Shown in pieces: positions 1 to 64,000 of a stretch of 64,000 nucleotides of DNA. Location of the stretch: the NCBI GenBank assembly GCA_003024785.1, contig PUQB01000299.1:149597-213596 (forward strand), given 5' to 3'. The notes under the pieces were generated by a model. That model was not told the DNA's origin. It did not search any database and was given only the letters and a program-made list of their open reading frames with translations. A program made the position numbers and the translations under genes. The stretch is from Selaginella tamariscina (Eukaryota; Streptophyta; Lycopodiopsida; Selaginellales; Selaginellaceae). Each line of letters starts with the position of its first letter. Positions within the stretch are counted from its first letter, which is position 1.

Positions 1-3000
1 GAAGTTGCTGAACCAGAAACGCTTGAAGATCCGGAAGATGAGTCAGAAGAGGTAATGTTGTGCCAGACACAACCTGCCTTATTCGCTATTCAAGACAAAA
101 CTGACCCTTTGCTATATTTGACAGGAAGGATACGAGGGGACCGAGTCCGAATGATGATCGATACTGGAGCAACATACAACTTCATATCGACTAGTCTAGC
201 TCGTCGATTGAATTTGGATGTAATAAAGATGTGTGAAATAAAGATCAATTTTGGCAAAGGTTCTCAAAATACTAATAATATAGCAAGGGCAGTTCCTGTC
301 CAAATCAAAGATTGGAAGGCTAAGCTAGACTTAGTTGTCTTGAATATGACGGGGTTTGACTTTGTTTTGGGTATGGAATGGTTCCATAAACATGTAATCG
401 AAATGAGGGGTTCGGAGATAATCGAATCACGCTTGCAGCAGATAAAGAGACATTAAAAAGACCACGCTCAAATGGAAACGCTAACTGATAAGGATTGGAA
501 TCCTATGTTCCTTACCTTAACTCAGTTGCGTAAGGCAGTTAGACATCGGGAACGTGTGTTTCTTGCAATGGTTTTGGATACTGGTGAAGTCAAAATAGGA
601 GATGGTCAAGAATCTGTTCCTGAACCTATTTTGGAAGTCTTGAACATGTTTAAGGATGTGTTGCCAGAAGACTTGCCGCCCGAGTTACCTCCACGTCGAG
701 TTGTGGACCACAGATAGAGATTTTGCCAGGTTCGTCTCCACCGGCAAGAGCCCCATATCGGTTGAATCCTCAAGAGTTAGTAGAATTGAAGAGACAGCTG
801 ACAGAATTGATTGGTCGAGGACACATTCGACCTAGTCGATCGCCGTATGGTGCACCTATCTTTTTGTAATGAAAAAGGATGGTACGATGCGAATGTGTGT
901 GGACTATCGAGCTGAACGCGATAACTATCAAAAATAAGTATCCTCTTCCACGAGTGGACGACTTATTTGATAGACTATCAAAAGCAAAGTATTTTTCAAG
1001 AATAGACTTGAGATCGGGTACCATCAGATTCGGGTAGCAGAGAATGACATTGAGAAGACCGCTTTTCGAACGCGTTATGGATCATTTGAGTTTCTAGTCT
1101 TGCCATTCGGGTTGTGCAATGCTCCAGCAACTTTTTGCACAATGATGGATGATGTGTTTAGAGACTATCTAGACGAGTTCGTAGTGGTGTATATTGATGA
1201 CATTCTGATTTTCAGTTCGACAATTGAAGAACATGTGGAACACTTAGAAAAAGTGTTTCAGAGGTTGAGAGAGAACCAGTTGTATGCTAAAGAAAGCAAG
1301 TGCGCATTTGGTCAAACCAAGATAGATTTCTTGGGACACTTGATCTCAGGTGGGGAGGTTGCCATGGACCCAAAGAAAATTCAAGCTATTACCGAGTGGA
1401 TGACTTTAAAAGACGTGCATGAAGTTAGATCATTTCTTGGTCTGACAGGGTATTACCGAAGATTCATAAAGGGTTACTCGGAAATAGCGGCCCCATTGAC
1501 AGATCTTACAAAAACATTCCATGGCATTGGACTCCAGAGTGCCAACGTGCGTTCGTCAAACTCAAAGAGGCTATCTCTTCTGAGCCAGTTTTGCAGTTGC
1601 CCATCTTTGAAGATCCCTTTGAAGTAGAATGTGACGCTTCCGACTTTGCAATTGGTGGTGTATTGCAACAGAAAGGACATCCAGTGTCCTTTTTCTCGAA
1701 GAAGTTAGATGCCGCGCAAACTCGATGGCCTACTCACGAAAAGGAGATGTATGCTATTGTTGCTTCCTTGGAGTATTGGCGTCATTATCTTCCAAGTCAT
1801 GGCACTGTGGTTTGGACAGATAGTGTAACTCTAAGGTATTTTGAAACGCAGCCGAAGCTATCGCCGAAGTATGCTAGATGGCAGCAGAAGTTGGCACGAT
1901 TTCAGCCTGAAATCAACATAAGCGGGAAAGGACAATGTGGTAGCTGATGCACTCAGTAGGAAAGGGTCATCTTCGTATTATGTCAGCACCCGTGTCAACT
2001 TTGGTGGATGAATTTGTGACGGCGTATCCTCAGGACAAGTTTGCTAAGGAGGCTTTGAGCCTGGTGGCAAAGAGGAAACAAGTTCATCAGTTACGAAGAG
2101 ATGGTAATATTCCAGCAGGAATAGAAAGTCGAATGGATGCACTCAAACAGGCCATTTTGCGGTACGAGATGGAGTTCTTTATTATAAAGAAAAGAGACTC
2201 TATGTTCCAGAAGGGACATGGAGGGAGAGGCTGTTAAGAGAGCATCACGACGTTCCTTTGGCAGGACATGGTGGAAGGCATAAGACGTTGGCTTTGTTGA
2301 AACAGGGATTCTATTGGCCGGGTATGATAGATGATGTTGCCATGATGTCAAGACATGCCCCACATGTCAACAAGTAAAGAGCCGATCGCAAAAACGATGG
2401 GAAGTTGCAGTGTATACCGATTCCAGAGCGGCCATTTCAAAGTGTTACTTTGGACTTTATCATGGGATTGCCAAAATCTTGTGGTTTTAATGCTCAGTCG
2501 ATCGATTTTCAAAGGTTGCTCATTTCATTCCAACTGTAGAGACAGTGAATGCAATTCAAGCAGCGAAGTTGTTCTTCCACGAAGTCATAAGAGTGCGCGG
2601 CTACCGGAAACATGATCTCAGATCGGGATCCTCGGTTTACGGGAAGTTTTGGGGAACGTTGTTTAAGCAGTTTGGTACGATGCTCAAGTTCAGTATAGCT
2701 TACCATCCACAAACTGATGGTCAAACGGAGAGGTGAACCGACAAGTCGAGGACTATCTCAGATGCTATGTTCAAGGTGATCAACTTGATTGGGCTGAACA
2801 CTTGGATATGGCTGAGATATGTTACAATAACTCGACACACACTGCAATCGGATGTAGCCCGATGGAAGTGTTAACTGGGAATAAGGGTGGTATTCCTCAG
2901 AGTATGGTGTTACCGAAAGACGATAGCAATCGAGTTCCATCTGTAGCAGAGTTCACGGACAATTGTATCGAACATGGGAAGCTGCTCGTCAAGCGATGGC

Positions 3001-3497
3001 TGCAGCACAGGAAAGGTATCGTCAGCAGTACGATAAGCACGGGATGTAGAGTATCAGGTTGGGGACATGGTATTGTTGAGTACCAAAACCTGAAGGTTCC
3101 AACAACTCTTTAAGAAGTTTCTATCGCACTACATAGGCCCATACAAGGTGGTGAAGAGTAGGGAAAGTGGCTTATGGGTTAGATCTTCCTCCAGAGTTGG
3201 GAACAATACACAATGTGTTTCATGTCAATTTGCTCGAGCCATTCCACAAGGATGAGAAACATCCACATAGATATCATAGTTTACGTCCGCCTCCAGAGTT
3301 AGTTGGTGAGGAGAAAGAATTTGAAGTTGAGGCGATATTAAAGGGGAAACATTCATGGACGGCGAAAACGTAAACGTGAATATCTTGTTAAGTGGAAAGG
3401 GTACCCGGCATGCGAGTCGACATGGGAACCATTGGAGAATCTGCAGAACGCGATGGAGTTAGTGAATGAGTTTGAGGCGAGGTCTCAAACTGATTAA
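1..3497 (+). pseudogene. Ty3/gypsy chromovirus pol remnant (copy 1), 5' end outside window
   Basis: Remnant of the polyprotein of an LTR retrotransposon, which copies RNA into DNA and integrates it. Domains in order: aspartic protease (DTGA motif near 160-172), reverse transcriptase with the YIDD catalytic box near 1190-1202, RNase H (ECDASDFAIGG near 1627-1660), integrase zinc-binding and core parts (about 2240-2900), and a C-terminal chromodomain (VKWKGYP near 3385-3406, stop TAA at 3495-3497). The chromodomain assigns it to the chromoviruses. The frame is broken many times, mostly by one-base losses relative to copy 2, for example near 715, 866, 1020 and 2735. A host gene is excluded by the pol order and by the LTR that follows. 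Gag and the 5' LTR lie left of the window. Confidence 0.93.
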
Positions 3498-3870
3498 GAA
3501 ATAAAGTTATTTCTTATTAACCTAGGGGCCGACAGACAACCTTAACTAGAGGCCTCCAATATAAATTCTAGTTAACTTAAAGAAATTAACTAACTTGTTG
3601 TCTGTGTCGGGTGACAGACTTTGCAGACGTGCAAAAGGTCTCCAATGACTTCTTGTCGCAGGTGGTGCCTCCGGCAGCTGAGTTCTGCTCAGTGAACGAC
3701 GGTTCTGAAGTACTTGGCTTCGCGTAATGCAAGGGGGGTAATAAAACTTGTGAACTTTTTGCTGACTCCGCATAGAGTGATTAGTTAGTTTTCAGTTAAT
3801 TTTTCCTAACCTATCTAGTCTTGGAGTTAGACGTCAACGAGGACGTTGACATTTCCAAAGGCGGGGAGTG
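3498..3870 (+). other. Retrotransposon 3' untranslated segment with polypurine tract
   Basis: Non-coding stretch between the pol stop and the 3' LTR. It is nearly identical to the equivalent stretch of copy 2 (32,489-32,868). It ends in the purine-rich run AAAGGCGGGGAG directly before the LTR, the expected position of the plus-strand priming tract. Confidence 0.8.
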
Positions 3871-4839
3871 TGTCATAGTTTTTACTATGACTCGACCCTT
3901 TACTTTGGGGTTTGACTGTTGTTACCTACCGAGTTGTGTGACGAACCCTAGATGTAGTAGGAAACAGGCCCGTTTAGTGCACTTGGGTATCTAGTGATGG
4001 TCCGGCCGGGTGTCATTAGGTATTTGCAGGAAACTCTAGGCGAAGCTAGAACTTACCTTCTAGAAACTCTCCCCCGGTTTGACGTTCCAGTTAGGGTTTT
4101 GCAAAGTATAGCTTGTCAAAATAAGGGTTAGGGACACCCTAGGGTTGACCTAACCCTAGGGTTGCCCTAACCCCACGCCCTAATACCCCCCCCTAGGGGT
4201 TAGGTTTAGGGTTAGGTTAGGACAACCATTTTCTCTAAGGGCTGGCATTTCCGTGCCAGCCCACTTACTCATTTAGGTAAACAGGGGGGGGGGTCCGTCA
4301 CATAAATAAGGTAGAGTATATGTAGTGAGGCTTCCTGGGTTCAAAAGAGAGCTCGTTAACCTCCTATCGGTGCAAGTTAAGCTTGTGTCGTCAAGGTGCA
4401 ACCCCGTTGTGCCGCCCAAACTTCCACAACAGGGGTACAACCCACCCTAGGGTTAACTATCCTTATCGATGGCAGGATCTTGCCTTTGAGATAGGGGCAC
4501 GTCACTTCCAAGGAGTTAGTCAGATTCCTTGGTCCAAAAACCTGCTCGCAAGCTAAAGCCATTGCCCGAGTTCACGTTCCGCAAAACTAGTGGTTGAGGC
4601 CTTGCTCCGGCCGCCTCAACCACACCAAGCTAGGAACGACACCTAAAGCTCGGCTAGTCCGTGTATCCTGATTCACAAGGTGAGTCTCGTTTGAGGACTT
4701 AGTCAGCTAGGGTTTGACTTCCTAAGGCTTGGATTCCTAATACGGGTTACTTTACCAGGTTCCTGGGGTTTCCAAGAGAGGGATTCCAGGGTTGGCACCT
4801 GGCAAGCCGCCTTTGTGGCACCAGGTAAAAACTCTGACA
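3871..4839 (+). repeat. 3' LTR of chromovirus copy 1
   Basis: It begins TGTCATAGTTTTTACTATGA right after the polypurine tract and ends CTCTGACA, so it has the TG...CA ends of an LTR. It aligns along its length with the two LTRs of copy 2 (26,606-27,561 and 32,869-33,810). It holds telomere-like CCCTAA/TTAGGG-rich stretches near 4130-4220. Length is 969 bp. Short open frames inside it are LTR sequence, not genes. Confidence 0.9.
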
Positions 4840-4891
4840 ATAGTAACTGCTTGTACAACAATTAGGTTGAAGCTTTTATATTCACAACTCC

Positions 4892-4993
4892 AAGAGCTAA
4901 TCTAGGCATAAGCTAAAAATGATACTCAAAGAGCTAATTTAGGCATGAGCTAAAAATGATACTCAAAGAGCTAATTTAGGCATGAGCTAAAAA
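4892..4993 (+). repeat. 36-bp tandem repeat, about 2.8 units
   Basis: Units beginning AAGAGCTAATTTAGGCATGA start at 4892, 4928 and 4964. They sit just outside the LTR of copy 1. A second small duplication, CCTGTAAGCATAT and variants, follows at about 5015-5060. No gene is seen between 4840 and 5085. Confidence 0.85.
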
Positions 4994-5085
4994 TAATGTC
5001 CCTTATCTTGTAGGTCCTGTAAGCATATCCTATAGGCATATCCTGTAAGCATATTTTATATTTGTATCGGGTCATGATAGAGGCG

Positions 5086-5637
5086 ACACAACAGAGGGTT
5101 GTGCCTTGACAACATAAGCTAAAGCTTGCACTAGTAGAAGAGTAACAAGTTTAGTCATGAACTTAGAAACCCTCACTACACGTACTACTTAATATATGTG
5201 ACAAAGTGCCCCTCCTCCCCCCTATTTTCCTGTTTATGTAAGTGAATTGGCACGAAATCTCATTCCCAAGGGGAATATATTTGGTGAGTTAACTTAATGA
5301 CTCATTAACCCCTAAACCCTAACCTGAGGGGTTTAGGGTGTGGGGTTAGGGTAACCCGAAGGGTGTTTTTACCCATATCCAGCATGCCAAACTCATTGAA
5401 ATCAACCAAAACTTTAACTAAGACACAAAAAATGAGGGTAAGAGTTTTCTAGAAGGTAAGTGTTATCTTCACTTAGAGTTTTTCGTGATATTTAGGATAG
5501 CCAGTCGGACTACTCCTAAACACCTAAGTGCATCAAGCAAGGCTATTTCTCACTACATTTAGGATTTGTCAACATAGTTCGATAAGTAATAATAGTCAAT
5601 GTCAAAATAAAGAAAAGTCATAGTAAAAACTATGACA
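5086..5637 (-). repeat. Degenerate LTR of the same chromovirus family, reverse orientation
   Basis: The reverse complement resembles the family LTR: the AAGCTTG...GGTTGTGCC region near 5090-5130, the AGTGAATTGGCAC region near 5240, and the LTR start as CTATGACA ending at 5637. It is heavily diverged and rearranged, with inserted CCCTAA-like runs. Confidence 0.7.
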
Positions 5638-5870
5638 ACCTGCTTAATGTACTTAGGTGTTTAGAGGTAGTCTAGCCGGTTGTCATTAGATACCTCAAGA
5701 AAACTCTAGGTGAATGTACCACTTACCTTCTAGACCTATATTTTCTGCGTTTTGGTTGGGTTACTGGTTAGTTTTGTGAGTTCGGCATGTATGGGTAGAA
5801 ACACCCTAGGGTTGTCCTAACCTTACACCCTAAACCTTGAAGTTAGGGTCTAGGGGACTATTTCGCTAGC
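5638..5870 (+). repeat. LTR fragment, forward orientation, abutting the reversed LTR
   Basis: It matches the middle of the family LTR: TTTAG.GGTAGTCTAGCC, GTCATTAGATACCTCAAGAA, then CTTACCTTCTAGA. It begins exactly where the reversed LTR ends at 5637, so two LTR pieces lie head to head. Confidence 0.65.
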
Positions 5871-5947
5871 TCAAAGACTATAGTTGTAGATAGTGTAAAA
5901 CTAAGGTAAATATGTAGGTTACCTTAGTAAGTGTATGTAATTAAGGT

Positions 5948-5975
5948 ATATGCACGTTGTAACTAAAGTGGGCAT
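5948..5975 (-). repeat. Left terminal inverted repeat of element 1
   Basis: It reads ATATGCACGTTGTAAC then TAAAGTGGGCAT on the plus strand. The reverse complement matches 20,735-20,764 (one added T and a C/T difference) and 36,958-36,985. Confidence 0.6.
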
Positions 5976-6239
5976 GATACGTGAAAATGGAATATAAAAT
6001 AAATTACTAATTAATACTTAAGTTTTAATTATTAATTAATCATTTAATTAATATGTAATTAAGCCTTAAATATTAATTAATTAATTAATTAATCCTTCAA
6101 TAACCTTACTTAGTAAGGAATATTCCTAAAATATCTTAGAATATTCATATTATCTAAAAATAGTTTACAATAATGAAGAAATACTATCAAACATAATACA
6201 AATAAATCATTTTCTTATCAACATATTAATTTTTTATAA

Positions 6240-7396
6240 ATAATTTCTTTCTATCATACAAAGAAATCTTTTCATTTTGTCTAAATCATCACTCTCCGGA
6301 TTAATCAAATCATTTTGGTCAATATCTTGATGTTGTTGCCACCACTTAACACTCTCACGAATGCAATTGGGAGTTGCCATCCTTGTTAATACATAAGATG
6401 TGATAAGAAGGTCTGCATAAAGGCTCATCTAAAAACTGACGTTCCTTAAGAATAATATTATAAAGCGCCCGGTTGCTATCCTTCAATATCACGAGAAAGA
6501 AAAGCTTCAGGAAATGTATGATACGGTGGATACTGCTCACAAAATTTTCGAGATTCTTCTTTCTGAGGCACGTATCCAAGTAGTTCACTAGCTCATCCAT
6601 GATATCATATCAGAATATGGATCGAAAGTGATTGGATGAATACAAGCAATGTTTTGGTTGAGCATAGCCTTCTGAGGAGAGTCGTCTACTACTAACATCT
6701 GTGGGTTCTTCATTATCCTAAGCGACTGATCTCCCCATGAGTCCCAATTATTCTTTCATTCTTGAAGAAGTACGGCTTGCTTTCCTTTCTTATATTGTGA
6801 AATTCGGGAGGTTTATAACATATTCGCTGGTCAAAAATCCAATCTTTACGAATCACCTCTTCTGCAACACTACAATGTTTCTTAAGTAAAATTCAACAGC
6901 GGTGTTAAGTTATGAATCTGCATGCATGACCAAATCCCCACAAGCGCACCCATCTCCTTAAGCTTTTGAAAGAGACGATCCAACCCTGGACGAAAAATAA
7001 TATCATATCGAAATTTACCATGACAAGGAATGAAATCTCCTTGTTTGATTTCTGTTTTTCTATCCTCGGGCCTTTGTCGATGAAGCAGAACACCATTGAC
7101 ATCCAACAACACAATATGGCCATGAGTAACGTGAGATAGCGTTGCCTCTTGAATACTTTGCAAATCACTTTTTGCTCCCTTTCACATTTATCCGTTGCCA
7201 CTATCTCGTTGCCTATCCCTTCATCATTTAATTGTACATCATCCTTACAAGATTCAGATATTGCATGCGCTGAAGAAATTGATTTCGGAATTGAAGCCAA
7301 TAAAAATGATGATGAAGTGGCCCCCATGGTAACGATGTTTTGAGCTGCATTATTATCCATTTCCTGCATGAACTCTGTCATTCTGACATGTGGCAC
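6240..7396 (-). CDS. FCP1/NIF-like phosphatase-domain protein (HAD fold), probably decayed
   Basis: The strand encodes a domain resembling the FCP1/SCP (NLI-interacting factor) phosphatases, HAD enzymes that act on phosphoserine in proteins such as the RNA polymerase II tail. Seen: HIVLLDVNGVLLH (HAD motif I position, about 7090-7110), then FRPGLDRLFQKLKEMGALVG and WSCMQIHNLTPLL (about 6910-7000), then MLVVDDSPQKAMLNQN (motif III/IV position, about 6660-6705). Motif I reads DVNGV where active enzymes have DxDGT/V, so the second aspartate is replaced by N and activity is doubtful. The frame must shift near 7150 and again near 6890. An acidic, serine-rich lead of about 80 residues precedes the domain. 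The start chosen is the Met at 7396. It lies 255 bp downstream of the methyltransferase-like gene on the same strand. The same gene recurs in element 2 at 35.6-36.7 kb. Confidence 0.6.
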
Positions 7397-7650
7397 AAGA
7401 AATTGTCGCCAAACCCCTCTCTTACCTCATGGCAATGCTGAAAATCCATGTTCTCAATTATTTCATTACATCTGCAAAATGATAATTAGCTGACCTTAAA
7501 ATTATCAAGGTATTATTTACCTTGTTAATGTGTGACCCATGTTTGAACTAAAAGCTTCATTAATCCTTGAGAATTTATTTTCTGTACAAATATAAAAGAA
7601 ATATACAAAATGCCTTATGTTACACTCATTTACAACTATTCATCACTCTA

Positions 7651-9290
7651 TCAATTCATTATCAATTCTTCTTCGCTATTACCTTCTGAATGAGGCGAAG
7701 AAGGTCTAAGCCGCTTGTGAGATGGTTCAAGATCTTCTGCATCTTCTATTGATGTTTCCATGGGTCCTGGAGTGTGCGAATGTTCTGTACTCCTCGAGAT
7801 AACTTCCGGTCTAATATCTGATTGATGTTCGTTCTCAGACTCCGAGATTGAACCAGATTCACCTTCAGAGCTATCGCACTTATCTGGAGGGAACTTTCTC
7901 AAATACGCCTTTATGGAATCGTTGGGGTACTCAGTTGAGACCCAATCTATCCACTTGTTCAGGTCCTCAACCATGGTCTTATCCTTCTCAACGGCAAACA
8001 CACATGTATGCCGAAGGTAACACTCCTTCAAGACGGACCCCCTAGTGCAGTAGTCAAAAACCCACGCATCACTGTGAGGACCCTGATCAAGTTGACGATG
8101 CTCCGTGCCGCTTGACTTGTAATGTTTGGATAACGTACATTGCCGAATACGTCACTCATACCTATCGGTGTATCGGATGGACGTTCAGGGCCGTTGGAGT
8201 GCAAACAGATGCATGGCCAGTCATTTGGAAGCTTGAAATTGTTTGGCGCATTCCTAACAACCAAGTGAACAACAGTATCAATGCACTTGGGATTAGCATC
8301 GTTCATATAAAATCCTGTCCAACGATGTCTATTCTTCTTGGCGAAGGCGAAGGCAAAAGTATCGGTGACATGAGCAAGAATCAAGAAATAAATACCTGAA
8401 AAAGTAGGTATCAATGAAGAGCGCAAGCATGAATTCAATAATAAATACCTTCTATGTATATGCTTGCACGGCTAAGTTTCTCCACCAGATCCTCTAGTGC
8501 CCTATCTGTCGAAAGATTTTTTGACACCCGCCGATCCATCACGAACAATTGAAACGGTTTCCTACAAGCAGTGATGTTACCCCATAAAGACTCCGAATCT
8601 AACAACAAACATCTGTAGGGCTTGTCGTGATTCGTAGCATCCTCCTTTATAAGGTTCAATTCGGTTCTCCGCTGCTGAAGGACTGCCATAAGAGAAGGCG
8701 TCATCCCAATGTTCTCCTTTTTGGCGTTGGCGTGCAATAGATTCTTGCCTAGATCTTCCGATTGGTTCACCCATTCGACAAGCATATCATCGTTCGTCAC
8801 ATGCAAGTATTTGCTAACCTCTTCATATGTTGAAGTCGAGGTCCAACCCAGTTTGTGCAAGTGTATTCCCAACCACTCCTTGAAATGCCTGACCGTCTTT
8901 CAACTCCATTGCCTTGAGATGAAAAGGAGAGGTTGGATGCTGTTATTAATTTGTAGTTTGCCATCGATCACCAAATCAACCAAGACTTCCATCTCCTCCA
9001 TCGTTGTTCCATTTAAAGGCTTCAACCATGTGAGCTTGAAATCGTTGTCTACATCCTTTGTAGATTGAACAGACTTAGCCTCGGCGTCTTACTGGGTTTC
9101 TTTGCAGACTTTTCTGAGGGCTCCCCTTCACTTGTCTGCTTCTTCTTCAGTGTTCCTTTTGAAAAGGATTCCATAATCCCAACCATTTGGCAAAGATCCT
9201 ATCTTCTGGGCAAGAAATCAACATCATCAGAAATGATGTTTCCTTCCCGCCCACCTGGGCAAAATCAACTGCTGCAATTTCTTCAACTCT
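7651..9290 (-). CDS. DNA-methyltransferase-like region (3' exons of the ParB-like gene), likely inactive
   Basis: Downstream part of one leftward gene. In order: a KKKQTSEGEPSEKSAKK basic stretch (about 9120-9160), LGWTSTSTYEEVSKYLHVTN (about 8800-8860), KPYRCLLLDSESLWGN (about 8580-8630), a 53-bp intron at 8396-8448 that splices in frame, then the second half to NLIRVLTVMRGFLTTALGG (about 8040-8110) and HTCVFAVEKDKTMVEDLNKW (about 7945-8010), and an acidic tail ending at 7651. The order (DPPW-like box, beta-rich middle, then a GxGxT-like glycine loop followed by VEKD) resembles beta-group DNA amino-methyltransferases. The DPPW box reads DSES and the loop reads LTTALGG, so catalysis looks lost. 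This is inference from motif layout; no close family member is recognised. One or two frameshifts lie between 9180 and 8880. Confidence 0.45.
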
Positions 9291-9351
9291 CTGAGGAAAA
9301 AGACAGATTAATATACCGGCGAGATAAATCCCGCCCAAACAATTTGCTTAC

Positions 9352-10757
9352 CCGGTATTCCGCAGATTGTGTATTCCCTGCGGTAGCTCTTTGTGGTCGC
9401 TCAAGAGATTCCCACACGGCTCGCGTGTGTTTAAACTTCTCCCATATTTTTGCTGTTGTAGTGGTTGGTGTCGGCAGCGTCCCATTCCGCCGATAACTTA
9501 TGGTACTGCTCGATTGTGAGATTCGGCTTAGCTAAAAACGCCGATCTTTTTGTCAGCTTCTCACGGGTATGCTCGGAAAGTTTTGTTGCCATCGTTCCCT
9601 TTGTTGTGTTCTTCGAGAAGTCGTTGGGCTGCCGTTTGTGTGCTGGCCACTAATGATGTAGTACTTGATAGATCTTTTATTCTCCGTCTGAATCTTCATG
9701 AGTTGTTCTGGTGTTGTGATCCAGACTTTGTCAGCACCCTTCCTTCTTTCATAGTAATGGACACAAAACAGCATTATGTGGAACGGTATAGAATTGTCGT
9801 CCTTCATCTTCTCCATGAGCTCAGCTACACGTTCCTGGTTGAGTGGCCTGTAATTGAAGTTTGGGTGACGCTGCAATATTTAACCCTACAAGGATAAATC
9901 TTATCATCCAACATCATTTCCTTGTGACTTATTACAGCATGAGATGCCACAGGTGCAGCTGACAAACGATTGATGATTTTCTTTTGCGATCCGAATCAAC
10001 ATGTGTTGATCCCGACTGCAGCTGTTCTAGTGTTCTCGGCACACTCCTCAGCTCCCGAAGCTTCCTAAGCAAATTGAACGTGATCTGTAGAGAACCTGAG
10101 ACCGAGCCACCTTCTCAATCTCCCTTATGATGTCGTGTGTTCTTCTTCAATGTTAAGAGGGAGATTGCTCCACTTGCTGATTTTCTGTATTGTGAAACAA
10201 TATCTCCTGACAATACACCTACTCGATGAGTCTGAAGATCTTCGAAGTAGACATCCAGATGGATCCCCTCCATAGATGGGCTTTCGTTGAGTTGAAGAAG
10301 AACTCCAAGGTCAACATCATTAGTGAACACGTGAACATCATTATCCACAAGTCGACAAAACACCCGAGATTAATGTTGTAACTGACGACCTCTGGATCCG
10401 AGAACGTGACATCGGATGGAACAAATATCTGTCGAGCATCGTCCAATCTGGGTTTGCAGCCTGCTTTTGGGTGCTTGACTAGCGAATCTACTTTTCCATT
10501 GTTTTGCTTGTCCATGAGATGTGACAGAGGTTAATTTGACAGCAACCATGGTTGCTCCAATGCGCTTCCCATTTATCTTAAAATATGGCCAAGTTGATTC
10601 CAGAATCCCCTGCCCATCTCTTCTCCTGCTCTTTGTTCTTTAATGTCACTTCAATTCCACATCTGAATACAAAAATGATTAGTTCAAGTATCCCGAGTAT
10701 AACAGATTTTATTTTAATTCTTACCCAAATTTGACGACGACTCCATACTAATGACTC
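9352..10757 (-). CDS. ParB-like N-terminal region of the same leftward gene (5' exons), frameshifted
   Basis: Upstream part of the leftward gene. Visible blocks are GKVDSLVKHPKAGCKPRLDD (about 10,430-10,500), VFTNDVDLGVLLQLNESPS (about 10,280-10,340), and NFNYRPLNQERVAELMEKMK (about 9795-9865), followed by IKYYIISGQHT (about 9635-9670). The last pair matches the layout of a ParB-like domain (a Rx-LN-E--ELM helix, then Y-I-SGQH), which binds or cuts DNA or hydrolyses CTP in bacterial relatives. A 61-bp intron at 9291-9351 (GTAAGC...CTCAG) joins it to the methyltransferase-like part. A start near 10,757 with a first intron (about 10,670-10,735) fits, but the frame shifts at least three times. 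The inverted copy at 22.99-24.43 kb keeps the same blocks. Confidence 0.45.
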
Positions 10758-10887
10758 GATCTCCTTATTTGATCAAATCGTCCTTCTGCAAAATAATACA
10801 CTATAAATATAAATTATATAAAAACGCACACACACTTGTAAAACCGAATATACAAAAATATACACAGAGAGAAGTAGACGTAATTAA

Positions 10888-10974
10888 CTGTCCGAAGCTC
10901 ACATTTGTGCTAGTGCAAAAGAAAGATAACATTTCGTTTTAGAACCACCACAAATGTGAGCTCTGGACAGTTTT
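10888..10974. repeat. 87-bp foldback: inverted arms of about 24 bp
   Basis: Left arm AACTGTCCGAAGCTCACATT (continuing TGTG) and right arm CACAAATGTGAGCTCTGGAC (continuing AGTT) are inverse complements apart from two bases, around a loop of about 39 bases. The same hairpin is kept in element 2 at 22,687-22,772. It lies between the leftward gene start and palindrome array A. Confidence 0.8.
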
Positions 10975-11084
10975 ACATAGATTCTAGCTTTTACTCGAAA
11001 TATTATGATAAGATGATAAAGTAAATAAATGAGATATGCAACTTATATATACTAATACACTATATATTCACATGGAAGGTGCGG

Positions 11085-12540
11085 CGGGTTAATCTCGCCA
11101 CCCTTCAATGCCTCCTGAAAGAGTGGGCGGGATTAATCTCGCCACCTTTCTGGAGGCCTTGAACGGGAGTGCGGAATTAATCTTGCCACCCTTCTCGGTC
11201 TCAGAGAGAACTGGGCAGGATTTATTTCTCACACCCCTTCAGTGACTCCAGAAAGGAGGCGGGATTAATCTCGCCCACCATGTAAGGGATGGTTAAATGA
11301 ATCTCGCCACCCTTCCCAGTCCCCTCCATTGGTATGTTGTAAACCTTCTACGTCTCAGACAGAAACGTTTGGGATGGTCCAACTCACCAATGGAGGAAAA
11401 AGGGAAGGGTGGGGAGATTCATTTCTCCAACAGGCATTGAAGACTCGGCGGGATTAATCCCGCCGCCCAGGGCCTTCACTCGATCCTATGAGGCGGGATT
11501 AATCCCGCCGGACGCCAATTCCTTGCGCGGAATCGGGCGGGATTAATCCCGCCGCCTAGGCCCTTCAGGCAGGCCAATGGCGGCGGGATAAATCCCGCCC
11601 GATTCTGCGCAGGGCATGCGTACGCGGCGGGATTAATCCCGCCCACCATGTAAGGATGGTGAAATTAATCCCACCACCCTTCTCGGTTCCCTCCATTGGT
11701 ATTTTGTAAACCTTCTCCGTCTCAGACAGAGTTAGGCGTGATTGATTCAACATACCAATGGGGTAATGAAGGTTCGGAGATTAATCTCGCCACCGGGTAA
11801 TGAAGGTTCGGAGGCTAATCCCGCCGCCCTCTCGTAAATCATGCGCTCACACATATATATTGGCTGCGGCATTTTTGAAACAGGGATGGGTGGGGGCGGA
11901 TTAATCCCGCCGCCCAGGGAATTCACGCAGGACATGAACGGCGGGATTAATCCCGCCGCCCTCCGCGAAGGGCATGAGCGTGGGGCCGGATTAATCCCGG
12001 CGTTCATGTCCTGCGTGAATTCCCTGGGCGGTGGGATTATCCCGCCGCTGTACGACAAACCGAAGAGCGGCGGGATTAATCATCGCCGCCCATGGCCTGC
12101 GTGAGGGGCCTCGGCGGCGGGAATTAATCCCGCCGCCCATTCCCTGTAAATGCCCTGTGCGGAATCCGGCGGGATTAATCCCGCCCATTAGAACCTTCAC
12201 ACAGGCCATTGCCGGCGAGATAAATCCCGCCGCATTCCGCGCAGGGCATGGATGAGTGGCGGGATTAATCCCGCCGCCGAGGCCCCTCACGCAGGCCATG
12301 GGCGGCCGGGATTAATCCCGCCGCTCTTCGGTTTGTCGTACAGCGGCGGGATTAATCCCGCCGCCCATAGCCCTGTGTGAAGGGCCTCAGCGGCGGGATT
12401 AATCCCGCCGCTCACCCATGCCTGAAGGGCCTCGGCGGCGGGATTAATCCCGCCGCCATGGCCCCAACTATATAGCGGCGGGATTAATCCCGCCGCCGAG
12501 GCTATAAACCTATAGCGGCGGGATTAATCCCGCCGCTCGA
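11085..12540. repeat. Palindrome array A: about 20 units of GGCGGGATTAATCCCGCC
   Basis: The 18-mer is its own reverse complement. Units recur every 35-60 bp, degenerate from 11,085 to about 11,830 and near-perfect from about 11,900 to 12,535. The spacers are themselves inverse copies of one another: CTGTACGACAAACCGAAGAG at 12,042-12,063 against CTCTTCGGTTTGTCGTACAG near 12,324-12,343, and GAATTCACGCAGGACATGAA near 11,919 against its complement near 12,003. The whole can fold at several scales. Open frames across it (GGINPA and AGLIPP repeats) are by-products of the repeat. Confidence 0.95.
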
Positions 12541-13188
12541 GGGGCTTAGCGAATAAAAACACACACATATATATATGTGTGTGTGTATATATATGTATGT
12601 ATGTATGTATGTATAGGAGTGTACGTGTGTGTGCAAGAGATAGATAAATAAATAAACTTATACAGTACTGGTACACCTAATATATGTGTGTACATAGGTA
12701 TATATATGTGTGTATATGTATATCGTGTGTATGCGTGTGAGCGAAACAAATAAAATCATACAGATAAACAAACACACACACACACATATATATATACACA
12801 GGAGTGTGCGTGTGTGTGCGAAAGATAAAACTAATAAATAAATAAAATTATACAGATAAACACACACATATATATGTGTGTATATAGATATATAATCTAT
12901 AGAGAAAGAGAGAGAGTCTGTGAATATATAAGCATATATATAAACTAGTGTTGTATGTATGTATATATGTATATAGGTATTATATATGTGTATATGTATA
13001 TTGTGTGTATGCGTGTGTGAGCGAAACAAATAAAATCATACAGATAAACAAACACACACACACACATATATGTATGTGTGTATATAGATATATAAATATG
13101 AATATATAAGCATATATAAACTAGTTGTATATATTTGTTATATGCATTGATATATTATATATATATATATATATATTTGTGTTTATGT

Positions 13189-13234
<46 letters not shown>

Positions 13235-13309
13235 GCAGTGCGCGTGTGTGTGGGAGAGATAGATCAATAAAAAAAAATTTACAGATACTGGTACACATAA
13301 TATATATAT

Positions 13310-13357
<48 letters not shown>

Positions 13358-13640
13358 GCAAGATCAATAAAAAAAATTTACAGATACTGGTACACATAAT
13401 ATATGTATGTATATATGTATATAGGTATATATATATATATGTGTATATGTATATCGTGTGTATGCGTGTGTGAGCGAAACAAATAAAATCATACAGATAA
13501 ACAAACACAACCCACACACACATATACATACACAGGAGTGTGCGTGTGTGTGCGAGAGATAAAACTAATAAATAAAATTATACGCACACTCCTATACATA
13601 TATACATACATACACACACACACACACACAGATCTCACCT
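12541..13640. repeat. Microsatellite block with higher-order tandem units
   Basis: (TA)n, (GT)n and (GTAT)n runs. A longer unit containing GCGAAACAAATAAAATCATA then CAGATAAACAAACACACA recurs near 12,741, 13,021 and 13,475. A unit with TTTACAGATACTGGTACACA recurs near 12,656, 13,278 and 13,376. No coding content is seen. Confidence 0.9.
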
Positions 13641-14016
13641 GTGTGCACAGCCGCCGCCGATTTCACAGCCGCCGCCTCTTGAAACCCTAAGAATATACCT
13701 AAACCCTAAAGGAATTAAATATATATATCAACCCTAATAGAATATTCCTTCTGAGAATATACTTAAACCCTAAAAAGAATAAAATATAGATTCGCCCTAA
13801 ACGAATATTCTTTCATTATATTATTAGCGCGTGCGTGTGTGTGGGTGTATCACATACACCTCAAAAATATAAATCATGCAGGGATTTAACATGTGTGTGT
13901 CCATGAGAGTGTTAAAGTTTCATGTGTATCAATACATACATACACATTGCATATATTAATACACATAATATATACATACACACGTGTATACACACAGACA
14001 TACACACATATTACAT

Positions 14017-14044
14017 GGGTTTAGGGTTTAGGGTTTAGGGTTTT
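14017..14044 (+). repeat. Interstitial telomere-type repeat (TTTAGGG)n
   Basis: GGGTTTAGGGTTTAGGGTTT continuing AGGGTTTT, about four units of the plant telomere motif, inside the repeat block. Too short and internal to be a chromosome end. Confidence 0.9.
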
Positions 14045-14501
14045 GGATTTAGGATGGATCATGCATGGTGTGTATGTATGAGAGAAGAGAGAGTGTTGAA
14101 AAATTATTTTTGTACACATTGCATATATTAGTACACATATATACTTACACATATTATACACAGATATACATACATAGTATATGAGAGAAGAGAGACAGTA
14201 CATATTAATATGGATCATGCATGGTGTGTATTATACACACAGACATACATACATATTAGTACATAATATTAGAGAGACCGAGTACATATTATAGATCATG
14301 CATGGTGTGTATGTTTGAGAGAAGAGAGACAGTACATATTAACATGGATCATGCATGGTGTGTATGTATGAGAGAAGACAGAAAGTACACATATATACAT
14401 ATAGATACACATATATACATACAGTACACATATATACATGCACACGTGTATACACACAGACATACATACATATTACATGAGTAAATTCATTGTGTTACAT
14501 A

Positions 14502-14531
14502 TTAGGGTTTAGGGTTTAGGGTTTAGGGTTT
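14502..14531 (+). repeat. Second interstitial telomere-type repeat
   Basis: TTAGGGTTTAGGGTTTAGGG continuing TTTAGGGTTT, four units, 485 bp from the first island and in the same orientation. Confidence 0.9.
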
Positions 14532-14790
14532 GCTCCCAACAAGCTTAATATAAATATTACACATGTAAATTCAATGTGTTACATACAGTCACACAGATTG
14601 AGTACATATATCATACATGCGTTGAACATGATGTTTTCAATAAAGAAGCATATTTCTTCAGGGTTGTGCATGTGTGTGCATATGTGTTTTTGTAAGTTCT
14701 TGTAATGCGTGTGTAAATTTATGATTGTGTTTATATATGTGTGCAAAACAAACATCGAATAATTAAGAAAATAAAATTAATAAACACACT

Positions 14791-15480
14791 AGGAACATAT
14801 TTTAAATTATACATAATAATATATGATTTTATCTAATATATAGCCATATATAGTTTTAATAATATATATTAATTTAATATTGATAAAAAGGTTTAACATT
14901 GAAATATTCTTGAAATAATAAGAAATTAATTGAGAAAATCCCATTAATATATACAAATGTAAATTAAGTACTCAAATAATTAACTAAATTAATTATCATA
15001 ATCATGTTTAATATTGGAATATTCTTGGAATAATAAGAAAATAATAAAGAATATCCCATTAATATAAAGAAGATTAATTACTCAAGTAATTAAGGAAATG
15101 ATATTAATATATTATTATTAAAACTATATATGACTATATATTAGATAAAATGATTATTATGTATAATTTAAAATATGTTCATAGTGTGTATTAATTTAAT
15201 ATTGATAATAAGGTTTAACACATGAATATTCTTGAAATAATAACAAATTAATTGAGAAAATCCCATTAATATATACAAATGTAGAATAATTACTGCAATA
15301 ATTAAGAACAAGACTAATTTAATTATGATAATCAGGTTTAATATTAGAATATTCTTCAAATATTAATAAAATATTAAAGAATATCCCATTGATACTAGGA
15401 AATGAAAACTAAATACTCGAGTAATTAAGAAAATAATAATAATAAACAGACTATGAATATATTTTAAATGATACATAATA
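14791..15480. repeat. AT-rich repeats: 80-bp inverted arms and a roughly 120-bp tandem unit
   Basis: Arm 14,791-14,870 (ACATATTTTAAATTATACAT...) is the inverse complement of about 15,105-15,183. Between and beyond them, a unit with TATTCTTGAAATAATAAGAA and ATCCCATTAATATA recurs near 14,905, 15,025, 15,220 and 15,350. No gene is seen. Confidence 0.8.
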
Positions 15481-15762
15481 ATATATCAATTTATTTATTG
15501 TATAAGTATATATTTATATATATATATATAATATAAATATACTTGAATACTAAGAATGTAGAATATAGTCTAAAATTTCGTAATATTAAACAGCTTGAAT
15601 CACTTGAATAACATTAAATGCAATTTTAAAATACTCATTGGAACTGGAGAGTATATATGTCAGAGTGTCGGATATTTGTGTCAACTCATCTTAAATTTTA
15701 TTTTCTGTTTTTTTAAAAAATTTGAATTTCTGACATATGTATTGTCGGTCTGACATGTAAAT

Positions 15763-15949
15763 TTGAAAATGCATTTAATTTCCCACTCAAATTCAGATCT
15801 GGTTCTTTCTCCGGCAAGGGTTTCTTCATTTCTGTATTTTTCACTCTTTAGATCTTCTTTTTTCTTCATAGTGATCATCTCAGGAGCGAGATTAAATTGG
15901 GTGCTATTCTTTATAGGAAAGCACGGCGCCTTCAGTGCTGTTTACAAGT
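15763..15949 (+). other. Possible 5' leader exon of the DUF7869 gene
   Basis: The AT-rich region switches here to balanced, codon-like sequence with a CT-rich lead and ends at a strong splice donor (ACAA|GTAAGT near 15,949). The next good acceptor is ATGTGCAG at 17,121-17,128, just before the DUF7869 reading frame. If used, the intron would enclose palindrome array B. The frames do not join cleanly, so this would be untranslated. It rests on splice-site strength only. Confidence 0.25.
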
Positions 15950-16112
15950 AAGTATTATAAACAAATTTAAAAATACTTATTAAGATTCACTCTCTTACAT
16001 TCTCTCTTAAAATTACAATTTAGGGGTTTAGAAATGCATTAGGATTATAATATATTCCGTTAGGGATTTATCACGTTTAAATATCCTTTTAACTTAATAT
16101 TCTAGGTTAACC

Positions 16113-16983
16113 GGGGCGGCGGGATTAATCCGGCCATTTCTTTTTCGCCTCTTTGAAGAAGTGGCGGGATTAATCCCGCCACCATCTCCCGGGCAATGCT
16201 TCTCCGCCACTGAAAAAGAGTGGCGGGATTAATCCCGTCGATAACCTTCTCAACTGATGAAGAGTTACCAGAATTTATTAGAAAGAGTTGTCGGCGGGAT
16301 TAATCCCGCCAACCATTTTAGGAGGCAGGGAAGGGGTGGCGGGATTAATCTCGCCACCACTTCCCTGTTTTAAAGATTTGGGGACAGGATTTATCCCGAG
16401 ATCTCTTTGAAATCATAGTTTTGGAGAGAGTTATGTGCGGGTTTAATCCCGCCACCCATTCCCCGTCGTAAGAATTGTGGGCGGGATTAATCCCGCCTTG
16501 GACTCCCTCCGACAAGGAAGAGCCGGCGGGATTAATCCCGCCGCCTCTTCCTCCGACGAGGAAGGGAGTCCGGCGGGATTAATCCCGCCGACTCTCTCCG
16601 GCGAGGATGAGTCGGCGGGATTAATCCCGCCGGACTCCCTTCCTCGTCGGAGAGAGTCGGCGGGATTAATCCCGCCGGACTCCCCCGAGGAGGAAGAGGC
16701 GGCGGGATTAATCCCGCCGGCTCTTCCTTGTCGGAGGGAGTCCAAGGCGGGATTAATCCCGCCGACTCTCCGAAGGGGTTGAGTCGGCGGCGGGATTAAT
16801 CCCGCCGGACTCCCCCGAAGGAAGAGGCGGCGGGATTAATCCCGCCGGCTCTTCCTTGTCGGAGGGAGTCCAAGGCGGGATTAATCCCGCCGACTCTCTC
16901 CGAAGGGGTTGAGTCGGCGGCGGGATTAATCCCGCCGACCGTTCCTCGTCGGAGGGATTCGTGGGCGGGATTAATCCCGCCCA
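16113..16983. repeat. Palindrome array B: about 18 units of GGCGGGATTAATCCCGCC
   Basis: Same 18-mer as array A; units from about 16,470 on are nearly all perfect. Spacing in that part is about 40-47 bp. Spacers alternate as inverse copies (GGACTCCCTTCCTCGTCGGA against TCCGACGAGGAAGGGAGTCC; GACTCTCTCCG against CGGAGAGAGTC). Spacer sequences differ from those in array A, so the palindrome is conserved and the spacers are not. The array ends 150 bp before the DUF7869 reading frame. Confidence 0.95.
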
Positions 16984-17134
16984 TCAGTTGTATTAATCAA
17001 ACATGAGATATTATCTCTAAACATAATTATGTATTATTGCATATGCATATTATTAAGTAACCGTAATTCAGATTTCTTAAAATATTGCATAAACAGATAT
17101 CATAAATAATACAATTATTTATGTGCAGGACAAT

Positions 17135-20100
17135 ATGTTTAATACTGGAGATAAAGTATGTCTTCTTCGGAACAACGAGATAGTTGGCACTGGAACTGTG
17201 GAAGTTCGAGATAATAATGCATCATGTCACAATATTTCCCAAGGATCTTGTGTGTACGTATGGGTGAACACCATTTACAAGCATGTTGAGGTTCTGGGAA
17301 TGGAATTTGAGGAGGGTTCTCCTGTATTGTGGAATTTGGATGAAGTCAAGGCTGACACAAATATGCAGAGTCACAAACAAATAGTAGCACGAGTTTACCA
17401 GATGATGGCTTGCCTGCTGTAATGGATGAGGTGATTCTCTTTCTTCGTGAGATTGAAGTCGGAAGAGGCATCATCACAGCTATAAATCCAATGGAAGCAG
17501 TGTCAGAAGAGAAACTAGGGTCCGACTTCGTGGGTGTAGTTGTGACAGAGGTTTCACCTAATGGCACATTGTATCCTGGATCCCTCGTGAGGTGGCGAAC
17601 ATCTGAATTAAGACGGCAAGATGGTTCAACATATTCTGGGTTGGATTTCAATAATAACAACCCGGAAGAACAACTCATATTTGAAGAGGTTCCTTGCATT
17701 GGTCCTATTGTAAGAAAAAGGCGATTCATGGGTTGTAGATCTTCCCCTGCAAGTTTCAGCAAGAGGGTAAAGATGGATCCTACATCTTCCGAAAGTGTTA
17801 CGAGCATTTCCACGATTGACTGTTGCAAGAAGAAGTGTTGTCAGATGGCAGACCGGAATGAAATTACCCAATGTAGACATGTCTTTCGTATGCTCACCCA
17901 AAAGCAAAGGCATGAGTTTGTATATGCTGCACTAACTGGGTGTATTGATGGAATGGCCTCGGACACAGGTTATCAGAGTACATCCATGGTATTTAATAAG
18001 GTGGCCATCTGCTTCAAAGCTTGGTACAGTATATACGGGATCCCAAAGACCACGTTCTACCGTCGGAGGGATGAGTGGCTAGATGGAGCGCGAACCTCAG
18101 TTCATGGGAACACTGGCTTGGTCAAAACCCGCTCTCACATCATGGCAGCCATAGAGATACTCAAGGCTTTTGTGGAAGCAAATGCAGACAGGATGCCTCA
18201 CAAATGCCGAACCACAAATGCAGGGGTCAGGGAAAATCTCAAGGTTTTACCTTCAATCTACACTCAATTGAAACTGTGTGAACATGTGAACAAGTGCCTC
18301 AGTTTGATGGGGCTCCAAGCAATCTGCACTGGTACCTTCAACAACATATGGAATACTCATTTTAAGGATGTGGAGATTGCAAAACACTCTAGCTTTTCTA
18401 AGTGTGACACTTGTACATCATTGAAGGCTGCAGAGGCTTGTGCAAAAACCTTGGTGGAGATCACTACCATTCAAAGGAAGATGGAGGCCCACATGATTGC
18501 ACAACAAACTTGTCGGTCTCAGTACTATGCACACCGCATGCTTTCTGTGTCACGCCCATCAGAGTACCTGTGCTTGATCCATGACAAGATGGATCATTCA
18601 AAGACCAGCATTCCAAAGCTCTTTGCAACACCAAAGTGCCTTGGAAATGTCATGAAACTTCCGATTTCTTTAACAGGTGTGCTAACACATGGACACGGTT
18701 GTGAGTCATATGGACACTTTTCACTTCCACATTGGTCTAGCGACTCCAATTTCACTATTGGGTCGTTAGCCATGTGTTTCAGAAACCTTGAAGCCCACTC
18801 ACAGACAAGTCCTATCAGTGATCTCAAAGTGAAGAAACAACACCTTCAACCTTTACATAATGCTCTCATGAACACGTCTGCACTTGAGGCTACTTGGGAA
18901 TATGAGAGGCATTGTCAGCAACCTGCACAAAAAACAGATGGCCCTGTTGAGAGTTCAGGTTCAGTGGAGGGATCTAGCTCAAATAGTGTACATGTGTCCT
19001 CAACATCAAATAAGCTTCCTCGTCATTTGCTTTTACAGATGGATAATTGTGCAGGCGAGAACAAAAATAGGTAAATCATTTTACTTAAGGGTTTCTCAAG
19101 CTCATACTTACTTTTATTTTCTAGATATGTGCTAGCATACTTGTCAATGCTTGTTGCCAAAGGTGTGTTTGAAACAATCACGCTCAGTTTCCTTATGGTT
19201 GGTCACACTCATGAAGATATTGATGCGTTCTTCAGCAAGGTCTCCAACTCTACAAAAAGGACAAGTGCACTTACCTTACCGCATATGATGAATCTTTTTG
19301 AAAATTGCATCTCCAAAAAAAGTTGTGCTTTGCTTGTGACTGAGGTGCCAGACTTCAAAAAATTTCTCAAGGAGTATATAAAAGAAGGGAGTGATTCTTT
19401 AGTTGGTCACCTTGTGCCGCTACAATTCTTTTTCTCCATACGAGATGGTATACCTATTATGCAGTACAAGTTACGGCCATCAGAGCAGGAGTGGTTACCG
19501 AAAGAGGGCTTAATGCTCTTCAAAAGTGGAGAGGATGGAAAGCCACTTCTCCCAGAAGGACAACCAGACCCTATTCCATTGAGTGCCCAGCTCAAGGAAC
19601 AAGAGGTTATTATTGATGGCATCAAAAAATATGTGGCATGGGTTCAAAAATCGATGCCAAAGAATTCTGATAAGGCAACTGGTTACTCAGAACTATATAA
19701 GCATGTGGTCAACTATTGGGAGACTGTTGTTCGAGAGTTGGAAGGGCCTACTGTCACAAGTACAGAATTGCAACACCCTTTCTGGCCTAAAACAAGGTGG
19801 CGAGAGGAGATTGAAATGACATCACTGAGCACAGACGACATAGAAGCCAGTAGTGATGTGGAAGTGCAAACCCCACACTTTGTTGGACAAAGGAACCAAA
19901 AACCTAAAGCATACTTTGATTGCTGCAAGGATCTTCAAAAACTAATGATGGTTCTCATTACTCCAGATGCGTCATATAATCAGCCTATTTGGATGGGTCA
20001 AATTATCGACACACCTGAAGTAATCACAAAAAATAGTATTGTTAAGGTTGCATGGTTCAAACCACAAAAAAGGCGACACGAGAAGGAGAGCGAAAGATAT

Positions 20101-20253
20101 AATGGATGCCTAGAGAAAACATGGTCTCCCAATCAAAAAGACCCAGCATGTTTTATAAATGTTAAATCCATTCGATATGGGTGGATGTCAAGAAGCGTTG
20201 ATAAAGTCACGATTAACAAAACTGCAAGGGAATGTATGTTTTCTGAAGCTTAA
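17135..20253 (+). CDS. DUF7869-family protein, candidate DDE-type transposase of element 1
   Basis: Two exons joined by a 54-bp intron at 19,071-19,124 that splices NKN-R/YVLAYL in frame; about 1,025 residues. The N-terminal part (residues 1-200) has two beta-rich modules (GDKVCLLRNNEIVGTGTVEV; LGSDFVGVVVTEV) like promoter-distal domains of plant transposases. The middle has Cys pairs (CDTCTSL; CCKKKCC). The core has LIHDKMDHSKTSIPKL (about 18,575-18,620), LLLQMDNCAGENKNR (about 19,030-19,070) and LMVGHTHEDIDAFF (about 19,190-19,235). These spaced acidic residues suggest an RNase H/DDE fold, an inference. A one-base frameshift near 17,400 (VYQ / DDGLPAVMDEV) interrupts an otherwise long open frame. 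The start chosen is the Met 7 bases after the acceptor at 17,128. Array B is upstream, and the right TIR lies 480 bp past the stop. Confidence 0.75.
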
Positions 20254-20734
20254 AGCAATTACAAAATTATAAAATATCATATATTTAATATTCATAATTA
20301 TTATAAACTCTTTAATAATAGTACCAAATTGTATACTTAACTATATAAATTTAAAAAATGATATGGAAGATTGACTATATTATTATAGGATTTTATATAT
20401 ATATTATTACTACTACAAATTTTTAATTAATAATGTTATATTTAAATATTAATATTTTAATAACAACATCAATATTTATATAATGTACCTCTTATGCTCT
20501 TCCTTAATTGTTATATTAGGCAATATATTATATAATTTAATACATTCTACTTTTATAATGTTATTAATTTTTGTTCAATGAATGCTATAATTTATTAAAG
20601 GGTAGAATACAAAATAGAATATTCTAAAGAATATTCTCTTTTCAAACATATATTCTAAAGAATATTCCTTTAATATTAGAAAATGCTAATTAAATAGCTA
20701 AAATTGCTAATTATTAGGAAATGGGACTATAGCC
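20254..20734. other. AT-rich subterminal region with GAATATTC palindromes
   Basis: No gene. Paired AGAATATTCTAAAGAATATT motifs occur near 20,618-20,670. Similar GGAATATTCC and AGAATATTC motifs lie near the opposite end at 6117-6150. Subterminal repeats of this sort are where transposases of other families bind; here that is inference. Confidence 0.5.
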
Positions 20735-20764
20735 ATGCCCATTTTAGTTTACAACGTGCATGTA
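20735..20764 (+). repeat. Right terminal inverted repeat of element 1
   Basis: ATGCCCATTTTAGTTTACAA then CGTGCATGTA; the inverse complement of 5948-5975. Outside it the similarity stops. Confidence 0.6.
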
Positions 20765-20849
20765 TATATGAAGGTTAATCCTATAATTAGAATAATCTAT
20801 TATGGGTTTATAGGACTATTAAGGTATTCTTAAGGTTGAATAGGTATTT

Positions 20850-22194
20850 CCTGAGGCTGTACCTCATGAACATGAGATAACTTTGTTAACATTTCCTTGC
20901 GCAATACTGAAAGAGTCTGATCCAAATACCGGCTCCATGTTTATGCATCTGTTGAAATAGGACGAAAAGAAGGGGAACCAACATCAGAAGAAAACACAGG
21001 GGAATGACCATACAAGGAATGAAATGGGGAGACTCCAGTGGACTGGTGTACATACACATAATGAACTGAAGGAGGGGCAAGTACTGATCCCAGTCGGTCT
21101 AGCGCTTATTCACATACTTAGGTAACATACACTTGAAAGTATGATTGAGTCACTCCACTAGACCATTCATTTCTAGATGATAGGGTGTTGTGAAAGATTG
21201 TTTGATTCCCAACCTTGTAGTTAGCAAACTCAAAACTTCAGTTGTGAAATGGGGTCCTTGATCTAAAAGAATTTGCTATGGACATCCATGTCGTAACACT
21301 ACTTGATGAAATAAGAAATCTACCACATGAGTTGCCTTGGCCTCTGAAGAGCCTGGACTTCCACATACCGTGTCAAATAGTCTAACAGAACAATAACATA
21401 TGTATTCCCTGCTGTCATTGTCAGAAATGGTCCAATGAGATCATATGCAACCAGCTCAAAAGGACATGAACTTGAATAGATTGTAGATGACCACTAGGAG
21501 GAGTGGAACGAGGATTTCAAACTTGATAGAGATGTAATATTGATGAAGGTCACGTCGAAGCTAAGGCCAATAGAACCGTGAACGTAACTTGTCTAACACT
21601 TTGTGAAACCCAAGATGACCAGAGAGAGGGTCATCATGGAATGCATGAAGAAAGTGAGGTACATAGCATGATGGGATTACCAACCGAGGTGGGATACCTG
21701 TACCACTTTGTCCCACAAAGTAAAGAAGATCCTTTATCATCGTGAACTTTGAACATGGTCTCAAAAATCAATATCAACATCTGCAACCAACTCAGGAGTT
21801 TTGAGTGCATCTATTATCCGTTAACTCCATGGTTTCAAGCGTTGTGCCAACCTAATCTCGCAAAGACTAGGCAAAGGTGTAGGTTCTAAAGATGGTAAGA
21901 CACCTGCAGCAACTGGTGCCCATGACAACGCATCCACATCCGCCATGGAAGAACCTGGATGATGATGAACTGTGAATTGATAATCTTGTAATGCTAAGGC
22001 CCATCGCGCATGTCGACTATTAAATGCTTCTTCTTTAATACCGAATGTACTGCAACATGATCACATTCCACCAAGGTCGAAGAACCATGAAGATAAGCAT
22101 GAAACTTATGGAATGCCCAAACCATAGCTAAATATTCCTTATTCGTAGTTGAATAATTAAGTTCTGAACCACTGAGACTTCGACTGACATATGC
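20850..22194 (-). pseudogene. Fragment of another LTR retrotransposon: RNase H and integrase
   Basis: Minus strand, reading from 22,194 down. RNase H region with ELNYSTTNKEYLAMVWAFHK and VECDHVAVHSVL (about 22,030-22,180). Integrase zinc-binding region with FHDDPLSGHLGFHKVLDKLR then FYWP (about 21,561-21,660). Diverged integrase core toward 20,850, including DWDQYLP near 21,085. Many stops and shifts. It differs clearly from the chromovirus family here. It is cut at 22,194, where palindrome array C begins. Confidence 0.8.
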
Positions 22195-22580
22195 AGGTGG
22201 CGGGATTAATCCCACTGACCCTTTCATGCCTGGTGGGAAGGGGTGGTGGGATTAATCCTACCACCCTTTATGTCTCAAAGAATGTGGGGCAAGATTAATC
22301 CTGCCCACCACCATTCTCCATATGAGAAAAGTTGTGGGGCGGGATTAATCCTATCAATTAAGTATGAAAGGGGTGGTGGGATTAATCTCACCCACAACTC
22401 TCTGATATGGATAAGGGTGGTGGTAGGATTAAGCCCACACACTTCTCTTTGAGATGGAGAAGGGTGGCAAGATTAATCCCGTCACCCCTTCCCACCAGGC
22501 ATAAAGGGTTGACGGGATTAATCCTGCCACCCTTCTCCATCTTAAAGAGAAGTGGGCGGGATTAATCCTGCCCACACTCT
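22195..22580. repeat. Palindrome array C (decayed)
   Basis: About ten units related to GGCGGGATTAATCCCGCC with many C-to-T and G-to-A type changes (for example GGTGGGATTAATCCTACCAC, GGCGGGATTAATCCTGCCC). It occupies the same place relative to the gene block as array A. Confidence 0.85.
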
Positions 22581-22686
22581 ATGTGAATGTACATGTGTAT
22601 TAGTATATATAAGTTCTTTATCTCCTTTAATTTACTTCTATAATCTTATCATAATATTTTGAGTAAAAGCTAATAAACCATTATAA

Positions 22687-22772
22687 AATTGTTCAAAGCT
22701 TACATTTGTGGTGGTTCTAAAACTAAATGATAGCAATTTTTTGCACTATCACAAATGTGAGCTTTGGACACT
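22687..22772. repeat. Foldback hairpin, second copy
   Basis: Arms GTTCAAAGCTTACATTTGTG and CACAAATGTGAGCTTTGGAC. It is the diverged counterpart, inverted, of 10,888-10,974; loop length and both arms are kept. Confidence 0.8.
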
Positions 22773-22989
22773 TAATTCCGTCCACTTCTCTATGAGACAA
22801 AGAAGGGTGTATGTGAATTTACTAGTGTATTAATATACATAAGCATATGTTTGTCTGTATATTATAATTTCTTGCCATTTAAATAGCCTAACACTTCAAA
22901 GAAAAATATGTATAGACTCTGTTATATGAATTATATTCATAGTGTATTATTGTGCAGAAAGACGGATTGATCTAACAAGAAGATTCAGT

Positions 22990-24431
22990 CATTAGTATAG
23001 AGCTATCATCAAATTCTGGGTAAGAATTAATATAAAACATGTTATACTCAGATATGTGTTTGAAGAAGTAATCATTTTTGTATTCAGATGTGGAATTGAG
23101 GTGACATTGAAGATAAGAGAAGGAGATGAGATGGGCAAGGGGATTCTAGAATCAACTTGGCCATTTTTAAATAAATGGGAAGCACATTGGATCAACTATG
23201 GTTGCTGTCAAACTAACCTCTGTCACATCGCATGGGCAAGCAAAACAATGTAAACTAGATTCATTAATCAACCACCCGAGGGCATGGTGCGAACCAAGAT
23301 TGGACGATGCTCGAAATATATACCTTATTCCATCCAATATCACGTTTTCGGATCTGGAGGATGCAAGATACAACAAGAACCTCGGGTGGTCCTGTCAGCT
23401 TGTGGATTATGACGTTAAAGTGTTTACTAATGATGTCGATCGTGGAGTTCTTCTTCAACTAAACAAAAGCCCATCTATAAAGGGGATTAGATTAGATGTC
23501 TACTTCAAGGATCTCAATACTCATTGAGTAGGTGTATTTATAACAGATATTACTTCACAATACAAAACATCCACAAGTGAAGCAATCGTCCCTTTCTTAT
23601 TGAAAAAGAACACAATGACATCATTAGGGACATTAAGAGGGTGGTTCAGTCCCAGGTTCTTTACAGATCACATTCAATTTGCTTAGGAATCTTTAGAAGT
23701 TGGAAGAGTGTGCCAAGAACATTAGAACAGCTGCAGTTGGGGCTCACACATGTTGATTCAAACCGTAGAAAAAATCATATATGGTTTTGTCAGCACCTGT
23801 GGCATCCTATGCTACAACAAGCCACAAGGAAATGATGTTGAATGATAGGATTTACGAGTGTAGGGATAAGTATTGCAGCGTTAACCCCAACTTCAATTAC
23901 ATGCCACTCAACCAGGAAGGTATAGCTGAGCTGATGGAGAAGATGAAGGACGACAATTCTTACACCCTTCCACATAATGTGTTTTGTGCCCATACTATAA
24001 AAGAAAGAAAAGCATTGAGATAGTGTGGGTGACAACACCAGAACAAATTACAAAGATTCAAACGAAAAATAAAAAATCAATCAGGTATTACATTATTAGC
24101 AGCCAACACACGATAATGGCAACCCAATGATCTTAATGAACACAATAAAGGAATGATGGTAATAAAACTTTCTAAACATACTCGTGAGAAGCTAAACAAA
24201 AAATCGGCATTTTTAACTAAGCTGAATCTCACAACCAAGCAGTACCATCGATGGAATGGGACACTTCCGACACCAATCACTACAACAACAAAATATGGGA
24301 GAAGTTCAAATACACGCAATCCATGTGGGAAATCTTGGGCAACCACAAAGAACTACTATAGGGAGAAAATAAAGTGCAGAATACCGAGTAAGTAAATTGT
24401 CTTGGCGAGATTTATCTTGCCAATATATTAA
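22990..24431 (+). pseudogene. ParB-like gene copy of element 2, 5' part
   Basis: Recognisable blocks parallel to the leftward gene of element 1: PRLDDARNIYLIPSNITFSD then VFTNDVDRGVLLQLNKSPS (about 23,290-23,475), and NFNYMPLNQEGIAELMEKMK (about 23,890-23,950). The SGQHT motif reads SSQHT near 24,090. Several in-frame stops (for example at 23,525) show decay. The splice donor GAGTAAGTAAAT near 24,388 corresponds to the intron in element 1, and the MULE landed inside this intron. Confidence 0.75.
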
Positions 24432-26455
24432 GGGAAAATTTTAAAAGGCCCTCCAAAGATATATAATATTGTAAAAAGGCCCCTTGAAGTTTTTGAAATT
24501 GTCAAAAGGCCCTTGTGAAGTTTTTCAATTTGTCAAAAGGCCTTTGTGAACCGTCAAAAAATAATAAAAATAGGGAACATGCGATTGCCCTAATGATGCT
24601 TGTTTTGGACAGCGCTACACATCTCTATTTGAGCTTAAGCGATCGGTAAAAGATGCTGCTGTAGCTTGAAATTTTGAGTTAAGAAAAATAAAAAATGATA
24701 AATCTCAATACACAGTTGGATGTAACAGAGAGGGGTTGTTCTTTACGTTTGCACGCTTCACTCATTGATCAGGGCCCTGCCTGCTCAATCAAAACATTCA
24801 TCAGTGATCATTCATGTGGTGGGATTGATCATCTCAGGAACAAAGAAGCTTCAGCAAGTTGGATTTCAGACAAGTTTCAAAACAGGGTGAGAGAGAGCCA
24901 CACGTGACTCCAAAGAGTATAATGGCTGAAATTAAACGAGATCATGGAGTCTCTGTCTCCTACGACTTGGCCTGGAAAGGAAAGGAGAAAGCTGTTTAGC
25001 AATTCATGGGGATCATGAAGCTGCATACTCTAACCTGAGAGGTTACAAGATGTTGTTTTTGAGAAATAATCCGGCTCTGTTCTGGATATTCAGCAAGATG
25101 ATACAGGTCGTTTTCGAAGTGCTTCCATCTCAGGCTTTCAATATTGCAAGCCTCTGATTGGATTGGATGGGACACACATCAAATCCAGATACTTGGGATG
25201 CCTGCTCGTGGCAATTGCTGTGGATGTAAAAGGGCAACTGTTTCCATTGGCATTTGCGGTTGCAGATGCTGAGAATCATGAAAACTGGGTCTGGTTTTGG
25301 AGCATTTGAAGAGGCTCATCAACACGAATCACCCATAATGCTTCAGCCTACACTTCCTCTCAGATAGACAAAAAGGTGTTTTGGACGCTGTATCTTTGAT
25401 CTTTCCAAATGCCTATCATGGATTTTGCATGAGACATTTCTCAGAGAATTTTCGGAAAACGTTTAAAAATATTGAGCTGGTTCATCTTCTTTGGAATGCT
25501 GCTCGAGCATTGACTCATCGTGATTTTGAAGAAGCTCTAACGGCCATTCGAGAGAAAGATAGAGCTGTTGCTGATTGGATTCTGGTTGCTGCTGAACCAA
25601 AGTTTTGGGCATCTGCATGGTTTGAGGGAGACCGGTTTGGGCATTTAACCACAAACGTCTCTGAGTCTCTAAATGCTTGGCTTTTGGAAGCTCGAGACAA
25701 GCCAATCCTCGCTATGCTCGAACATATCCAACAAAAGTTGATGAACTGGTTTTATGAGCGGAGGATAGAAGCTTTATCAAGCAGATGCGAGGCTGATGAG
25801 TTCAAGCTAGTTGACACAACGGAGAAGATCATTCATGATGCTCTTTCACGTGCAAGATATTATGTTGTCTCACCATCTGATGCAAATGTTTTTTGAGATT
25901 CAAACAGACAAGCATACTCGAGTGGTGAACATATCTCAAAGAAGTTGCAGTTGTTGTTCATGGTAGAGATTGGGATTACCATGTGCCCATGGGATTGCAG
26001 CCATCCTATGGAAAAGGGAGCGTGTTCAGAGTTATGCTCATCCCAGTTTTTTGGTGGATTCCTATTGCAAATCATACACGGGAGTCATTTACCCAATGGA
26101 TCTTCAGGAGTTGGAAGCTGATGACTTGAAGCCTCCAAACACTCGCAGACCTCCTGAACGTCCAAAGAAGAAGCGAGTTTGCACAGAGAATGAAGGAGAA
26201 AAACGAGCATTTCATTGTAGTCGGTGTGGACAATTTGGCCACAACCATCGCACTTGTACCGCAGCAATTTAAATTTGAATTTTACGTAATTTAATTACAA
26301 AAATAGATTTTCTTCATTTATTTATACTGTTTGATGGTTGAAAAAGGCCTTTTGACAAATTGAAAAAATTCACATGGGCCTTTTGACAATTTCAAAACTT
26401 CAAGGGGCCTTTTTACAATATTGCAATCTTTGGAGGGCCTTTTAACAATTTTCCC
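24432..26455 (+). mobile_element. Mutator-like element (MULE), complete ends, 2,024 bp
   Basis: About 110-bp terminal inverted repeats (24,432-24,542 and 26,346-26,455) start GGGAAAATTTTAAAAGGCCC / GGGAAAATTGTTAAAAGGCC. The 9-bp target duplication ATATATTAA lies at 24,423-24,431 and 26,456-26,464. The TIR is built from a tandem sub-repeat (TGTCAAAAGGCCC about every 28 bp). The pre-insertion sequence is visible in element 1 at 9308-9316 on the other strand. Confidence 0.95.
24695..26271 (+). pseudogene. MULE transposase (MuDR type), interrupted
   Basis: Transposase of the Mutator superfamily, which cuts and moves the element. In order: N-terminal MuDR-like segment with SLRLHASLIDQGP and HSCGGIDHL (24,740-24,835), DDE core with LIGLDGTHIKSRYLGCL (about 25,155-25,205) and a second region before GVLDAVSLIFPNAYHGFC (25,376-25,430), the H-x-C-x-H stretch, a SWIM zinc finger (LPCAHGIAAILW about 25,975-26,010), and a C-terminal CCHC knuckle (CSRCGQFGHNHRTC, 26,217-26,258). 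In-frame stops at about 24,998 and 25,894 and frame changes near 25,300 and 25,960 make it unlikely to be active. Confidence 0.9.
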
Positions 26456-26464
26456 ATATATTAA

Positions 26465-26600
26465 TTTGTATCTTTTAAATCTTCAGAGAGCTGAAGAAAT
26501 TACAACAATTGATTTTGCCCATGTGGGCGGGAAGGAAACATCCTTTTTGATGATATTGATTTCTTACCCCGAGGACAAGGTCTTTGCCAAATGGGTGGGG
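26465..26600 (+). pseudogene. Short exon piece of the ParB/methyltransferase-like gene between the two insertions
   Basis: Encodes the block with ITTIDFAHVGGKETSFLMIL, parallel to 9165-9290 of element 1 (AAVDFAQVGGKETSFLMMLI). It is flanked by the MULE on the left and the chromovirus on the right, and continues after 33,810. Confidence 0.8.
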
Positions 26601-26605
26601 ATTAT

Positions 26606-27561
26606 TATCATAGTTTTTACTATGACTCGACCCTTTACTTTGAGGTTTGACTGTTGTTACTTACTGAGTTGTGTGACGAACCCTAGATGTAGTAGGAAAC
26701 AAGCCCATTTAGTGCACTTAAATATCTAGTGATGGGTGTCATTAGGTATTTACAAGAAACTTTAGGCGAAGCTAGAACTTACCTTCTAGAAACTCTCCCC
26801 CGGTTTGACATTCTATGTTAAGGTTCTTCGCAAAGTATAGCTTATCAAAATAAGGGTTAGGGACACCCCTAAGGTTGACCTAACCCTAGGGTTTCCCTAA
26901 ACCCCCCTAGGGGTTAGGTTTACGGTTAGGTTAGGACAACTATTTTCTCTAGGGGCTAGCATTTCCATGCCAGCCCACTTACTCACTTAGGTAAACATGG
27001 GCGGGGGATTCGTCACATAAATAAGGTAGAGTATATGTAGTGAGGCTTCCTGGGTTCAAAAGAGAGCTCGTTAACCTCCTACTAGTGCAAGCTAAGCTTG
27101 TGTCGTTAAGGTGCAACCCTCCGTTGTGCCGCCCAAACTTCCACACGACAGGGTACAACCCACCCTAGGGTTAGACTATCCTTATCGTTGGCAGGATCTT
27201 GCCTTTGAGATAGGGGCACGTCATTTCCAAGGAGTTAGTCAAATTTCTTGGTTCGAAAACCTGCTCGCAAGCTCAAAGGCATTGCCTGAGTTCATGTTTC
27301 GCAAAATTAATGGTTGAGGCCTTGCTTCGGCCGCCTCAACCACACCAAGCTAAGAACAACACCTAAAGCTCAGCTAGTCAGCATATCCTAATTCACAAGG
27401 TGAGTCTCGTTCGTGGACTTAGTCAACTAGGGGTTTGAGTTCCTAGGGCTTGGGTTCCTAATACGGGTTATTTTACCAGATTCCGTGGGGTTTCCAGAGA
27501 GGGGATTCCAGGGTTGGCACTTGGCAAGCCACCTTTGTGGCACCAGGTAAAAACTCTGATA
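26606..27561 (+). repeat. 5' LTR of chromovirus copy 2
   Basis: Starts TATCATAGTTTTTACTATGA (the expected TG is TA here) and ends CTCTGATA. It aligns with 32,869-33,810, with scattered substitutions and small indels in the CCCTAA-rich part. The two LTRs have therefore diverged since insertion. Confidence 0.92.
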
Positions 27562-27563
27562 AT

Positions 27564-27575
27564 TGGTATTGGAGC
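27564..27575 (+). other. Primer binding site (initiator Met tRNA)
   Basis: TGGTATTGGAGC begins two bases after the 5' LTR. The usual plant initiator-Met site is TGGTATCAGAGC, so it fits with two changes. Confidence 0.85.
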
Positions 27576-27889
27576 AAGTTCTCTGCGGTCAGTAGGACTG
27601 CCTTAAGTTGTAGGGTGTTTCAATGTTTAGATAACTTTAAATTCTTGATATACTCTATTGCTTTTGGTTGACATGTCTGTATTCTGCCCAGAGAGTTTGA
27701 TCCTGTGAGTTGTCAAACTTCGGAGAACACTTGCTCAGTGAGTCGGCGTGAGATTCTAGGTATGTCCGAAAGTTTTATACTAGTTTAAGCTGATGTGTAT
27801 GGGTGTACAACCTGTGCAGGGTGTTTCCAATTTCACATTGGGAATATTCTAAGCATATTCTCTGAGTGTTGACACTAGGGTTCAATACT

Positions 27890-29100
27890 ATGAGCAAAAG
27901 AAAGCAACTAGAGCCTGAGGCAAAAAGGGTTGTCGTAGAGGCTCAAAATGAGGAGATGGATGAGGCTGATCCAGGTCGACCCCCTAGAGTTAGACAACGA
28001 CCTGGTTGGCGAGAAATAATGATGGATGCCCTAAAAAACCTTCGAGGGGATATTTTGGGGTTGAACAACCGAATTGATAATGTTGCTGTTCAGATTCCGA
28101 CAAATACTATAGTGCCAGATGTTCCGCAATCAGACACACAGAAAAAGAAGAAGAAGCATGACTCAGAGTCAGGTTCCTCTAAATCAGATTCTTTGATGGA
28201 AGTAGGTGATAGAGGTCCCAGTAAATTCAAACTGGTAAAGCCTTCGAATTTTATGGGTTCAAAGGATTATAATGTTTTGGATGACTGGTTGTATAATATG
28301 GAAAGCTATTTCAAGGCTACTTCCGTGAGAAAGACAGAAAAGGTTGCATGTGCCAAGCAATTTCTTAAAGAAGAAGCTAAGACTTGGTGGCGAATTATTG
28401 AAGGTGAACGTGGATACCGAAACAACTGGAAACACATGAAAAAGGAGATCAAAAAGCAGTATATGCCGGATGATCTCGATTTGCAATTGTGTGCTGACCT
28501 GGCACTTTGTCAACAGGGAATTTGGGGAAGTCCAATGGACCACGTTTATCGATTCGAGAGTGTACGGTGATTGGTGCCAAATATAAGTGATGATGAAGCT
28601 CGAAGTTGCTTCATGGCTAGCTTGAATGAGAAGACGTGAAGGAAAATTTTAAGGTACAAGCCAACAAGCTATCGAGAATGTCAAGAGGTAGCTCAAAAGG
28701 TTGCTTATGGCATGTCGTTAGAGGACTTGTACAAAGGGGAGGATGCAAAACCTAAACCGAGGAGTTTTCCTCCAAAATTTGGGTTCTGAAGATTTGATAA
28801 ACGATCGAATTAGTCACCATCAAATCAAAGTGCAAGTCCCTTTGTTAGCAGTTCCAAATTTTTGGATACATCGAGACCCATCGAATCTCGAAAGCCGTTA
28901 GCGTTACCACCTCCTTAGCAGGCCAAGGGCTTGGCTCCGAAGTCTGCTCCCTTGCAATCCGTAAGTGGGGTTCATACATGTCACATTTGTAACAAGCCTG
29001 GTCATTTCGCTAGAGAATGTCAGGCACCCTCACAACAATCTGGTCATTTCGCTAGAGAATGTCAGGCACCCTCACAACAATCGGGTCATTTCAAGGCGAT
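27890..29100 (+). pseudogene. Gag of chromovirus copy 2
   Basis: The frame opens with MSKRKQLEPEAKR. A capsid-like region has KLVKPSNFMGSKDYNVLDDW (about 28,225-28,290) and AKTWWRIIEGERG. A stop at 28,568-28,570 and others follow. The nucleocapsid part holds a CCHC knuckle (CHICNKPGHFARECQ, about 28,981-29,023). A roughly 42-bp segment carrying the second half of the knuckle (SGHFARECQAPSQQ) is duplicated in tandem directly after it. Gag packages the element RNA. Confidence 0.9.
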
Positions 29101-32100
29101 GGTAGAAGAGGAAGTTGCTGAACCAAAAACGCTTGAAAATCTAGAAGATGAGTCAAAGGAGGTAATGTTGTGCCAGACACAACCTGCCTTATTCGCTATG
29201 CAAGACAAAATTGACCCTTTGCTATATCTGACAGGAAGGATACGAGGGGACCGAGTTCGAATGATGATCGATACTGGAGCAACATACAACTTCATATCGA
29301 CTAGTCTAGCTCATAGGTTGAATTTGGATGTAATAAAGATGTGTGAAATAAAGATCAATTTTGGCAAAGGTTCTCAAAATACTAATAATATAGCAAGGGC
29401 AGTTCTTGTCCAAATCAAAGATTGGAAGGCTAAGCTAGACTTAGTTGTCTTTAATATAACAGGTTTTACTTTGTTTTGGGTATAGAATGGTTCCATAAAC
29501 ATGTAATCGAAATGAGGGGTTCTGGAGATAATTGAATCACGCTTGCAGCATATAAAGAGGACATTAAAAAGACCATGCTCAAAATGGAAACGCTAACTGA
29601 TAAGGATTGGAATCCTATGTTCCTTACTTACCTTAACTCAGTTGCGTAAAGCAGTTAGGCATCAGGAACGTGTGTTTCTTGCAATGGTTTTGGATACTGG
29701 TGAAGTCAAAATAGGAGATGGTCAAGGATTGGTTCCCAAACCTATTTTGGAAGTCTTGAACATGTTTAAGGACATGTTGCTGGAAGACTTGCCACCCAAG
29801 TTACCTCCACATCGAGTTGTGGACCATAGGATAGAAATTTTGCTAGGTTCGTCTCCACTGGCAAGAGCCCCATATCGGTTGAATCCTCAAGAGTTAGTAG
29901 AATTGAAGAGACAACTGACAGAATTGATTGGTCGAGGACACATTCGACCTAGTCGATCGCCATATGGTGCACCTATCTTATTTGTAATGAAAAAGAATGG
30001 TACGATGCGAATGTGTGTGGACTATCGAGCGCTAAACATGATAACTATAAAAATTAAGTATCCTCTTCTACGAGTGGATGACTTATTTGATAAACTATCG
30101 AAAACCAAGTATTTTTCAAGAATAAACTTGAGATCGGGGTACCATCAGATTCGGGTAGCAGAGAATGACATTGAGAAGACCGCTTTTTGAACGCATTATG
30201 GATCATTTAAGTTTCTAGTCTTGCCATTCGGGTTGTGCAATGCTCCAGCAACTTTTTGCACAATGATGAAGGAACATGTGAAACACTTAGAAAAAGTGTT
30301 TCAGAGGTTGAGAGAGAACCAGTTGTATGCTAAAGAAAGCAAGTGCGCATTTGGTCAAACCAAGATAGATTTCTTGGGATACTTGATCTCAAGTGGAAAG
30401 GTTGCCATGGATCCAAAGAAAATTCAAGCTATTACCAAGTGGATGACTTTAAAAGACGTGTATGAAGTTAGATCATTTCTTGGTCTGACAGGGTATTATC
30501 GAAGATTCATAAAGGGTTACTCGGAAATAGCGGCCCCATTGACAAATCTTACGAAAAACATTCTATGGCATTGGACTCTAGAGTGCCAACGTACGTTCAT
30601 CAAACTCAAAGAGGCTATCTCTTCTGAGCCAGTTTTGCAATTGCCCATCTTTGAAGATCCCTTTGAAGTAGAATGTGACGCTTTTGACTTTGCAATTGGT
30701 GGTGTATTGCAACAGAAAGGACATCCAATGTCCTTTTTCTCGAAGAAGTTAGATGCCACGCAAACTCGATGGCCTACTCACAAAAAGGAGATGTATGCTA
30801 TTGTTGCTTCCTTGGAGTATTGGCGTCATTATCTTCCAAGTCATGGCACTGTGGTTTGGACAGATAGTGTAACTCTAAGGTATTTTGAAATGCAGCCGAA
30901 GCTATCGCTGAAGTATGCTAGATGGCAACAGAAGTTGGCACGATTTCAGCCTGAAATCAAACATAGAGCGTGAAAGGACAATGTGGTAGCTGATACACTC
31001 AGTAGAAAGGGCCATCTTCAGATTATGTCAGCACCCGTGTCAACTTTGGTGGATGAATTTGTGACGGCGTATCCTCAGGACGAGTTTGCTAAGGAGGCTT
31101 TGAGCCTTGTAGCAAAGAGGAAACAAGTTCATCAATTACGAAAAGATGGTAATATTTCAGCAGGAATAGAAAGTCGAATGGATGCACTCAAACAGGCGCA
31201 CTTTGCGGTACAAGATGGAGTTCTTTATTATAAAGAAAAGAGACTCTATGTTCCAGAAGGGACATGGAGGGAGAGACTATTAAGAGAGCATCACGACGTT
31301 CCTTTGGCAGGACATGGTGGAAGGCATAAGACATTGGCTTTGTTGACACAGGGATTCTATTGGCCGGGTATGATAGATGATGTTGCCATGTATGTCAAGA
31401 CATGCCCCACATGTCAACAAGTGAAGAGTCGATCACAAAAATGAGCTGGGAAGTTGCAGTGTATACCGATTCTAGAGCGGCCATTCCAAAGTGGACTTTA
31501 TCATGGGATTGCCAAAATCTTATGGTTTTAACGCGCTCATGGTGGTAATCGATCAGTTTTCAAAGGTTGCTCATTTCATTCCAACTGTAGAGACAGTGAA
31601 TGCAATTCAAGCAGCGAAGTTGTTCTTCCATGAAGTCATAAGAGTGCGAGGGCTACCGGAAATGATGATCTCAGATCGGGATCCTCAATTTACGGGCAAG
31701 TTTTAGGGAACATTGTTTAAGCAGTTTGGTACGATGCTCAAGTTCAGTACAGCCTACCATCCGCAAACTGATGGTCAAATGGAGAGGGTGAACCGACAAG
31801 TCGAGGACTATCTCAGATGCTATGTTCAAGGTGATCAACTTGATTGGGCTGAACACTTAGATATGGCTGAGATATGTTACAATAACTCAACACACATTGC
31901 GATCGAATGTAGCCCGATAGAAGTGTTGACTAGGAATAAGGGTGGTATTCCTCAGAGTATGGTGTTACCAAAAGACGATGTCAATTGAGTTCCCTCTGTA
32001 GTAGAGTTCATTGGACAGTTGTATCAGACATGGGAAGCTGCTTGTCTTTGCAGTTGCCCATCTTTGAAGCTATTCAACATGGTATTGTTGAGTACCAGAA

Positions 32101-32488
32101 ACCTGAAGGTTCCAACAACTCTTTCAAAAAAGTTTCTATCGCACTACATAGGCCCATACAAGGTGATGAAGCGAGTAGGGAAAGTGGCTTATGGGTTAGA
32201 TCTTCCTCCAAAGTTGAGAACAATACACAATGTGTTTCATGTCAACTTACTTGAGCTAGATATCATAGTTTACATCCGCCTCCAGAGTTAATTAGTGAGG
32301 AGAAAGAATTTGAAGTTGAGGCTATATTAAAGGGGCAAAACATTCATGGACGGCGAAAACGTAAATGTGAATATCTTGTTAAGTGGAAAGGGTACCCGGC
32401 ATGCGAGTCGACATGGGAACCATTGGAGAATCTGCAGAACGCGATGGAGTTGGTGAATGAGTTTGAGGCGAGGTCTCAAACTGATTAA
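29101..32488 (+). pseudogene. Pol of chromovirus copy 2, RT active-site segment deleted
   Basis: Protease with DTGA (about 29,268-29,282), reverse transcriptase from 29,642, RNase H (ECDAFDFAIGGVL, about 30,670-30,710), a well-preserved integrase HHCC module (about 31,285-31,425) and core (about 31,490-31,985), and a chromodomain (VKWKGYPACESTWEP, about 32,375-32,420) ending at 32,488. Relative to copy 1, 26 codons are missing in frame just after 30,268, including the whole YIDD catalytic box. Other breaks are stops near 29,485, 30,190 and 31,706, and a short loss near 32,258. Confidence 0.93.
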
Positions 32489-32868
32489 GAAATAAAGTTA
32501 TTTCTTCTTAACCTAGGGGCCGACAGACAACATTAACTAGAGGTCTCCAATATAAATTCTAGTTAACTAAAAAGAAATTAACTAACATGTTGTCTGTGTC
32601 GGGTGACAGACTTTGCAGACGTGCAAAAGGTCTCCAAATGACTTCTTGTCGCAGGTGGTGCCTCCGGTAGCTAAGTTCTCACTTAGTAAACGATGGTTCT
32701 GAAGTATTTGGCTTCGCGTAATGCAAGGGGAGTAATAAAAACTTGTGAACTTTTTGCTGACTTTGCATAGAGTGATTAGTGTTAGTTTTCAGTTAATTTT
32801 TCCTAACCTAGTCTAGTCTTGGAGTTAGACATCAATGAGGACGTTGACATTTTCAAAGGCGGGGAGTG
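32489..32868 (+). other. 3' untranslated segment and polypurine tract of copy 2
   Basis: Parallel to 3498-3870; it ends AAAGGCGGGGAGTG before the LTR. Confidence 0.8.
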
Positions 32869-33810
32869 TGTCTTAGTTTTTACTATGACTCGACCCTTTA
32901 CTTTGAGGTTTGACTGTTGTTACTTACCAAGTTGTGTGACGAACCCTAAATGTAATAGGAAACAGGCCCGTTTAGTGCACTTGGGTATCTAGTGATGGTC
33001 CGGCCGGGTGTCATTAGGTATTTGTAGAAAACTTTAGGCGAAGCTAGAACTTACCTTCTAGAAACTCTCCTCCGGTTTGACGTTCTAGGTTAGGGTTCTT
33101 CGTAAAGTATAGCTTGTCAAAATAAGGGTTAGGGACACCCCTAGGCCTAGGGGTTGCCCTAAACCCCCCTAGGGGTTAGGTTTAGGGTTAGGTTAGGACA
33201 ACTATTTTCTCTAGGGGCTAGCATTTCCGTGCCAGCCCACTTACTCACTTAGGTAAACAAGGGGGGGTGTCCGTCACATAAATAAGGTAGAGTTTTTGTA
33301 GTGAAGCTTCCTAGGTTCAAAAGAGAGCTCGTTAACCTCCTACCGGTGCAAGCTAAGCTTGTGTCGTCAAGGTGCAATCCTCCGTTGTGCTGCCCAAACT
33401 TTCACACGACAGGGGTACAACCCACCCTAGGGTTATACTATCCTTATCGTTGGCAGGATCTTGCCTTTGAGATAGGGGCACGTCACTTCCAAGGAGTTAG
33501 TCAAATTCCTTGGTCCGAAAACCTGCTCGCAAGCTCAAAGGCATTGCCCGAGTTTACTTTCTGCAAAACTAATGGTTGAGGCCTTGCTCCGGCCGCCTCA
33601 ACCACACCAAGCTAGGAACGACACCTAAAGCTTGGCTAGTCAGCATATCCTAATTCACAAGGTGAGTCTCATTCGTGGACTTAGTCAGCTAGGGGTTTGA
33701 GTTCCTAGGGCTTGGGTTCCTAATACGGGATATTTTACCAGATTCTGTGGGGTTTTCAAAGAGGGGATTCCAGGGTAGCCGCCTTTGTGACACCATGTAA
33801 AACTCTGACA
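32869..33810 (+). repeat. 3' LTR of chromovirus copy 2
   Basis: TGTCTTAGTTTTTACTATGA ... CTCTGACA, 942 bp, followed directly by the target duplication ATTAT. Confidence 0.95.
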
Positions 33811-35311
33811 ATTATGGAATCATTTGCAAAAGGAACATTGAAGAAGAAGAAGCAGACAAGTGAAGGAGAGCCCTCGGAGAAGTCTGCAAAGAAACTCAGT
33901 AAGATGCTGAAGGCTAAGTCTGTTCAATCTGTAAAGGATGTAGACAATGACTTTAAGTTCACATGGTTGAAGCCTTTGAATGGAACAACGGTGGAGGAGA
34001 TGGATGTGTTAGCTAATTTGGTGGCTGATGGCAAACTATAGATTAATAACAGCAGCCCCACCTCTCCTTTTCATCTCAAGCCAATAGAGCTAAAGACGAT
34101 CAGGCACTTCAAGGAGTGGTTGGGAATACACTGTCATAAATTGGGTTGGACCTCGACTTTAACATACGAAGAGGTCAGCAAATATGTGCATGTGACAAAT
34201 GATGATATGCTTGTGCAATGGGTAAACTAATCGGAAGATATGTATGGGCAACAATCTATTGCATGCCAACGCCAGAAAGGAGAACATCGCGATAACGCCT
34301 TCTCTTATGACAGTCCTTCAATAGCAAAGAATGAAGTTAAACATTATAAAGGAGGATGCTATGAATCATGACAAGCCCTACAGATGTTTGTATCGGATTT
34401 GAAACTTTATGGGGTAACATCACTGCTTGTAGGAAACTTTTAAATGTTCATGATGGATCGGTGGGTGTCAAAAAATCCTTTCTCAGAAAAGGCACTAGAG
34501 GATTTGGTGGAAAAACTTAGCCGTGCAAGCATGTACATAGAAGGTATTTATTATTGAATTTACACACTTAACTGATACCTACGTTTTCAGGTATTTATTT
34601 CTTGATTCTTGCTCATGTCACCGATACGTTCTTTGCCAAGAAGAATAGACATCGTTGACAGATTTTATATGAATGATGCTAATCCCAAGTGATTGATACG
34701 GTTGTTCACTTGGTTGTTAGGAATGCGCCAAACAATTTCAAACTTCCAAATGACTGGCCAGGCATTGTTTGCACTCCAACGGCCTGAACCTCCATCCGAT
34801 ACACCATAGCTAAGAGGACGTATTCGGCAATGTACGTTATCCAAACATTACAAGTCAGGGCACAGAGCATCGTCAACTTATTAGGGGTCCTCACAGTAAT
34901 GCATGGGTTTTTGACTACTGCACTAGGGATCCGTCTTAAAGGAGTGTTACCTTTGGGATACATGTGTGTTTGCCGTTGAAAAGGATAAGACCATGGTTGA
35001 GGACTTGAACAAGTGGATAGAGAGGTTCTCAACTGATACCCAACAAACCCATACAAGAGTATTTGGAAAGTTCCCTCCGAGAAGTGCGATAGCTCTGATG
35101 AGGAATCTGGTTCAATGTCGGAGTTGAGAATGATCTTGAATAAATATTAGACCGAAGTTATCTCAGGAGTACAGAACATTCACTTACTCCATTGACCATG
35201 GAAAACATTAACAAAGATACTGGAAATATTGAACAATCTTCCAAGCGGCTAAAACCTTCTTCACCTCACTCAGAAGGTAACAGTGAAGAAGAATTGTTAA
35301 TGAATTGTTAA
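33811..35311 (+). pseudogene. Methyltransferase-like gene copy of element 2, 3' part
   Basis: It resumes with MESFAKGTLKKKKQTSEGEP (33,814 on), LGWTSTLTYEEVSKYVHVTN (about 34,140-34,200) and ALEDLVEKLSRASMYIEG (about 34,490-34,545). An intron like that of element 1 begins GTATTTATTATTG near 34,544. The second half is shifted repeatedly. The longest run in its first part is intact to 34,038, where a TAG replaces a glutamine codon. It ends near 35,311 in the same EELLMN-like tail. Confidence 0.8.
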
Positions 35312-35559
35312 AGTAACGAATAGTTGTAAATGAGTATAACATAAGGCATTTTTGTATATTTTGTTTATATTTGTACAAAAAATAAATTCTCAAGGATTAA
35401 AGAAGCTTTTAGTTCAAACATGGGTCACACATTAATAAGGTAAATAATATACCTGATAATTATAAGGCCAGCTAACTATCATTTTGCAAATGTAATGAAA
35501 CAGTTGAGAATATGGATTTTCAGTAGTGGCATGAGGTAAGAGAGGAGTTTGGCAAAAAT
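35312..35559 (+). other. Spacer between the two gene copies of element 2
   Basis: Mirrors 7397-7650 of element 1 (TAAGGCATTTTTGTATATTT, TTAGTTCAAACATGGGTCAC). No coding content recognised. Confidence 0.6.
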
Positions 35560-36710
35560 TTCTTGTGCCACATGTCAAAATGACATAGTTCATGCAGGAA
35601 ATGAATAATATTGCAACTCAAAACATCCTTACTATGGGGACCACTTCAGTTTTGCATCATCATTTCTATTGCCTTCAGTTCTTAAATTACTTTCTTCAGC
35701 GCCTGTAATATCTGAATCTTGTACGGATGATGTATAAGTAAATGATAAAGGGATTGGCAACAATATAGCGTCAAAAGATAAATGTGAAAGGGACCAAACA
35801 AGTTGCAAAGCATTCAGCCCTTGTTACTCATGGTCATATTATGCTGTTGGATGTCAATGGTGTTTTACTTCATTGACAAAGGCGTGAGGACAGAGAAAAA
35901 AAACAAATAAGGAAATTTCATTCATTGTCATGGTAAATTTTGACATGATATTATTTTTATGAGGTTAGATCATCTCTTTCAAAAGCTTAAGGAGGTGGGT
36001 GCACTTGTGGGGATTTGGTCATGCATGCAGATTCACAATTTGACACCACTACTAAATTTGTTTAACAAACATTGTAGTGTTACAGAAGAGGTGATTCGTA
36101 AAGATTGGATTTTTGACCAGCGAATATGTTATAAACCTTTCAAATTTTACGATATAAGAAAGGAAAGCAAACCATACTTCTTCAAGAATGAAAGAATTAA
36201 TTAGGCTTCATTGGGAGATCAATTAGTTAAAGATAATGAAGGACGCACATATCTTAGTGGTAGACGACTCGGCTATACTCAACCAAAACATTGCTTGTAT
36301 CTATCCAATCACTTTTGACTCATATTCTGATATCAATATCATGGATGAGCTAGTGAAAGAAGAATCTTAAAAAATTTTGTGAGCAATATCCACCATATCC
36401 TAAAGCTTTTCTTTCTCGTGATTTTGAATTTTACAAATTAAAGGAAAGCAACCGGGCACTATACAATATTATTCTTAAGGAATGTCATATTTTAGATAAG
36501 CCTTTATGCACTCTTGTTCTTATCATAGCTTATGTATTGACAAGGATAGCAACTCCTAACTGCATTCGTAAGAGTGTTAGGTGGTGGCAACAATAAAAGA
36601 TATTGACCAAAATGATTCAATTAATCTAAAGAGTGATGACTTAAACAAAATGAAGAGATTTCTCTGTATGGTTAAAGAGAAAGTATTTACAAATAGATTA
36701 ACAGGTTGAT
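35560..36710 (+). pseudogene. FCP1/NIF-like gene copy of element 2
   Basis: Counterpart of 6240-7396. LLDVNGVLLH (about 35,843-35,872) is followed at once by a stop. RLDHLFQKLKEVGALVGIWS (about 35,962-36,020) and EEVIRKDWIFDQRICYKP (about 36,085-36,140) are kept. The LVVDDS box near 36,255 is disrupted. Both copies share the DVNGV form of motif I, so that change predates the duplication. Confidence 0.75.
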
Positions 36711-36985
36711 AAAGAAATGATTTTATTTGTAATTATGTTTGATAATATTTTTAATTATTGTGAAATAGTTTTACAATGAAGAATAATACAGATATTCTAA
36801 CATATTTTAGGAATATTCTTTACTAAGTAAGATTAATGAAGGATTCATTTGTTAACTAATTAATATTTAAGTCTTAATTAAATATTTAATAAATAATTAA
36901 TCAATAATTAAAACTTAAGTATTAATTAGTAATTTATTTTATATTCCCATTTGTATTATGCCCATTTTAGTTACAATGTGCATAT
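36711..36985 (+). repeat. AT-rich end and terminal sequence of element 2
   Basis: Inverse counterpart of 5948-6240: TATTCTTTACTAAGTAAG near 36,815 and the TTAATTAATATTTAAG runs. It ends with ATGCCCATTTTAGTTACAAT then GTGCATAT at 36,958-36,985. Confidence 0.75.
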
Positions 36986-36999
36986 TTGCTCCCTTAATT

Positions 37000-39900
37000 C
37001 TAAACCTATGTGAGCATTGACATTCACTAGCCAGGCTTCCTCATCAATGCCAATGTTGACTTGCTTGATCACCGCTTTGGGAGTCATATTCCCCCATACA
37101 TCGGCTTGCCCAGTACTCATCTTGGACATGCGGGGCGACACTCCACATTTCCTTCCACATGAAGGGCCATCTCAAGATTTGTGCTTTTGGGGTTTTTGCT
37201 CTAGCCTCCAGCCGAGTCATCAAGTACGAAGCGACGAACTTTGGTACTTCCTATCAGGGGTCTACCTCCCCTATGATGAATAAGTCCGATAAGCATGCCA
37301 GGATAGCTATGTCTTCCTCACGCTCTAGTTTGGGAGATGGTACTCCTGGGGTCGGGATTCCAATGGTGGTGCCCAGACTTGTTTCGCAATAACGAATATT
37401 AGTCCTCCATTGGCAGGGAATCGGACCCGCTGATTCTCCTAGTTATGTTGTACCGTCACACCCCTGAGCCATGGCTGGCCTAGGAGTAAGTTGAACCCTC
37501 CTTTTGCATGCATGTCGAGGATGACCATGTTTATCAAGAACTTGACACTTTGAATCCTGATCTCTACTTTTCTTATGATGCCCTTGGGTGCAACCTTGGC
37601 TTGGGTTGCCATACGTATGAGGAAGGGTGAGGGCTCCGGGGGTGGCATCCTCAACTCTTGATGGAGCTCTGTCGACATGATGTTTACGCCTGACCCCTGT
37701 CTATGATCATGTTGTGGATTGTGCGGCCTGCCACTTGGACTAGTATGGCTGGTATGTCATCCACAAAGTCTACTGCTATTGTTATGACCCTTGGGGGGCT
37801 ACTGTGGGCCTATGGAGCTCCCGAGTGAGGACTTCATATAATCCTGGAGATAACCGGAGTAACTCGACTAAGGTCACTGTCGACCCTCTTGCCCCTGGGC
37901 CTTACACGAGTCTCACCTACTCTACAATGGCCTCCACTTCAGCACACCTCCGCGCCCACTATCCTGGTTCTACGAGTTCTATCGCCACTTCCTCCTCACT
38001 AGATTTCTTGTCATCTTCCTCCTCAAGGTTGATCAGTATTCTTGTTTGTCGGGCTTGTGATCTCGTGATTGCCCGCATTGCAGCTCTAGTGGTGACATTT
38101 CTACATGGTTGGCTTATGGTGTGGGGGCTGGCGTTGCCGGGGCCAGAGTTGGTCCTTCGGGTACCCTTGTGGACTTTGGCATGTGCACTTCTAGCATGGG
38201 TTTGAGCATCACAATCCAAGAGCATTGATACAGCATGTGGTGCCCACTGCACAACATGCAGATCATCTCCTGACATTTCAACTGTCTATTCTTGTTGTCA
38301 TACCTCTATCGACATGGTTGACACTCCCGGAGTGCGACCCGGTCTCCTAATTGCAACCTACATTGGGGCTGGCCACTGCCACTGGCCTTGTAGGCAGCTT
38401 CTTGGGTAGTGTGTTGTTTATGAGCTTTGTCAATCAATAACAATTGTTCATGTTGTGGGACCCACGGACATTACACACCTTGCAATACTTGTCCCCATGC
38501 GCGATGTATCCTAGCTGGGCAAGGGTGGCAATTAGGTCCTGCCGCCTTGTGGGCCTCCCTTTGTTGTGATTGCACATGCTCTCTAGCTCCCGACCATCGC
38601 TTCTTTTTGGCATGCCTTTGGGCATCCAAGAGGTTCTCCTCATCCGTGGTAGTGTTTTGCTCCCTCAGCATCTAATTTTCTTACGCCTTCCTCTCCTAGC
38701 GTCTCTTGGCTTTTTGCCGCTTTGCTATCTTGGTGTACCGAAGTAACTTGTTGAACATCCATTCATCGTTTAGCCAGATCCACTTGCAGATCTCCAGCTG
38801 CAATCCCTTTTGGTATCACATTTTTTTGGTCAGGTCAACGGGGGCATCCCTTAGCTAGGCGATGTACCCCAGCATGTGGAATGTGTATTCATCGACTGAC
38901 TCTCCCACTTTCAGTTTCAAGCTAGTTAGCTTATGGATTACCTCTTTCTTGCTCTTTTCCTCTTGGAAGGTATCTAGAAATGCCCTCCGTGCAGTTTCCT
39001 AGCGAGCTCCCTCGTTTGCCTCATGGAATTGCATTCACCAAACGTGTGCCTTTTTGTCTAGAGTGCATGTGAATGCACTCAGCTTCTTATGGTTTCACTT
39101 ACACTTCTCAAGTTGCACACCTTCTCAAACTTGTGTACATGCTAGTCGATGTCTTCACCCCTCGCTCCTCAGAATGCAGGTAAGGGCACTGTCATTGTGC
39201 TCTCCTGCATCCAATTGAGTGCGTAGGCTAGTAAGGTCACCGAATTGATTCCCATGGCATCCCATTTAACCTAAGAGGTGCTCCAATTTGGACCTTCCAC
39301 TTTAGACATGCTATAGTCCACGTCTCGGTATCCTATGGGTACCTTTTTCCTCCCTCGCACCCCTTCCCTCTGATTGAGGGTTGGTGATGAGAACGGGCTC
39401 CTCTCAACTATCCCTCGGGGGGGCCCTTTGCATGATCAATTTGACGGCTAGTGGTGCGGCATACCTCGGCTAGACTATATCCCCTTGTCTAGCGAGTGGC
39501 TTGGCAGGACCGTGCAACTTTGTGAAATCCCCTCGCAATGTCGAAATGGTTGTGGCTGTCGGAGTGGATTCTCCTCGCCCTAAGACGATATCCCCTCATC
39601 TCGTGGTGGTTGTAGCTCTGCCATGCACCCTTGCAAAATCCCCTCACATGGTCGATACAATCTCACTTGCTCGAGCGGATTTCCCTCGCCCTAGGACGGA
39701 ATCCCCTTGTCTCTTGCCCAGAGTGACCACTGTGTGGCCCCCTTGTTGGTACCTCTTTCTAGTCCGTTAGCTCATCAACATCCAATCGCCTTCATGCAGG
39801 TGGTCATCCATGTGTAGCCCAGCCTTCCGGAGCCTCAGGCCCTCATCATGGTACTCACCATGGCCTATTGCGTCATCCAATAAACTAAAATCCTGGTGTA

Positions 39901-40373
39901 GAAGTTGCTTTGTCAATAGTCAGTGCCCCTCTCTACGGGGGCTTTTTAGATGAGGCTCTTCCTCCGCTCTTTCCAAGCATCCATGGTCCACCCGCCTTAC
40001 CCTGGTGGGTGATGGTGGCCTTGGGTTTTCTAACTTGCGTCCCTCATAGCGTTCACCACACAGGACCTCTAGCTCTTGCCCCCTGTCACTACCCACATTA
40101 TAGAGATTCTTGCCTCCAACACATGCCTTTCCTCTCATGGGGTTCTTCTGCATGGGGTCTCCTCCCTTGGGGGTATTCGTCGAACATAAGTTTGGCTCTC
40201 CACTATGGGTGCTCATCGTAGCCATCACTTTCACCTACATTGAGAGGGGGAGGAGGGATTTGATCATCCTACCATCCATCCCACTCTGTATCATAGGTCA
40301 TTACCGACCAAGGTCGCCCGTTCAAGTGTTACTCATTCCCACACGCTCCTACACATGGAATTCCATCCGAAGG
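37000..40373 (-). pseudogene. Gag-protease remnant of a third retrotransposon
   Basis: On the minus strand, reading right to left. A gag-like region contains CKVCNVRGSHNMNNC (about 38,434-38,480), which looks like a damaged zinc knuckle. Downstream is a retropepsin-like stretch (FNLLLGQPWLRGV, about 37,445-37,485) and IKQVNIGIDEEAW near 37,040. Many shifts. It is unusually GC-rich and lacks the AT-rich flavour of its neighbours. It abuts the end of element 2 at about 37,000. Confidence 0.6.
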
Positions 40374-40378
40374 GTTGT

Positions 40379-41183
40379 TGTCAAAGTTTTTACATGGTGC
40401 CACAAAGGCAGCTTGCCAGATGTCAACCTTTGAATCCCCTCTTTAGAAACCCCACAAAATTTGATAAAGCAACCCATATTAGGAACTCAACCCTTAAGAG
40501 CTTAAACCCTAGCTGACCAAGTCCACGAACGAGACTCACCTTGTGAATCATGATATGCAGACTAGCTGAGTTATAGGTGTCATTCCTAGCTTGGTGTGGT
40601 TGAGGCAGCCGGAGCAAGGCCTCAACCACTAGTTTTGTAGAACGTGAACTCGGGCAATGCATTTGAGCTTGTGAATAGATTTTTGAACCAAGGAATATGA
40701 CTAACTCCTTGGAAGTGACGTACCCAGTCACAAAGGCAAGATCCTGCCAATGATAAGGATAGTTTAACCCAAAGTTGAGACGTACCTTTGTCATGTGGAA
40801 GTTAGGGTGGCACAACAGAGGTTGCGCCTTGACAACACAAGCTTAGCTTGCACCAGTAGGAGGTTAACAAGTTCTCTTTTGAATCCAGGAAGCCTCACTA
40901 CACATACTCTATCTTATTTATGTGACGGAGCCTCCCCCTTACCCCTTGTTTTCCTAAGTGAGTAAGTGGGTTGGCACATAAATGCCATCCCTTAATGAAA
41001 TGAGATTAGGTTTAAAGTTAGGGTTTTAGGCATCTCATTTCATTAAGGGTTGGCATTTCTGTGCCAGCCCACTTACTCACTTAGGAAAACAAGAAGGGGG
41101 GGGGCTCCCGTCACATAAATAAGGTAGAGTAACGACAGTCAAACCCCAAAGTAAAGGGTCAAGTCATAATGAAAACTATGATA
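40379..41183 (-). repeat. Solo LTR of the chromovirus family
   Basis: Plus strand TGTCAAAGTTTTTACATGGT ... AAAACTATGATA is the reverse complement of the family LTR. It is flanked by the 5-bp duplication GTTGT at 40,374-40,378 and 41,184-41,188. No primer site or internal sequence of the family adjoins it, so it is the product of LTR-LTR recombination. A 45-bp inverted duplication around CATCTCATTTCATTAAGGG lies near 41,005-41,050. Confidence 0.9.
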
Positions 41184-41188
41184 GTTGT

Positions 41189-42200
41189 TGATACCTCTCT
41201 TTGTCTTTTGTTGTTTGTGACTGACTTTGATGGTGATGTGCTGGGTTTTCTGCTTCTCGAAGGTTTGGCCATGTGGTGTTTGTGTCATTCCCTTGAATAG
41301 GCGAGGCAGGGGCTGATTGTGACAACCGAGGTACCTCTCTACCCTCCATTAGCATTTCTCAACTAGCCCAACACATCCTCATGACCAACTGACACTTGTT
41401 GATCTCCAGGTGTTCAAAAAAGTTAATCCCGACTCTCCAATTTCTCTTTCATGCCACCACTCTACTTGCTACGGTGAACTCCATCCGTGTGTAATTAATA
41501 TTTTTCCATGGTCGCCACAATTGGTTGTTGGAAACTCCACAGGGCAAATGTGGGGTGACTTAAGTAGCCTCGGTAGTTGCCAAGACGTTGTTGCTGACAC
41601 CTAGTCCCAGGGGTTCGTGTTAGTGAGTCAACCTTTACCTCAAAAGATATTGGAAGGTGCAATGATCGCATTTACCTAGACGCTGCCAGGGTCCATGTAC
41701 AAGTGTGTAGGGTCTTACGTGATATTGTTGGGCCTAGAGAGAGCAAGAGGAGGATGATTGAGGAGATGTAGTAAATAGAAGAAATCTAGATGTATATATA
41801 TATATATTGCATGTCCGGATACAAGTTGGCCCCTTTCCCCAAAGGGGTGGAGCAAGATACAAAGTAGAAGACGGACTAGAATTGACCCCAACCCACTACT
41901 AACCTTCCTGCTTATATAGTGGGTCAGTTGGTGCTACACCCTAGGTCCAGGTGGCACTCCCCTATTGGTCTGCCACCCTTTGACAGTGTCCTGCTCTGTA
42001 GCATTTATGCGCCTCCCTCATGTGTGATGTCCCAAGTACCTTGGTAATTGATTTGGACGATCAGATCTAGGCCTTTATTAAGTGCTGCCTGACAGCCATC
42101 ATTGTTGATCAGTACCTATTGTACCTTCCCCAATTGGCTGCTCATCCCGTCGCTCATTCGTGCTGACTAGCAATTTAACAGTGGTCAACCCATCATCAAC
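41189..42200 (-). repeat. Probable 5' end and LTR of the third retrotransposon
   Basis: Continues the sequence interrupted by the solo LTR. The part from about 41,700 to 42,200 looks like an LTR in reverse: a (TA)n box near 41,795 and pyrimidine-rich blocks. Boundaries could not be fixed. No gene is seen. Confidence 0.35.
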
Positions 42201-42214
42201 CATAGCCTATTCTC

Positions 42215-45200
42215 TATAGTTAGTAGGACTACCTAAAGTTGTAGTGTGTTTTAAGGTTTAATTAGTTCTAATTCTTGAAGTACTCTATCACTTTCGACTA
42301 ACATGTTTAAATTCTACACGAAGAGTTAGCCTTGAGATTTATAACTCTTCAAAGAACACCTACTTTATAAGTGGGTGTGGATTATGGACTCCAATGTTGA
42401 AAGTAGCACTTGGAAGGCAACGTCCAAGTTGTATGCCAGGTTACTTTACCATACATTTCCATAAGACATGGCCTATTAGTTTGTTCTGCCTTGCAAATTA
42501 AGTCTTGGGAAGTGGATCATGTGATATGCTAAGTCTACACATTATTGAAATTTTATTTTATTTTTTAAAGTGTATAAAATTGGGATAACACATGATTAAG
42601 AACATGACAACGTCCATTGAGTGTTGATTTATGTCAAGATTCAATATCGATTTCAACAATAATGTTCAAGTGGAGAAAGACTTTGTTCAAATGGGTGTCT
42701 TTGACTTCAAAAAAGGACCATAATCAAACATAAGAATGAACATTACATTTTGATAGCAAGTGCAAAATGAGTTCTCACTATAATGCATGTTTTCAAAAGA
42801 ACCAAGCTATGGTGGTGGACTTATGCTATGACAGGAAGTCGGGTATGAACATATGAAACATATGTTAAGTAATTGATTTGGAGATTTAATATAATCAAAG
42901 TATTGTTTGGTGTTTGCAATATTTTGATGACACTAGTTGCAAGTAACACTAGGTAGAATAATTTACTAAGTTTAAGTCACTTAATTTGAACATGTACAAC
43001 TTGAAACCTTAATTAGTTATAAGTGTGCACTTTGTATTCAAGTTAACTAGCTCGACTAACTTAATTATGAAGTTGTCTCATGTGGAATCATAAGAATGAG
43101 ACAGAATAATTTAATGCTAAATTCCTATTAGTACAATTTTGGGGTAGATGGCGTGATCTACTAAAAAATGAAGTGTTGGAAACATACGTTTATAATTTCA
43201 GTTTATTGAGTATAAAAGGACTTGCATAGTAAAGGCGCTTGACACACACTTGTGCATTTCATTGTTAACTCTTTAAGTTTGAAATTTACAACGTTATTTG
43301 CAATGTGGGGGTGGATTAGTTTAATCTATTGAACAAGGTTGACTTTTTAGTTAACAAAAACATTAAGCTGTAAATCTCTATTTTGCTTAAACACTAAGTA
43401 AGAAAGCTTGCTAGATTTATTAAGTATGATAAAAATATTCATGATGTAGGAATATTCAAGTATATGGAAGTTTTGGTGCATGTACCTCCTTAGAAAGTTG
43501 GTATCTAGTGGGATTTAAAAGTTGGTTTGATTTTCATCTTGAAGTCGAATACGGTTATTCTAAAGACAGTTTCTTGACTTTGTATCATGGTCGCAAATGT
43601 GGCATCCAAAGAACATACAAATTATATATCTTCAGTCCTTTGTAATATCAAAAAGGTAGAACTTTTCTTGACTCAAGGTTGATGGTGTTTCTTGAGTTTG
43701 TTGTCATCTCTATCTTAAGGTTTGATGGTGTTTCTTATGTTTAGTTTAATATCCTTGAAATTACGATATTGAGTTGCTAAATTAGATCAAGAGAATGATG
43801 TCCCTTCTTGATGATTGTGATATAATGTTCCTAACGTATGATTCAATATCCAATTCAAGAATATGAAGTTTCCTATCACCTTATCTATTGAGATATTTAT
43901 ATTCTAAACTTTGAAAGTATTTGTGATAGTCTTTTTAATATTAGTTATAAATGACTTAGTAAAATATGGTATAATATCTCTTAAATATTAAGTTTGGAAC
44001 GCTCAATATTAAAACTTAGTTATGATCACATGAGGTGGTCATAATCATGAAATGTAAAGACTCAAGCAAATCTAAGTCCAACACTTTGATAATGCACTAC
44101 TTTAGTGTTGTAACTTGAAACGTGTTTTCAAGTTAATTAAGAAATGAAGTGTTTTTAAATACATTGTTTGAGAAGCATTGTGGTACTTTGTGAATTGCTA
44201 AGTGTCTAGACTGAATAGTGTATTTTAGTTTGACGTACTGAACTAGATATTTTATTCATGTTTAGTGAGATCTGTTGAATTATGAAATATAATTAAAATA
44301 TGAAGTTAATATGACACTTCGGTGTCATGATAACATTAGTGTGGAAGATAATATCTTACTAAATCAATTAAATAAACCAAATACTAGTTCATGATTCCTT
44401 TTAGTCTCTGAACAGTTCCTTAAAATACTGAAGTAGCATTATATTTCCATATTAAAACTGAAGTTTGGTTTATATAAACTAAGACCATATTCATATTATA
44501 GTTGTAACATTTTAATAAAATTAATACGATTAAGGAGTTATATCTGCTAATGTAATAACAAGTTAGTAAACTTGGGATTTAAACATTAAAACGATCGTTA
44601 TCATTTCGAGAGTATTAATATCAAAATTGCAACTATTTATGGAATAAGAATTAGTTTAAAAAGATGCTTGTCAATACACTAATTGTTAGAATTAGTGGAA
44701 ATGCTATACTTCAATATAATGTTGAGAAACATTTACATAATTAATTTGAGAGTTGGTAATGAATATAACGTTATGGAAGCATGCAGTATTACAAATCCAT
44801 AGAGACTCTTATCGTGGAAATTAAGTTTTAAAATTTGGTATTTTGAACTTAGTGAAATAGGAAGTTAGGAGTTCATCTAGTATGTTCTGCTCTTTGGAGA
44901 ATGAGTACAATAAGAACATGTTAGTTAAGACTTTTATATCTAAAAATCACCAATTGAGGCACTAGTATAAGTTGAGTTTTCTAGTTTCCACATTAAGTTG
45001 ATAAAAAGGTATGTAAGCTTATATATGTTCCATGAACTGGTTGGTGTTATTAAAGAGTACAATGTTGGTTGCAAAAAGTGAATATTAGTGCTATGACACT
45101 TGATCATAGATTTGACTTGAATTTGATTCCCATCGAAAATGAAGTTATGTCAATGACACATTAAGTGAATGGACTATTTTCAGGCTAGCATGACCTTGTT

Positions 45201-45871
45201 GTTTACATATGTGCCTCTGGCCAGATTGACATGTTTAGAGTTTTGTTAATAGTACTCTTGTATTGGAAAAGAGCTTGATTCCGATAAAAGTTTCATACCT
45301 AGTTTGGCGTAGCTATACACTAATGGGGATAAGTATAAAGCAAACCCTTATGTAAAGGGGTAATGAGAAACACCAAGGGACACAGAAATATCATAAGATG
45401 TGGAGATGTGGAACCATTGGAAAATCCAAGAAACGCAAAGGTGTTGGGTTAAGCATTTGAGATGGCTCAAATTGCTTATTGTGCGCTTGACAACAGGGTC
45501 GTCAAGTATGTTTAGAAATTAAGGAATAAGGCAAAGGCTTTACTTATTAACCTAGGGGCCAACATTAGAAGCTTTTAATATATATTCTAATTAAGTAAAG
45601 AAATTAACCATTGTGTTACATGAGTCGGGTGATAGACTTTGCAAATATGCAAAAGGTCTCCAAGTGACTTCATGTCGTAGGTGGTGCCTCTTGCAGAATA
45701 ATGGTTTTAAAGTACTTGGCTTCGCGTAATGCAAAGGGGGATGCAAGGGGGGATAATAAAATTATGTGAACTTTTTGCTTAGTGATATGTTAGTTTTAGT
45801 TAATTTTCTAACATTATCTAGTCTTGGAGTTGAACATTAACGAGGACGTTGACATTTTCAAAGGCGGGGAG
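42215..45871 (+). pseudogene. Deeply decayed internal region of a chromovirus relative
   Basis: At 42,215-42,380 it matches the post-primer leader of copy 2 (TAGTAGGACTACCTAAAGTT). At about 45,400-45,871 it matches the chromodomain end and 3' segment (GAACCATTGGAAAATCCAAG; CTTATTAACCTAGGGGCCAA; GGCGGGGAGTG). The 3 kb between has no open frame over 60 codons and is AT-rich. Confidence 0.6.
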
Positions 45872-46701
45872 TGTATTATAGTTTTTACTATGACTTCTTT
45901 TTTTCCTTTGGACGTTGATTGTTATTACCTACTGTACTATGTTGATGGACCCTAGATGTAATAGGAACATGCCCGCTTAGTGCACTTAGGTATCTAGTGA
46001 TGGTATGTCTAGGTGTAGAATTTACCTTGAAGAAACTCACCCCTATTTTGATGTCCTAGTTAGATTGAGTGGTTTGCAAATGAGTTTGGCATGTTAAGTA
46101 AGATTAGGAACACCTTAAAACCCCCACCCCTTCAGTAGGATTTAGGAGTAGGAGTAAGGTTAAGTTATAAACTCACCTTGTTGATTTAACTAAGGGGCTA
46201 AAATTTTGTGCCATCTCACTTACACATATAGGAAAAGAGGGGAGGGGGGGGGGCTTCGTCACATAAATAAGGTAGAATATGTAACAATGAGGGTTCCTGT
46301 GTTCATGATTGAGTTTGTTGCTCTCTCTTAGTGCAAGCTCTAGCTTGTGTCGTCAAGGCACAACCCTCTATTGTGTCGTCAAGGCACAACTCTCTGTTGT
46401 ACCTCCTCAACTTTCAGACAATAGGGGTACGCCCTACCTTCAAGGTAGCCTAACCTTAACATTGACAAATCCATGTTTGGGAGGTCTTATTAGACTACAC
46501 GTTTCAAGAGTCAAGGGTTAAGGCTTGTCTCTAACCTCCTCCTCCACGTCAAGCTAAGGCTAGCACCCATAACTAAGTAAGGCACATTCGTGTCCTTGTC
46601 CAATTGTGGGTGTGGGACCTTGGTTAGCAGGTCTAAATCATATAGGGGGTTTTGAGTTGGCATTGGAAAGCCACATTTGTGACACCTAATGCAATTCTTA
46701 A
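45872..46701 (+). repeat. LTR of the decayed chromovirus relative
   Basis: TATTATAGTTTTTACTATGA directly after the polypurine-like GGCGGGGAGTG. It follows the family LTR through ATAAATAAGGTAGA (46,264) to GCCACATTTGTGACACCTAA. The right end is approximate. Confidence 0.75.
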
Positions 46702-48395
46702 ATCTAAGGGGCTATGGCATAACAGCCCACATCTGGGAAATAGTGTCACATGAAGATGTGACACTAGGCTAGATGGCACTTAGTACACCTAAGATACATC
46801 TTTTATGGTTGTCTCATGTGGTTAATGCTAAAGGGTTGGATACTCTACTAAGTAAGCGTACTTAATATGTTCACATTAGGGTGTTAAGCTTTGAGCCTCA
46901 GCTCAAGGGAGGTTAGGTCTTGGAACTAGGTGTGTTAATGGCACACTTGACTATGGGGTGTTCTCCTTAGGATCCAGGGTTTAAACAACCTAAGCTCATT
47001 AGTAGAAGCCCTTTCGTAAGGCACTTGTGAGGGTTGTGTACATAGGGTTATTCAAACCTGATCTTGGGGAGTTTGCTTAATAGAACACTCGTGTTCGCCT
47101 ATAGTGCACTCTCATGTCCTTATTAAGTACTAGCCTTAGGATTAAGGTATAACTTGATCACTCAAACCCTGAGGGGTTAGTTGTGGTTCAGGGCACCCCT
47201 TGTCACCCTAAAGGGGTTGTACTCCCAATGAGGGTGAACCCTCAAAGGGTAAATCACGATGCCTTGGCTCTGTCATTAGGGTATGTGCAAAGCATGTCTC
47301 TTTAGCAAGGTTGGGGCATGAGTTTATCTAAATTTTTTGAGGTAGGATCCTAAAGTCTATTCAAGTTATCCTTTAAGGTTTGAAGGATAGTCATTCTAAA
47401 AGACTTAGGGTAGAATTTTAAGTTTTGTGCCTATTTGGGCATTGAAATCAGGTTCTAGGAGTTGTCTTGAAAAACTTGGCGTTGCTCACACAAGGAATTG
47501 ACGTCAAAATGCCACTTGGCAGCCACGTATTGCTATGTGTTAACCCTCTGGGTTAAAATTTTGACAAACATTGAAAATTATTGAAAGCCATGCTTAGAGA
47601 TTGGTTAACATCACTTGTCTAAATATGTGGTGTGTATTAATTACTTAAGGCCAATTTGAGAATTATATAAAACTAGAGGGTCAATCTAATAATTTTTCAT
47701 TTTTTAATTACTTCTCTTTATTTCTTTAGCATGGTAATTATAATTTGCATCACACTTTAAAACAACTGATTCATGTGTTCATTACTAGTTAGCATTGCAA
47801 TGAAGACTCACACATTACTTTCATGGGTTAGAGTTTTGACTTGAACCACCAACATTTAGCTACTAAGTGGCATCATCACCCCGTGGCCAAGTCTTGGCTT
47901 AGATTTATATGCCTTAAGCAAACAAGAGACTTAGGATCTTAACCTAAGTCTCTCTAAATTAGAGACTTGGAGGGACTCTAGGAGACCTAAATGAAGATGT
48001 CAATAGTGATTGCACATTTTTGTTGTTCACATGAATAGATATGTTGATTGTCTACATAAGTTATTCATTTAATATTTACTAATCATTTAACATATAATAG
48101 TAGATAAACATATAGTTCAACAATTTACAATTTCATAGTTTAATTAATGGTCTTATAAGTGACTTAACTTATAAAACATCGAGACTATTGTCTTTAATGA
48201 ACCATCCATCAAGACTTCCTCATTCTATAGTACAATCACATATCAAAACATAAATTTAAACATATGACTACACAATAAACCCAAAAGAAAATGATAAAGA
48301 GAACATCTATGTTAATACCCAAGTGCACAAGGTTATTTCTCATTACATCTAAAGCTTGTTAAGTAAAAGATTAAGTCATAGTAAAAATTATGACA
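46702..48395. repeat. Repeat-derived spacer ending in a reversed LTR tip
   Basis: No gene. At 48,310-48,395 the reverse complement gives the family LTR start (TGTCATAATTTTTACTATGA). The stretch 46,702-47,570 has LTR-like GC content but could not be assigned. Confidence 0.4.
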
Positions 48396-50490
48396 TGTTA
48401 TTAACATATTTTTTAAATATTACTCTTTAATGGTAATAATAATTATTTACCACCAATGGTTCTACTCACCAATGAGTTTCATTGGTTTGTTTTTTAAATA
48501 GAATTTTAACTTTTTAAAAAATCGAACAATGCATTTCAATAATTTAAATTATAGTTTAAAGCAAACACAAAATAAATATTTTCTACAATTTGCTATTAAA
48601 TTTTGCAATCTTTTGATAAGGCTTAATACAAGCATAATAAACATAGTATGTTATGGTATACTTTTCAACTTGATCTAGTAGGTTATGTGTATAAACTATA
48701 TCTTATCACTCTTTCACTTTCATCCTTGCCCAAAGCAATTACTTCTCCAACTTTTCATGTTCAATTCTGTGTTGGTTAAGGTCATAGATTATAATATTTT
48801 TTTTGTTTGACTTAAAAGGTGTTTTTTGTCACACTTATCAACAATGCTAGCATTTTTATAGTTTGAAACCCTCATACCCTAGTTGACATTTGGGTCAATA
48901 CTATCTTGTTGTTGATGTAGATCTTGCTCTAATGGATATTACATAAGAGATAAAAACAATTAAACATATTAAAACCCAATACTTTTTCTTCTTTAGGTCT
49001 TTTATTTATTTTTAAATTTTTTTTTACACAAGACTTTAAAGTATCCTAAACTCCACTTACATTATAAAGCTTCATTAATAATATCCTTACGATTGTTTTT
49101 ATTGATATATGTTCCAGTAATTTGCATTATAATGATAAACTTTTGAACAAGATTGATTTTTTAGTTAATAAGAGCATTAATTAAGGTTCTTTATGTTATT
49201 ATAAATTAATAATAATGATTACTAAAACCTATTCATGAATAGTGAAATTAAATTTTAATTATCAAAATATAAAATTTAATTTATCTTTTTATATAATTAA
49301 ATAACATCATAAATCATTATACAGATTAATTTAAATTTTATGACCTAGATCATTATACTTATTTAGTAACCTAACACATAGTCTAGGTCAATTTGATCTT
49401 AAGAGTTTATTTTTAAGAATATAGTATATCTTTAAGAATTACTTTTGTACATGTCCATATGCTTATGGTATATCCTTGGGGTTAGGGGTATAAATTGATT
49501 ATATTTGTAACGTTAAAATTTTAAAATTTTGAATATTAGATTTTTCAGGGAATAAATTTAGATCTATTGTAATTTAATTAGAGAATGATGAATCTTCTAT
49601 TACCAAGCCACATGTATAAATGATATTAAAAGTACATATATAAATATAAATATGTATGCATGCATATACATCATTTCAACACAATGAGTTTATACATTGA
49701 TTTGAAAGAGGATTTAAAAATAAGGAGTATTCAATAAGCAAAATGACATATACAAGATAATAAGTCATCATAAAAAAATTAAAAATGTGAAACTTAAACA
49801 AGTTTTAATTAATGAAGAATGTGATTTAATAGAGTTAATATATAAATAATATACATTAAATTGTTTGTATTAATGCTCGATGTTAGCAAATATATAAGGG
49901 ACATTAAACAATAATTCATTTATATATAATTATATTAATTATAATTTTTTTAAATTTTTAATAAGATAATGTTTCTATGAAGAATTAAAAATTGTTATTA
50001 AGAAATCTTAATGCCAAATGAAAAATTAATGTGGAGGTAACATAATATAAACTTTACTAAAAAACTTTATAAGTTTCATTTTACAAATGAGTTAATTAAA
50101 GATAAGATTTGGTATTCACTGTGGTGTGACGAATATGACGAGTCTATTAGACTTATGAAAGAATTTTCTATCTTCACATTTAACTTCCCAAAATCATAAG
50201 AAAGCAATAAAGAAAACTCTATAAATTTTTGAAATAACTTTTAATAAGTTTTTCTATCATTATTCCATTAGAATTAACATAAATTTTTCTTATCTCGAGT
50301 AATTTTTGAGACTCCAATAAATTTAATTGTAAAAAAGAAAGTGATGACCATGGTTGATGAACTTTATAAACTTACACTTAACTTGACAAGGTCAAAGTAA
50401 CATGTAAGACTATTCATACTTGATTTTACCTTTTCTAAAAATGTAACTTAATTGAAATTTATTTACACACGTGTGGATGCATACACAAAA

Positions 50491-50536
<46 letters not shown>

Positions 50537-50950
50537 AATAAATGTTTTCTTTTCTCTTTGGTTTCTTGATCACTCCAAGTCCCATGTAAAAGCAATCATT
50601 GGCAAGGGAAACTAATGACAGTGTTCAAACATGAATAAAATGGTTTTTTCCAAGTATCTTAATATTGATTAACACACATGTATACTTATTATATCATCTT
50701 GTTTTGTAGCTATTCCTCATTGTCAGCAACATATTAAAAGTTCTTTAATTTAGACATTAATTAAATATGTTTAAAACTCATTTCTATTTGTACTTTTATA
50801 TATTAAATATTTGTGTTGTATATTTTATCTTTAATCTTGTAATTATGAAACAATACAGTACATACATATATTATTATTAGAATATAGTTAATATTTGTAT
50901 TTATTATATACATGTGTATATTATTAAACCATCTAAACGTCGGATCAAAG
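48396..50950. other. AT-rich intergenic spacer
   Basis: No open frame of note and no recognised RNA gene. A (TA)n run lies at about 50,486-50,531. The last few hundred bases are presumably the promoter side of the CID gene. Confidence 0.6.
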
Positions 50951-51039
50951 AATTTACTGCCGTCAGATTGAAGCATATGTGTAGATTAATGAGCAATGGA
51001 AAGCTTTAGGGTAAGGATTCAGGGCAAATCCCTTCTCCG

Positions 51040-51768
51040 ATGCAAGGCTTATTCAGCAGCCAGATTCTGGCGGACAAGCTCGCCAAGCTTAACAGCACCC
51101 AACAAAGCATCGAGAGTATGTTCTTCTCCTTTTAATCTGTGTTGTTTTTTTGTTGATTTCTGTGTTAAATCCGCATTTTCTTCTTCGATTTATGTAATAT
51201 TCTGTATTTTTTCTTCAAATTCTTGATGATTCTGTGATTTCTTGAAATCTGTTTTTCTTTTCTTAGTACGATTCCCTGTTAAAATCCAGCTTCGTAGATG
51301 AAGCGGCAAGCATTTTCGTCTCTTCCGTATGATTCTTTGTTAATGCTGTTGATAATCCATGAGTTTTAGCTGTGTACATGATTCGATGTGTCTTGTTTTG
51401 ATAATGCAGCTCTATCGCACTGGTGCATTTTCCATAGACGAAGCGCCAAGCAAGTAGTGGATGTATGGGAGAGGGAGTTCTTCAGAGTACCCAGAGAGCA
51501 GAGGGTTCCTTTTTGTATCTTGCGAATGACATTCTGCAGAACAGCCGTAGAAAGGGTGCGGAATTCGTTACCGAGTTTTGGAGGGTTCTCTCTGGTGCTC
51601 TCAAAGATGTCATGAAATATGGTGATGAGAGCAATCGCAGCGCAGTGCTCAGATTGGTATGTGTGTTAATATATGTATGTAGAAATATATATCATAGACA
51701 TGTATGTATGTATGTATGTATGTGTATATATATATATATATATATATTATATAATATATATATATATA

Positions 51769-51837
<69 letters not shown>

Positions 51838-53275
51838 AGTTCATCGAAGCTCTATAATGCATCGAATTCATGGCAAACCCAATGGGCCATATATATATAT
51901 ATATATACACATCCAGGAAACCTTAGTAAGAACTCTAGAGAGAGGAGTTTTACATAAACATTTCTAAACACCAGACCCAATACATAAATTAGTCCAATAC
52001 GTGAATATCATACATGTATATTCTCTTGATAACAATGCGTACGCACTATGTGTATATATACACATGTAATCATGAAACAACATCTATGCTTTACAATACT
52101 TTGCTTTTATGTTTTCAAAATATTCTACTCTTTCGATACTTTTCGTAAGTGAAAAGGACATAGATAAATAATATAACCTCAGATTATTTCGCACACAGTA
52201 ACAGACGCACATACGTATATATGAAGCATGTATATTTACAGCATATACATATTCACAACAGCACGGTTAAACTAATTAACTCAGGTAGTGTGCTTACGTC
52301 TTGTTATACACATGTTTATAAACATTATAACATCAAGGACATGATACATACATAAATACATATGTTATACAAGACTTTGTAGGGGTTTTATGTTTTATAA
52401 TATTTCCTGTTTGGAAAATGACAGATAGATAGGTAATACGAATGGGACATGTTAAAAACTCTGTCGTTTGTAAGCAACCTTTTAGTACACACTCACACAT
52501 ATGCACTATATATATATAATGTAAGCATCCGCACGTAGATGAACATTTATATGAATATATATGTTTTCAAATGTATAAAAATAACTTTTTACACAAATGT
52601 GCTCAAAAGTTACTTTTTATGATTAATCAACGTGTTAGGAGCTATATAAGTCTCTCTCCCGGTGTGTGTGTGTGCGTGTGTGTGTGTCTCTCTCTCTCTC
52701 AGGTAATTATTGATAAAGTGGGAGAAAAGGCGTTTTCTTTTCTTTTGGTTTTAATTTGTCTTCTTAGATTGACATATGGGAGGAAAGGCGTGTTTTTGGA
52801 TCACATGCACAAGGGCTTCGAGAAGAGCTACTGGGAAAAGACTCTCCATTATCCATAAATGATGTAAATATGGTGTGTGTCGGTGTTGTGCATGTATATG
52901 ATATGCATACCTCTGTATATATATGTACTGAAACTTGTTTTTTAGAGTAATGCATTTATGCCGGAGAAACTCGTGGCAGTGTACAAAACGTTCCACGATA
53001 AACTCTCTGAAGAAGAGGAGGTTATTGAGAAATGCAACACAGCAGTTTTTCACATGGAGACTTTCGAAAAGGAAATTGATATTCCCGCTATTTCAGGTGT
53101 GTGTCCGTACACATACAACAATGTATGTATACATGTTGACATATGTGTTTTGTATTATTTGTAGAAACCATATGCATGTGTATATGTTTGTAAATTATGA
53201 TAGGATTGCATTTCTACGTGGATTTACTATATGATATGGTATACAGGTATAAGTGCAACCTATGTAAAATCCTGC

Positions 53276-53316
<41 letters not shown>

Positions 53317-54556
53317 GGAGACAGCGGCGCGGTTGACGAAATATTATTAATATATATGTATGCGTTAGTTATTTATATTTGTTTAATTGTTTTATAGGAC
53401 AAGGACAAGAAAGTACTGCGATTTTGATAGAGGAGTTACAACACCAGGAAGGGATACTAGTGGAATGTGCGGAGAATCTGGAGGCAATAGGCATTGCTCG
53501 CTCAGGAATAGTCTTCCAACTTCAGGAAGCTCTACGGGATCAGGTGAGGCAAACTATAAACTATTTAATAATATCACATCACTATATTATATTAATATCA
53601 ATATCAACGATGTTAGTATTATATTATGTCTTTGTATATGGAAATAATCAATATTATACGATTGTATGGGTTTACTCTATAATGAGTCCTTGCGAATTTG
53701 TGTACACATAAGAAGAACATCCCAAAGAAGACCTTATTTCGACGGCTGAGATTCGTAGATGTCTCTTGAAAGGATTCTAGTATATGCTGATGTGTCACTT
53801 ATTAAAGATCCTTAGTATATGTTGGTATATGCCAGGTATCCTTTGTCTCACCGTTAGATTTTGATAATGGATCTCAGCCGTTTGCACGAAATAATAAAAT
53901 AATACATTAGTAAATACAAAATTGTTAATAAGTTTCAAAATATTTTTGCAGGAGGCGGAACTCGAGAAAATCCGTGTCTTACAACAGGTTAGAATCTTTG
54001 AAAACGAAAAGGTCGGAAAATTTGAATTTTGAAATTACAGGCGGCACATTCACATGTCGAACAAGCCAGGATGATGCAGCAACAAATCCTAGCCCTTCAT
54101 AATGGCGGCGGATCGGATGTTCCGATTCCGATTCCACCCTACGAGAATCATTCCACAGATACCGAGTGCTACGTGCCAACGGAGAAGGTTCCACCGCCGC
54201 CGATTTCTGCTGTCTTGTCATCTCTAGCCGTTGATAATGCCAAGGTACCGCAGCCGTCGATCTCGTCTGTGTTGTCATCTCTTGCCGTTGATAATGTAAG
54301 CCATGTAAAGGTGGCGGATAATGAGGAACAAATTCAACCTAAAAGACAAAAAGTTGGCGAGGAGGATGTGAGCGTCCCTGTAGAGGATACAGTTGTCACA
54401 TCGGCAACTGCTACCGGAGAGACAACTCCGGCCGGCGGGTATCTTGATCCAGCAATGTTATTGCCATTTAATTTTGGCGGGCAGTTCACTTTGCCGGCTG
54501 CCACACAGTCGGAAAGTTATGCCACTAGTAGTTCCTTAAGCTTTTTACGCCAATGA
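51040..54556 (+). CDS. CID (RNA polymerase II CTD-interacting) domain protein, RPRD1/Rtt103 type
   Basis: Seven exons: 51,040-51,115; 51,410-51,656; 52,768-52,863; 52,946-53,096; 53,398-53,543; 53,952-53,987; 54,041-54,556. The CID domain fills residues 1-135 (ILADKLAKLNSTQQSIE; TLSHWCIFHRRSAKQVVDVW; NDILQNSRRKGAEFV), and in known relatives it binds the phosphorylated tail of RNA polymerase II during termination. A coiled-coil region (about 140-270; EELQHQEGILVECAENLEAI) and a Pro/Ser-rich tail with a repeated PISxVLSSLAVDN block (about 54,200-54,295) follow. Exons sum to 1,268 nt. One T is missing in the run CCTTTTTG near 51,508-51,515, and restoring the count gives 423 codons. A sequence error is likelier than a broken gene. 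The start chosen is the first Met in frame. Introns carry (TA)n and (GT)n microsatellites. Confidence 0.88.
51722..51834. repeat. (TA)n-(GT)n microsatellite in intron 2 of the CID gene
   Basis: About 60 bp of TA/TATAAT followed by over 40 bp of pure GT. A further (TG)n-(AG)n run lies at 53,275-53,316 in the next-to-fourth intron. Confidence 0.95.
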
Positions 54557-54661
54557 GGTCTCTGTTTTTTTTCAGTAGCCCTAGAAAGTTTGTGTTCGAT
54601 TCCCTTGAATCCAAAACAAGATTATTCCAAGTATATTCTAAGAATGTTTAAGAATGTTTAT

Positions 54662-55470
54662 TTACAGTTTTATATCTGAGTTACAGCTCTTTGTAAGCAA
54701 GCTAGCACCCCGGCTAAAATCAAGTGTAGGCCGCACGTTCAACACGCATTTCTCCATAAACTTGAAATGTGGCGTCTTCAATGCCCCAACCTTTAGCCTT
54801 GTTACAACCTCGAACCGGACCCGGATTGCCACATTGCCCTTCGCAATCGACCTCAACAAACTGGATGCAAGATTCGTTGGTATCGCCATGTTATAAGCTC
54901 GAACATCTCGTTGTAATACAGCCGTTGCATGCTTCTCCTGAGAAAGAAACAATAATAAAAGATTTTATTGGTATAATACGGACAAAGTTATACCTGTGAG
55001 AACGGCGCAATAGAAACCTCTGCAAACTGTAGATCTTCGAAGAAGACCGACATAGTAATACGGTCGTAATATATCTCAAACTTTGTATTTGGATTCTCGA
55101 CCTGGAAAATGAAGGACATATCTGCGTCCAAGATGTCAATCGGGAAGAAAGATAGTGAAGGACCTGAACAAATATATTGTGATTATATACTTATACACAT
55201 ACGTACGTACGTACCTGTACCAACACCAAGGCGCCTCACAGCCACGTCCTGTATATGATACTTGGGAGGCTTTGGGTGTAGAAATATATAAGCAAGGAGC
55301 ACTAGTGTTCCTAATATGATTATGATTATGAAAACTATAGCACAAGTCCATGCTAAGAGCGTCAGTGCTTTATTTTGGTGACCAAGGTACTTGCGAGGCG
55401 AGTATCTGCGTGTAGAGGATGGATCCCGGGGCGCCCTGTACTTGTTGGGAACTACTTCCACCCGTGGCAT
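54662..55470 (-). CDS. NHL/LEA_2-type membrane protein (NDR1/HIN1-like)
   Basis: Three exons on the minus strand: 55,215-55,470, 54,994-55,163 and 54,662-54,937; 702 nt, 233 residues, frame intact. A basic cytosolic lead of about 35 residues (PRVEVVPNKYRAP) is followed by one hydrophobic segment (LLAWTCAIVFIIIIILGTLV, about residues 38-66). An extracytoplasmic LEA_2 domain follows, with FIFQVENPNTKFEIYYD (the NPN signature) and VSIAPFSQ. Family members sit in the plasma membrane and several act in defence or cell-wall contact; the exact role here is unknown. It converges with the CID gene, the two stops being 105 bp apart, and diverges from the callose synthase gene. The start chosen is the only Met ahead of the membrane segment. 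Confidence 0.9.
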
Positions 55471-56028
55471 TGTTCATACATACTTGTTGGTAATCCCGAC
55501 AAGTGCATTATGTTGCACAGAAGATACCAAATGTTAGCTTTAAGTGTTTGTTATGTTTATAAAACCATGTTCTATGAATATACCTGTATAACACATCCAC
55601 GTGATACCATTCGTGATACTTTGAAAGATTCTTTCGTATATTCTAATAACTTGAAACGTTCAAGTTAACGCGTCAGTCTGACGGGCCATGGCCGTCACGT
55701 GACGGGCGTGTCCAGGGTGTGTCCGAGGAAGCCGATGAAAAATGGCGGCTATGGCACGCGCTCTAGGGTTCATGGCGAAGTCCTAAGGAGCTGATCGATA
55801 ATCTTCATAGCTTGATCTTCGTACCGCTAGGCGCCTTCTCTCAGGTACGAAATGCGCCTTAGAAAAATCGGACAGAACGAGAAAGAATCACACATGTGAA
55901 AGATCCTTCAGAAAATCCATGTTTCACAAAATGCGCCTTAGAAATCCCTTAGAATTGCATAAAGTCGCTTCTTTTGATAATGCGCAGGATCGGATAGGTG
56001 TTCTTTCTTGTTCTTCAGCGGATCGAAG
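55471..56028. promoter_or_regulatory. Shared divergent promoter and 5' leader region
   Basis: 558 bp between the start codons of the NHL gene and the callose synthase gene. It contains a GC-rich patch with repeated CGTCACGTGACGGGC-like palindrome (CGTCACGTGACG near 55,694-55,705), a G-box core CACGTG. A possible leader intron ends TTCTTCAG near 56,017. Promoter function is inferred from position. Confidence 0.5.
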
Positions 56029-59000
56029 ATGAATCCGGCAGGGGAAGTCTATAACATCATTCCCGTACATGATGTACTAGAGGGTCATCTGGCGCTGAAT
56101 TATCCTGAGGTACTCTTTTCTTGTGAAAGATTGGATAGTTTTTTTTGTTCTCAATGTTGGTGACTTCTAGGTACGCGCGCTCTTGCGGCGTTTCAGACAG
56201 TCGGGGATTTGAGAAAGCCTCCTGGATTTCAATGGCGACAGGGCATGGATCTTCTGGATTGGCTCCAAGGATTCTTCGGATTTCAGGTGGGTCCGGTAGA
56301 CGTAAACATGTTCCTAAATAATTCTATGTTTATCAGGAAGACAATGTAAGGAACCAGAGAGAACATCTGGTGCTTCTCCTTTCCAACTCGCAAATGAGAT
56401 TGACGCCTCCACCGGATCCCATCGACCGAGTAAGAATGCGTTTTTCCTTTTCTTCAAAGCTCTTATTTAATCTTCGAATAATATGTGAGATATAACTGCA
56501 TTTTCTCATATATTCTTTAACAGGTTTATATAAGTGTTACAGTAGCTACATATATTTATCTATATTATGATTTTGCAGCTGGATCCAAAGGTGTTGCGTA
56601 AGCTCCGAAAGAAGGTACTAAGAAACTACACCCTGTGGTGCAGCTACATGGGTATAACGAGCAAGTAAGTTTAACTTCAATATTGTCATACTTGGATTGT
56701 TTGTATTAATTTTTCTTCTGAGCTGCAGTTTGTTAGAGGGAAGATTGGATGGAAGGTTGGAGTTGATGTACGTTTCGCTCTATTTACTCATTTGGGGCGA
56801 GGCTGCCAATTTGCGTTTTATGCCGGAGTGTCTTGCTTATATTTTCCACCACGTGAGTGCCGTTTCCCTTTTTATAATATAATATAATGTCATGAAAACG
56901 TGTAATGAATAACAACTATGCTATGGGTTGTTTTCAGATGGCTAAAGATCTGAACAGGATCGTTGATGACTATATTGACTCAATGTCTGCACAAAGTGTA
57001 GTTCCAGTAACTAACGGAAAAGACGGCTTCTTGAGCACGGTGGTTACACCACTGTACAATATTGTCAAAGAGGTACCCTTTTTTACTATTAGCATGTTAT
57101 GATATGGAGTTTGTATATACTGTTGTATATTATGGATATATACATGGTTTAACTTGATATGTAGTAATGGCCATTATTTGGGCAGGAAGCTGAAGCAAGC
57201 AGAAACGGGACAGCCCCCCATTCTACATGGAGGAATTATGACGATATGAATGAGTATTTCTGGTACGAGGTTTATATCAATAGACTAAAATATGGAAAGT
57301 TTTGTATGTTATTTATTATACATATATTAGTTCTTTTGTTTTCTGTTTTATCAATATACTTGAAGACGGATAATACTGTGTGTGTAAGTCAATTGTGTGT
57401 TTGTAATACAGGAGCAACAGATGCTTCAAACAGCTCGGATGGCCTTTGCAATTTGAAAGCAATTATTTGTGAAGCCCCAGAGGGATTCATGAGACACAAA
57501 GTTGGCAAAACTGGTTTCGTAGAGCAACGTTCCTTTTGGAACTTATTCCGGAGTTTCGATCGTCTTTGGGTGATGCTCATACTTTACTTCCAGGTAACAT
57601 GGGAGAATAGGTTGCATACTTGCATTTGTATATCATGTACATTTGTTGTTTATCCATCATCTTATGTATGCTTTGATAGGCGGCTTGTATAGTCGCTTTT
57701 GAACGAAAACCTCCATGGACTTCTCTTCGAAGTAAAGACGTCTCGCTGCATCTTTTCAGCATTTTTATAACTTGGCTGGTCTTCGTATACTACAAGGTAT
57801 TGTGCTTTTATATATTAATAACGTAGCCTTCACTGATATATATTGTCAAGCAACATGATTAGCTGCTATATTATAACGGTACAATCTTCTAAAATCTCGG
57901 TTCCATTTTGTGCGGCTATGCAGCTGTTTTAGATATCTGGATGCAACGTAAGCTTATATCAAGGGAGACAATGATGTCTGGTGTGAGGATGGTATTGAAG
58001 ATTGTCGCTGGTGTAATATGGGTCATAGTCTTCGCAGTTCTTTACAGGTAAATTTAATTGTTCCGCTTAAACATCACGCATCCACATGCACAGAGAATGA
58101 TAAGGCACAAATATATACTCTTTTATATTTTTCCGTCATAGAAATCAGCTTTAGAGATTATGCTTGTAGAGAAATGTACTTAAAGAGCACAGACATACAT
58201 GAATCATATGCATACACCCTGTATATAGAGACAACATACAATATATCTTTGGGCATATGATCAGTACAATGTGGAGAATACGAAGAGAAGATGGTTTGGT
58301 CGAACAAAGCAAACAGGCGGTTTAGGATGTTGGGGAAGCGGCTCTTGTGGTTTATAGCTCCGGAAATTCTTGCTCTCCTTTTCTTCCTGGTGCCTTGGGC
58401 GCGGAACTTCATCGAGAACAAAGACTGGAAAATCTTCAAATTCTTAACCTGGTGGTTCCAGGTATCTTATCTCTCACACAAATGCACACAGACACACATA
58501 CTATAATGCATGGCATTCTAGCCTCTAGGTATCATATTGACATATCTTCCTCATTTTTGTAATTCATACTTCTCTGTGCAGACCAGACTCTTTGTCGGTA
58601 GAGGATTGCGTGAAAGTCTCTTTGACAATATCAAGTGAGGATCTAATATATAAACACGCGCATATGCATGTATTCACGTGTGTCCATGTATATGTATGCG
58701 TATATAGTATGTGTGTATCATTGGATATTTGTTCGAATGCAGGTACATGTTATTTCGGTCGTAGCAATATTTAATATGTTTGTTTTATTTCTGGTTTGCA
58801 TGATGTACTTGTGTGCCTGACCTATACGTGTATATGTGCGTTGATGTGTGTGCATATATATGTGTATTGTGTGTGTGTGTGTTTATATCGGAAATTGAGT
58901 GCATATTTACTATGTGTTGATATGATGCAGGTACACGTTATTCTGGGTTGTCGTTCTAGCAGCGAAGTTCGCTTTCAGTTATGCATTCCAGGTATTAGTT

Positions 59001-62000
59001 TCCTGTTCATTTGTGTTTAATTAATATATGTTAATTGTTTCTTGTCCTCTGATGTAGATAGCGCCATTGGTTGAGCCAACGAGAGGTACATTACGTGCTA
59101 AAAATATCGAGTACAGGTGGCACGAGTTATTTGGGACAGGTATTTTCATGTTAGATATATCAACTCTTGTTAATATATCTAACATGACCACATTACCTCT
59201 TGATTTACTAGAAGCTGTATATATGACATTCATGCTTGTGTCATAATTTTAAAAACGATACATGCATGAATCTGTCAATGTTAAGAAATGCATGCGGCAT
59301 GTATTGTTTGATTGAAATATATAAAATCTAGATATAATGTAGATACACCGCTATAATGTGCATGCTCTTCATGCAGTGTTTTCTAGTATATAGATATAGT
59401 CTCTTATTTGATAGTTAATATTTTGAATATGCAAGATAATGAAATACAACGAGCATGCAATGAACTGCTTAAATATCTAAGAAGAAATAAATCACACCAT
59501 AGTAGCTAAGTTACTTCTAGAATGAGATTAAAATGCATATTTGTTGTACATCGATGCATTACATCTTTTAAATACGACTAAATATTTACAACTTTTTTCT
59601 TAGGAAATCGCATTGCCACGGCATGCTTCTGGGTTCCCGTTGTTCTGGTATTTATCTACACTCACACATTTGGATATGTATGGTCTAACAATGGGTACAT
59701 TTCAGATATATTTAATGGATACACAAATCTGGTATGCCGTGTTTTCATCCGCAGTTGGTGCTTTGATTGGGCTATTTTCACATATAGGAGAGGTAAGCAT
59801 TTTACCATATCAAAAAATCGTATAGTAGTAAAAAGAAAATTACTACGATAACTCATAAAAATCAAAACTTGTTATAAAATTTCTATCTTGCAGATAAGGA
59901 GCATTCATCAGTTCAGACTACGTTTTCCTTTCTTTGCTAGCGCAATCCAGTTTTATCTCATGCCTGAGGAGTCACTCCTAGTACCAAGGTTCTGTGTGTG
60001 TGTGTGTTGTGTGTGTGTGTGTTTAACTAACGAAAATACAGGAGATGGGGAAGCTGGAGGGTCGCATTTAAGGATGTCATGCAGAGATTGAAACTCCGTT
60101 ATGGTTTTGGAACACCTTACAAGAAGGTACCTATATACACACGTTATGTTATGTATGTATACCTATGTACTATCTGAGACACATGTAAAGATAGAATATT
60201 AAACATGTGTATTGAATATGCACGATTTTACGTAAATATGCAAGTTTAATTGTGTCCTATGCAGATCGAGTCTAAACAAATTGAAGAACGGCGGTTTGCA
60301 CATGTCTGGAATCAAATTATCAATATTTTTCGTGAGGAAGATCTTATTTCCAACAGGTATATATGCGTTGTCATGTTGTTAATTAGTATAATTGACTCTG
60401 ATCTGTATTACACGTCGTTTACAGGAAATTGAACTACTCGAAGTTCCTACTGCTAAGTGGAACATCTCAGTATTGCAGTGGCCTGCGTTTCTTTTATCAA
60501 ACGAGGTACTCATTATATTACCTTAGTTTCGATAACGATTATATATGTACACACACACATATGTGCGAGTTTTAAGGTTTAAGGTATGTCTATGTGAGAC
60601 GTTACGTATTATTTAGTGTGGCTTTAATCATAATGAAATTATTTCTGTTTTTAAAGTTTAATATTATAGTGAATGTTGATTGAATATTGCAAATACGATC
60701 TCATGTTAATTAACTGAATGTATGGTTATTGCAGATATTGATAGCGTTGGGACAAGCCACAGAATGGCAAGACACAGACAAAAGGCTATGGAGAAGAATC
60801 TCTAAGAACGAGTTTCGGCCTTCTGCAGTGATCGAGTGTTATGAGAGTCTGAAGCATATTCTCCTACACAAGATCATAGACGAGGAGACCAATGAACACA
60901 AATACTCACTGGGCTGTTTTCAGAGATTGATGACACAATTCAGCAGGCAACTTTTGTCGACTTTCAACTTGAACGAACTTCCTGGTATTCATTTGCGGGT
61001 CTTAGCCTTTGTTGAAGCTCTTGCAAAGAAACCAACTCAAGATGAAGCTCAAAGGTAACGTCTCTCTCTCTCTCTCTCTCTCTGTTTCTCGTATGTAGAT
61101 TGATGTATGCTATATAGTTATGCGAGAGTGCTTTTTTCCATTACAATCATATATAAAGTACATTTCTACTCATATGTGACTTAATACTATATGTTTATGA
61201 AGTGCCAAATGGATTTATGAATCCTCAAGACGAGATGTTGTGTATATTGTATTATTATCCTTGTTCGTGACTCTTCTGTATTTCTTATCCAGGTCGTAGT
61301 TGCTCTACAAAAATCTTTATGACGTTGTGGTACGTGATTTTCCAAAGCATAAGGGCCTGCAGGACTATCTCAGGTACGGACTCGCACAATACACACAGAT
61401 GCATACGTTTTTGATAGGCACGTATACATTTGTATAAGTGTGTCTGTGCACAACTATCTATAGTGGGGGTTTGAGAGAGCATGAGGGGGTTTATTGAGTT
61501 CAGCATTTTAGATTCCAGTGTGTATATATGTGTTGTGTGTGTGTGTCTGTGTGTGTGTGTGTGTATCTGTGTGTGTGGTCTTTTATAATTTCCCCTCGTA
61601 TTTCTCATAAAATTTTGTGGTTACTCATAGGCCGCGGAGTAACGAACAGGGGCTTCTTTTTGTGGACGCTGTGAGATTGCCAGATCCAGAGGACAAGGAT
61701 TTCTTTCCTCAGCTAAGAAGAGTGCAAACAATATTAAGCACAAGAGAGGCCATGACCCGTGTTCCGAAGAACTTAGAAGCCAGACGGCGTATTTCCTTTT
61801 TCAGCAATTCACTCTTCATGACAATACCTCGTGCACCTCAGGTGGCTTATGTTATGTGAATGTTACCCATGCATTTGTATGTGTGCGTGGTCATATGTAT
61901 GCATTTATGCATTAGTTAGTGTTTTGTCATGTAATACTTATGTTATGCATGCATTTAACGCACGCACACATATGCATATACACATGGACGTAGGTATAAC

Positions 62001-64000
62001 ATAGACATCTTGCAGAAGTAAGATGGAGATGCATATGTACAGCTAATATTCAGAATTATGTTTAACATATAATAGTTATATGTCGTGCACAGAAATGGCG
62101 TCTTATGTATTCTAGTGGGATCGGTCTTTCATAAATATATTGTATATACAAGTTTTGATTATTCATTTACTTATTTATTTCATTCAGGTGGATAAAATGC
62201 TGTCATTTAGTGTTCTTACGCCTTACTATAGTGAGTCCGTTCTTTACAATAAGGACGACCTCGTCAGGGAAAATGAAGAGGGAGTTTCTATTCTGTTTTA
62301 CCTTCAGAAAATCTTTCCGGGTTCGTTTTCTAATAACTCTATATACGTACATACATGCACAAACACAGATGTGAAACACTTCTATATATGCATATTTTGC
62401 ACATGTTGATGTACACACATACACAGATGTATATCATATCTCATTTCATAATGAATTATCGTAGTCATTAATATCTCTTGTGGAAATGTTTGAACTAAAA
62501 CCATTAAATTAATATATTGATGACGTACATCTCTTTGTATATATACACACAAATGTGACAATGTGCCGATGCGATATCGCTCCCCTATTCGAATATATAA
62601 AACAATTTCAATAGTTCCCTACTAACGATTAAGAAAGATGTTATTATTGATAAACTATACATAATACCATAATTAACAGTATTACTTACGTTAACTTATG
62701 CAGACGAATGGACCAATTTTTTAGAGAGAATTCTAGTTGACGGCATTAAAGAGGCTGATTTATGGACAACAGACAAGGGTTTAGAACTTCGTCTTTGGCC
62801 TCTTACCGTGGGCAAACTCTTGCACGTACTGTACGTGGAATGATGTATTATAACAGGTAAGTTCTATATATTTCATAATAGGTCTGTCATTTATGGGGTA
62901 AGTTATCTTTATATACGACGACTTATATTGAATTCACGATTTATCTAGGGCATTGCAAATGCTAGCCTTTCTGGATTCGGCATCGGAGAATGAGCTGAAA
63001 GGTTACCGTGAACTGCTGTCACGCGCTTCAAGCATGCAAGAGGGTACGCACTCTCTCTATCACACACACACACACACACACGTGTGAGTGTGTGTGCGTG
63101 TGGTATATAATGTACACATTTGTCCATATATGTATGTGTATACCAATCAATATAATAGTAAGAGAACAAATTACTGGCTGATATCTGAGTTCACTCTTTC
63201 AGATAGCATAAATACTACACACATTCAACGTGATTCATTTGGTAGTGGGGAACTATATAAACAGGAACAGTACCGTGCAACAGCCAACATGAAGTTCACG
63301 TACGTTGTAACTTGTCAGATATACGGTGCACAGAAAGCTAAAGGGTTGCAAGTAGCAGAAGATATACAATTCCTAATGAAGAAACACGAGCCTCTACGTA
63401 TTGCATATGTAGACGAAATTGGTGGGAGAGACTCCAAGTTGTTTTTTTCGGTCCTAGTGAAGTACGATCCAGTAACCATGAGGGAGGTGGAAATCTACAG
63501 GTGCATATTTTTACATGTATATGCACGTTCCTTTACATACTCAAATACTATACATAGGCATTTGGTGTCGTGAAAAGAAATTAATACATTTATGTCAGGA
63601 TTCAACTGCCTGGTCAATTGAAGCTTGGTGAAGGGAAACCGGAGAACCAGAACCATGCAATCATTTTCACGAGGGGTGATGCTGTCCAGACCATTGACAT
63701 GAATCAGGTCTGTCTACACGTAGTACAGATAGTATACAGCTGTATACTGTACTATTGTATGTGGAGAACGAAATACAGTTGACACACACAAAGATATGCA
63801 CGCATCTGCACACAGATTTATACAGCAGATATTCATCTGTAGTATCTCACACCATATACTAGAAACTGTTTTTGTATATTTGTATATATTACGTATATAC
63901 ACGTACCTATAGTTGTATATGCATCTAGGTTGATTTACGTGCATTTATAACAGGATAACTACTTCGAGGAGGCATTGAAGATGAGGAATTTACTACAAGA
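56029..64000 (+). CDS. Callose synthase, GSL1/GSL5 (CalS11/12) class, 5' portion
   Basis: Makes beta-1,3-glucan from UDP-glucose at the plasma membrane. At least 29 exons: 56029-109, 56171-286, 56337-429, 56579-664, 56729-852, 56938-57072, 57186-262, 57412-593, 57680-796, 57924-58047, 58265-461, 58582-634, 58931-991, 59058-139, 59605-647, 59706-792, 59894-988, 60042-126, 60265-356, 60425-505, 60735-61054, 61293-373, 61631-841, 62188-320, 62704-856, 62949-63043, 63203-500, 63599-707, 63954 onward. Seen: start MNPAGEVYNIIPVHDVLEGH; VGDLRKPPG; DNVRNQREHLVLLLSNSQMR; LIWGEAANLRFMPEC; VGKTGFVEQRSFWNLFRSFD; several membrane segments; NLEARRRISFFSNSLFM; NQNHAIIFTRGDAVQTIDMN in the glucan-synthase domain. 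One- or two-base gaps or additions break the frame near 56,180, 57,468, 57,924, 58,295, 60,425, 61,295, 61,312 and 62,795. The gene continues past the window. Confidence 0.9.

Follow-up and report, generated by a model that had tools for sequence, protein, structure and literature searches.

Among DNA transposons with terminal inverted repeats (TIRs), the target-site duplication is TA in mariner elements, 3 bp in CACTA elements and longer than 4 bp in MULEs; Sola transposases are of the DDD type. As described in passages of PMC3627910, Sola2 elements make 4-bp AT-rich duplications (AWWT), have short TIRs of 12–21 bp and may include Fanzor as an additional gene. A Physcomitrella Sola1 appears in a review table (excerpts of PMC9033089), and curated Sola1 elements of bivalves average 5,445 bp (excerpts of PMC10294476). 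The VANDAL elements of Arabidopsis, which are MULEs, combine three genes with noncoding motif arrays; in the relevant sections of PMC5735166 their VANC protein recognises a short motif, arrayed in tandem within introns and upstream of VANA, and removes methylation. Academ elements are tied to an encoded helicase or nuclease, and AcademX duplications are 3 or 4 bp long (excerpts of PMC10045372).

The window analysed here, a 64,000-nucleotide stretch of a Selaginella tamariscina contig, contains an element that belongs to a familiar class, the TIR DNA transposons whose transposase is of the DDE/D type, and that has a new anatomy. It occupies 5950..20761 (14,812 bp) between inverted ends of 26 bp on the left (ATGCACGTTGTAACTAAAGTGGGCAT, 5950..5975, plus strand) and 27 bp on the right (ATGCACGTTGTAAACTAAAATGGGCAT when read inward, 20735..20761, minus strand), and is flanked by the duplicated target site GTAT (5946..5949 and 20762..20765). 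A first-pass annotation had noticed an inverted repeat of about 28 bp at 5948 and 20,735, recurring at 36,958 at the end of what it took for a partial second copy. Both observations are correct. The third occurrence (36958–36985) is the left end of an older, partial copy inverted on the minus strand (22440..36985), which is interrupted by other repeats, lies in pieces (36985–33811, 26605–26457 and 24431–22440) and is 85% identical to the first over 5948–9177. As the same annotation proposed, the element has two divergent gene blocks: a pair of genes, F and P, on the minus strand (6.2–10.7 kb) and a single gene, T, on the plus strand (17.1–20.25 kb). The element is not described in the open-licence literature searched, which included part of PMC6431247.

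The ends recur widely in the genome assembly (300.7 Mb in 1391 contigs). Queries of 201 bases for the left end and 261 bases for the right gave 958 and 886 first-look candidates respectively, and copy number is a lower bound because just 40 candidates were scored per end. All 40 left-end places, the window included, are 96–100% identical to the query; their matches start between query bases 28 and 51, the element's first base being 51, so that each begins a few bases from the predicted first base or extends into a short chance match in the flank. The 40 right-end places are 97–100% identical and, the window excepted, their matches stop between query bases 202 and 219, the element's last base being 202. 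A chance inverted repeat is ruled out by these 40 scored genome places for each end. Left and right ends of copy C663 are alike at 24 of 26 positions.

Both sides were examined for 20 of the scored left ends: the window, ten stretches of 20 kb and nine copies read as end pieces. Outside this sample, C1129 was seen on the left only, at a contig end, and C1292 and C169 lie too near one. Both ends were found in 15 of the 20 copies, 13.3–15.0 kb apart, so that the pair recurs with other flanks at a similar spacing. Among the other five, about 1 kb of left end remains in C541; the interrupted C789, like C1084, C462 and C324, shows no right end in the stretch that was read. The regions of T, P and F lie together at the same place in all eight two-ended copies that were fetched whole; this supports the first-pass annotation, which placed the three genes in one element.

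Nine of the 15 two-ended copies have an identical 4-bp duplication: GTAT in the window and C603, ATTT in C1282 and C1026, ATAT in C663, TTAT in C611, C1239 and C1059, and GAAT in C1371. Identical 4-bp flanks are absent from C720, C852, C671, C655, C549 and C1281. When left and right flanks were re-paired at random, a mean of 1.5 matches was obtained, with a maximum of 7 in 200,000 shuffles, against the nine observed. All nine duplications fit NWWT, the fourth base being T. C852 and C549 share an identical right flank; at least one of the two is therefore not a simple insertion.

Uninterrupted counterparts of the target site exist for three copies, C663, C611 and C1239; they are paralogous, not allelic. 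With the element removed and one 4-bp copy kept, nine pairs of joined flanks were checked against 361 kb of fetched sequence; a match spanned the junction in only two of them. For C663 the joined flanks align, through the junction, with neighbouring units of an AT-rich tandem repeat (91% over 152 columns and 94% over 50 columns); for C611 they align with a repeat close by (86% over 87 columns). C1239 sits inside a different member of the family: beyond its right end the sequence aligns to the interior of other copies, the flanks of C1239 with one TTAT agree by eye at 33 of 34 positions with the window just upstream of the start of T, and a further left end of the host copy lies about 1.9 kb on. 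Inverted ends and a duplication of constant length in independent copies are the hallmarks of a TIR DNA transposon, and with the uninterrupted counterparts they bear out the proposal of a large mobile element. We conclude that the family is real and probably recently active.

Gene T consists of two exons on the plus strand (17135..19070 and 19125..20253) separated by a 54-bp intron (19071..19124, AG/GT ... TAG/A) that splits the DUF7869 domain; the splice product NKNRYVLA matches homologs. Exon 1 carries the motifs HDKMD and MDNCAGEN and exon 2 the motif HTHEDID, followed by a C-terminal SH3/MazF-like barrel that is seen in a model of the homolog P0001. Models of P0001 and of a second homolog, P0084, contain an RNase H-like core with the right order of strands and helices. 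In these models the three motifs, which the first-pass annotation had thought suitable for a DDE-type transposase, fall at the catalytic positions, as placed by secondary structure rather than by superposed coordinates. The acids are conserved among 46 homologs (D99 in 46, D265 in 45 and D305 in 45, with one gap), and the third acid is D. Every one of the 50 listed structural neighbours of the core, taken only from Foldseek's highest-ranked chains (VIA rows), is a transposase or retroviral integrase. Foldseek alone gave no significant match, either for the full model (best E 0.084, Tn5) or for the core (best E 0.15, a non-transposase). The modelled DUF7869 fold is that of a DDE/D transposase, most likely DDD.

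The best structural neighbours of T are the Tc1/mariner transposases and retroviral integrases, which share the RNase H-like core but show ∼10% identity to T in structural alignments; T differs in having the MazF/SH3-like barrel and in its 4-bp duplication. The N-terminal part of T gives a sub-threshold match to the CACTA-type family Transposase_23 (TNP1/En/Spm; E 0.056, 13.7 bits where 21 are required), but no CACTA transposase domain is matched, the ends are not CACTA and the duplication is 4 bp. Among the best 25 of 29 Pfam families matched by the 46 homologs, no transposase family occurs besides DUF7869. This argues against placing the element in Academ, or in any other established superfamily that makes 4-bp duplications, a placement suggested by the length of the AcademX duplication; T, P and F match no helicase or nuclease domain, P having no recognised domain at all, and we consider that assignment very improbable.

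Named DUF7869 proteins were found in mosses, liverworts, molluscs, sea urchins and Chromera. Three bacterial matches (L048–L050) were confirmed among 68 matched stretches; they sit on metagenome-bin contigs of 4.3–6.4 kb and are probably eukaryotic contamination. A PDB profile search with A1 gave no match, and DUF7869 is absent from the open-licence literature searched. The large size, several genes and inverted ends of the element could also suggest an integrated virus-like element, either Polinton-like or a fragment of a giant virus. However, there is no viral gene among T, P and F, a transposon is the better match for 4-bp duplications and for ends that stay exact at 40 scored places scattered over the genome, and of 17 viral-contig stretches that matched the DUF7869 pattern none was confirmed as a relative. 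A viral fold library returned nothing at E ≤ 0.001, its best rows being PemK-like barrels. We rejected a viral origin on the result for the viral contigs, and it is the least probable of the readings considered here.

The most serious competing classification is that the element is a large, gene-rich member of Sola, in which only the size, the extra genes and the arrays described below are new. The two share, by description only, 4-bp AT-rich duplications, short imperfect TIRs and a capacity for extra genes; Sola is also reported in moss, and the third acid D of T agrees with a DDD enzyme. The Sola2 pattern AWWT, however, fits only three of the nine duplications (ATTT twice and ATAT), the rest beginning with G or T, whereas NWWT fits all nine. 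The bivalve Sola1 elements are far shorter, and P, F, the size and the palindrome arrays are not among the Sola traits described in the sections of these sources that we cite. Nothing on a Sola element with a DDD transposase and cargo was found in the open-licence literature searched. We regard the Sola assignment as evenly poised between right and wrong.

The first of the two minus-strand genes, F, has approximate limits 6235..7381 and contains frame changes in the window copy. The fragment in the window gives an FCP1/NIF-like (HAD) match with E 5e-5; read from sister copies, F contains the NIF domain PF03031 (E 5e-12, 46.2 bits where the curated threshold is 21.8), so that the label FCP1-like, given at first pass, is right at the level of the domain. 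The active site is altered. Phosphatases of the FCP1/SCP (NIF) type use both Asp residues of motif I, DxDx. In F this motif, read by eye in the window, C603, C663 and C720, is DVNGVL and lacks the second Asp; since this residue is Asn, F may bind rather than dephosphorylate. Against the PDB, F gave only chance matches (best E 0.077), and the open-licence literature yielded nothing on an association of FCP1/NIF with a transposase.

Gene P (7651..10746, minus strand) is predicted to encode about 976 residues in four exons, the exons and frames being drawn from the frames of sister copies and from splice sites; it too has frame changes in the window copy. The earlier description of P as ParB/methyltransferase-like finds no backing in the searches: there was no Pfam match except the unrelated DUF658 (E 0.083), no match in NCBIfam, PADLOC, the PDB or phage, and nothing informative in PHROGs. 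A search for relatives with residues 1–920 found none at E ≤ 0.001 among candidates 0.55–1.75 times its length, a search blind to predictions split by introns. By eye, the stretch YYIISGQHTITAAQRLL (YYIISGQHT..AA) could be taken for a ParB-type motif and VFDYCTRGSV...AVEKD for motif I of a methyltransferase, both as tentative readings.

All three genes have frame changes in the window copy, that in T being a single one near 17.35–17.42 kb, and none of seven copies (six others and the window) has all three genes free of them. Insertions and deletions in coding sequence are frequent relative to substitutions (21 against 7 in C1282, 10 against 14 in C720, 10 against 37 in C603 and 31 against 37 in the window). 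Because at low divergence these coding indels rival or exceed the substitutions, many of the frame changes are probably assembly errors; an excess of this kind resembles that of an unpolished long-read assembly.

Between diverged copies, T, P and F are under purifying selection. Ka/Ks is 0.26–0.42 in all seven comparisons with Ks ≥ 0.1: 0.26–0.37 for P in four (C789, C671, C655 and the window's second copy), 0.38–0.42 for F in two (C541 and the second copy), with one (C541) for T. Comparisons of fewer than 50 codons (T in win2 and P in C541) were dropped. At low Ks the values are noisy: 1.02 for P in the window copy, 0.94 for T in C789 on 196 codons and, for F, 1.96 in C611 (one synonymous and eight nonsynonymous changes) and 0.53–0.67 in C603, C671, C655 and the window. 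The weak constraint on F in these low-divergence rows would suit P and F being host genes captured passively, with no role in the life of the transposon, as would the missing second Asp of F and the want of any known relative of P. NIF phosphatases are, moreover, common host proteins. The purifying selection on P and F at Ks ≥ 0.1 and their constant position in the eight complete copies speak against passive capture, which we rejected on the Ka/Ks evidence and hold to be improbable. Because of this selection, P and F would instead contribute to the working of the element rather than ride along as passive cargo.

A further feature of the element is an 18-bp palindrome, GGCGGGATTAATCCCGCC, which occurs in the window 26 times exactly and 41 times with up to two mismatches, where none is expected. 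The sites form two arrays, one in front of each gene block, a new observation. The first (11126..12534, 19 sites with up to two mismatches) has its nearest site 380 bp upstream of the start of P, and the second (16118..16981, 18 such sites) has its last site 154 bp upstream of the start of T. A single near-palindrome with two mismatches (9318..9335) lies in the second predicted intron of P (about 9291–9351), and three degraded ones at 22199–22572 lie beside the second copy. Exact palindromes, the only ones counted copy by copy, number 4–27 in nine of ten long copies, the truncated C541 having none. In the eight two-ended long copies every exact palindrome is inside the element, and among nine right-end pieces only C1239 has any (five) beyond the end.

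Tandem arrays can homogenise without selection. Here, the spacers between palindromes are not homogenised: with one half-site anchored (63 occurrences in the window copy and 71 in C663) the other half is 89–100% conserved, against 0.29–0.71 in the spacer columns, and we conclude that the palindrome stays constant as the spacers diverge. In C663, 21 of 29 successive intervals are 38–51 bp. Since the palindrome is held, lies within the element and is near the starts of T and P, the arrays are likely to be regulatory binding sites.

Their binder could be a host factor, for example an E2F-like protein with the half-site CCCGCC, which would give expression in S phase. The sequence GGCGGGA/TCCCGCC resembles E2F half-sites, and the arrays are directly upstream of both gene blocks. 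Yet each of the 41 sites in the window is either within the element or next to the degraded second copy, the five sites just past the right end of C1239 belong to the family copy that hosts it, and a dedicated binder is suggested by the pairing of half-sites into palindromes at nearly constant intervals. A host factor thus seems to us rather unlikely. The arrays would then bind a sequence-specific, probably dimeric protein that controls expression of the element or its chromatin state, the likeliest candidates being the element's own proteins, P first. By analogy, such a protein might play a role like the anti-silencing by VANC of VANDAL elements, a comparison we offer only tentatively. Both systems have three genes and arrays in noncoding DNA, here likewise upstream and with one site in an intron. 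They differ in the motif: that of VANDAL elements, YAGTATTAY, is not called palindromic in the relevant sections of PMC5735166, and the one here is a palindrome with a putative binder.

Taken as a whole, we consider it very probable that the locus is an autonomous DDE/D transposon with functional P and F and with palindrome arrays bound by a control protein. The transposon part of this explanation draws on the ends, the duplications, the uninterrupted target-site counterparts, the fold and the conserved acids. In such an element, T would recognise the 26-bp ends and join them to an AT-rich target with T as the fourth base, a stagger of 4 bp giving the 4-bp duplication. We infer the chemistry of T, and a cut-and-paste rather than a replicative route, and suppose that P and F act in transposition or its control. 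A bolder version, in which DUF7869 defines a separate eukaryotic transposon superfamily, a ParB-like P with a degenerate methyltransferase-like part counters host silencing from parS-like arrays at both promoters, and the altered FCP1-like F acts on transcription, is unlikely.

For the family at large, the widespread DUF7869 domain gains a testable role as the catalytic core of a transposase. For a DNA transposon, the element is unusual in its size and number of genes; selection maintains its two accessory genes, for one of which our search returned no relative, and its promoter-proximal palindrome arrays make control or anti-silencing encoded by the element itself testable outside the VANDAL elements of Arabidopsis.

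In two genomic copies of the transposon, C852 and C549, the 100 bp beyond the right end are the same, whereas the left flanks differ. A further copy, C541, carries ∼1 kb of the left end of the family with a diverged DUF7869 gene fragment behind it; this fragment falls within the first 10 kb of the C541 stretch, at ∼6.4–7.1 kb, and has a Ks of 0.56 relative to the family. C541 could possibly represent a sister subfamily, or alternatively a recombinant. Nested insertions are seen in C1239, where an element is inserted in the palindrome array upstream of gene T (the DUF7869 transposase gene) of another copy, and the host copy itself bears a further left end ∼1.9 kb on. The middle of the transposon, which in the window is AT-rich with CA/TA microsatellites (12560–16100), also differs among copies of the family.

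Other putative mobile sequences lie close by. A different repeat occupies window positions 1–4792 and is paired, at 91–94% identity, with a second copy at 29111–33776, inside the interval over which the pieces of the degraded second copy of the transposon are spread. Its sequence suggests that it is probably an LTR-type retrotransposon. The open reading frame text of this repeat is reverse-transcriptase-like and includes FLVLPFGLCNAPATFCTMM, which we take to be a reverse transcriptase motif. Pieces of the second transposon copy also flank ORFs at 25339–26272 that, when inspected by eye, look like candidate MULE/FAR1-type transposase sequences with a zinc knuckle.

Short contigs with DUF7869 genes were also found in metagenome bins assigned to a cyanobacterium or to Bacteroidetes (L048–L050), and are probably eukaryotic contamination. 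Among the DUF7869 homologues, one (P0001) has a predicted C-terminal barrel, residues 598–694, with likeness to MazF/PemK and Tudor/SH3-like folds. In three others, from other genomes (P0099, P0121 and P0136), DUF7869 is fused to an OTU protease, a Ulp1 protease or a chromodomain, a mix that is frequent in eukaryotic transposons.
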